Assembly: GCA_011033025.1 (NCBI GenBank)
Contig: WFMF01000011.1
Coordinates: 248,001-312,000, forward strand
DNA length: 64,000 nt
Direction: 5' to 3'
From: Beroe forskalii
Taxonomy: Eukaryota; Ctenophora; Nuda; Beroida; Beroidae
Positions 1 through 64,000 of the stretch are shown in pieces; position 1 is the stretch's first letter; every line of letters begins with the position of its first letter. The notes beneath the pieces were generated by a model. That model did no database searches. It saw only the letters and a program-made list of their open reading frames with translations, and was not told the DNA's origin. Position numbers and translations under genes: made by a program.

Positions 1-579
1 GGTGACAGAATACAGGTTAATTTTTGATGAAAGTATTTCCGAATTTCGATACGGTCTACCTTTTCATGATCAAAAGAGATGATTTGGAATAGCCACAAAA
101 TGACACCCAGTGTAACATTTAGCAACATGATATGCTACTATAATTAGATTACGCAGCGTTTCTTGTGTAAACACAGTGTTTGTTTCCCCACTGAATGGAC
201 GTGAGTGTATGCGGGGATATGTTATCCAATGTCATTATAGCATTATGTAAATAATGTCAGGTAACAGCATCATGTTACCAGCATCCGGTCTTCTCTTGGG
301 AACTTACTTTTCTCAGACTCTACAATTAATGTTATTATATACTCAAGAGTTTGAATAATTGTGTTTGACATCAATTCTTTGTCATCCATGACGTGCCTCT
401 GCTACTAACAAGAGACTACTACCCCTCATCCTTCTCCAGCCCCTCCTGCTCCGGCCCCTCCTTCTCCTTCACCATGTCCACCTCGTTACCTGACTTATGA
501 GAGTACACTGTACAGTAGGGATGTTCAAAAAACACTTTTTTCGTCTAATCGCTGCCAATCATTGATTATATTTTGCCTA
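1..579. other. no gene seen
   Basis: AT-rich sequence with a short pyrimidine-rich stretch near 425-475. No open frame, splice-flanked exon or repeat could be supported. Confidence 0.5.
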
Positions 580-990
580 TGGGGTCAATGAACCACCAGA
601 AAAAATTTTTCGGCCCAACTCCATCGGGAAACAGTGGCACCTGCCACGCCCATTTTTGACGTTTCCTTATACAGGTGAAATACTGAAAATTGCGTTTTAA
701 AGCAAGAAATAGTGGATAAATCGTATTGGAACCTTGTTCCTCTAATATAAACCGTAGGAAGGCATTTTGTTTATTTCGGGTCCCAAGTCTCTACGACGTA
801 AGCTTACCCTGCCACGCCCTGGCCACCCAATTTTCATAACTCGGAAATAAAGCTCATAGAAGGTCAGGATCAACGGCAAACTTATGTTAAATCGACGGTT
901 TTTTATGTTTTGACATGGTTTCAAGTCTCTACAAGTATCCCATAACCAGTTTGCCACGCCCCGACCACGCCCAGATCTGGAAAATCTTGT
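580..990. repeat. diverged tandem units ending in CCACGCCC
   Basis: Three loosely related units each end in a CTGCCACGCCC-type block (about 650, 812 and 955), and two share a CAAGTCTCTACRA block before it (near 785 and 931). Spacing is about 140-160 bases. It resembles in style the CCACGCCC array at 36440-37075, in opposite orientation. The frame here (reverse 1008-742) is a by-product of the repeat. Confidence 0.4.
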
Positions 991-1190
991 GAAAAAGGGA
1001 AAAATCATTCATAGTTCATCCAGATCTTCATGATTTCATTTCAGGCGACAATGTGCTCAACTGCTCATCAGATCCTGCTGATGATTGGATCCAAAGGACA
1101 CGTTATCATGGAGCCAACAGTGGGGCAGTGCACCATTAACACCACTGCAACAAGGTGGTAATATGAGACTTCACGCTGACTGCCTCTTGA

Positions 1191-1451
1191 TCAGGGCCCA
1201 ACGAAGTCAGGGAGTTCAGCATCAGGAGTGATGGTGGGGAGGTCCGGCTTCTTGATCTGCACAGGAGTGGGAGGAAATCCGCCAATCTGCTGAGCCAGGA
1301 GGTTCCCAGTCTCCCCATCCAGGTCAGGGTCGAAGAGGGCGAAGTGGATGGAGCCTTCAGACAGGTACCAGGTGTGGCGCTGAAGGACAAGGATGCAGGA
1401 TTCTGACACGGCTTTGTTGACTCTCTTGAAGGATGACAGAGACGGGAACAT
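1191..1451 (-). pseudogene. coding fragment, possibly of a mobile-element ORF
   Basis: The reverse frame reads continuously to a TGA at 1193-1191. It has higher GC than its surroundings and a protein-like composition. A central RHTWYLSEGSIHFALFDPDL segment resembles the H-x-WYLSE-x-x-x-x-xALFD motif that I associate with dispersed, mobile-element-linked proteins in invertebrates; that link is from memory and uncertain. The frame stays open upstream to about 1496 without a clear start codon, so it is a fragment or an exon rather than a whole gene. It is on the same strand as the IQ-motif gene and could instead be an exon of that or another host gene. No splice sites were convincing. Confidence 0.35.
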
Positions 1452-1913
1452 CTTCAGGTCGTTTGATGCTGCTGTACAGGCTACACTACTACACTACGCC
1501 TCCTTCTCAGTTCAGTGTGTGTGTCAGTCTGAATAAGTAAATAGGAATGTCTAGTACTATGGATATTGTACCTCAGTACCTCATGTGACTCTACTCTTTC
1601 AGATCATGTGACTGTTTTCTAGGTCATATTATGAATCTTTTCTTGGTCAGGTGACTTCCCTTCATCATTGTGGCTCTTTTCTCAGTATATTGTCTGTAAA
1701 TATTTTCTTTTATAAAGCTATCAGTACTCAGTACACGTAACATATCTTCAGTCCTTCTCGTCCACTATACCTCTCAAAGTTCTTAGTATCTCAAAGTCCT
1801 CAGTCCTCCTCATTGGCTGAACTCTGGTCATGTAAAAAGCTTTAAAATGTAACTTGTTGAGTTGTTGTAATGTTGTAAAAGGTGCACTAGTACCCGTTAC
1901 TGACTTACAGGTC

Positions 1914-2194
1914 AGTCACCAGTCACCAATCACCAGTCACCAGTCACCAATCACCAGTCACCAGTCACCAGTCACCAGTCACCAGTCACCAATCACCAGT
2001 CACCAGTCACCAGTCACCAGTCACCAGTCACCAGTCACCAGTCACCAGTCACCAGTCACCAGTCACCAGTCACCAGTCACCAGTCACCAGTCACCAGTCA
2101 CCAGTCACCAGTCACCAGTCACCAGTCACCAGTCACCAGTCACCAGTCACCAGTCACCAGTCACCAGTCACAAGTCACCAGTCACCAGTCACCA
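1914..2194. repeat. 7-bp minisatellite (AGTCACC)n
   Basis: About 40 copies of a 7-base unit, AGTCACC, with occasional AATCACC variants and one AGTCACA near the end. Because 7 is not a multiple of 3 and the unit has no stop in any phase, it creates a spurious open frame of heptapeptide repeats. Variants cluster at the 5' side (1927-1991), and the 3' two thirds are almost homogeneous. Confidence 0.95.
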
Positions 2195-2228
2195 GGAGAC
2201 AGTGAGGCAGGGGCGTGTCAGAGTGTAG

Positions 2229-3431
2229 TCTCATCAAACAGAGTGCAACACAGATCCAGTTCTCTGGATTAGTCACATTAGTCACACAGGATATTAGTTA
2301 CACGGCATACTCTGTTATATAGTGGCATCATGTACTCAGTATGTTTAGCAGACGCTGCGTCTGTTTTTTAAACTTCTAACGGAAAACTTTTCAGCTTCAG
2401 ACATTAAAACTTCCTAAAGTCCGTGATTTGAAAAGGCAGATTTAGGACAGAACTTGAATGGGAACCCGGAACCTAATCAGTAATCACCAAGTCTTAATTT
2501 AGCAAAATCAACAATTTATTCATTAATTCATTCTTTCATTGTAGATTCGGGGAATGTTTCAAAAATTATCCCTTTTAATTTGAGGCTTCTCCTAATCTCC
2601 TATCTGCCTTTCTAGAACCTTCGGCTGCATGCAATCATATTTTGATAATAATAATTATCCATGATTTATATTATTATCCCTGTTTTAAATCAATAATCCA
2701 TTTCAATCATCATGATACCGAATTCTTAAAAATTTAACAGTCAGTACACGAGTAGATGTATTTATTTCAAGTGATATCACAGCCTCACAAACACGATAGT
2801 TACATGATATCGGACATAATAATATTGGGATAATATTCCTACCGCTATTACTCAATTACATAATTACGCCACGAATCATTAATCAACGAGCAAACTCGGG
2901 CAATAATTTTGGGATAAAAGCAATATTAAGTTATTAAGCTTTTTACAGCAGATTTCATAATCAAGCATTTAATAACAGCTTGAACTATTCGAGATGCTAT
3001 CAGAAAGTACAATCAAAGAATCAAGTAATCAAGTTCTATGAAAATATGAAAACTGTTAAAACTTGTGATGTAGATTTTGATGATCTATGATTCGAGAACA
3101 AAGCTTTGGAATGAATTTGCAAAATCAAGAAATCAGCAATTTCGTACATACCGATTACCATACAATTAAATACTTTACTATACAAGATGATTCGCAGACG
3201 ACACAGCGATAAAAGAACATATTTTGTACATAATTGTACATGGCAATACAATTGCACACTGTACAATGTATATCATGTATATACAACTGAAAGTATTTAC
3301 ATCCAATACACATTGTATAGTGTACACACACAAAAGTCACTAATACAATCTAAGCAGTACGCAAGCAATACAATGCTAATCAAGAGGACTTTGCACTTTC
3401 AAACTGGGTCAACATGCCGCGCTACCTTTAC
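2229..3431. other. no gene; probably intron or flank
   Basis: AT-rich, with no supported coding sequence or repeat family member. The short frames at 3036-3340 are antisense or chance frames through a run of TGTACA-like words. Confidence 0.5.
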
Positions 3432-3686
3432 CTCTGCCGGCTCTGATAAGTGTCTTTGCAGCCCTGAACGCTCCCCAACTCGCCGCGGCTCCCCGACTAT
3501 CCTTTCTTCGAAGAATGTTTCACCATCCACGAGTCTTTCCTCGAAGAATATTTCACTGACGAATCTTTCGTCCACGAGTCTGTCATCCACGAGTCTCTCG
3601 TTTACGATGTCTCGTTCCTTCACCTCGTACACAGATGATCTGCTTCTGGGCCGAGGTATGGCTCGGGACTCGTCAAATTCGAGCCG
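3432..3686 (-). CDS. candidate internal exon, acidic/basic charged protein
   Basis: On the minus strand this 255-base segment (85 codons, no stop) is bounded by a CAG acceptor (AG at 3688-3687) and a GAG|GTAAAG donor (GT at 3431-3430); both boundaries are phase 0. It is clearly richer in GC than the flanks. The peptide starts RLEFDESRAIPRPRSRSSVYE and continues with imperfect repeats of the form ERLVDDRLVDERFV and FFEERLVDGE. Phase and strand match the exons at 14310-14152 and 15668-15164, so it could belong to the same gene across a long, repeat-filled intron; that is inference. The opposite strand reads as a serine-rich frame and cannot be fully excluded as the coding one. No family recognised. 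Confidence 0.4.
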
Positions 3687-3999
3687 CTGCGAACGTGATA
3701 CGTGTAATCATGTGACACCATTTGACACGAGGTGGTATGTCGTGATACCATCATAATTACCATGGGGGTACCAGGCAACATGGCAACGAGTGATTTGTTG
3801 CCAATGACACGGCACTGAGTTGGTGTCACCGTGACTTGATGTCACAGTGACTTGATGACACCCTAGATTATATTGACTAGAAAAGTAGAAACAAAACATG
3901 GATACTACAAGCTACACAGCTACTACAGCTTTACACAGGCAAAGGAAACATTAATATGTCACATGACCAGTCTTGATGAGAGATAAAATTGAAAGTTTA

Positions 4000-4377
4000 T
4001 TATACCCCTCCCAAGCTTGTTTTAGCGACCGTGTAAGTTTGGTTATACGGTCTTCACTGAATAATAGTGCAAAAAAGCTAAAAATGAAATTTGATTTTAT
4101 AAAGGAGCACTCTAAAATCTACTTAAGCGATGAATCCGGACGAGGGTCGTCAGACCCGAGTGGGAAGAAATACTGTTGTTTGGCCGTAGAATAGTCAGTC
4201 CCAGCTGTTTCCGGTCGGGGTATAATCCGGTTCCATGATCTCAGCTGTGACCGTATACCTACGATAATGAACTCGGCACGCCTCGTCCATTATCCAACTT
4301 GCACAGTCTCGGCTGTCGCCTCGACCATGTAAGTTGCGGTATACGGTCACCACTTCGACATGTAACCGCTTATTACA
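4000..4377. repeat. interspersed repeat, 380-bp family, copy 1
   Basis: Starts ATACCCCTCCCAAGC and ends GTAACCGCTTATTA. The same sequence occurs at 54871-55290 and, 5'-truncated, at 55291-55620, with only scattered differences. Internal GTATAC/GACCGTAT blocks occur in both orientations, giving partial self-complementarity. A diverged relative lies at 35890-36195. No coding capacity. Probably a non-autonomous DNA element; ends and target duplication not resolved. Confidence 0.75.
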
Positions 4378-6168
4378 TTGTCTTGTGTAAGGTATATTGT
4401 GTAACTGTTTAAACCTGTTTAATCCTGTCTAATCCTGCTTAATCCTGTTTACAGTATACAGTATACGTGTACAGTGTACATTGTATTCTACGTGATACGT
4501 TTGATGTAATCTATATCTGTCAGTCCTGCTGCTATACACCAACAGGACTCTACAGGACTCCTGATTCCTGTGAAATACCTGTCATGAAAGATGTAAGGAA
4601 AGCTCAATAAGCTGCTGATTTCACCATATCTATCATTGCCCTCAATCGGCTGACAGTTAACAGTAAAGCACATTAATTTGAAAATGTACGATATTTCTTA
4701 CATTGCCGAGAAGTCGAGCGGCTTTATTCACCAAAGCCGCAACAATAACGCTACATTGCTTCAGCCGACCGTCCTTTCTCATTGAAAACTCCGTCCAAAC
4801 ATGCAAACTAAACAGAAGACAAAATAGCAAACTTTAAGTGGGTTGTGTTTATTCAAGAAGGGAAACCGGGATTTACTGAGGAAAATAAAAACAAGAAATA
4901 GTGAAAGTTGTTAGTCCGTAATAGTTTGAATATTTACATCAGAAAATCCGTCTCAAAACTAAAAACACGGCCGTAGGAAAGACAACGATGAGAGTTAGAG
5001 GGAAAGAAAGAGAGATTGTAGAAGACATTCGGAATCTCCCAAGCTTATCAATAAGCCGAGGCATGGACGGCAACTTTCTAACAAACTCACGGCGAGTACT
5101 ACAGCACACAAAATACCTATAACGGAATGTTGAAATCTATCAGTTTCAACGGATATAATATGCCATTATGTAAGGAGAGAGGCGTTTTAATGTATTCGAG
5201 ACAGGGCTTAATAGGATCTTAAGATGGTTCTTTGATATAATATCAAACGCAACAACCCCAGCCTCTGGAAGCATTTCCAGTATGGCATAAGCAACCCAAA
5301 TTATATATAAGAACCGTATTACATTAAATATAACTGATCAGGGCAAGGACTTCGCTCTCCATCTCACTTGATTAATTTGTCAAGGTAATAAATCTGAGTG
5401 AAAGAGCTGGTAGGTCAGGTGGTACAACACGTGGTACTGGTACTGGTCACATGGTACTTGTATTGTAGGTCACGAGGTACTGGTATTGAGGTCACGTGAT
5501 ACCAGCATGTATGGTTTCCATCTTTACCTTTCCTTGGAAATCGGAATGTGTCAAATCGGATGAGGAGTGAACAGAAATGAGTATAGTTCTGTCACTTTAA
5601 ATGGTTGCCAATTATTTAAGTTGGAACTTCATTACAGTAAGTTGGTCTTAATTCCTGTGTTGTCTTAGCTTCCAGAGGACGTTTGGTCACGTTTTCTATC
5701 ACCGTGAGAGCTTGGAAAATACCGAGGGTTGTGAAATCGCACTATAACGCTATTCACGTACAACTACCTAATGTCATGACATAACTACCTATGAGATCGT
5801 ACTTGGATCTAATGCTTATCCAATAGCGCAATAGCTAGTTCTGCATCTTTTGAGCGTTATAGTACCAATCGTAGTATTATAGTCGAGTTAGTTAGTTCAA
5901 ATAACGATCTGTTCCTTGCAACAGTTTGATAAGAACTACGATATCGAAGCTGCCAATCCAACATTATGAACGCTTGCTAGTACAGTCTATTCCTCTGGGA
6001 CGGAGTATTTGACATTTTTACAAGTTCGTATCTTTTAGCTTAGAGGCCCATCGGCCTAGTTATTTTCTCTGCTTCCAGGACCTTCAACTCACTCTCATAT
6101 CACCCAATCAAATTCATTGTTGTCTAAATTGAAACTGTTCTCCCAATCCTGACAACTTGTTACTTGAC
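4378..6168. other. no gene; minor short repeats only
   Basis: Contains a TAATCCTGTT-like short tandem run (4410-4452), a TACTGGTAYTG-like run around 5425-5505, and otherwise unremarkable AT-rich DNA. It lies in what would be the intron between the 3432-3686 and 13625-13654 candidate exons. Confidence 0.5.
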
Positions 6169-6181
6169 AAGTGCTCCAGCA

Positions 6182-6457
6182 TCAACTCTACGGTATTCAA
6201 GTACTCATTAGTAGAAGGACAATGCCCTAGAGGCAATTTACCACAGGGATCAAGGTAGTCAATCTTCGGAGGGGCGCCCCCGACCATTTGTTACTCCTGG
6301 AGTAACACCACCTGGTACCAGGTAAGAGGTTACTAGCCTGCTAGTAGTGCAACCAGGTGGGTCCCAGTAGAACTCTCTGCTGTTGAGAGTTGCCACCCAC
6401 TCCGCAAGGTGATGTGGTGGTCCGTGGATTTTGCACCAAAAAAAAAAAGAAAAAAAA
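6182..6457 (+). mobile_element. poly(A)-tailed retroposon (SINE-like) with 13-bp TSD
   Basis: The segment ends in an A-rich tail (6438-6459, one G interruption) and is flanked by perfect direct repeats AAGTGCTCCAGCA at 6169-6181 and 6458-6470. Together these are the signature of target-primed reverse transcription. The 255-base body has two exact palindromes in a row, GTTACTCCTGGAGTAAC (6291-6307) and ACCTGGTACCAGGT (6310-6323). A GGTATTCAAGTAC word near the 5' end is a poor match to an RNA polymerase III B box. It may be a SINE or a retroposed structured RNA; no family recognised. Confidence 0.75.
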
Positions 6458-6470
6458 AAGTGCTCCAGCA

Positions 6471-7495
6471 GTCTTACTGTTTTCAGCAAAGCAAATGAAT
6501 AATAAGGATTGCTTTAAAAATCATTACTTATTCAAGTATCCACATACCTTCGCTTGAAAATGTGATAATGATTTAAGATAAGTTATTTTGAGTTTCCGAA
6601 AGAAGACAACGCTTGTCGCAAAAGATAAAAAAGACGCTATTTGCATTTACACTCTTTGATCTTTTCTTGATGTCGCCAAGAAACATCATCGTCAATCGCA
6701 TTATCCACAATTGTGGATGTTGTTTATCCGTTAATTGCAGTGTTTGGCTTAAGTATTCCATTACTTAATTGAGAAATAATTCGGATGTGCTTACGAACTG
6801 CGTTGTCGAAACATTTGTTCGGTCAGTTATACTCCTAATATAGAAACTAGTTACTCAGATAGAATTAATTTAAATCGAGTCAAATATTCCCTCCATTGAT
6901 TGCCACTTTCATCTGTTTCATATCATAACATCATATGCCGCATATCCACACCAATCTTCCAGATACCTGCTTTTGATACTTCTGAAATTCGGAAGAAGAA
7001 CCCATGAAAGACTGAAGGGTAGGCCGTAGGCGATTTGAACTTCTGGGAAAGTGGATACTTGGATATTGTATTCGTCCTCCCTGTCAGACAGTATTCACTC
7101 TGCATGTAAGATAGGAAGAAAGATAGACTGTTCAATTAGGAGTAGAGGAATGAATTGTGCTCTTTTAAAACGGAGATCATCCTCACGGCAGGCCAGTGTA
7201 AAGCACTTATCAGCCCTGTACTAAGTACTTATTAAAAAGACATTTAGTATCCTAAACGATCACTCTACACGGAGTTTATACCAAGACAGGATACTAGTCA
7301 GCTTACTGTCGTTAAGCCTTCACTTTACACCTAGATAATGACGTTAGGTTTAATAGTCTTTTCCTCGCATCACGCAGCCGTGTACACATCATCTAAACGT
7401 CATGTCTTGTGTAATAGTTAAATAGAAAACACGAAGGTAGACAGAGGAAGGGAGAATTTAAGTGAGTTGGTTCATGCTGAGATAAGACGTAACAA
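6471..7495. other. no gene seen
   Basis: AT-rich DNA without a supported exon, repeat or RNA gene. It is the flank between the retroposon and the nested transposon complex. Confidence 0.5.
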
Positions 7496-7664
7496 GGACG
7501 AGAACATAGCTTCCGACCATTGAAAATCCGTTCGGAGGGCAGTTTTTTGCCCAAAAAGGAGGGCAAATCAACGCAAAAAGAGGGCAATATATTCCATACA
7601 AAAGTGGCGACCTTTTTTTTTTTTTTTTTTTGGACACCGCCTAAAAAATGCAATCCGAGATACT

Positions 7665-8000
7665 GCCTATTAAGTGTATTTTCACAACCATGGGTGTATT
7701 TCAGGAACTTCAGGTGTATTTTAGGTGGATTCAGTGAAAGTCTATTCACAGGATCGATCCGAGATAGTACTTGATAGGTGTAGTTTCACAATCATGGGTG
7801 TATTTCAGGAACTTAAGGTGTTTTTTAGGTGGATTCAGTAAAAGTGTATTTACAAAATCAATCCGAGTTGGTGCTTGTCAGGTGTATTTTCACAATTATG
7901 GGTCCACTTCAGGAACTTAAGGTCTATTTTAGGTGAACTCAGTAAAGTAGATTTCCAAAATCAATCGGAGCTAGTGCTTGTTAGGTGTATTTCCGAAATA
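7665..8000 (+). repeat. tandem array, ~105-bp unit, 3-4 copies
   Basis: Units contain GGTGTATTTCAGGAACTT followed by AGGTGTATTTTAGGTGGATTCAG, starting near 7665, 7775, 7880 and 7980. The array lies inside the outer transposon, left of FB1. Short open frames across it are a consequence of the repeat. Confidence 0.75.
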
Positions 8001-8246
8001 TATGGTCGACCTTTTTTTTTGGAAACCGCCCAGAAAGACCTATTTAAGGCCATATATGTTAGGTGTATTTTGAGATGGGTCAAAAAGGAGGGCAAATTGG
8101 GCCTAAAGGAGTAGGGTGCGCCCTTTTTTCAAAGTTTTTTAGGCTCTTAGACTCGATTGTAGATCTCAGTGAGCTGATCACGAGGATATCAAGTTTTTTG
8201 AAATTGGACAATGTCTTCCTTTGCCTCTGGGCGTTTTTCTGTTTCG

Positions 8247-8275
8247 TGACGTCACATCACGTGACCTGTCACGTG
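8247..8275. promoter_or_regulatory. CRE plus two E-boxes in FB arm (FB1 left)
   Basis: A TGACGTCA full CREB/ATF site (8247-8254) is followed by two CACGTG E-boxes (8258-8263, 8270-8275). The same arrangement is kept in every arm end: 12913-12941, 25408-25436, 41990-42018 and 46904-46931. The E-box pair also forms a 10-bp-stem hairpin. About 110 bases inward lies a conserved donor-like G|GTAAGA. This could be a transcription-start region reading into the element; function is inferred from motifs alone. Confidence 0.45.
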
Positions 8276-8550
8276 ATCCGCCTGCTAGTACTTTGTGCGC
8301 GCTCTGATTCCGCGCGCGCAATTGCAATTCTATGCGCGTTCGCGGATCTGAGTTGTCTGTGTCAATTCTGTGCTATCTATGGCATTGGTAAGACTTATCT
8401 TTATTGAATAATAGAATTTTCTGTTACCAATCTATGATAGACGCAGATAGCAAATAATTTAAGGATCAGGTTATCTTGCCAGTGACATTTTCGAGGCTGA
8501 TAATTGCGATAACTTGGAAAATGGAAGCTCGAGTTTATACATTGAGAGCT

Positions 8551-8626
8551 GGCCGACTTGCCAGACAGCCAGCTAGCCGGTTAGCCAGCCGGCCTGCAGG
8601 TCGGCTAGCCGATCGTCTTGCCAGTG
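8551..8626. repeat. GCTAGCCGG-rich block of FB1 left arm
   Basis: GC-rich run of GCTAGCCGG, GCCAGCCGG and GACTTGCCAG words, each nearly self-complementary. The inverted partner is at 11187-11265; FB2 has longer versions at 42890-43005 and 45602-45708. Such nested small palindromes would fold even within one arm. Confidence 0.7.
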
Positions 8627-8911
8627 CAATTTTCGCGCTGATTATTGCGATTACTTGGAAAATGGAAGCTTTAGTTTATACACTGGGAGCCAAGAAGTAC
8701 ATTAGCACTATACAAGGTTAAAATTGTACATCCCAATCAGGATTCAGGGTGCATGTGAATGCCGAGTGTCCCCAGTCAGATCACAAGACAAGGCAAGGGA
8801 CACTCTCCCTCAACCAATGATCGAGCAGAAAAAGGTTCACGTGACTTTTAGAGAAGGAGGAGGAGGAAGCAAGCAAGCAGCATCTCTCCGACAATGAAAA
8901 GATCGGGGAAC

Positions 8912-10903
8912 GGACATTTCATCTCGCGTCACTTCATCTCATGACATTTCATCTTTGACACTTCATCTCAAAGTATAACATTTCATCACGTACTGTAAAT
9001 TGATTCTTTCCTGAAGTACGACATTTCATCTCCAGAGTGCGACGTTTCATCTCAAAGGGTACGACAATTCATCTTGTGCTGTAACTTGATTGTACTGACA
9101 TATGATCTCGAGAGTACGACGTTTCATCTCCAAGGCTACGACATTTCAACTCTGGGGTTGACACCTCTTATCAGGGTAGGAAACTTGATCTCAGTGTATG
9201 ACCCTTCATCTTAGCTTCTTAGACTGCGACATTACATCTCTCGGTATGACACTTCATCTCAGGTACGACACTTCATCTCAGACTGCGACATTTCATCTCT
9301 CGGTACGACACTTCATCTCAGACTGCGACATTCCATCTCTGGGAACAATACTTCATTTCAGAGTACGACACTTCATCTCAGGGTGTACGACACTTCATCT
9401 CAGACTGCGAACCTTTATCTCTGGCGGGTACGACACTTCATCTCAAGGTACGAAACTTCATCTCAGACAGCGACACTTCATCTCAGGGAACAAAACTTCA
9501 TCTCAGGGTTCAAAACTTCAACTCAGGGTACCACACTTCATCTCATGGAACGACACTTCATCTCAGACTGCGACACTTCATCTCTCAGTACGAAACTTTA
9601 CCTCAGACTGCGACACTTCATCTCAGGGTACAACACTTCATCTCAGACAACGACATTTCATCTCAGGGTACGACACTTCATCTCAGGTACGACACTTCAT
9701 CTCAGGGTACAACACTTCATCTCAGACAACGAGATTTCATCTCAGGGTACGACACTGCAACACAGGGTACGAAACTTCACTCAGACTGCGACACTTCATC
9801 TCAGGGTACGACACTTCATCTCAGGGTACGACATTTCATCTTTTGGTACCACAGTTCATATCAAACTGCGACACTTCATCTCTGGCCCGGCGGGTACGAT
9901 ACTTCATCTTTGACTGCGACACTTCATCTTTGGGTACGACACTTCCCAGGTATGAAGTGTTGCAGTCTGAGATGAAGTGTCGTACCTAGAGATGAAACGT
10001 CCCAGTCTGACTCTGAGATGAAATGTCGTAGTCTGAGATGAATTGTCGTACCCCGAGATGAAGTGTCGTAACCAGAGATAAATTGTCGCAATCTGAGATG
10101 AAGTGGCGTACCTAGAGATGAAATGTCCCAGTCTGAGATGAAGTGTCGTACCCTGAGATGAAGTGTCGTACCCAGAGATGAAGTGTCTTACCCTGAGACT
10201 AAGTGTCGTACCTGAGATGAAATGTCTCACCCTGAGATAAAGTGTCGTACCCAGAGATGAAATGTCGCAGTCGGAGATGATGTGTCGTACCCCGAGATAA
10301 ATTGTCGAACCCTGAGATGAAGTGTCGTACACTGAGATAAAGTTTCCTTCTTTGAGATGAAGTGTCGCAGTCTGAGATGAAGTGTCGTATCCTGAGTTGA
10401 AGTGTGGTACTCTGAGATGAAGTGATGTACCCAGAGATGAAATATCGCAGTCTGAGATGAAGTGTCGTACCTGGAGATGAAGTATCGTACCCACCAGAGA
10501 TGTTGTGTCTTTCCTTGAGATAAAGTGACACACCGAGAGATGAAATGTCGCAGTCTGAGATGAAGGGTCGTACGTTGAGATGAAGTTTCGTGCCCTGAGA
10601 TCAAGTTTCCCACCCTGATAAGAGGTGTCACCCCCAGAGATGAAGTGTCGTAGCCTTGGAGATGAAACGTCGTACTCTCGAGATCATAAATATCGTACTT
10701 TACAGAGTTACAGTACAATCAAGTTACAGCAAAAGATGAATTGTCGTACCCTTTGAGATGAAACGTCAAACGTCGCACTCTGAAGATGAAATGCCGTACT
10801 TCAGGACAGAATCAATTCACAGTACGAGATGAAATGTCGTACTCCGAGATGAAGTGTCGAAGATGAAATGTCGAGATGAAGTGTCGCGAGATGAAATGTC
10901 CGT
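8912..10903. repeat. inverted satellite block of FB1 (~20-bp units)
   Basis: From 8912 to about 9950 the unit CGACACTTCATCTCA plus a 4-6-base linker (mostly GGGTA or GACTG) repeats some fifty times. From about 9960 to 10903 the complement TGAGATGAAGTGTCG repeats in the other direction. Because the unit is about 20 bases and poor in stops, long frames appear on both strands with peptide words like DTSSQTATLHL; they are artefacts. The centre near 9948-9966 is shared with FB2. Confidence 0.93.
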
Positions 10904-11829
10904 TCCCCGATCTTTTCATTGTCAAAGAGATACTGCTTGCTTCCTCCCTCCTCCTTCTATCAGTCACGTGAACCTTTTCTGCTCGATCATTGTTGAGGGA
11001 GTGTCCCTTGCCTTGTCATGTGATCTGACTGGGGACACTCGGCATTCACATGCACCCTGACTCCTGATTGGGATGTACAATTTTAACCCTGTATAGTGCT
11101 AATGTACTTCTTGGCTCCCAGTGTATAAACTAAAGCTTCCATTTTCCAAGTAATCGCAATAATCAGCGCGAAAATTGCACTGGCAAGACGATCGGCTAGC
11201 CGACCTGCAGGCCGGCTGGCTAACCGGCTAGCTGGCTGTCTGGCAAGTCGGCCAGCCGGTGGTGTCAGAGACTGCCGTAATCGGAATTATCAGCTTGAAA
11301 ATGGCACTGGCAAGACTTGCTGATCCTAAAATTATCTGTTATCTGCGTCTATCGTAGATTTAGTAGATTGGTATCAGAAAATTCCATGGTGCCCCCATTA
11401 TGAGCGACGGTTCACAATCCTGAGGAATTGTATACCGTTATCTTGCCCGTTTCCCAATCATCTGAATCAGAAGAGCACGAATTCGCGATCTCAGAGAACA
11501 GAAATGCAGGTCCAATCCATGACTATGGGATTAGACCTCGATTCCCATTATTCCGAGCGACATTCCGTCGTTTTGAATCCGCTTTTTCCGCCTTTTTCAG
11601 ACCCAGGGGCCGGTGTAGCAACGCCAGACATAATCCCTTCTTGACTGAAATTATCATAATCTGTGTGGCGTGTTCCCAGCTGTTTCGTGAGTACCCCTTT
11701 TAATTGCGGACTCTTGCTAGTCTGCAATTCTGGTATCACTATCATGGTACCTTATTACTAATACTCAAGGAGCCTGGACTTGGAGTTATACTTCCTAATT
11801 TTGGAATCTGCGGGAACAAAATTCCTGTA

Positions 11830-12286
11830 TCTCTAATTATAATTTGGTAAGTGTGTATGGATTTTGTGTCGGCGTGTGTGTGGATTATTGTGTCGGCATC
11901 ATAGATTAGAATGGGAAAACCGTGTGTATGGACACTGTGTCGGCGTGTGTGTGGATTTTGTGTCGGCGTGTGTATGGACCATTGTGTCGGCATCATAGAT
12001 TAGAATGATAAATCGGTGTGTATGGGCACTGTGTCGATGTGTGTATGGATTTGTGTCGGCATGCACGTGCAGATAGGGGGGAATGTGCTTGCGTTGCTAT
12101 GGTAACATGTATAGAGTGTTAATTCAATTTCTTGCTTTGTTGGTTATGTTACGCTATTTCCCTGAATAATTTTGGTTCTGATTCGGATTTCTCGATGCGT
12201 TAAATAGTTTTTTCATTAATTTGAACTGCGTAGGTCTGAAATTTGACAGTGTGATGCTGCGTAGCAGCGCCGAACGGGCCTGCTAG
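11830..12286 (+). mobile_element. non-autonomous Helitron A inside FB1
   Basis: Begins TCTCTAATTATAATTTGGTA and ends GGGCCTGCTAG, with a GCTGC-GTA-GCAGC hairpin about 14 bases before the terminal CTAG. It sits between A and T with no target duplication. FB2 holds the uninterrupted site (A46281/T46282), which proves the boundaries. These are the hallmarks of Helitron rolling-circle elements (5' TC, 3' hairpin and CTRR, AT target). The interior has two roughly 120-base units rich in TGTGTCGGCRT and a GTTGCTATGG block shared with Helitrons B and C. No Rep/helicase coding. Confidence 0.9.
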
Positions 12287-13192
12287 TACTTCCATAACTC
12301 ATGATTAAAAAAGTACAAAACAATAAAACGGATTTTTTGTGTTTCACTTTTCACAAATCTCGGGATCGGAATAAGCTTCAAGACTGCCGAACGATGAAAT
12401 AGAATTAGCAAGAGTGCCTACTCGTTGAAATATAACAAACTAGGTCACTGTTAACTGGATTTCTTCATGGTCAAAGAGATACTGCTTGCTACATCCTCTA
12501 TCAGTCACGTGAACCTTGTTCTGCTCTATCAATGGTTGAGGGAGTGTCCTCTGCTTTGTCATGTGATCTGACTGGGGACACTCCTGATTGGGATGTACAA
12601 TTTTAACCCTGTATAGTACTAATGTACTTCTCAGCTCTCAATGTATAATCTTGAGCTTCCATTTTCCAAGTTATCGCAATTATCAGCCTTAAAATGTCAC
12701 TGGCAAGATAAGCTGATCCTTAAATTATTTGCTATCTGCGTCTATCATAGATTGGTAACAGAAAATTCTATTATTCAATAAAGATAAGTCTTACCAATGC
12801 CATAGATAGCACAGAATTGACACAGACAACTCAGATCCGCGAACGCGCATAGAAATAGAATTGCAATTGCGCGCGCGGAATCAGAGCGCGCACAAAGTAC
12901 TAGCAGGCGGATCACGTGACAGGTCACGTGATGTGACGTCACGAAACAGAAAAACGCCCAGAGGCAAAGGAAGACATTGTCCATTTTCAAAAAACTTGAT
13001 ATCCTCGTGATCAGCTCACTGAGATCTATAATCGAGTCAAAGAGCCTAAAAAACTTTGAAAAAAGGGCGCACCCTACTAAAGGAGGGCAAAAAAGAGGGC
13101 TCGGAGGGCAAGACCCAAAAAGGAGGGCAAAAAGAGGGCATGAGAGGGCGCCCTCTCAAAAAGAGGGCAGTTCGGAAGCTATGGACGAGAAC

Positions 13193-13624
13193 TTCAGATA
13201 CTCCGATCTGAAACTACGTCTGAAGTTATCCTGAAGTCTAGGATAAGTCTATAAACCACGATCTAAATACTACAAATGACATGCTATTTCTAACCAACTA
13301 CACGACAACATGCACTACAAAAGTACGATTACTACTACTACTTCTATTGCTGCAGGGCTTATCAGTTTATCTGGCCCTGTAAAAAAGACAGGAAATGACA
13401 GTGAAGTCGTTATCAGAGGGCTGCGAAGGAAGACAATCATTCCGAGGGGAAAGAAAATGGGTGCATGAAATCAGTTGCATGAAGTCAGTAACAAGGTGCA
13501 CAGAATCATGGGAGAGTGCACATATCATAACACATGTATAGTGTACACTGGTACACACATAGTGTATCATCATGACACGTACACTATATATACACTCAAT
13601 CAGTATAATATGTGATGTAATTAC
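13193..13624. other. intronic or flanking DNA
   Basis: Between the nested transposons and a candidate micro-exon. TGTACACTGGTACAC-like palindromic words occur at 13540-13580. A reverse frame through 13762-13367 has no protein-like features beyond the short micro-exon. Confidence 0.4.
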
Positions 13625-13654
13625 CACGTCATTTAGCGATACAGTGTCTGAGTC
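13625..13654 (-). CDS. candidate 30-nt micro-exon of IQ-motif gene
   Basis: On the minus strand TTTCAG precedes the segment and GTAATT follows it. The ten codons read DSDTVSLNDV and are phase 0 on both sides, joining in frame to the preceding exon that ends SDFSISQ. Short length makes chance likely. Confidence 0.25.
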
Positions 13655-14151
13655 CTGAAATTGTGACGGTGTTATAAAATACTTGGATATGCTTGTACTT
13701 TTGTAGAAATGAAGGTGTGCCGGGTAGTTATTGAGGTATTTTCCCTGAAGAAATAAGAGCACTTGTTGTTCAAAATCTAAACCCAGCTGGGCCCGATGAT
13801 TACTAACTTGCCAGCTGATTCAACATTGGAAATTCAGACACTTTCTTAAGTCATGGAATCAGAAATAAAAACATTAAAAACAAGAAAATAACATGTTAAC
13901 ATCAATACACCTATTACCTATTGCCAAGTATGGCAAAAATCCCATAAATCCCGATTGCAGTTATAGTGGGACTGTTGACAGTGTTTGAACTGTGATTAGT
14001 TTTCCCATAGTGCATTGAGGTTCGACCAGGATTTATTTGCACGATACTGTAATGTCATCAATCAATGTACTGAAAATCAAGAACACTACTGACACTACAA
14101 CCAGACTTATCACAATACTATTTTCACTTTCCAGCTACACATGCACTTTAC

Positions 14152-14310
14152 CTGTGAAATGGAGAAGTCGCTGCCACTGGACAACATGCGACTGTTCTTG
14201 TTCCTCCCGATGATCTGCCTCCCGAACTCGTTCCTTTTGAAGGACATGGTCTCGGGCTCCCCACCCCCTGCAGTCTCCCCGTCCCCCTCCGGAGCAGGGG
14301 CTACCTGGTG
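14152..14310 (-). CDS. internal exon of IQ-motif gene
   Basis: A 159-base exon (53 codons) with acceptor CTCATTTCAG (AG at 14312-14311) and donor CACAG|GTAAAG (GT at 14151-14150), phase 0 at both ends. The peptide runs from HQVAPAPEGDGETAGGGEP to NKNSRMLSSGSDFSISQ: a low-complexity acidic start, then a basic KRNEFGRQIIGRNKNSR segment. The phase matches the upstream exon 15668-15164, which ends in a complete codon. GC content is far above the flanking DNA. No domain recognised; it would be linker sequence in a signalling protein. Confidence 0.55.
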
Positions 14311-15163
14311 CTGAAATGAGGGCGTCACTACCTCCTCTTCCTGTGACGTCACGGACTCTTCGTCATGACACGATGACGTCATCAGACGATGAGGAAATAT
14401 AAACAGAGAAACGAGGGGGGTTACAACACAGAGTACGTAGTGCAGCACGATGGGATAAAACCAGCTGTACCATCGCCGTCGTCACGCAGTAAAAATACAA
14501 TAGAGCCAGTGCTTTGGGGGTGAGAAACGTAGTATATATCTATTATGCCTTTTTTAGAAGAAACGATGGACCTATTTCATGGAATTCAAATCATTAATTT
14601 CACCTTCTAACACCTTAGCTAGACTTACAGACTTGGAGAGGAGCTGGTTATATTTAGAGATCATCAATTGCTATTAATTAAATCGCTATTTATTAAATTG
14701 CTATTTATTAAATCGGTAATTGGACCTCTTTACTTCTATACTACTGTGCAGAGGAATTTTGAAATATGATATTATGTGTCTTGCAAATTATCATCCATTT
14801 TATGGGCATTCTAATTTAACCATATTCGGAAGATCATGCTCCAATGCTATTAGAGTGTTCGTCGATTGAAATCTTCAAATAAAGTCTCATGAATCAATAA
14901 TAGCGAGCGGTGATGAAATCATTTTCATTTTGAAAGAGTTACGAAATTTTACGTGCTTGAATCATTTACTCAATAACTTGAAAACTGGCTTTATTCACGC
15001 CCTATATCACCCCCTCAAGCAACTAAAATGTACCAGAATGGCTTGAAATTTGAATGCGAGAATTCAAAAAAAAATCAACGGCCAGCGGAAAGTGTACCCT
15101 AATGATAACAAAACATTAAACACGACTGAATAAACATTTCAATTTTCTGATTCCCCTACTCAC
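14311..15163 (-). other. intron between two IQ-gene exons
   Basis: AT-rich sequence between a GTGAGT donor (15163) and a polypyrimidine-CAG acceptor (14311). A TTATTAAATYGCTA short repeat lies at 14680-14715. No other element recognised. Confidence 0.5.
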
Positions 15164-15668
15164 CCTCACAACATCATCCGTTAGGTTATCATTAGAAGCT
15201 GATATCTGCCTTATCGTTACTATCGGTTTAACTTTTGACGTCATGGACTTGGTCCTGTAGGGAGTTTCCAGCTTGATCCTGTGGAATGTCCGGTTGAGGT
15301 AGTGCTTTCTCCAGCAGCGCTGGATGGTGGTGGCAGCCTTGATTACCACCCCCGGGTCCCCGTACTTCTTAGCAGCACTGTTCTCCTGGAGAGCCAACAT
15401 GTCAGACGACATCTGGTAGTCGAGCTTCGGGTCCCGCTGACTCACGTGACACACGCTATTCCGGATCCGGAACTGTCGGTCTTCCAGCTGCTCCAGGGTT
15501 ACCGACTTCTTCCGAACCTTGACGGAGTTCATCGTGTTCTGCGATTCGGAGGAGCACCGTTTTACGTCTGCTATCCGAGGCGAGGCAGGTGCTATCATAG
15601 ACACCGGCCGGGAGTGTGCTTTGTTGTCCTTGTTCCGCGCAGAGGGGGGTACTGATATGTTCCTTAAC
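15164..15668 (-). CDS. exon with IQ calmodulin-binding motif, IQSEC-like
   Basis: A 505-base exon bounded by acceptor CTGTTAACAG|G and donor GAGG|GTGAGT; the first base completes a codon from the previous exon and the last codon is complete. It encodes 168 residues. The clearest feature is AATTIQRCWRKHYLNRTFHRI, a match to the IQ consensus (IQxxxRxxxxR) that binds calmodulin. It is preceded by NSAAKKYGDPG, and before that by a basic VRKKSVTLEQLEDRQFRIRN segment. A KYG word about ten residues before a single IQ motif recalls the N-terminal region of IQSEC/BRAG Arf exchange factors, but the Sec7 and PH domains that would prove this are not in the window. It could be another IQ protein. The downstream exon is 14310-14152. 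The acceptor lies inside a tandem repeat that copies it several times. Confidence 0.65.
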
Positions 15669-16170
15669 CTGTTAACAGAAGGAAGGGGTTAAAAGTTTAA
15701 AAGGGGGAGGGGACGGAGATCTTACTAAGCCTGTTAATAGAAAGAGGGGGTTAAAACGGGGAGGGGACTGAGATCCTACTAAGCCTGTGAGCAGGAAGAA
15801 GGGGTTAAAAGTTTAAAAGGAGGTGGCACTGATATGTTTCTTAACCTGTTAATAGAAAGAGGGGGGTTAAAAGGGGAGTGGACTGATATATTTCTTAACC
15901 TGTTAACAGAAAGAGAGGGGTTAAAAGGGGAATATAATCTTCCTAAGCCGGTAACGGAAAGGGGGGGAATGAGATGCTTATATTTTCCTAATAATATGTG
16001 AACTGAACAAGGGGCCAAAGAGGGAGAGGAGACTGAAATGTTCTTCTTTAGTACAGAAAGAAGAGGTCAAAGAATCAAAGGGGGGACACCTTTGAACCTG
16101 TGAGCAGATTAAGGGCGTCAAAGAGGGGAAACTGAGACATTGACCTGTGAGCAGAAAGATGGGGCACTAA
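15650..16170 (-). repeat. tandem array copying the IQ exon's 3' splice site
   Basis: About nine imperfect units of 50-60 bases. Read on the minus strand each has a pyrimidine tract (TTAACCCCTCTTTC), TGTTAACAG or a variant, then GTTAAGAAAYAT. The unit nearest the exon supplies the real acceptor at 15669. Several others keep TTAACAG|G followed by codons like LRNISV in the exon's own frame (for example near 15906). Variants with TTAATAG or GAGCAG also occur. Confidence 0.8.
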
Positions 16171-18396
16171 GGTATTCCTTTTCAACCCCCACATATCATA
16201 GACAAATCTTGATAAAGACGAACATGAGATTGTGTCTTAACAGTCAAAATACTTGAAGACACAACTAAGATATAAATATGCAAAAGTCAACTTGTTGATG
16301 GAGTGTACAGTAGTAAATTAGTACATTTCAGTCAATGTAGAAAATGCGCATATTAGCCTCGATTACAAACAAATCAAGAATAGAAACTATCTCTCTCCGC
16401 TGGGGGAATGAGCCAAGAAACGCGAAGCAAAGGAATGTACAGGTATGCTCAGAGAACCCTCAGAGATTACACCGTGACTTTAATGTTTTGACACTACAAA
16501 TAAATGAATATTGATAAATATATGATAAATATTGCAAATACTGACAGCTTAGTATTTGGTAGGGTCATTAAGAAATTTCAAAACTTTATCACTGATATTC
16601 AAAAATGACTCTTAGCGAAGATAGCGAGTTTGGGAAAGGAGACATCAATAATAAATGGCATTAAATCAGAAAAGGTCAATATGGATTTTCAGACTCGAGT
16701 CCTCAACCAGGTAACGAAATGAGACAATGATAGTGACACACACTCACAATTCTATCCGGGATCTAATAAATCAGTAAAATTCCGAGAAGGATCAAACGCC
16801 AACTAGGAATAAGATTGCAAGAATTACACGACGCTTTGATTCACACAAACACAGAAAGTTCAACAGAACGCACACACAAACACGGAGGATAAAGAGGTGT
16901 AGAATGAGTGGTAACAAAGTGAGGATGGAGGGTGTTGACAGAAAGATGATACCAGGGGAGGGGGTAACTCATACCATTATATGAGACACTGCTCCACTAA
17001 TTAGTAGCCAGTTACTGCTCCGGTACATTATCAGAACCTCAGCTACATATCTACAGGCAATTTAGTGCACCAGTAATTAGCTAATTAGTGCCGTTCTAGA
17101 GAATATTATGCCGTGCCAACTTCCCGTTCTAATTCTCTAATTGTTGCCTGCACTAAATGCAATTTATTGCCAGTTGCAGTGCTAATCTAGTGCTCTTATA
17201 GATCTTATCAGCGAATTTAGTACCCGGTCTGTTTGTAATTTCTACTAGTTGCAGTGGCAAGCTCAGTGGCAAGATATGAATGCAATACGCCACGAGACCA
17301 CGCACTAGACTCTAGATCATAACTTAGAAAATAACGTTAAATATTATTCAAGTGCAAGAAATTCCATCCCCAGTAATGAAAATTATTGCGCGGGAAGGAA
17401 AGTCAATAAAAGTTTAAAATTCTCAAGCCATTGCCCATTACCTTAGGAATTTCACTCGAGAATGAAGAAAAGGTCCACAGAACTATAGAATGAAGAATTA
17501 TGAATGAGGTTAAGAATGTATTAGGTATGTACACTGTATGCAGAAATGTATAGTGTATAATGTAAAATGTATATGATATTTAATTAAGTGTGCGATTTTG
17601 TTAAGATAGAGATTGCAAAGAAGTGTTTGATGGACCAGGTTTTGAATGCTTCCAAAAATATGCATCTCTTTTTAGTAAAAAGTAAAAACTGTCACATAAA
17701 CATAACACAATAGGTCACGTGTCGTAATTAGAACAATACGCTTCAACGTAAGACTGATGCTCTGATGTAACAGGGTTAAATTTATTTGTTTAGAATTATT
17801 TGGCTTTAGGAAATTAGCAATTTGTTTTCAATAATTTACTGAGACCCTAGAGTCATGCATTGCAGGCCTTTGAGTCTAGGATAGACTTTCAGAATCAAAA
17901 AAACTGAAACCAAGTAGAAAACTGGAAATCAAACCAGGCAGTAGCTACTAGTTACATGAAACAGAAATAAACGCTCATCACGAACGAACGTCATAAACAA
18001 TACGCGTAGCTTAGTTACGGTATTATGCGGCATATTATATTCAATACTGATATTAAAACATATATCAAATTCCAGCATAGGCAATACCCACAGCCAATCA
18101 GACACACGGAATATTCGATACGGGCTAATTAAATGGGTCGATTTGAAGCTAATTAGGGGACCGATTTGCAGCTAATTAGGGATCTCAGATTCGAAGAATT
18201 CAAACATTCTCCGAATGCGCGGGCTGTGAGAGTACTCATGCCTACCTAGGTCTCATTTTACAGGCATAATTGTAGTAAGGTGATAGTAGTCTGTAAGTCT
18301 GTAATGAGGAAGAGAGGCAGAGTTAAGTGGTACAGTGAAGACGAAGTGGAAAAGGAGGAACGATCATGTGGAACCTACTCTTTTTAATAATAATAA
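16171..18396. other. no further exon recognised; intron or 5' flank
   Basis: AT-rich with scattered short words such as AGCTAATTAG (18150-18180) and TTAGTGC (17060-17210). This would be the intron upstream of the IQ exon. No exon with good splice sites and coding composition was found. Confidence 0.45.
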
Positions 18397-19112
18397 TCTA
18401 TTACATAAAGTAAAGTCACACGTGAATAATGTTTGTCTGTAATTCCGTATACAATTAAATTTGAGCTTGCCAAGAAAATATCAAGAGAAACGAAGGCTAA
18501 GCTGGGCTAAGTCGCGCCGTTGCTATGGATACAGATATTCTGCACGTGCATATTATGATCAGTTCTTTGCAAGTGCTTTCTGATACGTTGTTGATTGCTG
18601 CGTTTTTGCGTTTGAAAGGACAACGTGTTTACTGTTTTTCATTTGAAATTCAAGATCTGAAGATAGAGGACGGGTATGGGCTGGCATAGTGGAGGCTATT
18701 TCCGATAGCATCTCTTCATAAATCTGTGACAGATGTCGGTCGATTTAAATCAATGCTGAGTTGACAATTAACGGAAAATGTGAATTAAGAGCAATTTAAG
18801 ATTGAACAAAATCAAAATCACATTAAGTCGAAAATTGGGCAAAATAGTACATTGCGAATTTGGAAGTCTGCTCTTGGCATGAATCAATGCTTATTAATTC
18901 AACGTTCAGTATGAGTACGATACTCGGTTTTAATTTTCGAATTTAACTTCATCGTACAATCGTAAATTTAAAATTATAATAATCAAAACTTTACCGGTCC
19001 ATCATTACTAAAAGTAACCAACGAATTATTGTTACTTTTGCTCCTTTATAAACTGTTTTGTGAGATTAGTATTTGATTCCGTATCATCTTGCAGGCCCAA
19101 CGGGCTTGCTAG
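18397..19112 (+). mobile_element. non-autonomous Helitron C
   Basis: Begins TCTATTACATAAAG, ends CTTGCTAG, with the terminal hairpin GCAGGCCC-AAC-GGGCTTGC directly before the last bases. It is preceded by A and followed by T. Both flanks are TAA repeats, so it landed in the (TAA)n tail of a LINE fragment. It shares AATAATGTTTGT, TTGAGCTTGCCAAGAAAATA and GTTGCTATGGAKAC blocks with Helitron B (33856-34814). No coding capacity. Confidence 0.8.
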
Positions 19113-19560
19113 TAATAATAATAAAGCACACATTTATAACCCGCTTAACCATAATTAAGAAACTTAATTCTCTAGGCAACTAAGCGGTAACTTTCTTAAG
19201 AGGCATTCCTCAGCCTTTGAGATCCTATAAACTTATAAAGAAGCATATTCTAAATCTTAACAGTATTTGAAATCCATACATATATTTCAAGATGATCATT
19301 TAATAGCAAATTAGAATTCGAGTTCACTATTGAAAGTTGTACTATTCACATTTTCTGCAAACGCACATTTGAAGAAATGAGTTTTTAGAGCTACTTTGAA
19401 AGCTTCAATATCTGACATTGAGCGTAATCTATAAGGGAGATTGTTCCATATCTGGGGAGCTGACAAACTGAATGCACCAGTGGTCTTTATGCATCGTGGC
19501 AGTGGTGGATGATTAATAACGCTTGATAATATGAATAAATACCTTAAGTTCATTCTGTAC
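19113..19560 (-). pseudogene. 5'-truncated LINE tail (reverse transcriptase C-terminus)
   Basis: The minus-strand peptide at 19553-19311 contains GAFSLSAPQIWNNLPYRLRS, then MSDIEAFKVALKTHFFKCAF, the conserved C-terminal motif of L2/CR1-type LINE ORF2 proteins. Compare KYAAPHIWNSLPYYLR in the LINE ending at 33653. The 3' UTR continues to a (TTA)n tail at 19113-19125, now split by Helitron C. A second copy of the same 3' UTR is at 38067-38140. Confidence 0.8.
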
Positions 19561-19840
19561 TATAGGACACTGTTTCTTAAACCTTTCCTGTGAATAATAA
19601 CGTGAAAAATGTGTGTATGTCACCTGCAATTTACCTGCAATGTACACTATAATGGCTAATGCGGTGTGTGTGACTACTATATACACAAACGACAGTGAGT
19701 CTCTTTCTTGGCGTAGGTTATATACTTATATAGTACCGGGTGGTCCAAAAAGAACGTTACTAAGTTAGCGCGCTGTAACTTTGGTTGTGTTTGGAGTTTC
19801 TTGATGAAACTTTGGGATGTCATAGGTATGTACGATACAA

Positions 19841-20374
19841 TTTTGCACCAAAAATTTGAAATGTCTACTTCAAAAATATCCGGAGTTATCAACCGAAAAC
19901 CGGTTTATTGCCATATCACAGCTTCTGAGTGTCAAAATTTTTAGCTACTCCAGGATCATATTGCCCATATATTGCCCGTAATATCCTGAAAGTTTCATCA
20001 AGATTGCTTAAAAAACCTCGGAGATATGCGCCTTTTGTATCGCAAAAAGTGTGTACACAGCACAGATACATTATGCAAGCTTGCATAGTTTTACATGTCC
20101 AAATATGGATATAAGCACGGTTTACATTTCACCTGCAGAGTGTGTAAAGCTACGTATAATTTTTTTTATGATACAAAAAGGCGCATATCTCCGAGGTTTT
20201 TTGAGCAATCTTGATGAAACTTTCAGGATATTACGGGCAATATATGGGCAATATGATCCTGGAGTAGCTAAAATTTTTGACACTCAGAAGCTGTGATATG
20301 GCAAATAAACCGGTTTTTCGTTGATAACTCGGACATTTTTTGAAGTAGACATTTCAAATTTTTGGCGCAAATTG
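19841..20374. mobile_element. long inverted-repeat element (~208-bp arms)
   Basis: The sequence from 19841 to about 20048 returns in reverse complement at 20166-20374 with few mismatches, around a spacer of about 117 bases. The arm starts TTTGCACCAAAAATTTGAA and includes AAGGCGCATATCTCCGAGG in its inner part. Frames on both strands through the arms are mirror images and not genes. Probably a palindromic non-autonomous DNA element; target duplication not resolved. Confidence 0.85.
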
Positions 20375-20939
20375 TAAGATCAAGACACTTTATTGCCACT
20401 TTATTGCCTGCCATGATATTATTTTGAAATATAAGCTCAATTAGCTTAATGGTTGAGGGAGTGTCACTGTCCCAATTGTCCCTGTCCCAATTTACTTTTT
20501 TGAGTTTAGTTTGGGACTGGTTTTTGGGACAATTTCGATTTTCAAAGCGTTTTTCTTTGAACTTCTTTGATCTCCAATTATCGAAAAATCATAAATTTTA
20601 GTATGGCTGACTGAGTAAATACCTACAACCTTCTTAATTTTTACAAACCACGCTAGAATGACGTCATAATAATCCATTTTTAGACCAGGTTGTAACTCTC
20701 ATGATATGCTGAATTGCAAGACCTACAAAAATCATACTTGGAAAACTAAAGTCTGCGCTCTCTATATAATTATGGTTTGCCGAATTTATAGTCGAAATTT
20801 GAATTTTGACTAAAAATAGTAATACAGTCAAATTCTACACCAAGCGATGGTTTTTGCATGAAAAATCGACCTAACAACTTTCCACGCCTCCTGGGGTGTT
20901 GAAAGTGCCAAAAAATCCATTTTTCATTGAGCCGGAGCT

Positions 20940-21650
20940 GAGTGATAGATAAAAAATCTCGGCTCAGGAAGGTTGTAGAGACTTCTGTTTTTGGGCGGAA
21001 AAATCCGCAATGGCCTCGATGTTTATCTACGACTTGCTAACAAAAATATGCCCTTAAATGATCAGGAATAGACTTATGGGCGAAAGCTAAAATTTGGTAC
21101 CCACAAGCCCTGATTAAGGCAAATTTTGTATCTCAGTCCGGGAAGATCGTAGAGACTTCATCTTGTGCGGAAAATGTGCGCAATGGCCATGTTTATATAC
21201 GACTTTTTGATGAACATGTGCCCTAAAATGCTCGGGAAAGGAATTATGGGCAAAAAGTGATTTTGGGCGGGGCAAGACCTGATAAATGCGATTTTCCTAT
21301 CTCGGCTCAGGGAGTGACTTCATCTTGGGCGGAAAATGTGCGCAATGGCCATGTTTATATACGACTTATTGATAAACATGCTCTAAAATACTGAAACAAA
21401 GTTATGGGCGAAAAACTGATTTTTGGGCAGGTACAAGACAAGATAATTTATTTAAAGTTTACACGATTTTACTATCTATAGTGACTTCGTTTGGGCGGAA
21501 AATATTTGCAATGGCCATGTTCATGTACGACTTGCTAACGAACAGAATATACCCTAAAGTGCTCAGAAACAGAGTTAGGTATGGGCAAAAGCTCATTTTG
21601 GCACCTGAAAAGCCTGACATACAATAATTTTTCTATCTCGGTTGAGAAAT
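20940..21650 (+). repeat. tandem array, ~175-bp unit, four copies
   Basis: Units begin near 20956, 21131, 21296 and 21471 with TATCTCGGCTCAGG-like sequence. They continue GACTTC-TTGGGCGGAAAA, GCAATGGCCATGTTTATATA, CGACTT and TTATGGGC. Divergence between copies is substantial, so the array is old. Similar in style to the array at 36440-37075. Confidence 0.8.
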
Positions 21651-22311
21651 TTTTCCAGTACATAGTTGTTAAACATTTCCTGGTTTCAATATTATGGATT
21701 TTAATTTAAAAAACGACAACAACAAATAACGTGCTGTTTGCAGGTTGGTAGAAAAGGGCACAATTGCAAGTGTCATTTTGAAATTCACATTCCCAGCAAC
21801 CCTTTCCTTGAAATCAAATAATTCACAGAAACACAATAATCTAACTTCTGCGAACTCATCATTGATTACTCATGAACTTATTAAAACTTGGAGCTTTACG
21901 TCAAGACATTATTGTATGGGAATAAGAATTTTCTGTTATTAAAAATGCTGAAATTTAATATAATAACTAAAACTCAGCCCAGAGAGCATGTGACAGATTA
22001 TTTCTCTAAAAAAATTTGGGGGAAATTTTTTGGTATTTTTAAAAAAATATAAAACTATAAAATTTGTTGATTCTGTAATGAGAAATTAAAGAAAAAGCTT
22101 GTAATAATGCAAGCATTTTTAGTAAAAAGTAGCCCTAAATTTAGGCAAAATTTAATGAAGTAATTGGCAGACATAGGCGAAATTTTCTTTAATTAAATGT
22201 CTAATTAAGTAATTGGCGACAATTTTGATCCCCTCCAATTTTCAAAATGCCAAAAATTAGCCTTAAAAGTCGAATCATCCCCTCCAATGAAAAATACGGA
22301 TTTGCACCACT
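21651..22311. other. no gene; AT-rich flank
   Basis: AT-rich, including a TTTAAGGCTAATTTTTGGC-like inverted stretch near 22230-22270. Nothing coding was supported, and the short frame at 21745-21942 has no recognisable features. Confidence 0.45.
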
Positions 22312-25300
22312 GATGACCGAGCAGAACAAGGTTCTCGTGACTGATAGAGGAGGAAGCAAGCAGTATCTCTTTGAACATGAAAATCCAGTTACTTGGTGAC
22401 CCTAGTTTGTTATATTTTAACGAGTAGGCCCCCTCTACCTAATTCTATTTCATCGTTCGACGCAGTCTTGAAGCTTATTCGATCCCGGATCTGTGAAATG
22501 TGAAACATTGACCCCCAAACGTGATACCTCCCCATTTGACATCCCCCGACAATACATCCCCCGACACTTCACCCCTACAATTTTGATAAATCTATAGAGA
22601 AGCGGGGGTCGACGTCGCGATTCGATAATTGCTGCGACATTTATTCTTCAATACATCGATGAATAAACATAGATCCAACGCGCTGATCCATACGACTTGA
22701 CCAAAAATTGTCTTTGGTTAGGTGTCTAGCAAAGCCTGACCCTAACCCTGACCCTTGCAACTGCGTAGAGGCGGCATATTGCGAGATAAGGTGGTGAGAT
22801 GAAATGTCCGTTCCCAATTACGTGCTCTTCTGATTTGGAAGTTGGAAGCTTGCGGCCAAGATAACGGTATATAAGTTCCTCAGGTTGTGAACCGTCACTC
22901 AAAATCTGGGCACCATGAAATTTTCTATTACCAATCACACTAATCTACAGCAGATAACAGATGATTTTAGAATCAAGCAAGTCTTGCCAGTGCCATTTTC
23001 AAGCTGATAATTGCGATTACTTGCAAAATGGAAGCTTAAGTTTATACATTGAGAGCCAAGAAATACATTAGTACTATACAAGGTTAAAATTGTACATCCC
23101 AATCAGGAGTGAGTGTCCCCAGTCAGATCACATGACAAAGCAAGGGACACTCTCCCTCAACTCAATGATCGAACAGAACAAGGTTCACGTGACTGATAGA
23201 GAAGGAGGAGGAAGTAAGCAGTATCTCTTTGACCATGAAAAGATCCACGGAACCGACATTTCATCGCGACACTTCATATCGACATTTCATCTCCGACACT
23301 TCTTCTCAAAGTACGAAATTCAATCTCGTACTGTTTATCGATTGTCTTAAAGTAGACGTTGATCTCCAGTGCGGCCGTTTCATCTCAAAGGGTACGACAC
23401 TTCATCTCACTGGAACTTGATTGTACTGTAACGTACGACATTTGATCTCCAGAGTGCGACGCCATCTCAAAGGTAGGACACTTCATCTCTGGGGATGACA
23501 CCTTTTATCAGGGTAGGAAACATGATGATCTCAGGGTACGACAATTCATGTCAAATTACGACACGCCGTCTCAGACTGCAACATTTCATCTCTGTATAAG
23601 GCACTTCATCTCAGACTGCGACACTTCATCTCAATGAAAGACACTTCATCTCAGGATACGGCCTTCATCTCAGGGCGACACTTCAACTCAGGGTACGACA
23701 CTTCATCTCATGGAAGTGGAACGACACTCATCTAAGACTGCGACATTTCATCTCTCGGTACGACACTTCATCTCTCGTCACGATTCTTTATCTCAGACTG
23801 CGACACTTCATCTCTAGGTGCGACATTTCATCTCTGGGTACGCCACTTCATCTCAGGGGTACAATACTTCATCTCAAGGTACGACATCTCATCTCTGGGT
23901 ACAACACTTCATCTCACTTCATTTTAAGGGCACACACTTGATCTGTGACATTTCGTCTCTGGATACTACACTTCATTTGGCATTCACGTTATTTCATCTC
24001 AAGGAACGACACTTCATCTCAGGGTGGACAATTCATCAGACTGCGGTATTTTCATCTCTTTATCTCAGGAACAACACTTCATCTCAACCTTGATCTCAGA
24101 CTTCGAATTTTCATATTTGGCGGGGATGACACACTTAAATCTCAGGTAGGAAACTTCATCTCAGGGTACAACACTTTATCTCAGAGTACAACACTTCATC
24201 TCAAGGCTACGACATGGGGATGACACCTTTGTCAGGGTACGAAACTTCATCTCAGGGGGACACTTCATCTCGCGTACGACACTTCATCTCAGGGTACACA
24301 CTTCATTTTTTCACTTCATCTCAGGGTACAACGCTCATCTCTGGGTACGACACTTCATCTCAATCTGCATATTTATCTCGGCACAACATTTCATCTCTGG
24401 TACGACCTTCAATCTCGCACTGCAACATTTCATCTCTGGGTACTATTAATTTACTGAGTACGACACTATCTTAGGGTACGACACTTCATCTCAGGGTACA
24501 ACGCTTCATCTCTGGATATGACACTATCTCAGACTGCGAGATTTCATCTCTTGGCAATTGACACTTCATCTCAGACTGCGACATTTCATCTAGGTACGAC
24601 CTCATCTCAGGATAAGACATCATCTCAGGTACGACACTTCATCTCAGGGTAAGACACTTTATATCTGGGTACAACACTTCATCTCGGGGTACGACACTTC
24701 ATCTCAGATTGCGACACTTCAAATCCCTTCAAATTCATGACTGATATTTCCAATTCCATACTCATGATTAAAAAAGAACAAAACAATAAAACGGATTTCT
24801 TAGTGTTTCACATTTCACAGATCTCGGGATCGGAATAAGCTTCAAGACTGCCGAACGATGAAATAGAATTAGGTAGAGGGCCTACTCGTTAAAATATAAC
24901 AAACTAGGTCACCGTTAACTGGATTTCTTCATGTTCAAAGAGATACTGCTTGCTTCCTCCTCTATCAGTCACGAGAACCTTGTTCTGCTCGGTCATTGGT
25001 TGAGGGAGAGTGTCCTCTGCTTTGTCATGTGATCTGACTGGGGACACTCAGCAGTCACATGCACCCTGACTCCTGATTGGGATGTACAATTTTAACCCTG
25101 TATAGTACTAATGTACTTCCCAGCTCTCAATGTATAAACTTAAGCTTCCATTTTCCAAGAAATCGCACTAATCAGCTTGAAAATGGCAATGGCAAAACTT
25201 GCTGATTCTTAAATTATTTGCTATCTGCGTCTATCATAGATTGATTCAGAAAATTCCATTATTCAATAAAGATAAGTCTTGCCAATGCCATAGATAGCAC

Positions 25301-25571
25301 AGAATTGACACGGACAACTCAGATCCGCGAACGCGCATAGAATCACAATTGAGAATTACAATTGCGCGCGCGGAATCAGAGCGCGCACAAAGTACTAGCA
25401 GGCGGATCACGTGACAGGTCACGTGATGTGACGTCACGAAACAGAAAAACGCCCAGAGGCAAAGGAAGACATTGTCCAATTTCAAAAAACTTGATATCCT
25501 CGCGATCAGCTCACTGAGATCTACAATCGAGTCAAAGTGCCTAAAAAACTTTGAAAAAAGGGCGCACCCTA
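22312..25571. mobile_element. foldback element FB3, left-truncated and rearranged
   Basis: The right arm is complete: arm sequence from about 24745 ends in the family terminus GGCGCACCCTA at 25571. On the left, 22312-22505 is the inverted partner of 24790-24995, but the outer left end is missing. About 22506-22795 is unrelated (it includes three CCCCCGACA words), and the satellite at 23258-24729 runs in one direction only. No matching 9-bp copy of the right flank ATATTGTCT was found. It looks older than FB1 and FB2: its satellite units are more diverged and indel-rich. Confidence 0.85.
23258..24729 (+). repeat. satellite block of FB3
   Basis: Same about-20-base unit as FB1/FB2 (CGACACTTCATCTCA plus linker), in one orientation, with many indels and mutated units. 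Short open frames here are by-products. Confidence 0.9.
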
Positions 25572-25633
25572 ATATTGTCTGCAAGTTTTTCTGGAAGAGT
25601 GTCAGAGTAGAAATATTCATGAGCAGTTAAGGT

Positions 25634-25690
25634 TCCCCTAACCAGGGGCGCCGCGCACTCCGTGCGCATAACCAGGGTCCTGGTTAGGGC
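25634..25690. repeat. GC-rich palindrome CCCTAACCAG...CTGGTTAGGG
   Basis: An about 57-base inverted repeat with CCCTAACCAG at one end and CTGGTTAGGG at the other, around a GCGCACTCCGTGCGC core. Related copies lie at 57063-57117 and 57303-57372. Hairpin-forming mini-element; no target duplication evident. Confidence 0.65.
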
Positions 25691-25869
25691 AACTTTATGT
25701 TGTACCATTACTAATTGCTTTAGTGAAACGTGTAAAGAAATTTGTTAGGATTATGTTTAGGATTAAGGTTAAGGGTTTGATTAGGGCTATGGTAAGGTTT
25801 AGGAAACCAAAAAATGATGTTTAGATCTGTGACATCACTCAGAGCCGTTTATATGGGAGAGATACCCAG

Positions 25870-26225
25870 GAAGCCCGCCGCGCGACGATAACAGGGGTAT
25901 ACACGTTTAGCAAGGGACATGCACGGGATTCCTGTTATGTTCTGCACTACGGTGGCCGAGCAGGCTCACTTTTTTTCACATAAAAAATTTTTCATAAAAA
26001 ATTTTTTTATAAAAAATTTTACTTGAAAAATTTTTATATAAAATTTTTTGATCCTCTTTGTCCAACCCCGTGGCCGAGGAGGATCACTTTTTTTTACTAT
26101 AAAAATTTTCAAGAAAAAAACATGAAAAAATTTTTTAGGCTCACTTTTTTCATGTTAAAAAAAGTGAGCCTCTTCGTCCATGCCCGTGGCCGAGGAGGCT
26201 CACTCCAGGGCATCACTTTTTTCAA
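25870..26225. repeat. GC-rich/AAAATTTTT compound repeat, copy 1
   Basis: GGTATACACGTTTAGCAAGG is followed by alternating GTGGCCGAGGAGGCTCACTTTTTT and runs of AAAAAATTTTT. The inverted counterpart is at 41330-41600. The AT runs and GCCGAGGAGG blocks alternate at least four times. Unknown family. Confidence 0.6.
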
Positions 26226-26486
26226 TAAAAACTCGCGTGCGCGCTCAAATCCCGCGCTGAAATGCTGCTAAGAGAACAGTCGCGTGTTCCATGATATACA
26301 AAATTCATGCACATTTGATGAATAAGCGGATAAGATGGCGTCATTATGAGATTTCAATATGGTGCGTTGATGACGCACAGCAGCCTATTTTAATATGGGG
26401 CATAGCAGAATCGACAAGCTGCCACACTTACGTACGAATTCGACTACGGACAAAGGTCACCATATTCGTATAATTCAAAGTTTTCA

Positions 26487-27106
26487 CGGTAAAAGTGTCA
26501 CAAGAGTTGTGAATTTTGTCCAATGGATCCATTGGATCCATCATGTCCAATGGACATGTCCAATGGACGTCCATTGGACATCCAATGAACATCCATTGAA
26601 TATGATGTCCATCAGAAAAATTGTCCAATGGTGTTCAATGGATCCAATGGATCCATTTATGATGTTCAATGGATCCAATGGATGTTCAATGGATCCATCT
26701 GAGTGGATCCAATGGACACAATCACCAAACTTGTTTTGGTAGATGGACATCAGTTTGGTATTTTTGTCCATTGGTTCCATTGTGTCCATTGGATCCAATG
26801 GATCCATTGTGTCCATTGAACACCATTGGACATGTCCATTGGATCCATGGGATCCATTGCACACTGTTTCCATTGGATCCAATGGATCCATTTTGTCTAT
26901 TGGACACCAAACATGTCCATTGAACATGTCCATTGAACATCGAAAATGGATCCATTGAACACCATTGGACAATTTTACCGATGGACATCATGTTCAATGG
27001 ATGTCCATTGGATGTCCAATGGACGTCCATTGGACATGTCCATTGGACATGATGGATCCAATGGATCCATTGGACAAAATTCACAACTCTTGTGACACCT
27101 TTACCG
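26487..27106. mobile_element. short foldback element of CCATTGGATC words
   Basis: A 620-bp palindromic element. Ends CGGTAAAAGTGTCACAAGAG and its complement at 27106 are flanked by TTTTCA on both sides (26481-26486, 27107-27112). Both arms consist of degenerate 9-12-base units CCATTGGA, TCCAATGGA and GGATCCATTG, many of them self-complementary, converging on a unique core near 26740. Frames on both strands (peptides such as MDPMD or WIHWIH) result from the repeats. A second, sequence-unrelated foldback design in the same window. Confidence 0.85.
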
Positions 27107-27112
27107 TTTTCA

Positions 27113-28402
27113 CATTTATTCGTCTTTATCAGAAACCAGGAGAGCGGACCGGTACTGATAGCCCCATTTCATACCTAGCTATCCAGGTGTCCCGAAAGGC
27201 ATAACAAAATTAAATCAATATTCGAGGTATATGGCGACCGATACTTCAGTACTTCAGTTAAATATATGGCGACCGTTGGAGTTCTTCATCCAATTCTTAA
27301 GATACGTGAGTCGTGACTCGTAAGTACAGACTTTTTACCCACCCTGTATTAATTTTCTCACTGAGGCATTTTGAAAGAACGTATTACAATAACATTCTGT
27401 AATTTTTCCTTGACAAAACGAAGCTTTGTCAAGGAGTTTTAATCTTGTCGTGCCTTTAGGGTCCCTGATACAATTTTGAGATTTCTCCTTTTGGTTCAGT
27501 TCTGGTATAGCTAATTTGAAATGAAAGAAGTTCAGCAACAAATTTTAAGAGACAAAATAATACACTTCATATATTTAGTTCATTAATTGTTCAATTATAT
27601 TTCACAATCATTATAGATACAATGAGTATATCTTCAAAATTCTTATCACCACTCCCGTTCAAATAACTCCTACCTTGCAGTTAAAAGGAGAATATAACTG
27701 GCATTTTCACGGGCGTGCAAATTTAGGAATCATGTTACATGTAATATACGGTAAATGCACACTTGCGATTGGGATCCATGCAATAAATGCACGAGCTTGC
27801 TAGTGGGATTCATGCAATAAATGCACGAGCTTGCGAGTGCAATTACGATGGTTATTCTAATACCCATGTGAGCATTTACTGTATTATAATACCCTGCCAT
27901 ATACGAAACAATGAAAGCAATAAAATAAATAAAAACAATTCATACGAATCAGTGTTTCATATGAATCATCGTTTCAAGAATTATATGCACATCATACATT
28001 ATTTCTTTATATCATGATCGAAGAGGTTGAAAAAGTTGACACTCCCTTCGCCATTCGTTAATTCATAAAAAGCATATGTAGCATAAATGCCTAATCATAG
28101 CGCCATGGTATTATGTAGCAAATAAATACAGAGGCCAATGATCACAACATGTTCAAATGTAAATTTACATGTAAATCATAAGTTCCTAAGCGGGAGTATA
28201 GTGTAAAGTACATCGAGCAATGGGAATGGCGCCAATATGCATGTATATTCAATATCTATACCAATCTTAAAACCATAACTTAAAACTCAAGAAATAAACT
28301 CTGACACACGGCAGCGAAAGATATGAAACATAACGAAACAAAATCATAAAGTGGACCACAAGTCTGTGTTATCTTTATTTTGATCCCGAGACTTTATTTT
28401 GA
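27113..28402. other. no gene; short direct repeat at 27774-27845
   Basis: A GGGATYCATGCAATAAATGCACGAGCTTGC unit occurs twice (about 27772 and 27805). TTTATTTTGATCCCGA occurs twice at 28374-28407. No exon recognised. Confidence 0.5.
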
Positions 28403-28443
28403 TCCCGAAACTTAACAACACTATTAATTACAATCAAATTTGA
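28403..28443 (+). repeat. fragment of the hammerhead retroposon (5' part only)
   Basis: AACTTAACAACACTATTAAT and the following ACAATCAAATTTGAG match the start of the 183-bp element at 47520 with one mismatch, then stop where the LINE sequence begins. Either the LINE joined or truncated an older copy here, or the two share a 5' segment. Confidence 0.6.
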
Positions 28444-28518
28444 GGACCCTAAAATCCATAACCCGGAAACAACCTCTCCCTGTCACTAGCTATTTAAACC
28501 CGTGGTACTCCGGGGGCT

Positions 28519-30738
28519 ATGTCGCAGGATGAGGGTGTCATGGATGAGGGCATTGGGGCCTCGGTTAGTCCACTGTTACAGGTGAATGATAAAGGCAATG
28601 GCAAAATGGATAATGGCAATGGAGATGATTGTTATAAAGTAGTGTGTAAAGCTGATGAACTCAAAGATACACCTCAAGCCTCCGAAGATACACCTCAAGC
28701 CTCCACCACCACACTCAAGAGATCTCTGCCAGGTACTAAGCCTAAAACAATGGCTAAAGTGGTTCTTAAAAACACTAAGTCTAAGACCAAAAAACTGGCC
28801 ATACAGAAACACTCCTCCTCTAAACCTGTGCCTAAAACTATGCCTAAGACTATTCCTAAATTCAATAAGAATGGGTACTGTTCTGTTTGTAAAAATAGCA
28901 ATGCATTGGAGGAATCAATAGCGTGTAATGTTTGTGACACACTTTTTCATGCTATCTGTAGGGAAAAGAGAACTAACTGCCCAAGTTCAAAATCAATCTG
29001 CACCAAAACATTTTTAGACCAGGTCAGACCTGTAATGGCAAAATTTGGTGCAAACTCTAATCGTTGGGGACATTTTATGTTTGTTTGTGACAGATGCTCT
29101 GAACTTGTACAACAAGCCAAGACTGGAAAATTAAACATCAAAGAACCTGAAGTAAATGACTCCGGTGTTACCTGCAATATCATCCCTAGTGAAGTGAGTG
29201 CAGAGCCTAATTCTCCACCAGAGAAAGTTGATACTGGATTGAACTGTTTGTTGCTATCAGATAGCAAAATAATAAGCTCTTCTGATGCTTCTACTAATAC
29301 TATGACTGAAGACATGTTCACAACAGTTAATGTCTATTCTATGACAGATAAAAATGGCCATGATAGCATTGATGGAACTAAAAATGACACAACTCACTGT
29401 CATGATACAGTTCATTCTGAAGTCCCTATTCCTAACTCAGCTTCAGTTAGTAATTTCATTACCCCTGATGAAGATGAATGTGATATCAATACAAGTGGTA
29501 ATGATGAGCTGTTTACAAAGATTGGAAATCATATTGAATTGTTGTTTAACTCCATGAAGGACAACCTCCTCTCAGATGTAGATCAAATCATATCAGAAAA
29601 GCTCTCAATTTCTGGCCTCTCAACTCCCTCAATGTCTGCATCATCCACACCCATGTCAATGAAATCAGACACTCCTGAAGCATCCAGCATGTTCAGCCTC
29701 AATCCCACCTCAAAATCATATGCAGAATCTGTAAGTTCTTCTGTCACATCTTCTAATCACAGCAGTAGTTGTTCTGGAGACAGGCGACACAGCATAGACT
29801 CTTTAATCTCTGAGGCCAAATCAAGCTCTAATACAACAACCAAGGCAGCCCCAATCCATGCCAAAACAGGTGTGAGCAGCCATGGAAAGACAGATCCTGA
29901 GGAAACTGAGCATTGTATTGTTCTTAAAGGTGAAGGGGCTAACTTATCTGAAATAAAGAAATCTGTTGAGAAAAAACTAGCTAGCATTCAGCTAACATTT
30001 CTAAAGGTTAATGAGAGTGGTAAAAAACTACTGGTTGGTTTTCCCAATGATCACATGAAAGAAAAAGGTTTGAACATTCTTAATGAATACATTGAAGTTC
30101 ATGAGCGTGGTCTTGATCTTTCTGAAGCTAAAAAGATGTACCCAAAACTTACTGTCACTAATGTTCCTAACTACCTCCTTTCTCACATAATAGAGAAAAA
30201 ACAAAATATGTCATTGAATGAATTTAGAGACAAACTGAAAGATTACCTAAAACTCAAGTTTTTGGAGAAAGATGAATTCATCAATGAACAAGTTCATAAG
30301 GAAGACAAAATGTTTTCTGTTGTTTATGTCAGTGTTGGTAAAGATTACACCACACTTGCAGTTAAGGTCTCGCCAGTTATAAGAACCCACCTCATCCATA
30401 GTCGCAATCAGTGGATCTATATTGGTAACACAAGGTGCAGGGTTACAGATAGGTTTAATGTAAAACAATGCTTTAAATGCCAAAAATTTGGCCATATGTC
30501 AGCTGACTGCTCAGAGTCACATACTGTGTGCATGTACTGCAGTGCATCCCACAGTACAAAGTCATGTCCTGAAAAGAAAAATCCTGCTGCATTTAGATGT
30601 AGCAACTGTTCAAAATCTCGCACTTCATCCTATGTGGCATCTTGTAACACACATCACTCAGGTTCTGACTTGTGCCCAGTCATGATATCTGAAAAGAAAA
30701 GTCTTGAGAAAAAGACTGAGTTCTCAAAAAACATATAA
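28519..30738 (+). CDS. LINE ORF1 protein, PHD-like and CCHC fingers
   Basis: An intact 739-residue frame. Residues about 120-165 form a PHD-type cysteine cluster (CSVC, then IACNVCDTLFHAIC, spacing C-x2-C-x11-C-x2-C-x4-H-x2-C). Residues about 130-450 are otherwise serine/threonine-rich and likely disordered. From about 470 (HCIVLKGEGANLSEIKKSVE) there is a folded region, possibly RRM-like. The C-terminus carries zinc knuckles, CFKCQKFGHMSADC (about 651) and CMYCSASHSTKSC (about 670), with a third cluster CSNC...C...H...C to about 720. In LINEs such proteins bind the element RNA and act in the ribonucleoprotein. The start ATG lies at the head of a long open frame; stop TAA at 30736. ORF2 overlaps its end in the -1 frame. 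Confidence 0.88.
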   Translation: MSQDEGVMDEGIGASVSPLLQVNDKGNGKMDNGNGDDCYKVVCKADELKDTPQASEDTPQASTTTLKRSLPGTKPKTMAKVVLKNTKSKTKKLAIQKHSSSKPVPKTMPKTIPKFNKNGYCSVCKNSNALEESIACNVCDTLFHAICREKRTNCPSSKSICTKTFLDQVRPVMAKFGANSNRWGHFMFVCDRCSELVQQAKTGKLNIKEPEVNDSGVTCNIIPSEVSAEPNSPPEKVDTGLNCLLLSDSKIISSSDASTNTMTEDMFTTVNVYSMTDKNGHDSIDGTKNDTTHCHDTVHSEVPIPNSASVSNFITPDEDECDINTSGNDELFTKIGNHIELLFNSMKDNLLSDVDQIISEKLSISGLSTPSMSASSTPMSMKSDTPEASSMFSLNPTSKSYAESVSSSVTSSNHSSSCSGDRRHSIDSLISEAKSSSNTTTKAAPIHAKTGVSSHGKTDPEETEHCIVLKGEGANLSEIKKSVEKKLASIQLTFLKVNESGKKLLVGFPNDHMKEKGLNILNEYIEVHERGLDLSEAKKMYPKLTVTNVPNYLLSHIIEKKQNMSLNEFRDKLKDYLKLKFLEKDEFINEQVHKEDKMFSVVYVSVGKDYTTLAVKVSPVIRTHLIHSRNQWIYIGNTRCRVTDRFNVKQCFKCQKFGHMSADCSESHTVCMYCSASHSTKSCPEKKNPAAFRCSNCSKSRTSSYVASCNTHHSGSDLCPVMISEKKSLEKKTEFSKNI

Positions 30739-30747
30739 AGCCTTTAT
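30726..30747 (+). promoter_or_regulatory. candidate -1 ribosomal frameshift site
   Basis: A AAA AAC (30726-30732) is a canonical X XXY YYZ slippery heptamer read in the ORF1 frame (TCA AAA AAC ATA TAA). A one-base backward slip continues into CAT ATA AAG, the exact frame of the endonuclease domain of ORF2. The ORF1 stop follows six bases later. Downstream, ATAAA-GCC-TTTAT (30735-30747) can form only a weak hairpin; a stronger stimulator was not seen. ORF2 has no ATG before 30966, which lies inside the domain. Confidence 0.55.
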
Positions 30748-33653
30748 GCCCCAAAACAAATGTCTGCTGTTTCAACCCTCGATCAATCTGTAATAAAACA
30801 TTTGAAGTATTTGAGTATGTCTCAGATTCACAGACTGACATCTGCTGCCTAACAGAAACATGGCTCAGAAAGGGTGACTCATCAAAACTAGCAGAAATTA
30901 AGAAACTGGGCTACTACACATTCACTCAATCAAGAGCAGGGAGAGGTGGTGGAGTTGCCATTGCTGTGAAGAAATGTATTAATGCCACTAAAGTGAATTC
31001 TACTACTTACAAATCCTTTGAGCACATTGAATGTCTGGCTAAATCAGTTTCTAATGACTTACTTAGAGTATGTTGTGTTTATCGTCCTGGAACCTCCTCA
31101 AGCATGAATGAATTCTTTGTTGATTTTGATACTTATCTGCAGTACCTGTTGCATCTTCCTGGAAAGCTTATCATTTGTGGAGACTTTAATATTCATGTGG
31201 AAAATGGAGATTGTCCAGACACTAAGAAGTTCCAAGCAATCTTGTCTAACTATGGATTGATCCAACATATTTCTACACCAACGCATGTTCATGGAGGAAC
31301 ACTAGATCTTGTCCTCACTAGAAGCAACACATGTGACAGCCTTGCAATTTCAGATATCAAAATTATCGAAACAACCACAACATCTGACCACTTTTTTGTT
31401 GGATTTGCCTGCAACTTTGAATATCTCCCCAATAGTGAACAACTCGTCATCAAGGCTCGAAACTTTAAAGATATTGATCTGGAGAAGTTCAAAGCAGATA
31501 TAATGTCTTCAGATATCAATAAGACTGATACATTCATGGACTGTAATAATGCACTGAAGATATTGGAAAATGAACTCCTTAAAATCATTGATAAGCATGC
31601 ACCAATAAAGGCATTCAAGACCAACCCTAATCAAGATGTGTGGATTAATAGTGATTGTCAGAAGGCAAGAAGGCTGAGGAGGAAATATGAAAGAGCTCAT
31701 AAGCGATTGCAGACATCTGAATCAAAGACAGCATGGAAAGATGCAAGCAAACATGCAAGCCTTCTGATTGATTCAACTCTTCAGAGTTTTTATTCAGAAA
31801 AGTTCTCTCTTAGTGGCAATGATAAAAAGAAAACATATCAAATAGTGAATGACCTCATGGATAAGGAGTCCCATGCTAACTGCTATCCAAATGATAAGCC
31901 ATGTGCTATTGTTGCTAAAGAAATGAAAAATTTCTTTGAAGACAAAATCACTAAAATAAACACTGAAATAAGGAAAAGGCACCCTATAATTGCTAAAAAT
32001 GCTGCTGATTCATTAGATTTCAATGGTGGACAGTTTTCTAAATTTATGTCAATCAATGAATCTCAACTCATGGCTACCATATCAGATCTAAATAAAAAGA
32101 ACTGTGAGCTTGATCCTCTCCCAATAAAACTATTCCTTGAATGTATTGATGTCCTGAAGACAATCTTGCTGTTCATTGTCAATGACTCACTTCAGAAAGG
32201 AATTTTTCCTGATGACCTCAAAGATGCTTTGGTTAGACCCTCAGTTAAAGATAAAACAGGAGATAAAAATGATTATAGCAACTATAGACCAATCAGTAAT
32301 TTACCATTTATCTCAAAGATTATCGAAAAGTGTGTTCAAAAACAGTTATCTGATCTTCTGATCACCTGGAAAATCATGGTCTCCATGCTGAACATCAAAG
32401 TGGGTATAGGATGAACCATAGCTGTGAGACTGCCACACTCACTATCTACAATGATTTACTTTGTGTCACAGACCTTAAAAACAAAGTTGTTCTTCTCCTT
32501 CTTGATCTGAGTGCTGCATTTGATACTGTGAATCATTCCCTCCTCCTATCAAAACTGCACAAAAAATTTGGTCTATCTGGAGTTGTGCTGAAATGGTTTA
32601 CATCATACTTAAAGGACCGTTCATTCACAGTAACTATAAACAACAGCAAGTCTGACAAATGTTACATATGTATTGGAGTGCCTCAAGGATCAATACTTGG
32701 GAGTTGGGCCAATATTATTTATTCTTTATACAAAAGAAATAGAACTCATTGCCAGAAAATATGGATTTACCATACACATGTTTGCTGATGACAATCAGAT
32801 TTACATTGAATTCAATCCATTGCTCCATGACATGAAAGACATTGAGAGTAAGATCATAAACTGTCTCAGTGACATCAAAGTCTGGATGACAATGAATCAA
32901 CTTTGCCTTAACTCCAAAAAGACAGAGGCAATTATAATAAGACAAAGGAATTCATATGATAGCTCCTTGCCACATTCAATCAAAGCCAACTATAGTGGTG
33001 AATCTATTGAACCAGCTACTGGAAGTATCAAGAGCCTTGGTGTCTTCTTTGATCAGTATCTGTGCTTTGAAGACCACATAAACAAAATTGTTCAGGCTTG
33101 TAACATTCATCTTAGGAATTTACATGTTATTGGCAATAAGCTGTCTCTGGACCTGAAGAAGCAACTTGTTCATTGTTTGATATTCTCAAGACTGGACTAC
33201 TGTAACGGTCTTCTCTATGGTCTCCCAAGTCAGCTACTGAAGAAACTTCAGAAAGTTCAGAACTCTTGTGCAAGGTTTCTCTTTGGTTCTAGAATCAAAA
33301 AATTTGATCATGTGACACCATTCCTCAAAGAGGCTCATTTCTTGCCAATCAAAGAAAGAATTGAATTCAAAATTGCCCTCATGACATTCAAATGCATGAA
33401 CAACATTGCACCAGAATACTTGAGAAAGTGCATTGAAGTGAAACAGCAGCCACATAGGCTCCTAAGAAATGAATTAGACTACTTCCTTCTTGAAATGCCA
33501 CCTGTTGCAAACTATGAAAGGACTTATCGTGGATTCAAGTATGCTGCGCCCCATATATGGAACTCATTACCCTATTATTTAAGAACTGAAAGTGATATAG
33601 TGCAGTTTAAAACCAAGCTTAAAACCCATTTATTCAGGAAGGCATTTGACTAG
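30726..33653 (+). pseudogene. LINE ORF2: APE endonuclease + reverse transcriptase, two frame breaks
   Basis: Endonuclease motifs in order: NPRSI (about 30777), LTETW (about 30858), GRGGGVAI, CGDFN (about 31177), LDLVLT and TSDHF (about 31383), as in the L2/CR1 group. Reverse transcriptase motifs: YRPISNLPFISKIIEK (about 32283), LLDLSAAFDTVNHS (about 32500), GVPQGSILG (32675) and the catalytic FADD (32781-32792). The C-terminus carries APHIWNSLPYYLR and LKTHLF and ends at 33653. The frame is broken near 32365-32380 (net one-base change before HAEHQSGYR). It is broken again at 32697-32708, where TTGGGAG/TTGGG is a 7-base tandem duplication directly after the GVPQGS motif. This copy therefore cannot make active reverse transcriptase. 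Translation from ORF1 by frameshift is inferred. Confidence 0.88.
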
Positions 33654-33855
33654 AAGTCCTGAGGGATTTATGATTTTTGATTGAATGATTTGATTGCTAT
33701 GAGTCGCTTTTGATAGCTTGGATTAACTTATAAGTAGAGATATTTATAATTTTGAATCCACCATGGGCTTTAGGGCGATTAATTAAATGTTTAATTATTA
33801 TTATTATTATTTTATACAGATTACATCCCTGCTTCCACCAGATATAGAGGTGATA

Positions 33856-34814
33856 TCTTAATTATAATTTCGTAAGAGCACGTGAATAATGTTTGTGCTC
33901 CCGTACACAATTAAAATTTGAGCTTGCCAAGAAAATATCAAGGAAAACGAATGCAAACGGGCGAAAAGAGGTGCTGTTGCTATGGAGACTGGATATTTGC
34001 GCACGTGCAACATAAAGTAGTTCGCAATGTAGTGTTACTATTACGTTCGTGATTTAAGATGCCAAACTGTTGCTTTTAAATGTTGATGCTTTTAAACTTT
34101 AAAGTTCATGAGGCATGTAGGAATATTTAGGACGACAGTTATTGGAAGTTTAGGAAAGTAGGAAGTTATTACAAAAAATCTCTAAGCGGTAGAGTTCAAC
34201 CGATGAAATAAATTCGCACTGAACGATGTCCGTACGTCTCGGCGTGTTTCAAAATTAATGAGAAGTTCACAAAGTTCAATTCCGAACACTTCCACGTAAA
34301 CGTAAGGGAAAACAAAACTGTTGAACTAACGAAATGAACAGAATGCGGTGCGCGTGCATTTTAATATTGCGCGCTGAAACTCTACGCGCGGCGCTATTTT
34401 TCTGCACAAAGTTATTTTAGATCGACTCACATACGTACAAGAGGAAATGCGCGGCGTTAAGTTATGAATTTGATTTTGCTGTGCTTAGTCTGAGCGCGCG
34501 CCACGCAAGGCCTAAAATTAATCTTTAATTCATTTCCACTTATTACACAGCTTTATTCAACGTATACAAAATATGAAGGAAAAATAATAATTCACGGTAA
34601 GACCAGTCAAACATTGCGTTAGTGTTCCTAATTCCTAACCACGCGCGTCGCACGTCAGTGCGTCGCAATTTTCGTCGTTTGGTCCTTTGAGCCATCAGAC
34701 AACGCACTTCGGCAACTTCAGTTCCTATCAACCTATCTTTTTACTTACTTAATTCTTACTTAAAACTTAATTGCCGAGTGAGCAATGTAATAGCAGACCC
34801 ACCGGGCCTGCTAG
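33856..34814 (+). mobile_element. non-autonomous Helitron B
   Basis: Begins TCTTAATTATAATTTCGTA, nearly the start of Helitron A, and ends GGGCCTGCTAG, with hairpin AGCAGACCC-ACC-GGGCCTGCT at the 3' end. It is preceded by A and followed by T, no duplication. Just downstream of the LINE tail. Contains GC-rich GCGCGC blocks at 34360-34510 and no long frame. Shares its 5' 150 bases with Helitron C. Confidence 0.82.
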
Positions 34815-35029
34815 TTATATAATATTTTTAGAAATTTTTATCTTGCGTTAATAATAACAAATATACTGTTAATGCAGAAATAAGGGATTCCCTTAAAATT
34901 GTGAAAAGGTCGAAAAAGTTGTGATATTGCTTTAAAATTTAAAGGGAATTGCTCGAAACCTTAGGGAAAAGGTCGCTTGAAGAGTCTGCAGTGGGTTTCT
35001 CTGATTTCTGAGGCACGGGAGGTCTGTTC

Positions 35030-35575
35030 AGGTGTGCGTTATGAGTGGAGAGGGGTGTGCTTTGAGTTGACAGGGGTCTGTTATGAGTTGAGAGAGGTGT
35101 GTTATGAGTGGAGAGAGGTATAATATGAGTGGCGGGGTGTGTTACGAGTGGAGAGGGGTGTGTTATGAGTTGAGAGGGGAGTGTTAGGCGGTTTCATCAT
35201 TCCGCGTCGATCGAATGGAGTGATCAAATGAAAAACGCACACAATAAACTTTCTGACTTTCACGATGACGTATTGACGTCTGCGCAAAACAGCAAGCGCC
35301 TGCAATTGTTTGCGTTTTCATTTGATTGATTCATTCGATCGACGCGGAACGATTCAGGTGCCTGATGAGTGGAGAGGGGTGTGTTATGAGTGGAGAGGGG
35401 TGTGTTATGAGTGGAGAGGGGTGTGTTATGAGTGGAGAGGGGTGTGTTATGAGTTGAGTGGGGGGGTGTTATGTGTTGAGAGGGGTGCGTTATGAGTTGA
35501 GAAGGGTGTTGTATGAGTGGATAGAGGTATAATATGAGTGGAGAGGGGTGGATTACGAGTTGATAGGGGTTGATA
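35030..35575 (+). repeat. ~20-bp minisatellite (GTGTTATGAGTGGAGAGGG) split by a MITE
   Basis: Units of GGGTGTGTTATGAGTKGAGA repeat from about 35030 to 35180 and again from 35366 to 35575, with many one-base variants. The palindromic element 35187-35362 lies between the two halves, so it inserted into, or seeded, the array. Confidence 0.85.
35187..35362. mobile_element. palindromic MITE (TCGATCGAATG family)
   Basis: Arms of about 50 bases: GGCGGTTTCATCATTCCGCG then TCGATCGAATGGAGTGATCA on the left, with its inverted partner ending GGTGCC at 35362. Ends and the TCGATCGAATGGA core resemble the TTAA-flanked MITE at 47725-47957. A clear duplication is not seen here (TTA left, TGA right). Confidence 0.7.
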
Positions 35576-35889
35576 GGAGTAGAAGAAAGTCAATGCCAGT
35601 CGCACTCCTAAGAAAGCCCGTCACACTCCTCAGTTACCCTCAGTTAGCATATTTAAATTACTATTTTGTCGCAAAGTAGAGGAAAATCACAATTCTATCA
35701 AAAGATTATCGAAAACCATGCCACTCACAAATATCACCCGTATGATGTATGACTAACCGGGCTCCAAATTAAAATTCCTAACTTAGTTCTTTCGGAAAAT
35801 TTGGTCAGTTTCCAAGGTTAAATCATTTCAGATTCAAAAAATTACACTTTAACCTTTGAAAAAGAACAGAAAGTTTTAAAAACGATTAT

Positions 35890-36200
35890 TCCCTCCCGTG
35901 GCTCAAACTCCAGTGTGATAATTATCGATCTATCACTCCTTTGTAGAACTACTGTACAGTGGCGGAATAATAGAGAAGAATATCGTTAAATAAATTGTTG
36001 ATTTTATGAAAGAGCACTCGAAAATCTATAAAAACGTTGATTCCAGAAGAGGGTTGTCAGACCCGAGTGGGAGGGAGAACTGTTTTGTCGGGTACAATTA
36101 ACAAACTCATGGATCGTGTGATATCGAAAATAGTCAAACTCGGCTGACGCCTCGTGTGATAATTTTCGATATCCCATTCGTTTGTTAATCGCCCAATATA
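35890..36200. repeat. diverged relative of the 380-bp repeat family
   Basis: Shares GATTTTATGAAAGAGCACTC, then AGGGTTGTCAGACCCGAGTG with copies at 4000 and 54871, but the outer parts differ. It is built around ATTATCGAT/TTTTCGATATC-type inverted words. An older branch or a separate subfamily. Confidence 0.6.
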
Positions 36201-36439
36201 AAACGGCAAAAATTAACCAAAAATCTGCCGAGTTGCTTCCTGGTAAAAAGATAATTCAAATGTTCATTATGTAATCATCTTACTATATATAATGCGTGTT
36301 GTTAATATATATATATTTATTTATTTATTTATTTATTTATTTATGGCGATTCGTTTTCAAGTAGGCAACGAAATTCTTTTTTCATCGTGTTGCAAAAAAC
36401 TTTATAATAAATCAGAAAAAATAATACGAGATTTTTAAA

Positions 36440-37126
36440 ATTTTATTCCTGAGGGCGTGGTGGGCCACGCCCTTTTTTCGCAAAAATTAAAGTTTCGAAT
36501 TTTTTCCAAAATTCTTCCGCCATCGAGTTGCTTATAATGAATAAAAATTTTGAGAATTTTGTCCGAATTATTGGGTCACCCTGAGGGGCGTGGGGGCCAC
36601 GCCCTTTTTCGCAAAAATTAAACTTTCGAATTTTTTCAAAATTCCTTCGCCATTGAGCTGCTTATGATGAATAAAAATTTTGAGAATTTTGTCCGAATTA
36701 TTGGGTCACTCTGAGGAGCGTGGGGGCCACGCCCTTTTTTTCGCAAAAATTAAACTTTCGAATTTTTTCAAAATTCCTTCGCCATCAAGTTGCTTATGAT
36801 GAATAAAAGTTTTGAGAATTTTGTCCGAATTATTGGGTCAACCTAAGGGGCGTGGGAGGCCACGCCCTTTTTTCGGAAAAAATAGATTTTCGAATTTTTG
36901 TCAAAATTCCTTCGCTATGGAGTCGCTTATGATGAGTAAAGGTTTTGAGGATATTGTCGGCAATATTGGGTTACCGTTGGGGGCGTGGGAAGCTTTTTTT
37001 TCGCAGAAATTAAAGTTTCGAATTTCCCCTCCAAACTTGCTCGGTCAAATCACTGTCAAAGGGACATGTGGCCCTTAGCTCATGCGGCTGCCATCATTCG
37101 CCGTCCGTAGGACGGGAACCGACTAG
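36440..37126 (+). mobile_element. tandem array ending in a Helitron-like 3' terminus
   Basis: Five units of about 125-130 bases (near 36455, 36590, 36718, 36848, 36975) contain GGGGCGTGGGGGCCACGCCC and GAGAATTTTGTCCGAATTAT. At the end, hairpin CCGTCC-GTA-GGACGG (37101-37115) is followed by GAACCGA and CTAG (37123-37126), then T, the Helitron 3' signature. The 5' end is not certain; a TATATATAATGCGTG start near 36285-36300 is possible. Confidence 0.6.
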
Positions 37127-38066
37127 TAAGTATAATTTAGATATGGAATATGCTTAATATGGCTCCAAGTATTCATAATGCTCATAAGGATTATTATATG
37201 GCTACATGTGAGTTTCATCTCAGGTTTGTGGAATGGTATGAATATGAATATTGGATCACTCACATATTACGTTATCAGCCGAGGGGACAACATAATTATC
37301 ACGGACTTAATATTTTACGGACATTAATATCATTCACGCTCGATCCACTTCAAATTTCAAGAAAATCTCGAAATTTTCGGTTCGATTTTTTCTATTTTTA
37401 CAACGATTTGAATACTTGATTTCAAGATTTTTTCAATATATTTCGTTGATTAATATGATAAATTTCAATATAGCAGGTTCTAAGCATAAAAAGAAGCATA
37501 ATTTCCTTTAAAATTTTGTTATTGCGTTTAAAGAGATAAAGTCAGAAATTTTGCTTCTCTACCCTAGAAATTTTAAGAGGAAATACCGGACTTAATTTTC
37601 ACGGACCTGAAAATCACGGACAATAGTATCACGGACAAAATTTTCACGGACATAATATTCACGCTGATGTGCTTAGCTGCGTGATTTAATGTACGTGTTA
37701 ATTATGTCCGATAAGGTATACCTCTTAGTTTCATGACCTCTAAGTTTCATGACAAAAACTGCTCCTTATCCAAAAGATTTGACCATCATTCGATGAAAAT
37801 TGCATTTCTATGGAGATCTCAAATCTTGAAAAAAACTGATATACTGAATACGAAATTTTCTGTAGACTGTAGGATAAAACATATTTTCAAGATTTTTGCG
37901 TGGACGAATATATGATTTTTTTCGTAAAGTGGGCTAAAAGTGTAAAAAATGGCAATTTCCAATATTTCTATAGTTCTAATTACTATAGTTCAATACTAGC
38001 CAAACTGTGTTCGTTAGGTATTCAGTTTCGCTGAACATAAATCATTAAAATGATTATCAATTATGA
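37127..38066. other. no gene; CACGGAC motif clusters
   Basis: TCACGGACWTAATATT words cluster at 37295-37335 and 37590-37665, facing the same way. No coding sequence supported. Confidence 0.45.
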
Positions 38067-38640
38067 TAATAAAGCACGCATTTTTAACCCGCTTAACCAT
38101 AATTAAGAAACTCAATTCTCTAGGCATCTAAGCGGTAATAACTGTTGAGTGACGTTTCACATCCTTTTGGATCCTTTTCAAGAACATTTCATCACAAATG
38201 AGCATTATGGTAACATAAAACATTAAATCTAGCAGTTATATCAACAAAAAATCTTGCCTTTTGCCCTCCAGAAAAAAACAAAATTCTAAGTCAATCAAGT
38301 TTTGCACATCATCAATATTGGGCAGTATCCAAGTTGCCCGACACACTTAGTGGAATTCCACTATCGAGTTAGTGGAATTCCACTATCGACTTAGTAGACT
38401 TCCATTAACTGATAGTGGACTTCCATTATGAGATAGTAGACTTCCATTAAGAGATAGTGGAATTCCACTACGAGTTAATAGACGTCCACTATCTCTGATG
38501 AGTCTAATTAGGGGACACCTTATTACCACGAAATCGTAAGCAGAGGAAAGTATAAATAGGAGTGATTCCCTGCTCTCTTCCCTGTCTGAAAAAGCACATC
38601 TGAAGAAGTATGTTTTCAATGCAATTATAACATGCTAAAG
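38067..38640 (-). pseudogene. second truncated LINE tail with internal minisatellite
   Basis: The minus-strand peptide MKTYFFRCAF at 38619 matches the LKTHFFKCAF end of the fragment at 19553, and the 3' UTR at 38067-38140 matches 19119-19195. Between them, 38347-38490 holds a tandem of TAGTGGAATTCCACTATCGA and TAGTAGACTTCCATTA words, partly self-complementary, specific to this copy. Confidence 0.7.
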
Positions 38641-39049
38641 TAAACAACTTTGTTTCAGCTTTCTAGAGGGGGGCCCGGGTCGTGCCGTGATTACGTAATA
38701 TTTGCCAAAAGAGGGGGGGATGGCCTAGACAACGTTTGATTATGGAGAGGGGAGAAGGGGAAAATGCCCAAAAAATGATTACGTAATATGTGAACGGTCC
38801 CTATAGCCTGTTTTCTTTAAATTAATTGCTTCCCTCAATTATTTACGGTCGTTCGAGCGAAAGTCGGTGATGCAAGTGCTCAAAATCAAATGCACGAAGA
38901 CACATGTATCAAAACGTACACCATCTACCTAATCATATGCTTATACGATGGGATAGAATATTATTATGATTAATTGATATCTGTCCATTCTGAGGTCCAT
39001 CAATGGAATTCTCCCAATTTTTCGATTCCAAGGTGCTATTTTTCGCTGC

Positions 39050-40300
39050 TTGCAGTATTGGAAAGTCAGCAGGTGCGAGGCAGAAGCTCCTATCGGATCA
39101 GAGAATCTTCATCAAAAGTTCAAGGAAGTACCAGGATAAGCACCGACCAAAGAAGCATCAGCAGGAGCAGTCAATCCTGAAAACATACGATACATGAGTT
39201 TTCACAACTAATTAACCATCAATGATTATTAATCAATATCAGACCATTCAGAATTCAATTAAATTTTTCCAGTTTCTGATCCCCACCTGCTAATGATTAT
39301 CATAGTTTACCTGTTGGATTGTTATATTGCATCGAAAAGGTCTGCAGGTCAGCAGGTGTGGGGCAGTGCTCAGTAGCATGTATCGGATCAGGGAACCTTC
39401 TTCAGCAGTTCAAGTCTATGAGTGGACAGGAGTAGGCAAACCTCGACACGTTTTCCAATTACATGAGTTTGAACAAGTTATTGACAACCGTCAACCTTCT
39501 ACTCATACACTGAAATGGCAATGTGATTACTGCATTATTTAATATCTGTCCATTCTATGGTGCTGGTAAGTAGGGGTAGCCCATGTATCAATTTTGAGAT
39601 ACATGGGCTTGTTGCCTCCTTGACATGGGTTTAACTCCAATCATACCCCATACCCCAGACCCCTCACACACAGTATGGTAGTATAGTGGACTCCATCATA
39701 TATGATAGAGTCCACACCTTCGAATAACCCGATATATGAAGGATCATGGGCATTTGAGGTCAAAATTGCGTTTATTTGGGGCTCCTATATTTGCCAACCC
39801 CATCAAGTCCCTTATTTCAACATCCAAACATATTTATGAAATCTAGCACTGTTTACCTGTTAGATTGCATTGTGTTGAAAAGGTCTGCATGTGGTAGGTA
39901 CTTAGTAACTTGCTTCAGATCAGGAAACATACTTCAGCAGTTCACTGAAGGCAGGAGATAGGAGTAGACAAACCTGGACAGGTATTACAATTACATGAGT
40001 TTTAACAAATTAATGACCATCAACCTTATAGTTACAATGAATTAATGACATATTCAATATCTGGCAATATTGAAATCTTAAATCTTTCCAGTTTCTTATC
40101 TCGAAATGTTACTTCGTGATTATTATAGTTAACCTGTTGCATTGTATTGTATTCAACTGCAAGAAGTCTGCGGCATGAAGTGGTAGGTAATTTGTAGCTC
40201 ACTTCATATCAGGGAACCTTCTTCTGCAGTTCAAGGAGGCACCAGTAGACAGGAGTAGGCAAATCTGAACAACCATTAAACTTGTAAAATGAAATAACAA
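39050..40300 (+). repeat. four diverged ~180-bp units, spaced
   Basis: Blocks near 39050, 39320, 39850 and 40125 share AAGTCTGC...GGTAGG, CGGATCAGGGAACCTTCTTC, AGCAGTTCAAG and GACAGGAGTAGGCAAACC. The first copy overlaps an open frame (39003-39197, KSAGARQKLLSDQRIFIKSS); whether that is an ancestral exon is unknown. Spacer lengths differ, so this is segmental rather than simple satellite duplication. Confidence 0.6.
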
Positions 40301-40728
40301 CTTTCAATTGTAACTATAAGAGCTTCTCAGGGAATTTTTGAGTAATGCTGCCTTTGGTGCAGAGCATGAATTGTTGTTAATTTAAATTTGTTCATGTCCA
40401 AATAAGGAAGCTAGCTTGCATTTATGAAAGGGTTAATTTTTTATGCCACAAACCTGGTTTCACTATGTCATGTGGATGAAGTAGATGCAATAATTGCCTC
40501 AATCTCTAAAATGAAAGAGTCTTGAATGGTCTATATATTTTCTGGGACATTGCATTATTGTGGCATGACTTTTGCAGCTAAAGGGCTATGTTGGAGAAGC
40601 AGCAGTTACCAATTTAGTAGAGAAAAAATCCATAAAATAAAGAATTTCTTTAAAACATCAATGTACAAGCATAGAAACAGTTTACATTTGTCACAAATAT
40701 AGCCCAAATCCTTTTATAAAACATAATT
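40301..40728. other. no gene seen
   Basis: AT-rich; no exon or repeat family member recognised. Confidence 0.45.
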
Positions 40729-40812
40729 CATAAGATAATTCATAAGATAATTCATAAGATAATTCATAAGATAATTCATAAGATAATTCTTAAGATAATT
40801 CATAATTCATGA
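40729..40812 (+). repeat. 12-bp tandem (ATAAGATAATTC)n
   Basis: About seven copies of ATAAGATAATTC, one with CTTAAG in place of CATAAG. Confidence 0.9.
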
Positions 40813-41329
40813 ATCAATTAACAACATAAAATTATTTGATTTATAGCATCAAAAGCATTCAGATGGATAGCCCAATTAACCAAAGTATCCATGAAGCTCT
40901 ATCCATTGCAGAATACTTCTATTCATAGAAATTGATGTCTTGAAGAAAGATTTCTTTTTATTTCAAATAAATTCATAGAAATAAATAATTAAAATGATTT
41001 ATAGGATATTTTGATTTAATACTGACATTTAAGATCATTGATTCAACAGAAACATTTATTTCAAAACACGTGCCCATGGTTCATTAGAAAATAATTCTAC
41101 GGCCTTTTCATCGAATTAATTTGAATAATTACTGCTCAAGGCAAAAAATACAAAAAAATCGACTCAAATAATTTGTCAGAATTCAATCTGCGCGTGCGCG
41201 CCACCGCGCCGCGCGCGTTAGATCGGCCGCCTAACGCGCGCGCGGCCACAGCAGGTGCAAACGACGTGCCCAATGGCCATTATGCTGAAATTATATTTAT
41301 GGACGCGAGGAGGATCAAAAAATTTTATG

Positions 41330-41705
41330 TGAAATAAAGTGATCCTTCTCGGCCACTGCAGTGGACGAAAAGGCTCAAAAAATTTTACATAAAATTTTTT
41401 GATCCTCCTCGGCCACGGGGTTGGACGAAAAGGCTCAAAAAATTTTACATAAAAAATTTTTATGTAAAATTTTTTATGTAAAAAAAGTGAGCCTGCTCGG
41501 CCACCGTACTGCACTGAGAAAGCGCTTCGCGCAACGAACTGAACATTGCTATAAGCGTTTAGCGAATTTTGGTCGGCCTGTGTCGTGTTTGCTAAACACA
41601 TATATAATATCCCTGTCTGCGTTGCGCGGCGCGCTTCCCCAGAACAGTGTGTCCCGTAGGGAAGCGCCGCGCGCGTACACACACCTATGCGGGCTTAGGA
41701 AGTGT
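41330..41705. repeat. GC-rich/AAAATTTTT compound repeat, copy 2
   Basis: Inverted relative of 25870-26225 (GATCCTCCTCGGCCACGGGG alternating with AAAAAATTTTACAT runs). It is followed by TAAACACATATATAATATCC, CTGCGTTGCGCGGCGCGCTT and GAAGCGCCGCGCGCGTACAC, ending ACCTATGCGGGCTTAGGAA. The GC part recurs at 47085-47200 (inverted) and several times at 57120-58090. Confidence 0.65.
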
Positions 41706-41854
41706 CGTGGCTCACTCGGGGCGCTTTCTATGCCTGTGTGGGTGTGACAGGTGTGTATACTCGCGACGCCGCGCGCTTCTCCTGGCAAGCGCACCATGAC
41801 CAGCGCCGGCTTGTGAAAGGTTAAGATCAGGAATATGGTCAGTGCATGATATGT

Positions 41855-44800
41855 TAGGGTGCGCCCTTTTTTCAAAGTTTTTTAGGCTCTTTGACTCGAT
41901 TGTAGATCTCAGTGAGCTGATCACGAGGATATCAAGTTTTTTGAAATTGGACAATGTCTTCCTTTGCCTCTGGGCGTTTTTCTGTTTCGTGACGTCACAT
42001 CACGTGACCTGTCACGTGATCCGCATGCTAGTACTTTGTGCGCGCTCTGATTCCGCGCGCGCAATTGCAATTCTATGCGCGTTCGCGGATCTGAGTTGTC
42101 TGTGTCAATTCTGTGCTATCTATGGCATTGGTAAGACTTATCTTTATTGAATAATAGAATTTTCTGTTACCAATCTATGATAGACGCAGATAGCAAATAA
42201 TTTAAGGATCAGCTTATCTTGCCAGTGACATTTTCAAGGCTGATAATTGCGATAACTTGGAAAATGGAAGCTCAAGTTTATACATTGAGAGCTGAGAAGT
42301 ACATGAGTACTATACAGGGTTAAAATTGTACATCCCAATCAGGAGTGTCCCCAGTCAGATCACATGACAAAGCAGAGGACACTCCCTCAACCATTGATAG
42401 AGCACTCTTGCTAATTCTATTTCACCGTTCGGCAGTCTTAAAGCTTATTCCGATCCCGAGATCTGTGAAATGTGATACACAAAAAATCCGTTTTATTGTT
42501 TTGTATTTTTGTCTGGCGTTGCTACACCCCCAGGGTCTGAAAAAGGCGGACAAAGCGGATTGAAAATGACGGAATGTCGCTCGGAATAATGGGAATCGAG
42601 GTCTAATCCCATAGTCAGGTATTAGACCTGCACTTCTGTTGTCTGAGATCGCGAATTCGTACTCTTCTGATTCAGATGATTAGGAAACGGCCAAGATAAC
42701 GGTATGCAAGTTCCTCAGGATTGTGAACCGTCGCTCAAAATCTGGGCACCATGGAATTTTCTGATACCAATCTACTAATTCAACGATAGACGCAGAAAAC
42801 AGATAATTTTAGAATCAGCAAGTCTTGCCAGTGCCATTTTCAAGCTGATAATTGCGATTACGGCAGTCTTAAGAACTTCTCTGACACCACCGGCTGGCCG
42901 ACTTGCCAGACAGCCAGCTAGCCGGTTAGCCAGCCGGCCAGCAGGTCGGCTAGCCGGCCGGCTGGCGGCTAGTTAGCCAGCTGGTCGGCTAGCCGATCGT
43001 CTTGCCAGTGCAATTTTCGAGCTGGTAATTGCGATTACTCGGAAAATGGAAGCTTTAGTTTATACACTGGGAGCCAAGAAGTACATTAGCACTATACAAG
43101 GTTAAAATTGTACATCCCAATCAGGAGTCAGGGTGCATGTGAATGCCGAGTGTCCCCAGTCAGATCACATGACAAGGCAAGGGACACTCTCCCTCAACCA
43201 ATGATCGAGCAGAAAAAGGTTCACGTGACTGATAGAGAAGGAGGAGGAGGAAGCAAGCAGTATCTCTTTGACAATGAAAAGATCGGGGAACGGACATTTC
43301 ATCTCGCGACACTTCATCTCATGACATTTCATCTTCGACACTTCATCTCAAAGTACGACATTTCATCTCGTACTGTAAATTGATTCTATCCTGAAGTACG
43401 ACATTTCATCTCGAGAGTACGACGTTTCATCTCCAAGGCTACGACATTTCAACTCTGGGGTTGACACCTCTTATCAGGGTAGGAAACTTGATCTCAGTGT
43501 ATGACCCTTCATCTTAGACTGCGACATTACATCTCTCGGTATGACACTTCATCTCAGAGTACAACACTTCATCTCAGAGTTCGACACTTCATAGCTCAGA
43601 CTGCGACATTTCATCTCTCGGTACGACACTTCATCTCAGACTGCGACATTCCATCTCTGGGTACAATACTTCATTTCAGAGTACGACACTTCATCTCAGG
43701 GTGTACGACACTTCATCTCAGACTGCGAACCTTTATCTCTGGCGGGTACGACACTTCGTCTCAGGGTGTACGACACTTCATCTCAGACAGCGACACTAAT
43801 CTCAGGGAACAAAACTTCATCTCAGGGTTCAAAACTTCAACTCAGGGTACCACACTTCATCTCATGGAACGACACTTCATCTCAGACTGCGACACTTCAT
43901 CTCTCAGTACGAAACTTTACCTCAGACTGCGACACTTCATCTCAGGGTACAACACTTCATCTCAGACAACGACATTTCATCTCAGGGTACGACATTTCAT
44001 CTCAGGTACGACACTTCATCTCAGGGTACAACACTTCATCTCAGGGTACAACACTTCATCTCATGGAACGACACTTCATCTCAGACTGCGACACTTCATC
44101 TCTCAGTACGAAACTTTACCTCAGACTGCGACACTTCATCTCAGGGTACAACACTTCATCTCAGGGTACAACACTTCATCTCAGACAACGACATTTCATC
44201 TCAGGGTACGACACTTCATCTCAGGGTACGACATTTCATCTTTTGGTACCACAGTTCATATCAGACTGCGACACTTCATCTCTGGCCCGGCGGGTACGAT
44301 ACTTCATCTTTGACTGCGACACTTCATCTCTGGGTACGACACTTCCCAGGTATGAAGTGTTGCAGTCTGAGATGAAGTGTCGTACCTAGAGATGAAACGT
44401 CCCAGTCTGACTCTGAGATGAAATGTCGTAGTCTGAGATGAATTGTCGTACCCCGAGATGAAGTGTCGTAACCAGAGATAAAGTGTCGCAATCTGAGATG
44501 AAGTGGCGTACCTAGAGATGAAATGTCCCAGTCTGAGATGAAGTGTCGTACCCTGAGATGAAGTGTCGTACCCAGAGATGAAGTGTCTTACCCTGAGACT
44601 AAGTGTCGTACCTGAGATGAAATGTCTCACCCTGAGATAAAGTGTCGTACCCAGAGATGAAATGTCGCAGTCGGAGATGATGTGTCGTACCCCGAGATAA
44701 ATTGTCGAACCCTGAGATGAAGTGTCGTACACTGAGATAAAGTTTCCTTCCTTGAGATGAAGTGTCGCAGTCTGAGATGAAGTGTCGTATCCTGAGTTGA

Positions 44801-47067
44801 AGTGTGGTACTCTGAGATGAAGTGTTGTACCCAGAGATGAAACATCGCAGTCTGAGATGAAGTGTCGTACCTGGAGATGAAGTATCGTACCCGCCAGAGA
44901 CTCAGAGATGTTGTGTCGTTCCTTGAGATGAAATGTCGCAGTCTGAGATGAAGGGTCGTACACTGAGATGAAGTGTCGTACGTTGAGATGAAGTTTCGTG
45001 CCCTGAGATCAAGTTTTCCACCCTGATAAGAGGTGTCCCCCCCAGAGATGAAGTGTCGTAGCCTTGGAGATGAAACGTCGTACTCTCGAGATCAAATATC
45101 GTACTTTACAGAGTTACAGTACAATCAAGTTACAGTAAAAGATGAATTGTCGTACCCTTTGAGATGAAACGTCAAACGTCGCACTCTGAAGATGAAATGT
45201 CGTACTTCAGGATAGAATCAATTTACAGTACGAGATGAAATGTCGTACTTTGAGATGAAGTGTCGAAGATGAAATGTCATGAGATGAAGTGTCGCGAGAT
45301 GAAATGTCCGTTCCCCGATCTTTTCATTGTCAAAGAGATACTGCTTGCTTCCTCCTCCTCCTTCTCTATCAGTCACGTGAACCTTTTTCTGCTCGATCAT
45401 TGGTTGAGGGAGAGTGTCCCTTGCCTTGTCATGTGATCTGACTGGGGACACTCGGCATTCACATGCACCCTGACTCCTGATTGGGATGTACAATTTTAAC
45501 CTTGTATAGTGCTAATGTACTTCTTGGCTCCCAGTGTATAAACTAAAGCTTCCATTTTCCAAGTAATCGCAATTATCAGCTCGAAAATTGCACTGGCAAG
45601 ACGATCGGCTAGCCGACCAGCTGGCTAACTAGCCGGCCGGCTAGCCGACCTGCAGGCCGGCTGGCTAACCGGCTAGCTGGCTGTCTGGCAAGTCGGCCAG
45701 CCGGTGGTGTCAGAGAAGTTCTTAAGACTGCCGTAATCGGAATTATCAGCTTGAAAATGGCACTGGCAAGACTTGCTGATTCTAAAATTATCTGTTATCT
45801 GCGTCTATCGTAGATTTAGTAGATTGGTATCAGAAAATTCCATGGTGCCCCGATTATGAGCGACGGTTCACTATCCTGAGGAACTTGTATACCGTTATCT
45901 TGGCCGTTTCCTAATCATCTGAATCAGAAGAGTACGAATTCGCGATCTCAGACAACAGAAATGCAGGTCTAATCCATGACTATGGGATTAGACCTCGACT
46001 TATTATTCCGAGCGACATTCCGTCGTTTTGAATCCGCTTTTTCCGCCTTTTTCAGACCCAGGGGGTGTAGCAACGCCAGACATAATCCCTTCTTGACTGA
46101 AATTATCATAATCTGTGTGGCGTGTTCCCAGCTGTTTCGTGAGTACCCCCTTTAATTGCGGACTCTTGCTAGTCTGCAATTCTGGTATCACTATCATGGT
46201 ACCTTATTACTAATACCCAAGGAGCCTGGACTTGGAGTTATACTTCCTAATTTTGGAATCTGCGGGAACAAAATTCCTGTATACTTCCATAACTCATGAT
46301 TAAAAAAGTACAAAACAATAAAACGGATTTTTCTGTGTTTCACCCTTCACAAATCTCGGGATCGGAATAAGCTTCAAGACTGCCGAACGATGAAATAGAA
46401 TTAGCAAGAGTGCCTACTCGTTGAAATATAACAAACTAGGTCACTGTTAACTGGATTTCTTCATGGTCAAAGAGATACTGCTTGCTTCCTCCTCTATCAG
46501 TCACGTGAACCTTGTTCTGCTCTATCAATGGTTGAGGAAGTGTCCTCTGCTTTGTCATGTGATCTGACTGGGGACACTCCTGATTGGGATGTACAATTTT
46601 AACCCTGTATAGTACTAATGTACTTCTCAGCTCTCAATGTATAATCTTGAGCTTCCATTTTCCAAGTTATCGCAATTATCAGCCTTGAAAATGTCACTGG
46701 CAAGATAAGCTGATCCTTAAATTATTTGCTATCTGCGTCTATCATAGATTGGTAACAGAAAATTCTATTATTCAATAAAGATAAGTCTTACCAATGCCAT
46801 AGATAGCACAGAATTGACACAGACAACTCAGATCCGCGAACGCGCATAGAATTGCAATTGCGCGCGCGGAATCAGAGCGCGCACAAAGTACTAGCAGGCG
46901 GATCACGTGACAGGTCACGTGATGTGACGTCACGAAACAGAAAAACGCCCAGAGGCAAAGGAAGACATTGTCCATTTTCAAAAAACTTGATATCGTCGTG
47001 ATCAGCTCACTGAGATCTAGAATCGAGTCAAAGAGCCTAAAAAACTTTGAAAAAAGGGCGCACCCTA
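41855..47067. mobile_element. foldback element FB2, intact, 9-bp TSD
   Basis: Ends TAGGGTGCGCCC at 41855 and the complement at 47067, with perfect 9-bp duplications ATGATATGT (41846-41854 and 47068-47076). Left arm 2.49 kb, right arm 2.72 kb, centre near 44345. From outside in, each arm has: a conserved terminus with CRE/E-boxes and a CGCGCGCAATTGCAATT block; two related modules both starting CTTGCCAGTGMCATTTTC and ending in CTCCCTCAACCAWTGAT; a GCTAGCCGG block; then the about-20-base satellite. No transposase frame. Near-identity to FB1 over kilobases indicates recent mobility with an enzyme supplied elsewhere. Confidence 0.95.
43292..45310. repeat. inverted satellite block of FB2
   Basis: Same unit and centre as in FB1. 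Within the left half a run of units from about 43850 to 44000 is repeated at about 44045-44200, showing amplification by unequal exchange or slippage since FB1 and FB2 separated. Long frames here are artefacts. Confidence 0.93.
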
Positions 47068-47084
47068 ATGATATGTTTAGTGTT

Positions 47085-47215
47085 TAGTTTGCCTTCCTAA
47101 GCCCGCATAGGTGTGTGTACGCGCCGCGCGCTTCCCTACGGGACACACTGTGCTGGGGAAGCGCGCCGCGCGAGCCACACAGGGATATACGTGTTTAGCA
47201 AAGTTTGCCAGGCGT
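47085..47215. repeat. GC-rich GCGCGCCGCG repeat, inverted copy
   Basis: CCTAAGCCCGCATAGGTGTG, CGCGCCGCGCGCTTCCCTAC and ATACGTGTTTAGCAAA are the reverse complement of 41575-41700. FB2 thus sits between two oppositely facing copies of this repeat. Confidence 0.75.
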
Positions 47216-47519
47216 TTCCTTTGCCCTAAATACCAGCAACCTACCTTAACCTCCAATATTTTAGTCAGGTTATAATATATTCGGAATTATTATAATTCTT
47301 TAAGTTATTACTCAACTGCTTAAATTATTTTTTAATTCATATTGACAGAAGTTAGTTTTTATCACACTGTGAATGTATATTTTGGTTTTTGATGTTTTAT
47401 TTATTTTTCATGGTTATCACAAGGTCTGCATGAAGTTTTTTGCTTTCTACCCAGTTTTAATTGTTATTTCACTGCTATCTCATAAAACTATCAACAGTTC
47501 TAGATTAATTCTGTTATTT

Positions 47520-47702
47520 AAAACTTAACAACACTACTAATTACAATCAAATTTGAGTATGTCAGGTCACACTTTGTGGAGTTCCTGAAGAAGAGATATT
47601 TTATCTCGAAACTGACAGTTGAATAGCGGTGCAAAGTGTATGGGTTTGATTTCATATTTGAGAATTTTTGTGTTTCACTGAAATGATCAATCACTTCAAA
47701 CA
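47520..47702 (+). mobile_element. 183-bp hammerhead retroposon, copy 1
   Basis: Flanked by perfect 13-bp direct repeats AATTCTGTTATTT (47507-47519 and 47703-47715). Starts AAACTTAACAACACTACTAA and ends GATCAATCACTTCAAA. It aligns over its full length with 59697-59880. The central 70 bases fold as a hammerhead-like RNA. Too short to encode a protein; mobility must come from another element's reverse transcriptase. Hammerheads of this short-stem-III kind are known in Penelope-like retroelements and retrozymes. Confidence 0.85.
47569..47639 (+). ncRNA. hammerhead-like ribozyme, copy 1
   Basis: Outer stem I ACACTTTG (47569) pairs with CAAAGTGT (47632-47639); inner stem I GUUC (47581) with GAAU (47621). 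Core CUGAAGA at 47585-47591 matches CUGANGA. Stem II GAGAU/AUCUC (47593-47597, 47603-47607), then GAAA (47608). A two-base-pair stem III (AC/GU) closes a five-base loop, and the predicted cut is after GUU at 47620. One extra A (47592) lies between the core and stem II relative to the textbook form. Confidence 0.65.
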
Positions 47703-47724
47703 AATTCTGTTATTTGATTTTTAA

Positions 47725-47957
47725 GGCGCCTGTAACGTTCGTCGGTCGATCGAATGGAATTGGTTGATCGATCAACTCCATTTCAACTAATGATGTGTTT
47801 TAATGCTCCCTGTTGACTTGAATCGTGTTTAAATGAGCAATATTTAGTTGTTTCCCTACTAGCTTAAAGATTTTCTATTAAAAACACATCAATCGATCAA
47901 ATGAAGTTGATCGATCGACCAACTCCACTCGATCGACCGACGAACGTTACATGCACC
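47725..47957. mobile_element. 233-bp MITE with TTAA target duplication
   Basis: Inverted ends GGCGCCTGTAACGTTCGTCG and the complement of GGTGCATGTAACGTTCGTCG are flanked by TTAA (47721-47724, 47958-47961). Arms continue into GATCGATCAACTCCATTT-like sequence. TTAA targets are typical of piggyBac and Kolobok superfamilies; which one is not decided. Confidence 0.88.
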
Positions 47958-48299
47958 TTAATGCTCTTGAAAATTGAATAAATGGACACCTGGGTTAAAA
48001 GGTGTGTTTTTAGTGGAAGCTATTGTTTTGATATAATGAAAGGAAGTGTGATGGTTTAATACCATAATTTATTCTATTTCTATTTCTATTTTTTAGTCGT
48101 AAAATGTTAGTCATAGAGGGTCTGGGCGTATGGTCGGCCGAAATTTTAGTTTTTTTTGTTGGTTTTTTAGCCTCAAATTTCCATTTTCAAGCGTGTTTCT
48201 TAACACTAATGGAATATCAGCATGGGGTTCTGTATCAAATAATAAATTGAGTCACATCTTCAATATTCAAAAGAGATGTATATGTTTACTCTTTGGGAA

Positions 48300-49692
48300 C
48301 CCCATTCTAGAACCTGTAGTGATGTTAGTACAACCTGATTTTTGAAGGACGTTTGTTGTGGTTTTGTAGTTTTGTGAAGAGTTTGTTGTGGAACCGTGTT
48401 GCTGTAAAGCAAAAAGTTTTATCTTTATCTTTATCTGTGCAATCATAATTATGTTATATACATACAGCCAAATTTATATGCGTAGTCATGTATCCCCTTA
48501 GTAAGTTTAAATTATTGCCTACATCAAGAGGTATATAACACCCGGGTTCCTGTTAGGAGAAAACTCGCGAGAAAACTCGCAAGAAAACTTACGAGAAATG
48601 TTTTCCCCGCAGTTCCTGTACAAAAATTTTCGCAAGAAAAACCACCTTTTTTCCTCGTGAGAATACTCGCAAGAAATTTGAACACGGTTTTTTGCACATT
48701 TTCCTTGCAAGAATTCTTGCAAGGAAAATACGAAAAAGTAATAATTGATTTTGGATGGAATGTTACACATAATGGGAATATCAAATTATGAGCGTCAATT
48801 ACGTCCAAGCAAAACAAAAAAACTCGTGTACAGGAACTATGTTGATGAAAATCCTGATTTCTTGCTAGTTTTCTTGCAAGTTTTTTTCGTGAGTTTTTCT
48901 CGTAACAGGAACCCGGGTGTAAGTCGCAACATTCATACATGTTCCTACTCTTTTCTTGGCTGCTAATTACCAGCCACCAACAAGCTCTATTCAAGTTCTC
49001 AAGTATTTGTAGGTACAGTTCTTCAAGGAGTAACCTTGTATATTGACGGGAATTGGGAATAATATGCAAGCCTTTTGATTGAATTATGAAACAGGTCATA
49101 GCATAGCAGGGAGAAGAAAAGGACACCTGCTCTCTCTAAACTAACTAACTTGGTAACTTGGTAGAGTTTATCCGTTGAGTTGGAAGGGCCATCAGAGTTC
49201 CGACCACCGCGTTGGTGAGTAGTCTACCAGAGAGTTGGACCAGCTGCAGCTGTACCCAGCGACCGGAGGCTCATCCAGTATCAGAGAAAGAAATTTCGAC
49301 ATGCTAGTGCCAATTCGATTATCTACCTCCCCACTTCACTGTTGGACTAACATGAAAATGACTAACATGTTTTTGCAACGCAACATACAATAATACAGTG
49401 GGTTGCCTAGATCTGGGCAACCTGACATACAAATACGAATGGGGTTGCCTGTTTCTGTAACTTGAGCTCACTAGCAGAGGAGAAGCAATACTGCAATTGT
49501 ATTTGTAAATGATGATGAACAGTGTCCACTAGTGACTGGTCTATGTATACAATCGGAACTGTTGATATTCTACTAATTATTTTCACAATTTAATTTCTGT
49601 CGATGTTTGTCACATGTTAGTAATTTTGTCCTTTTAATGCCCTAGATGTTAGTACAATATGTTGCGTAGGTTGCCATGGTTTTTGAATGGGG
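48300..49692. mobile_element. 1.4-kb DNA transposon with 8-bp TSD in LINE
   Basis: Ends CCCCATTC...GAATGGGG, extending imperfectly (CCCCATTCTAGAACC versus CCCCATTCAAAAACC), flanked by perfect 8-bp duplications TTTGGGAA (48292-48299, 49693-49700). The interrupted LINE frame confirms both boundaries. No transposase frame; the long reverse frame through 49126-48524 crosses the nested palindrome at 48538-48920. Eight-base duplications occur in hAT and P-type elements, but the ends match neither that I can name. Confidence 0.85.
48538..48920. mobile_element. inverted-repeat element with ACACCCGGG ends
   Basis: ACACCCGGGTTCCTGTTA at 48538 and its complement ending 48920. Arms continue as GAGAAAACTCGCAAGAAAAC-type short tandem words that fold back, with an inner GTTCCTGTACA pair (about 48612 and 48826). 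Nested in the 1.4-kb transposon. Target duplication unclear. Confidence 0.75.
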
Positions 49693-50536
49693 TTTGGGAA
49701 AAAGTTGAACTTTGATCATGCTGAATACTATAAAACATGTGCTAGAACTAGGTCTATTGATGAACAATTAGCTCCAAAAGACTATGTACTGGAACATACC
49801 AAACCACTTTTCACAGATTTGAAATTACTTACTGTTCATAACCTTCAGATAATTTTTGTGCTGAATGAAATTTTCAAAATTAGGAAATATAGATATCCAA
49901 TTCCCATGTTTACATTACTTAAGAATTCTCCTGACTCCATGAGAAGTTGTCAAAGGGGCAAAATTGTGGTGCCTAAGTATAAACTAGAAACATCAAGGCA
50001 GCAATTTTTATATTGTGGCTCCACAGTATGGAATAAATTCAAAAGTAAAGCTACTCATCTGGATACTGACTTTCTTTCTGACATGTCCACATCATCTTGT
50101 GTTGCAAAAAACAAGTTCAAAAATTTTTACATGGCCTTCAGTCATCAGGGCATCCTCAGCTATGGGAGAACCACAACCTTACCCTAAACTAAGCTTTTCT
50201 CATCAAATAAGAATAATGTTTCTCTGGAGGGAATTTATTTTTCTACAACCCTACAAAAAATTGCGGGATTTCAACTCGTTTTTAGCCGGTGTTTGGGTTG
50301 CGCTAAGCACAGTGCTTCAACTGCCTTAATCCTTTATAATATAATTCTGAATCAGTAAACTATTTTGTTTTAACTAAACTATGAAGAATGAACTCTTCAA
50401 GACATAAGCAAGCATGGGCTTCGCTGTTTCACTGTTTTGAGACTGCTTTTAGAGGAATTGAATAATTTTTGTTATTATAATTATTTTAATTTATTTATAT
50501 TATTATAACTTATCACTTTTTTGAGGCAACATCATC

Positions 50537-51901
50537 ATGGCTATCAATACAGAAATTTGGAATGTTGGTGTGGCAAGTATTGTGATGATGCTTTTGTATG
50601 CAACTTGTTCTGCAGGTTTTGATATGCTGAATGCATCATTGGCAGATAGTAGTAAAGCAGGAATGGATGCTAAAGTTGGATACTTATGCTCAAGCATATA
50701 CTGTTTTGTTTCACTGGCTGGTTCCTTTATTGCGCCTTTATTGATTGTTATTCATTCTAGATTTGTCATATTCTGCTCTTCCTTGCTTTATGTTCCATTT
50801 TATATTGGAGTCATATTTCTTAACAAGATTGCAATCATCAGTGGATCTGCTATTACTGGAATTGGTGATGGTGTTGTATGGGTTGCAGTCTATGATTATG
50901 TTGTAAGGATATCAAAGAGAGAGAACCTTGAGAGAAACATGAGCTACTTCATTTTTGTTTACAGTTTTGCTGCATTAGTTGGCAACCTTATAAATTATTT
51001 CAATATTGAAGATCCTACAAAGATAACAGACTCTACTCGTGTACACATATTTAGTACTTTTGCTGCTCTTGCTACATTTGCTGGATTTTTGGCTTTGTTT
51101 GGACTTAGGAAAATGCCTCCATCAGATGATGCTGACAGAAACTCACAATCATCTGATTCTGCCAGCAAAAGACTTCTTGGTTCAACTTCTGATGACAATG
51201 ATGAAGAACAAGGAAATTCTAGCAACCATCTCTATCAGCCCCAAACTAAGTTTCAAAGGCTATTAAAATTTTTCCTAACACCAGCAACACTTGCACAAAT
51301 GGCCACCAGCATAGTTTCAAGCTTATGTGACTGTTGGGTGGTAATAATCTGTACATGTATAAGGAATTCATATAGCAACAGGCACTTGATACCCATATTT
51401 GGCATTATCTTTGGTTGTTGTAAAGTGTTATTATGTGGTATCTGGAATAAGATTTCCACACTTTTAGGCTACAAGTTCATGATATATGTCACATCCACTA
51501 TTTCCTTGATATGGCTGACTTTTGTTTTTATTATGTTTCCTCCTCTTTCTATTCACGAAAAGAGTGAAGCTGCTGATGCTCTTGTGTCATTTGGATCCTG
51601 GGCAGTTATATTGTTAGGACTACTTACAGGAATTTCCAGAACTTGGATGGATTTATTGAAGCAAATTTCCTGTGGAACATGCTCAAAGTCAGAAGAAGTA
51701 ATGCAAGGCTTTCAGCCTGGTCTACTTTTTAGTGTAAAGACTATTTTTTGGAGTTCAACAAGTGCCATTGTTTATGCACTTGTGCCCTATATGAACCTCT
51801 ATATTTTGGTTGGCATAACATTTGTTGGTTTGATTGCCAATCACTTCTTGTTTATGCATATCATCCTTAAATTCTTTCTTAGTGAACATCAAAGTCAATG
51901 A
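50537..51901 (+). CDS. UNC93-like major facilitator membrane protein
   Basis: A 454-residue, single-exon frame with about eleven hydrophobic segments. The N-terminal half (NVGVASIVMMLLYATCSAGF, then IYCFVSLAGSFIAPLLIVI, then SAITGIGDGVVWVAVYDYVV) follows the layout of UNC93 proteins, where a short loop and a GLG-x-x-x-x-W-type motif precede a tyrosine. The central cytoplasmic loop (residues about 190-235) is serine- and acid-rich (DDADRNSQSSDSASKR, DDNDEEQGNSS). A further six hydrophobic segments follow. UNC93 family members regulate potassium channels in worms or traffic Toll-like receptors in vertebrates; the substrate of this one is unknown. The ATG follows an AT-rich leader and begins just before the first membrane segment. 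Absence of introns may mean a retrocopy or a naturally intronless gene. The frame is intact. Confidence 0.75.
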   Translation: MAINTEIWNVGVASIVMMLLYATCSAGFDMLNASLADSSKAGMDAKVGYLCSSIYCFVSLAGSFIAPLLIVIHSRFVIFCSSLLYVPFYIGVIFLNKIAIISGSAITGIGDGVVWVAVYDYVVRISKRENLERNMSYFIFVYSFAALVGNLINYFNIEDPTKITDSTRVHIFSTFAALATFAGFLALFGLRKMPPSDDADRNSQSSDSASKRLLGSTSDDNDEEQGNSSNHLYQPQTKFQRLLKFFLTPATLAQMATSIVSSLCDCWVVIICTCIRNSYSNRHLIPIFGIIFGCCKVLLCGIWNKISTLLGYKFMIYVTSTISLIWLTFVFIMFPPLSIHEKSEAADALVSFGSWAVILLGLLTGISRTWMDLLKQISCGTCSKSEEVMQGFQPGLLFSVKTIFWSSTSAIVYALVPYMNLYILVGITFVGLIANHFLFMHIILKFFLSEHQSQ

Positions 51902-52375
51902 TTATTATCAAGTCAGTGTATGTGTGTCAAATGAGTTTCAGTTCTACATGACAAATTTTTGAAAAACAATGTTTTTTAGAGCATTTTCCAGCGCTAAAAA
52001 ATATGGACACCTCATAAGAATTTTCTATTACTTTATTCATAGATATTTAATTGGTCTCATAACTTTGGGCCCATAAAATTGGGCTCATAACATTTAATTG
52101 GTCATTTTAAGTAAAAATGACTATTTTGTGCATTTAGGTGACATGAGTTTGAAAAACTAGTTTTGCCTCAGAGAAATGTATTAGAAATTAAGAAGTTCAT
52201 CAAGCAAGCAACTGTTTTGCTATCATTTACAGTATTCATACTGATTAAAATAAATTGGGTTGGTAGTTAATTTTCAAATATTTGATGATGAAAAACTGAT
52301 TAACAATGTATTGTTTAGTGATGTATCCTTCATTGTTTATTGGGCATCATGTTATAAAATTATTGTCCTAACTCC
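51902..52375. other. 3' flank of UNC93-like gene
   Basis: AT-rich, probable 3' UTR and flank. A GGGCYCATAA word is repeated at 52068 and 52083. No poly(A) signal stands out among the AT-rich words. Confidence 0.4.
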
Positions 52376-52865
52376 TACCTTAGGAGGTCTATTTATATGG
52401 GTCGAAATTGCGGTGTTTGAAATTTTGGTTGGTTGAAAATATGGGGATTTTTTTCAAAAATCCCCAAATTTCACCCACCAAATAAAATTGGGGGATTTTT
52501 CTAACTTTTTGCTGACAAATGAAAGATTTTTTGCGGAAAACAATGGAAAAATAGATTAATTCTAATATTACCAATCGAATTCTTGATCGTCTTCCTGAGC
52601 CTCTGCTTCATTAATTACTGTTGTAAATTTTTGAATTTCAATTGTTTTAACCATTTGACTTTGACTAAATTATCTGTAACTATCTGAAAACTCATCTCTG
52701 AAACGAAATTGTACTGTTTTAGTACAGATAGTTCAAGAAATTTCAGCGGGTTGAATTAAATCGGGAGTAAAATTGTGGCAGGCAAAATTTTGGTAGGTTG
52801 AAAATATGGGGATTTTTTCCAAAAATCCCCAAATTACAACCTTTATAAATAGACCTCCTAAGGTA
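52376..52865. mobile_element. 490-bp MITE with TA-flanked inverted ends
   Basis: TACCTTAGGAGGTCTATTTA at 52376 and its complement ending 52865. Just inside, GGTTGAAAATATGGGGATTT occurs near both ends in the same orientation, each followed by a GGGGATTTTT...AAAAATCCCC hairpin. TA at each edge suggests a Tc1/mariner-type target. The interior is non-coding. Confidence 0.75.
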
Positions 52866-53119
52866 TTCATCTCAAAAAGGGGGAAGGGACTGCCTGTATC
52901 ACATGCCTCCTGATGTCTCCAAACTATTTTGACTGAGATTTGTGGATTCTGGATATAAAAACTTTTTGTTTCATATTATGTACCTACATTATTGTAAACA
53001 CTAAACGTGCCTGAGTTACTGCAATAGTGTAATGCCTTTTTTTAATGCCTATAAGTTTTAACCTGTCGCATGTTTCTTCAGATATCATAATCATAATTTA
53101 GAATAGGCAGCTTTTTTAT

Positions 53120-53345
53120 CATCTTAAAATGCAATTACAAAGTTTTTTGATTTTGGTATTTGGATCCTTAATCCAGTTGTATTAGAAATCATTTTGATCG
53201 AATTAATTATGTAAATACAAAATAGTCTTTTGCATCTTAAAATGCAATTACAAAGTTTTTTGATTTTGGTATTTGGATCCTTAATCCAGTTGTATTAGAA
53301 ATCATTTTGATCGAATTAATTATGTAAATACAAAATAGTCTTTCA
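53120..53345 (+). repeat. perfect 113-bp tandem duplication
   Basis: The sequence starting CATCTTAAAATGCAATTACA at 53120 repeats without visible difference from 53233, and a few bases of a third copy follow at 53344. Identity implies a recent duplication. Confidence 0.93.
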
Positions 53346-53535
53346 TCTTATCTGTGACAGTTTGATTTTTAATTTAGTTTTACTTCGAATTGTTAAGAGC
53401 AAACCTTATGCTGCATGTTTGTGCCTTGAATTCAAAACCTCTCATTGTGGTTCTTATGTTGTTTCTATCACAGATTTTATGATACATCCTGATTCCTGGT
53501 ACTGCTGTAATACTAGAGTACTAGATACATACAAC

Positions 53536-53810
53536 TTACTAGGTAGCGCAGTGGTTAGGGCGTCGTACTTTCAATCGCGAGGTTGGTGGTTTGATTCTCG
53601 GCCTTGCCTACCGTGCTAAGGGTGAGAACTCTCACCTAAGCAGCCACATAGTTCACTCAGCCGAGCGTACAGGAAATTGTGCAGGAGGGTTAAATGAGGA
53701 GCTGCCCATTGCAGCGAAGTCTCGGGCGAAGAAAGTATGGATTATGTACACTTCCTTAACCGTCACTGGCCTGTTTACTTGAATCCTTCGATTCCTGTCA
53801 TTGTACCTTT
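53536..53810 (+). mobile_element. tRNA-derived SINE
   Basis: Head with an A box (TAGCGCAGTGGTTAGG, about 53544) and a B box (GGTTTGATTCTC, about 53588) at tRNA-like spacing. The head ends TTGCCTACC; an unrelated body follows to about 53805, ending TTGTACCTTTTTTT. Acceptor-stem pairing and a sound anticodon arm are absent, so it is not a working tRNA. It lies between the UNC93-like gene and RCC1. A related tRNA-type head begins at 63963. Confidence 0.8.
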
Positions 53811-54017
53811 TTTTAGAATTTTCTGACGGTAAAACTGTAATTTTTGGACGCTGCTAGAATTAATTATGAATTTTTCCATATTAAATTGCTAATTTTCATC
53901 AAGAAGAAAAAATTATTTTTAAACCAGCTTTCTACCAATGATTTGTACCTATTTTTAGAATTTTCTGACGGTAAAACTGTAATTTTTGGACGCTGCTGGA
54001 ATTAATTATGAATTTTT
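53801..54017 (+). repeat. 75-bp direct repeat pair
   Basis: TTGTACCTTTTTTTAGAATT at 53801 and its near-identical copy at 53943 both continue CTGACGGTAAAACTGTAATT and TTTGGACGCTGCTRGAATTA. The first copy is fused to the SINE end, so the pair may mark a duplicated SINE tail or target region. Confidence 0.85.
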
Positions 54018-54154
54018 TAATAATTAATTTGTATTTTTCGAATTGAAGATAAATGATTTTAACCTGAAAGTATTCTTAAAGATAGAATTAAAAAAAGTAG
54101 AACTTAATCCAATAAATTTCAACACTGAATACCCGTATATTTAGCTGGAATTGA

Positions 54155-54262
54155 GCCTCTACCTAGTACCTAGTGAGTCACTACCTAGTCACTACCTAGT
54201 CACTACCTAGTATCTAGCTAGTGAGTCACTACCTAGTCACTACCTAGTAACTACTAGCTAGT
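54155..54262 (+). repeat. short tandem of CACTACCTAGT
   Basis: Runs of CTACCTAGTCA with GTGAGT and CTAGCTAGT variants, about 270 bases before the RCC1 start. Confidence 0.85.
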
Positions 54263-54534
54263 GACTTACATTGCATACGGGCCATTGGCTGTTACAGCTG
54301 TTGGAATAGAAGTAAAACCTTCGAAATAAATATACATACTGGGTTCTATGTAAGGTATGAATTAATAAGGGGGCCTCATTGATCACACAGCATTATCTTC
54401 AGACAGTTTGCATGGCATGTTATATACCATAATGTGTTTTTTGTCCAGAGAATTAAATAATGATCTAACTTATTCTTGGCTTTAGCCTTGGATCTTGATA
54501 CTTCGTGCACAGTTGAATATAATTCCCAACTAGT

Positions 54535-54760
54535 ATGTCAGCTAGACCAGGACTCATCACACCGAAGCCTGTGGGTTCCAAGCGGAAGTTCAAGGACACC
54601 CTGGAAGTTCCTGACCTGACTCAGCTAGAGCTATCTCCTCCAATCAGAAAGAAGACTGAGAGTAGAGGTGTTGTGTTGTGCTGGGGTACTGGGGACACAG
54701 GCCAACTTGGACTAGGTGAAGACGTCTTAGTGAGGAAAAAACCGGCTGTAGTCAAGAAAG
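54535..54760 (+). CDS. RCC1: RCC1, first coding exon
   Basis: The exon starts at ATG and ends at AAAG|GTGAGT (GT at 54761), one base into a codon. It encodes a basic tail (KPVGSKRKFKDTL), which in RCC1 proteins carries the nuclear signal and binds chromatin, a linker (SPPIRKKTESRG), and the start of the first beta-propeller blade: VVLCWGTGDTGQLGLGEDVL followed by VRKKPAVVKK. GDxGQLGLGE plus RKKPA is characteristic of RCC1 itself rather than of other RCC1-repeat proteins. RCC1 loads GTP on Ran at chromatin, setting the nuclear transport and spindle gradient. Later blades were not found in the remaining 9 kb, so the first intron is long or runs past the window. Reading beyond the donor adds only a short tail before a stop. 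Confidence 0.9.
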
Positions 54761-54870
54761 GTGAGTTTTTAAAAATATTTAAATTTGAATCTTAACTGGA
54801 TGATCGGATCACTGTTTATGAGTCGCATAACTGATACTGATTAATTATAATAATGTTAATTATAATGTTA

Positions 54871-55620
54871 ATTATACCCCTCCCAAGCTTGTTTTAGCGA
54901 CCGTGTAAGTTTGGTTATACCCCTCCCAAGCTTGTTTTAGCGACCGTGTAAGTTTGGTTATACGGTCTCCTCTGAATTACAGTGCAAAAAAGCTGAAAAT
55001 GAAATTTGATTTTATAAAGGAGCACTCAAAAATCTACTTAAGCGTTGAATCCGGACGAGGGTAGAATCCCGAGAAGGAAGAAATACTGTTGTTTAGTCAG
55101 AGAAAAGTCAGTCCCAGCTATTTCCGGTCGGGGTATAATCCGGTTCCATGATCTCAGCTGTGACCGTATACCTTTGATAATGAACTCGGCACGCCTCGTC
55201 CATTATCCAACTTACACAGTCTCGGCTGTCGCCTCGACCATGTAAGTTGCGGTATACAGTCACCACTTCGACATGTAACCGCTTATTATACGGTCTCCAC
55301 TGAATTACAGTGCAAAAAAGCTAAAAATGAAATTTTATTTTATGAAGGAGCACTCAAAAATCTACTTAAGCGTTGAATCTGGATGAGGGTCGCCAGACCC
55401 GAGTACAAAGAAATACTGTTGTTTGGCCGTAGAATAGTCAGTTCCAGCTGCTTCCGGTCGGGGTATAATCTGGTTCCATGATCTCAGCTGTGACCGTATA
55501 CCTACGATAATGAACTCGGCACGCCTTGTCCATTGTCCAACTTACACAGTCTCGGCTGTCGCCTCGACCATGTAAGTTGCGGTATATGGTCACCACTTCG
55601 ACATGTAACCGCTTATTATA
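54871..55620. repeat. 380-bp repeat family, copies 2 and 3 in tandem
   Basis: Copy 2 (54871-55290) has an extra 46-base duplication of ATACCCCTCCCAAGCTTG... at its start. Copy 3 (55291-55620) follows head-to-tail from TACGGTCTCC. Both match 4000-4377 with few differences. Lies within the RCC1 intron. Confidence 0.85.
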
Positions 55621-55691
55621 GTCTTTGCGACAAAATGAAGAAGCTCATTTTAATAAATCTGGGAATTCTACTCCGTCATCTACCTATAAAT

Positions 55692-55853
55692 ATAAATTTA
55701 TTAAAATTCAAAATGGTAAAAAAATTAAAATTCAAGAAATGGGTTCATACTAGTCTGGACAGTTAAGGCAAAAACTGCCTTAACTGTCCAAATTAGTATG
55801 AACCCATTACTTGAATTTTAACTTTTGTACAATATTAAATTTTATTAAATTTA
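55692..55853. repeat. near-perfect palindrome, ~78-bp arms
   Basis: The inner 46 bases of each arm (to AGTTAAGGCA / TGCCTTAACT) are almost exact complements across a 5-base loop. The outer parts (TAAATTTATTAAAATT...) are AT-rich and looser. Small hairpin MITE or replication-slippage product. Confidence 0.85.
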
Positions 55854-56990
55854 TATTCCGAAAATATTCCCGATGTCAGTTTATCAAAATCATATTTATT
55901 TCTTTATTTATGATAACTAACGAATGGAGTGTTTCAAAAGTATCACAGAGGCATCAGCTCGACATGAAAGATCCATGAGTGTTAATTATTATGCACCAAA
56001 ACTTATAGAGCAAAATATAGTATAATGTGCGGTCTAATAAACCGTTGGTTAAGGTTTCCAGAAAAGCAGGAACTTGGATGCTGCCGAAAAGAAATGCAGA
56101 GCAGAAAGGTCATTCGACAAAATCAATCATCGGAGAGAAAGGTAAATCGCAACCGATCATGACTGAAACGTTATATATTACAGCAAATTACATTATTATG
56201 TCACAAGACAAACATTCGATAACAACGAGCAATCGATCTGAGGGTTGAGAACATTAGCCAGCACAAACAAATGTGTAACAGTGAAATGCAATTATGGCGT
56301 GTCTGTGCAAGTCACCGTACCAGGTGTGTGATTTCGGAGTAAGTTGAACCTTCAAAAGTTGAATATGTGCGCGGCGTAGTAGATTTGAAAATGCGCGCTG
56401 CCTGCAAGAAATCACGCAATAATTGATGGGCCGCGCCAAAAAATTAGTTCTTCGTCTCTTTTGCTATGGAGGACGCGCGAATTTTTTTCCGGGTGTATTT
56501 TCTATTGCCGCTGACTTTATATTGTAAAAAGGAGTTAAAATTTTAAAAAAGGAATAAACCCCGAAATAATGATTAAAAACTCTTTTATAAGATTTGCAGT
56601 TGTCTAAACACTCGAAATAGATAGCAAACAGTTTTCCTGAAGTTAAAAACTGTCTATACTCTATTATGTTTCATAAATGCCGATTTTCGTCACCGCTTAT
56701 AGTTATACTTTATAGGCGCCAAAAATGAATAATTTTCAATTAAATTTAATCGGCCTACGTTTTCACCGCCTATAGGCGCCGATGGTGAAGTTTTGTCTTA
56801 AATATCGGCGCCGATATTGATTTCCGGGAATCCGTGTTCTTCCTCCTTAGGATGTAGATGGATTTCACCCATCCCTTGATCCCTAGCGCGCAACACTCGG
56901 AAATTTGGAGGGTCGTGTTGCAGACTAGGAAAAAATGGCGCGTGGTGGGGAGAGTCAGACGTTGTCTGACCATTATTTCAGTAAAATAAG
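55854..56990. other. no gene; intronic
   Basis: AT-rich with GGCGCC-containing short inverted words at 56710-56810 (TATAGGCGCC, TCGGCGCCGA). No coding sequence supported; probably RCC1 intron. Confidence 0.45.
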
Positions 56991-58090
56991 GTTTGCCTTC
57001 GGCGGACGCGCCCGCCCGCCAAAGGCGAAGGGGTCAAACAACGTCTGACAATGACTATCTTCCCCTAACCAGCGCTGGCCGCGCACTCTGTGCGCCAAAC
57101 CAGAGCGCTGGTTAGGGCAAGCTAAACACATATAGTATATACCCCTGTTTGTGTTTCGCGGCGCGTACACATGACACAACTATGCGGGCTTAGGAAGGTT
57201 AGGGCAAGTGACTATCTGTCCCATTCATCGATAATCTAACCAGATTCTTACGCGCGCGCGGCCTACGGCTATTCTGAGGAGGAACGACGGCGCGCCACGC
57301 ACTTTGCCCTAACCAGCGCCCTGGTTTCGCGCACGAAGTGCGCGGCGCGGCAAGCCGCTAAACCAGGGCCCTATTTATCACTAACAGTTGGTCGTTTTGA
57401 CGTGTCGATTTGACACGTCAAAACGACCATCCAGGAAAATGGCGCCGCGCCGTACGTTCATAGTCGTTTCTCAGTTTTCATCCAAAAACTGACCAATTAT
57501 GTCAGCATTGGATAGGGGAACACGCACTCGGAATAGGGCGCTGGTTAGGGCAATATGCCCCATATAACTTTGGCTGAGTTTGTTTGTCAGACTTTGTCTG
57601 CCATGCCTTCGGCGGACGCGCGCGTTTCGCGCTTGCTTGCTAAACACGTTTACCCCTGTTATCGTCGCGCGGCGCGCTTCCTCAGAACAGTGTTCCGTAG
57701 GGAAGCGCCGCGCGCGTACACACACCTATGCGGGCTTAGGAACGCGCGCTTGCCCGCCGAAGCGGGCGAAGGCTTGCTAAACACGTATATCCCTGTCTGC
57801 GTTGCGCGGCGCGCGTACGCACACCTATGCGGGCTTAGGAAGGCGAAGGCAAAGGGGTAAAACAACGTTTGACAAGAGTTTGTCAGACGTTGTCGAAGGC
57901 AAAGGGGTCAGACAACGTGACGTCACAGATCAAAACCTCAATCTTTTTATAACATAAACCTAGCCATCATCTTGCTAAACACGTATACACCTGTTTGCGT
58001 TGCGCGTCGCGCTTCCTCAGAACACGTATACACTATACCCCTGTTTGCGTTGCCCGGCGCGTACACACACCTATGCGGGCTTAGAAAGCC
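56991..58090. repeat. cluster of GC-rich GCGCGC/AACCAG repeats
   Basis: A mosaic of at least three repeating blocks. One is CCTTCGGCGGACGCGC followed by AAGGCGAAGGGGTCARACAA (56995, 57600, 57840, 57885). Another is TAAACACGTATAYMCCTGTY, GCGTTGCGCGGCGCG and ACACACCTATGCGGGCTTAG (57122, 57640, 57775, 57970, 58020). The third is the AACCAGCGC...CTGGTTAGGG palindromes (57063-57117, 57303-57372). The GC content contrasts sharply with the host. All frames here are on repeats. Confidence 0.7.
57389..57429. repeat. perfect 18-bp-arm palindrome
   Basis: TGGTCGTTTTGACGTGTC, five bases, then its exact complement. A strong hairpin within the GC-rich cluster. Confidence 0.9.
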
Positions 58091-58159
58091 ATAGCCCTTA
58101 TCTTTATCCTTACCCTAATCCTAACAAATACTGAATGCTGACCATAATCCTGATCCCAA

Positions 58160-58345
58160 ACCTTTCAACCTTTTTCTGAAATGGCACTATTTTTTGTTGA
58201 AGATTTTTGGCACTTTTCTGAAATGGTACCATTTTGTTGCGGATTTTCGAACCTTTTCTGAAATGGTACCATTTTTGGCCCTTTTCTGAAATGGTACCAT
58301 TTTGTTGCGGATTTTCGACCCTTTTCTAGAATGGTACCATTTTTT
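58160..58345 (+). repeat. tandem array TTTTCTGAAATGGTACCATT
   Basis: Four to five units of 35-50 bases built from TTTTCTGAAATGGTACCATT plus TTGTTGCGGATTTTCGA, the length varying through loss of the second part. Confidence 0.85.
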
Positions 58346-58499
58346 AGAAATTTTTGGCTTAACTTTTCTTTCTTTCTTTGCTTCTTAGTTTAAAACCGCC
58401 TTTAAAATTGAGCAAGGATTGCAAGTATTACACATTTTTACCACAATTTTACCACATTACCACAATTGAAATTTTGATCATTTTGGAAATAGTACCTGG

Positions 58500-58605
58500 A
58501 AAATTAAACCCCCATAAACCCCCAAGAGGATATCGAAAAAGGCAAATGGGGGTTAAATTTTTGGGGCTTTATGGAGGTTTATGGGGGTTGTCCCCCCTAT
58601 CTTAT
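58500..58605. repeat. imperfect palindrome of CCCCCATAAA
   Basis: AAACCCCCATAAACCCCCAA at 58505 opposes GGAGGTTTATGGGGGTTG at 58574. Possible small hairpin element. Confidence 0.55.
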
Positions 58606-58619
58606 CTTATGGTAGTGCA

Positions 58620-58998
58620 CTCTTTGAAACTATGAAAATGTATCCAACTTATTGTGCACTCTTAGTAAAACGTGCTGCACTTGCCCAGTTGCACAACATG
58701 AATAGCCACATTATGTACTCTTATCTTGGAAAGGACTCTTCAACCCTTCAATAACCAAAACCTTAATAATAGCCTTGAAAGATTGAATAGGTCATCAATA
58801 CTAATGAGAATCAGGAGTGAAGACTTAAAGAGATAGATTCATGGCAGTCACAGCCTTGATAAACTCTTAGATTGGGGTGTTCATGTAGGCATCATGTCTG
58901 CGAAAGTGACATCTAAGCATCTAAAGTTCATTTGGAGTTTGCTCAGGGTCTTGATGATGTGTAGGAATTCTAGGAACTGTGCAGAATACTGATTACTG
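58620..58998. other. no gene seen
   Basis: No coding sequence, RNA gene or repeat supported. Confidence 0.45.
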
Positions 58999-59176
58999 TA
59001 TGACACTGATCACAACACTTGCAACTGAAAAGTGCTGAGCTCACGGATACCAATCTGCAACCTACTCACTGAATAAACTTATCCAAGTATGACACTGATC
59101 ACAACACTTGCAACTGAAAAGTGCTGAGCTCACGGATACCAATCTGCAACCTACTCACTGAATAAACTTATCCAAG
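58999..59176 (+). repeat. perfect 89-bp tandem duplication
   Basis: TATGACACTGATCACAACAC... at 58999-59087 is repeated without visible difference at 59088-59176. Recent. Confidence 0.93.
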
Positions 59177-59519
59177 CTGGTATAGATCTAGCTGCACAGT
59201 AATCATTTGTAAATTATAATGGCATGTACTTTCTGGGCTTTTCCCATTAAGTCCAGCTGAAACTCAATCAATATGAACATATTTAACTGGGATGAATCAG
59301 TAGTTTGCTGAGTGAAATAGCCTGGCAATTTGGGAGATAGCCCATACTCCCATAGCCTTTTTTGGCCCATTTTTGACTAATCTGCTAAAAAGCCTGCACT
59401 TGTTCAACAGTCTGATTGAAATCATGATGCACATGCTCATTTGTGGTTTGCGAAATCTGTGTGGCTCATGGCTGGCTTGAATGGTGAAAGTCTTGAATTG
59501 TGCAAGCATCTCAGTCACT

Positions 59520-59645
59520 GGATCACTTCTGTCTAGGGAAGTGATCAAGCATCTCAGTCACTTGATCAAGCATCTCAGTCAAGCACTTGATCAAGCATCT
59601 CAGTTAAGCATCTCAGTCACTTGATCACTTCTGTCTAGGGAAGTT
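59520..59645 (+). repeat. short tandem CATCTCAGTCACTTGATCAAG
   Basis: GCATCTCAGTCACTTGATCA and shortened forms repeat about five times, bracketed by two copies of GATCACTTCTGTCTAGGGAA (59522 and 59623). Confidence 0.85.
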
Positions 59646-59696
59646 GCCATGAAGGCCACTGGCTAAGTTGATTAATATTAAAGCAACTCTGGCATT

Positions 59697-59880
59697 TTAA
59701 ACTTACAACACAACACATATTCAATTAACTAACTGAGAATGTTGTGTTACACTATGTGGAGATCCTGAAGAAGAAATATTTAATTTCGAAACTGGCAGTC
59801 AATTAGTGGTATACATAGTGTGTGGGTTTGATAATTTTTTTGAGATTTGTGTTTCACTGCATCAATGATCAATCACTTAA
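59697..59880 (+). mobile_element. 184-bp hammerhead retroposon, copy 2
   Basis: Flanked by perfect 12-bp direct repeats AACTCTGGCATT (59685-59696 and 59881-59892). Aligns end to end with copy 1 (47520-47702), including the shared ...GTGGGTTTGAT and GTGTTTCACTG...GATCAATCACTT 3' part. Divergence between copies is considerable, so they are separate, older insertions. Confidence 0.85.
59749..59821 (+). ncRNA. hammerhead-like ribozyme, copy 2
   Basis: Same fold as copy 1 with paired changes: outer stem I ACACTATG (59749) with CATAGTGT (59814); core CUGAAGA at 59765-59771; stem II GAAAU/AUUUC; GAAA at 59788; two-base-pair stem III with loop UGGCA; predicted cut after GUC at 59800. The inner stem I has one C-A mismatch. 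The extra A before stem II is also present. Confidence 0.65.
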
Positions 59881-60147
59881 AACTCTGGCATTCAAATGAA
59901 ATATTAAGAGTACGAGAGCAGTGATCTTCGATGATGCTATAATCCCAGTGGAATAATATGGGGAATTTAGGAATTAAATTCCCAGTCAAGTTTCCGAATA
60001 AGAAATCGAAAAAAAGCTTAAATTCGAACAGAATAAGCTTTTCTGGACACATTCTGTAACTGATGAACTCAAAATCATGAAATTCATAGAGAATCAAAAT
60101 CATGAAATACCATAATCGACCTTTCCCGGTGCCTAATCCAAATCCAG

Positions 60148-60242
60148 CAGCTGCATTCCCACTGCATTTCCAAACCAGCCATCACATTCCTAAACCAGCC
60201 ACCACATTCCCAAACCAGCCACCGCATTCCTAAACCAGATGC
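60148..60242 (+). repeat. ~25-bp tandem ACATTCCYAAACCAGCCACC
   Basis: Four units of CATTCCCAAACCAGCCACCG with one-base variants. Confidence 0.85.
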
Positions 60243-60443
60243 GGTATTTCCTTGTGTTTGACTTTGGTCAAACTTTTTTAGTGAAAACTATCTAAATAGC
60301 CATCATAAACATGTTAAAATAATTACCATATTCAATGAAAAACATTGTTGCACATTTCTATTGTTTCACTAGCTAGCAATCGAACTTATTTTTTTAAATT
60401 TCGGTCATTTTAATGAAAACATGTCAAAACCAGCTGGTCTTTT

Positions 60444-60533
60444 ACTCTTTTTACTCTTAGTTACAGATTCCCAGCCACTTTTAAAAAAGCCTCTTTTTAC
60501 TCTTAGTTACAGATTCCCAGCCACTTTTTAAAA
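60444..60533 (+). repeat. 46-bp tandem duplication
   Basis: CTCTTTTTACTCTTAGTTAC and the following AGATTCCCAGCCACTTTT occur twice, at about 60444 and 60490. Confidence 0.85.
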
Positions 60534-60744
60534 TTATTCCACTGGGGCTATAATATATGATTTCCCAGCCCAAATGGGTCATGGATAGTGAGAAAACTTC
60601 TTGAAATATTATAGTTCTTGAAATAATGAAAACTTCTTGAAATAATAGTTTAATCACCTGTAACCATTCATGCATTCATGAGTTCATGATTGATGAATAT
60701 TGAAAATGATCCAGTTCTGTTGCATCAAATTCTATTATAACCCC

Positions 60745-60943
60745 CACCCTATCTAAACACTTTGTTTACCAATCTTCTGTTCTCTGGAATACACTTCATC
60801 AAAAGTTGCAGCTTGATTCCACTTCTAGCCTAGGTCAGGTAAAAACAAGGCTCAAAGATGCCATACTCAAAAACCAGCATAAGCATGAAGAAGTTGAATG
60901 GCTCCCCTCACATGACTTCAACTTCAAGTTAATAAAGCTTTGA
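60745..60943 (+). pseudogene. LINE reverse transcriptase C-terminal remnant
   Basis: The plus frame ending TGA at 60941 reads QSSVLWNTLHQKLQLDSTSS, then LGQVKTRLKDAILKNQHKHE and a short tail. The V-L-W-N-x-L plus K-x-x-L-K-x-x-L pattern is the C-terminus of LINE ORF2. Nothing upstream is preserved. A different subfamily from the 33-kb LINE. Confidence 0.6.
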
Positions 60944-61730
60944 AGCTCCATACTGATTAGAGTAGGTCTGCCCAAAATGTTAACATTGTAGCAGTCGCTA
61001 AATTTACAATATAACTATTATCGATTAATTTCAAGCCTAGAGGCTTTTTAACTTCTTTCCAGGTCCAGGTGGTGTTCTTGTTTGTTAATATACTGTGCTA
61101 TTTGTTCATACAATAGCACTGTATTGAAGTTGTATCCATAACTAGGTAGCTGTTGTAAAGGCCAATCATAATTTTATTGAATTTTATATTATTTTAATTT
61201 GATTTAATAAAGATAACTTATAACTAAATTTAATTAAATTTGGAACTAATGGTTTATACCCACAAGCTGCATAATAATCCCATGTAAACAAATATTCTTT
61301 AAGGTGAATCTGACAGAGCAGCCACGTATCTTCAACTCTTCATTCTTAATTTATCTGCTGGCTTCTCAAACCTCAGGCTTGCCTTAACTTTGCATATTTT
61401 GTTTTGGTTCATACAATAGCCCCAGCAAGTATGATTCCTATGCCCCGAATATGCTATTATTGGCTGCATGTGAGATTACACCATGGGGTAGTTGTTGACC
61501 ACTCAGCCTGAATTACTCGGAAATTAACATTTATTGGTCCCAAAATCTGTTCTCAGGATAACAAGGCAGCAACTAACCATGATATTCCCATCCTTGATAA
61601 TTTTATTTGCACTGGAGTGGTATTATATGATTGGGATAATGAGAGAATGAGCATCACAACTTTATAAATGCAAATATCTATTTATCTCTATCATATTTTC
61701 TACCTTTGATTTTATTTCACAATCAGTGTG
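60944..61730. other. no gene seen
   Basis: AT-rich; no exon, RNA gene or repeat supported. Confidence 0.45.
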
Positions 61731-61731
61731 T

Positions 61732-61753
61732 ACTAGATAGATAGATAGATAGT
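61732..61753 (+). repeat. (TAGA)n microsatellite
   Basis: Five copies of TAGA. Confidence 0.95.
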
Positions 61754-62014
61754 TGACGGAAGGCTTACTAAAGCTCCTGTAGTGCCCCCAACACACAGGA
61801 TTGGAGGACATATATGCCCGACCATACCCTTCCAGAAACATTGGCCGACATGGTTCCTTGGTGGTATGTGAGCAGTAATCATATTTAGTACTCCAGTGAG
61901 TATGTCTCTGCATTAACATAGCTCTAGTGCAGAGATATGATTGTAATGACTGCAGTTGGCCCTGTCTCGTGAAACCAGGTAGGATGTGGCATGCCATAAC
62001 ACACTTTTTAGAGC

Positions 62015-62340
62015 TAGTGGGGGCCAAGGCCCCCCTAGATTTTTTTTGAAAACTACGGGGGGCCAAAATTTACATAAGCAAATTTTTCGATTTTCATAGC
62101 TGTAATTTTCACTTTTTTGCATACACATTCAACTAAAATGGTATTTTATTGATTGATTTAACACTAAAAAAGATGAATTTCAAGATAATTTCTGTCTAAC
62201 TGAACTAAATTTTAACTTCCTTTTGATGTTCACATTTTTGAGAAAATCCTAGGTAGGGCCAAGGCCCCCCTAAGATTTTTCTAGAGGGGGCCTTTTGAAA
62301 ACTAGGGGGGGGGGGGGCTGGCCCCCCCTAAGGGGGGGCT
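62015..62340. repeat. pair of GGGGCCAAGGCCCCCC blocks and a poly-G run
   Basis: GGGCCAAGGCCCCCCTAGATTT at 62021 and GGGCCAAGGCCCCCCTAAGATT at 62258 are each followed by GAAAACTACGGGGGG-like sequence. A run of about twelve G at 62306-62318 is followed by CCCCCCTAAGGGGGGG. Strong G-quadruplex or hairpin potential; diverged copies of one element are likely. Confidence 0.6.
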
Positions 62341-63962
62341 GTGTAGTCCCATGTGATGTGGGGTCTCTATAACTAGACTGGATCCAGTGTTCTGGTAGTG
62401 TCACATGCTCCAACTGCTGCAACAATGCCCTCAAAAAGTTAGTGCTGCGCACAGGTTCTCCATTGGCTAGTGCCTATGCACAGCCGTACAGGGAGGCCTG
62501 CTCACTGCATGATCGATTGTACCTAGGGAGTAGTCCTGAGAGGTTTCCTGAAAGGGTTGGTCGTTGAGACTTCGGGGGAGATTCAGGTACTAAGTTGCAG
62601 ACACAGGGCCGACGATCCTGCATTTTGGCCTTTTTTTGAGTTGAGACCACCCACCTGTATTTTGGTACCTGGGTACTAAGTAGTTTTGGCATAAAAAATT
62701 AAGACACCCACCCTAAATTTAAGTTTTTGGAGCAGTTCCAGAATAGAAAATTTAATTCCAGACTCTGGTAGTACAAAGGAATCTGAAAAAGTGCTATTTG
62801 AGTATTTGATATTGAAATAGGCACAATTACAATAGTTTCAATCATCATACAACTGAACTCCTCATTTATTTTGTGCCAGGCAAAGTTGAAATTCGTGCCC
62901 ACTGCCCTGCAAAATAACCTTGTGGGAAAACATCTTCCCACAGTTATAAGCAATTTTTTATGCTCTTCGGTATTTTGGATTTATTTTGTCCAGTGAAGGC
63001 TTACTCATAACCAATTGACCCAAGCTCTCCCCTCCATTTCATTCCCTTCATTCCTTTTTTATAAAGCCCTAGCCTCTACATTTGTGTGCGTCGATTATTG
63101 TTGTTTTTTTGAGATAATCATGATGGTGGAATGTTTTTGTTGCTTCATCTGTAATCTGGTTCTAAAATGACTCTGGTAGCAGTTTTTGAGAACAAAACTG
63201 AAGTTTCATGGTTGAACCAGTCATGTGATATTTTAGCACTTCATGCTTTTCCAAGTGAAGTTGGAGGTGATTCTTTATCTTTACCTACAATCTTTCGAAA
63301 TAGAGGGTATTCCAGCTTGTTTTATAGCTCTGGCCTCTGATAACCCTAAAAGTATCCGAAAACTTTGATTGGGCCCAAGCCAAAAGCATAGAATCAAAAT
63401 TTCGGATTTTGATCGCGTGACTTAGATCACATGATCATGAAAATTTATAAAATGCGTTTTTTAATGTTTACATATATGAACTTTAGATACTGCAATCGTT
63501 TTGTCAAAATATATAAAAATTAATTTGCACCTGATAGTGATGAAGTTAAATTTTCCATTTCGGCTAAGGGGACGAGAACTAAAATGCTTAATATGGTCAC
63601 GTGACTAGCTAAGAATTGCCCTAAAATCGCCACTTTAATGATTCCACTCGAAACTTTTGGATCTTTATCAAGGTTTCATAACCAATTATCTAACACTTAG
63701 GTGTGTTGGTAAAGTACCTACGTCCTAACCCCTTACAGGATTTATGGGTGACTACACCATGTTCGAAGTTTTGTGACCATCTTTCTAGCTTGCACAGCTC
63801 ATTACACATTGAAAATGTAAGTTTCAATTCATATAAGCACTAGGTATTCTTAGAACGCACCTTAAGAGTGAGATATTACTTAAGAGTGAGATATTACAGA
63901 ATATGTTCATTGTACAAGTGATTAAAACCAAACAAAATTGCTAAATGTTTACAGAATGTTTG
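62341..63962. other. no gene seen
   Basis: No later RCC1 exon, other coding sequence or recognised repeat. A short direct repeat CTTAAGAGTGAGATATTAC occurs twice at 63861-63898. Confidence 0.45.
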
Positions 63963-64000
63963 GTGGCCAGGTAGCTCAGTCAGTCATTAATAAGCGTCGG
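63963..64000 (+). mobile_element. start of a tRNA-derived SINE (cut by window end)
   Basis: GGCCAGGTAGCTCAGTCAGT matches a tRNA 5' half with an A box (TAGCTCAGTCAGT). The rest lies beyond the window. It could also be a real tRNA gene, but the following CATTAATAAGCGTCGG is more SINE-like. Confidence 0.5.

Follow-up and report, generated by a model that had tools for sequence, protein, structure and literature searches.

Drosophila FB/NOF and sea-urchin TU elements are characterised by long inverted arms composed of tandem repeats and are flanked by target site duplications (TSDs) of 9 and 8 bp, respectively. The TSDs of Merlin elements comprise 8 to 9 bp, those of hAT elements uniformly 8 bp and those of Galileo 7 bp, compared to the 8 to 9 bp of the family described below, here designated FB. 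For Muta1 from Aedes aegypti, which its authors classify as a type-2 foldback, the accessible part of the report describes TSDs of 8 or 9 bp in a yeast assay, reported without any sequence preference, as well as more than 300 putative non-autonomous derivatives (PMC5225508). Tm1, a Mutator/foldback family of root-knot nematodes, generates TSDs of 8 to 10 bp and possesses a FLYWCH-MULE transposase according to the available sections of its description (PMC3169594). Tetris from Drosophila virilis is, in the portion of the paper at hand, a non-autonomous foldback whose helper was not found and which was attributed to Mutator on the basis of TSD size and precedent (PMC4079207).

Here we describe FB2, a 5.2-kb foldback element located at positions 41855-47067 of a 64,000-bp stretch of the Beroe forskalii genome (contig WFMF01000011.1). 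This whole stretch is referred to as the window, and all positions relate to it. FB2 is a composite in which a TAGGG shell surrounds a satellite core. Foldbacks as such are already known; the modularity of shell and core is the new part.

Anatomy of FB2

Both ends of FB2 are identical, the element beginning with TAGGGTGCGCCC and finishing with GGGCGCACCCTA, and a perfect 9-bp duplication of ATGATATGT borders it on both sides (Table 1). The original prediction of a foldback transposon with such a duplication at 41846-47076 is thereby confirmed, its coordinates being exact with respect to both the TSDs and the element limits. As is typical of foldbacks, FB2 possesses long inverted arms with internal tandem repeats. 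Outside the core these arms comprise 1430 and 1751 bp, and within their outer 551 bp they are 98.7 % identical. The left outer 239 bp, which harbour AGGGTGCGCCCT, a 12-bp imperfect palindrome (10/12), are the sole part for which blastn yields a match in L149 and L150, both of them short copies (82-84 %). The motif GCTAGCCGG is found six times in the window, twice in FB1 and four times in FB2, compared to 0.08 expected occurrences.

Table 1. Positions of FB2, its component parts and the related copies within the window
Feature	Positions	Strand	Remark
TSD, left copy, ATGATATGT	41846-41854	.	
Left outer 239 bp	41855-42093	+	opens with TAGGGTGCGCCC
Left shell arm	41855-43284	+	terminus, duplicated module, GCTAGCC-rich palindromes, up to core
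GCTAGCCGG-type palindromic module, left	42890-42999	+	limits read by eye
Putative MULE-type core	43285-45316	.	tip GGGGAACGGAC at both ends, two inverted satellite fields inside
20-bp satellite, unit GTACGACACTTCATCTCAGG	43396-44282	+	about 44 copies
20-bp satellite, GTACGACACTTCATCTCAGG inverted	44352-45104	-	about 38 copies
Right shell arm	45317-47067	-	inverted; 97.6 % identical to left arm over aligned columns, 339 gap columns
GCTAGCCGG-type palindromic module, right	45603-45704	-	inverted; limits read by eye
Right outer 239 bp	46829-47067	-	inverted copy of left
TSD, right copy, ATGATATGT	47068-47076	.	
FB1, second complete copy	8112-13076	.	TSD CTAAAGGAG at 8103-8111 and 13077-13085
FB3, partial copy	22313-25571	.	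right end intact (25571), left side rearranged and interrupted

Seven open reading frames of at least 110 amino acids overlap the element. Six of them were compared with Pfam and none reached a family cut-off, in agreement with the predicted lack of an encoded transposase; the seventh lies mostly outside FB2 and was left out of this comparison. A coding frame opening at the extreme terminus of FB2 (41800-42150) was considered and rejected, since, of 45 distinct ends, many contain early stops; substitutions in this frame are distributed 29/25/14 over codon positions 1/2/3, and it matches no Pfam family.

The FB family in the genome

Near-exact copies of the FB2 end are present at 209 places in the genome (106 forward, 103 reverse; control 0 and 0), the family comprising about a hundred copies, and the 40 terminal matches scored, with lengths of 342 to 364 bp, are 96 to 100 % identical. 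The same two ends are found together at many loci. Among 42 tested facing pairs (two further pairs, C759 and C564, were left out), 40 are flanked by a perfect TSD, with a length of 9 bp at 21 pairs and of 8 bp at the other 19, while C177:333590 and C249:295919 exhibit none and were counted as failures. Mispairing the flanks as a control (1722 wrong pairings) yielded matches of 5 bp at most. The two ends were hence, as anticipated, encountered together away from the FB2 locus. In contrast, the 9-bp duplication postulated for the family holds at FB2 itself but not throughout the genome. Inconsistent 9-bp TSDs had been named beforehand as a refutation of the prediction, an outcome which was half realised, although the mixture of 8 and 9 bp fits animal MULEs as far as the accessible part of the Muta1 report describes them (PMC5225508).

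The TSDs show a preference for NYR...YRN, with Y at position 2 in 34 and R at position n-1 in 31 of 40 cases; T occupies position 2 in 23/40 and A position n-1 in 18/40. We would like to note that this preference speaks against a MULE assignment, as Muta1 was reported to show none in the part of the publication available (PMC5225508).

To search for empty sites, four joined sites were used as queries. The joined flanks of FB1 are unbroken in all 40 places scored and those of C110:408001 in 23 places. For the joined C159 site, the 40 scored places are all FB1 relatives, its own locus not being among them. In the case of FB2 the matches listed, with 40 of 1910 candidates scored, contain just the two half-sites of FB2 itself together with copies of a single flank. 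The absence of an FB2 empty site from these matches and the two pairs devoid of a TSD are observations which count against the explanation of FB2 favoured below.

Within 40 kb of the contig the window harbours two complete copies (FB1 and FB2) and a partial one (FB3). The three copies originally announced for the 64 kb are therefore confirmed for two, the third being broken on its left side, where a MULE-type tip ends at 22816 and a hAT-like end at 22298-22312 interrupts the element; its left end was sought between 13100 and 22900 and not found. The near-identity of FB1 and FB2 applies to the 4405 ungapped columns of their alignment (97.7 %) and does not extend to the 808 and 560 gap positions.

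Taken together, the two-ended insertion with its duplications, the empty sites of two other copies and the copy number identify FB2 as a recently inserted member of its family, and FB represents a young family of non-autonomous cut-and-paste transposons. The 209 ends, the 40 of 42 TSDs and the two copies with empty sites bear out the prediction of a multi-copy, recently active and non-autonomous element.

Coding partner and rival readings

The coding element with the same ends which had been hoped for was not found: among the copies examined, with PF10551, PF12762, PF05699 and PF12017 searched genome-wide, none combines FB ends with a transposase of its own. This search covered part of the 209 ends; the interiors of C759, C836, C564, C309:88884, C325 and C357 were left out, and numerous lone ends for which no exact partner was visible also lay outside it. 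The transposase genes present in those FB copies which were read (L069, L070, L074, L140) are nested insertions or fragments. PF10551 is matched 46 times in the genome, and FLYWCH and MULE domains occur together in three of the five MULE frames tested. An automatic search for tips and TSDs at 30 MULE loci provided candidates at 12 and none at 18; five of the former (L046, L047, L050, L064, L066) were dropped as they lie inside tandem repeats. The seven usable loci display TSDs of 9 bp (five) or 8 bp (two), and none of the tips read resembles TAGGGTGCGCCC. This, together with the failure to find a coding element carrying FB ends among the copies examined, is a further observation which speaks against the MULE assignment. 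PF12017, the P-type transposase, is matched neither in this genome nor in any control genome, and a 40-residue transposase fragment gave no match to phage records. A different terminal family sharing the first 12 bases was rejected, since TAGGGTGCGCCC not followed by T occurs at just two places genome-wide compared to one in the control. Likewise, L062/L071, which resembled a coding foldback containing the FB satellite, was dismissed, since its MULE lies in the satellite and is flanked by a TSD of its own, GATGAAATG. For the exact end and satellite sequences no relevant paper was found in print, the matches obtained resembling chance primer matches.

The FB TSDs lie within the 8 to 10 bp of MULEs and deviate from the uniform 8 bp of hAT elements. 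Since their mixture of 8 and 9 bp matches animal MULEs such as Muta1, we infer a MULE transposase. That the enzyme instead stems from another superfamily with similar TSDs, namely Merlin (IS1595-like) or hAT, appears unlikely, even though domains of both types are present in the genome (35 and 23 matches, respectively). Merlin shares the TSD size of 8 to 9 bp, and the TAGGG tip as well as the T-rich position 2 and A-rich position n-1 of the TSD resemble hAT ends and targets. The 8-bp TSD of hAT elements is, however, at odds with the 9 bp observed in 21 of the 42 FB pairs, and the hAT gene of L140, the one read near an FB end, is nested, as its own CAGTGGTG end cuts into the FB arm. A second hAT match is situated 7.2 kb from the FB end at C761:13448. 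Regarding IS1595, comparison by eye revealed no match between facing FB ends among those listed, nor are inverted 12-mers present in the 2.1 kb around each gene at three IS1595 loci. Far less credible still is the notion that the helper is encoded by MULE genes inside FB copies (C367, C658), which would thus be autonomous FBs. PF10551 is indeed found between facing ends in L069 and L070, both of which are flanked by a perfect TSD (8 and 9 bp, respectively), the left end of L069 deviating from an exact TAGGGTGCGCCC. L069, however, contains two MULE units, each with tips and a 9-bp TSD of its own, namely CTCGATCAT, a site which is empty in FB2, and GTCAGGCCG. The gene of L070 is fragmentary and shares 97.6 % identity with L054 and 94.7 % with L045, two MULEs situated elsewhere. 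The MULE of L054 is free-standing with AAGAGACGG as TSD, and this site is unoccupied in a related sequence. For their own tips and TSDs (L069) and their broken state (L070), these MULEs were rejected as the autonomous form. Finally, the clustering of three copies within 40 kb of one contig might suggest segmental duplications or assembly artefacts, yet the different flanks and different perfect TSDs at 40 sites already refute this explanation, against which the empty-site relatives of two copies also speak.

We thus consider it reasonably probable that FB2 is a non-autonomous foldback with 8/9-bp TSDs, mobilised in trans by a MULE-type transposase, whose core inserted and whose arm was subsequently duplicated in inverted orientation. 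The predicted supply of the enzyme in trans is supported. FB is propagated by cut-and-paste, the putative helper being a MULE of the Muta1/Tm1/Phantom type with FLYWCH and DDE domains which would recognise the outer ~240 bp and, above all, TAGGGTGCGCCC.

Satellite core and comparison with known systems

The satellite predicted to fill the arms is present; the centre of FB2, however, is more than a portion of these arms and appears to be an independent unit of MULE type bearing tips of its own. It is located on the axis of the inverted arms and, as in Tm1 and Muta1, consists of a short tip followed by tandem units of ~12-20 bp, inverted at both ends. Directly behind the tip of the shell, Tandem Repeats Finder reported no such units within the outer 240 bp. 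Both core tips were read in six of the eight complete FB copies (FB1, FB2, L069, L074, L075, L076), where the junctions, marked by a slash, are always ACAATGAAAAGATC/GGGGAAC and GTTCCCC/GATCTTTTCATTGT. No TSD of 8-9 bp was found around the core at 43285-45316. The same core tip occupies the axis of a further foldback, L071, whose arms exhibit no blastn match to FB2, and the short relatives L149 and L150 retain just the outer 239 bp of the shell, the centre of L149 being different. Hence, one core is observed in two arm families (FB2, L071) and one terminus with different centres (FB2, L149).

With a lower but appreciable probability, core and shell constitute a single family in which the satellites are normal internal domains of the inverted repeats, and recombination or gene conversion between foldbacks, instead of insertion plus inverted duplication, gave rise to the shared core of L071 and the centre of L149. 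Tetris and Tm1 carry layered repeats in a single element, as described in the accessible parts of both reports (PMC4079207, PMC3169594), and the flanks of the core do not vary among the FB2-type copies where they were read, as would be expected of a single travelling unit. Moreover, a complete tip pair is lacking in L070 (one tip), L073 (none) and the short copy L150, in which no MULE-like tip was seen. Against this, the core possesses a full MULE-like tip, GGGGAACGGAC, of which 11 bp agree exactly with the tip of L051, a coding FLYWCH-MULE of the same genome with its own 8-bp duplication. In addition, the 507 core tips in the genome outnumber the 209 shell ends, and four further tip pairs are split between L071-type arms (C214, C248) and FB2-type arms (C247:723414, C110:101353).

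Returning to the composite origin of FB2, the MULE-type core would most likely have inserted in an ancestral one-armed element. Judging from the anatomy, an inverted duplication through the inverted repeats of the core may then have reproduced the arm, TAGGG end included, on the opposite side. This proposed step would account for the identical sequence of both ends, the mirror-image flanks of the core and its lack of a TSD. Only tentatively do we extend this scheme to the foldbacks of the genome at large: a MULE would insert into a transposon, its own inverted repeats serving as template for arm copying, whereby a one-ended remnant would become a two-ended element capable of moving, on whose axis the MULE would lie, and cores and shells would assort.

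The system offers, in one genome, dozens of young FB copies whose insertion sites are exactly defined, two or more families of arms with a common core and related MULEs as possible helpers. The origin of long inverted arms, and the derivation of satellite DNA from the ends of transposons, can thereby be tested through sequence comparison and an excision assay like that applied to Muta1. Nearly perfect palindromic arms of kilobase length are, by inference, likely sources of inversions and breakage.

FB2 resembles Drosophila FB/NOF and sea-urchin TU in arm plan and TSD size and shares long, internally repetitive arms with Galileo of the P superfamily. With Muta1 the family has TSDs of 8 or 9 bp in common; in the available part of its report, however, Muta1 features terminal inverted repeats of 145 bp and 12-bp subterminal repeats directly after the tip (PMC5225508), whereas the FB shell possesses none in its outer 240 bp, has arms of 1.4-1.8 kb and is one for which a coding parent was not found. 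Tm1, described in the accessible sections with a 7-bp tip, GGA and then a repeated ~14-bp motif, resembles the FB2 core, not the shell; the sequences differ, and the repeat field extends over ~1 kb per side in the FB2 core compared to 1-9 units in Tm1 (PMC3169594). As far as the portion of the Tetris paper at hand describes it, that element shares with FB the layered inverted repeats (outer domain, tandem repeats, inner domain) and the 8-9 bp TSDs of its complete copies. Only three structurally complete copies are recorded there, compared to 40 FB copies with perfect TSDs, and its tandem unit comprises ~220 bp instead of ~20 bp (PMC4079207). In contrast to Tetris, as depicted in that portion (PMC4079207), the tandem-repeat part of FB appears to be a distinct MULE-type core that bears tips of its own and also occurs in a second shell.

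Transposition of FB with target duplication

The termini of FB2, a complete copy of the non-autonomous foldback family FB, consist of TAGGGTGCGCCC and its reverse complement. Over the outer 551 bp its left and right arms are 98.7% identical; without the satellite centre they measure 1430 and 1751 bp and agree in 97.6% of the aligned columns, with 339 gap columns. All six occurrences of GCTAGCCGG in the window fall into FB1 (two) and FB2 (four), the chance expectation being 0.08. The FB end includes AGGGTGCGCCCT, an imperfect palindrome (10/12) whose score is reached by 0.8% of the 12-mers in the window. By eye, subterminal CACGTG clusters are seen both in the FB termini and in the arms of L071, a foldback elsewhere in the genome whose arms are unrelated. 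Of the three copies originally predicted within 64 kb, FB1 and FB2 are complete, while the third retains the right end alone.

Features of the window (window positions)
Feature	Position	Remarks
FB2 element	41855-47067	flanked on each side by duplication ATGATATGT
FB2 centre, ~20-bp satellite	43396-44282	one orientation
FB2 centre, ~20-bp satellite	44352-45104	opposite orientation
FB1, second complete copy	8112-13076	duplication CTAAAGGAG
Third FB copy	25571	right end intact; left side broken
hAT-like end	22298-22312	cuts an FB copy
Non-LTR retrotransposon	28498-33653	ORF1 with zinc knuckle; endonuclease and reverse transcriptase encoded in different frames, the latter's match under the Pfam cut-off
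UNC-93/MFS-type membrane protein frame	50525-51901	probably a host gene
7-mer CAGTCAC	1913-2195	40-copy array

In the assembly (216 Mb, 1134 contigs, window included) the 19-base FB end is present, with at most one mismatch, 106 times in forward and 103 times in reverse orientation (reversed control: 0). Positions were listed for 100 of these 209 ends and, in addition, for 65 and 94 exact longer ends. Forty of the 42 facing end pairs tested, out of 44 seen, are immediately flanked by a perfect duplication, whereas the longest match among 1722 wrong pairings of flanks is 5 bp. The predicted length of 9 bp holds for FB2 and for 21 of the 42 pairs, but 19 show 8 bp and two no duplication.

For four sites the flanks were joined keeping a single duplication copy. 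The joined flanks of C110:408001 (contig C110) are uninterrupted in 23 places, with 84-96% identity over nearly all of 260 bp, and the FB1 junction is crossed in 40/40 scored places; the matches listed for the joined site on contig C159 are FB1 relatives. For FB2, no uninterrupted site is found among 40 scored of 1910 candidates; the matches listed are its own half-sites and one-flank copies only. The duplications at 40 of 42 pairs together with the uninterrupted joined flanks of C110:408001 and FB1 show that the family transposes with target duplication. This movement is recent, since the duplications are exact and the terminal matches reach 96-100% identity among 40 scored, in a copy set which, being picked by near-exact ends, is biased towards young copies.

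Composite build of FB

Core tips were inspected in eight complete FB copies. Both are present in six (FB1, FB2, L069, L074, L075 and L076), one in L070 and none in L073. In the six, the TAGGG-ended shell stops at ACAATGAAAAGATC and is followed by GGGGAAC; the 14 bases compared on the far side mirror this exactly, and the core of these copies is not flanked by direct repeats of 8 or 9 bp. The core tip GGGGAACGGAC also forms the first 11 bases of L051, a coding FLYWCH-MULE in which repeat units follow the tip and which has an 8-bp duplication of its own, TGACACAC.

The genome contains 507 matches to the 21-base core tip at up to one mismatch (control: 0), more than twice the count of the shell end. 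In L071 these tips lie on the axis, between inverted arms which give no blastn match to FB2, and four further tip pairs lie within L071-type arms (C214, C248) or FB2-type arms (C247:723414, C110:101353). The short FB copies L149 (2.37 kb) and L150 (2.45 kb) match FB2 solely in the outer 239 bp (82-84%), and their interiors hold other palindromes and other satellites. As read here, the satellite field of L149 lies between a different MULE-like tip pair; none was seen in L150. Because the core is shared with L071-type arms and the FB terminus encloses other centres, terminus and core are separable modules, and the build of FB is composite.

As the MULE-type core sits on the axis without a duplication, the simplest account is that it inserted into an ancestral element and that a later inverted duplication, for which the inverted repeats of the core would have served as template, copied arm and TAGGG end across. 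We propose this origin of the arms tentatively, giving it rather less than an even chance.

MULE ends (L039, L051, L054, L055 and others) show a variable tip and then tandem units of ~14-20 bp, different in each family; the satellites seem to grow out of such units. A 2-kb short-unit tandem array (L073:5267-7404) lies within an FB copy whose 9-bp duplication is intact; FB can therefore carry large simple repeats.

Candidate transposases

Between listed FB ends, PF10551 (the Pfam profile of MULE transposase) matches in two copies, neither of which carries a gene of FB's own. L069 on C367 contains two MULE units with own tips and own 9-bp duplications (CTCGATCAT and GTCAGGCCG), the CTCGATCAT site being empty in FB2. 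The MULE in L070 on C658 is a broken piece, 97.6% identical to L054 and 94.7% to L045; L054 is free-standing with duplication AAGAGACGG, and a related sequence next to another FB copy shows the site unoccupied. The hAT gene of L140, 5 kb from an FB end, was likewise rejected, having its own CAGTGGTG end within the FB arm; a second hAT match lies 7.2 kb from the FB end at C761:13448. In four larger copies read whole (L073-L076) no own-transposase frame of at least 120 codons was seen; L074 and L076 hold MULE-like fragments and L074 also an IS1595-like frame, identified by eye. The original observation that FB2 encodes no transposase agrees with the FB copies read, in which no coding capacity of the family's own was found.

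The L140 frame (2733-5282), nested in the FB arm, runs uninterrupted over 850 codons with DUF4371 and a hAT dimerisation domain. The hAT-like ends at L140:622 and in the window cut their FB copies at the same FB position, ATGACCGA adjoining both; either the hAT was carried along during FB multiplication or the site is preferred. Uninterrupted IS1595/Merlin-type frames of 306-330 codons (L137, L138, L139), whose fetched flanks lack inverted 12-mers, are perhaps domesticated genes.

The assembly contains 46 PF10551 matches, three of five MULE frames tested combine FLYWCH and MULE domains, and FLYWCH-MULE genes are present in the same genome. In a search permitting 8-10 bp only, seven MULE loci with usable ends show own duplications of 9 bp (L039, L040, L054, L055, L068) or 8 bp (L044, L051). 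The MULE tips read in the genome differ from the FB end, and none of the MULEs in the FB copies and MULE loci examined bears FB ends. The best clue to the enzyme is the mixture of 8- and 9-bp duplications. Muta1, a Mutator-like element of Aedes aegypti termed a type-2 foldback, duplicates 8 or 9 bp of target when assayed in yeast (PMC5225508), Tm1 of root-knot nematodes makes 8-10 bp (PMC3169594), and complete Tetris copies show 8-9 bp, partly for which reason Tetris was placed with Mutator (PMC4079207). While this likeness speaks for a MULE, the FB duplications themselves (n=40), with a pyrimidine at position 2 in 34 and a purine at the mirror position in 31, leave room for mobilisation by a hAT-like enzyme. 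We consider it fairly probable that a MULE transposase moves FB in trans, where it would bind the outer ~240 bp. Of the recent activity with a trans-supplied enzyme originally predicted, the recency stands, and the supply in trans is what we infer.

Relation to known foldbacks

A full-text literature search with the FB end and satellite sequences returned no relevant paper. In the portions of the foldback and MULE literature searched we met no description of a MULE-type core common to foldbacks with unrelated arms, nor of a single terminus around differing centres. Foldbacks as such, MULE foldbacks and the growth of satellites inside foldbacks are already known (PMC5225508, PMC3169594, PMC4079207). 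The tip of Muta1 is, like AGGGTGCGCCCT of the FB end, an imperfect palindrome (PMC5225508), and the tip shared by the core and L051, with the repeat units behind it, matches the end plan of Tm1, which consists of a 7-bp tip, GGA and a repeated ~14-bp motif (PMC3169594).
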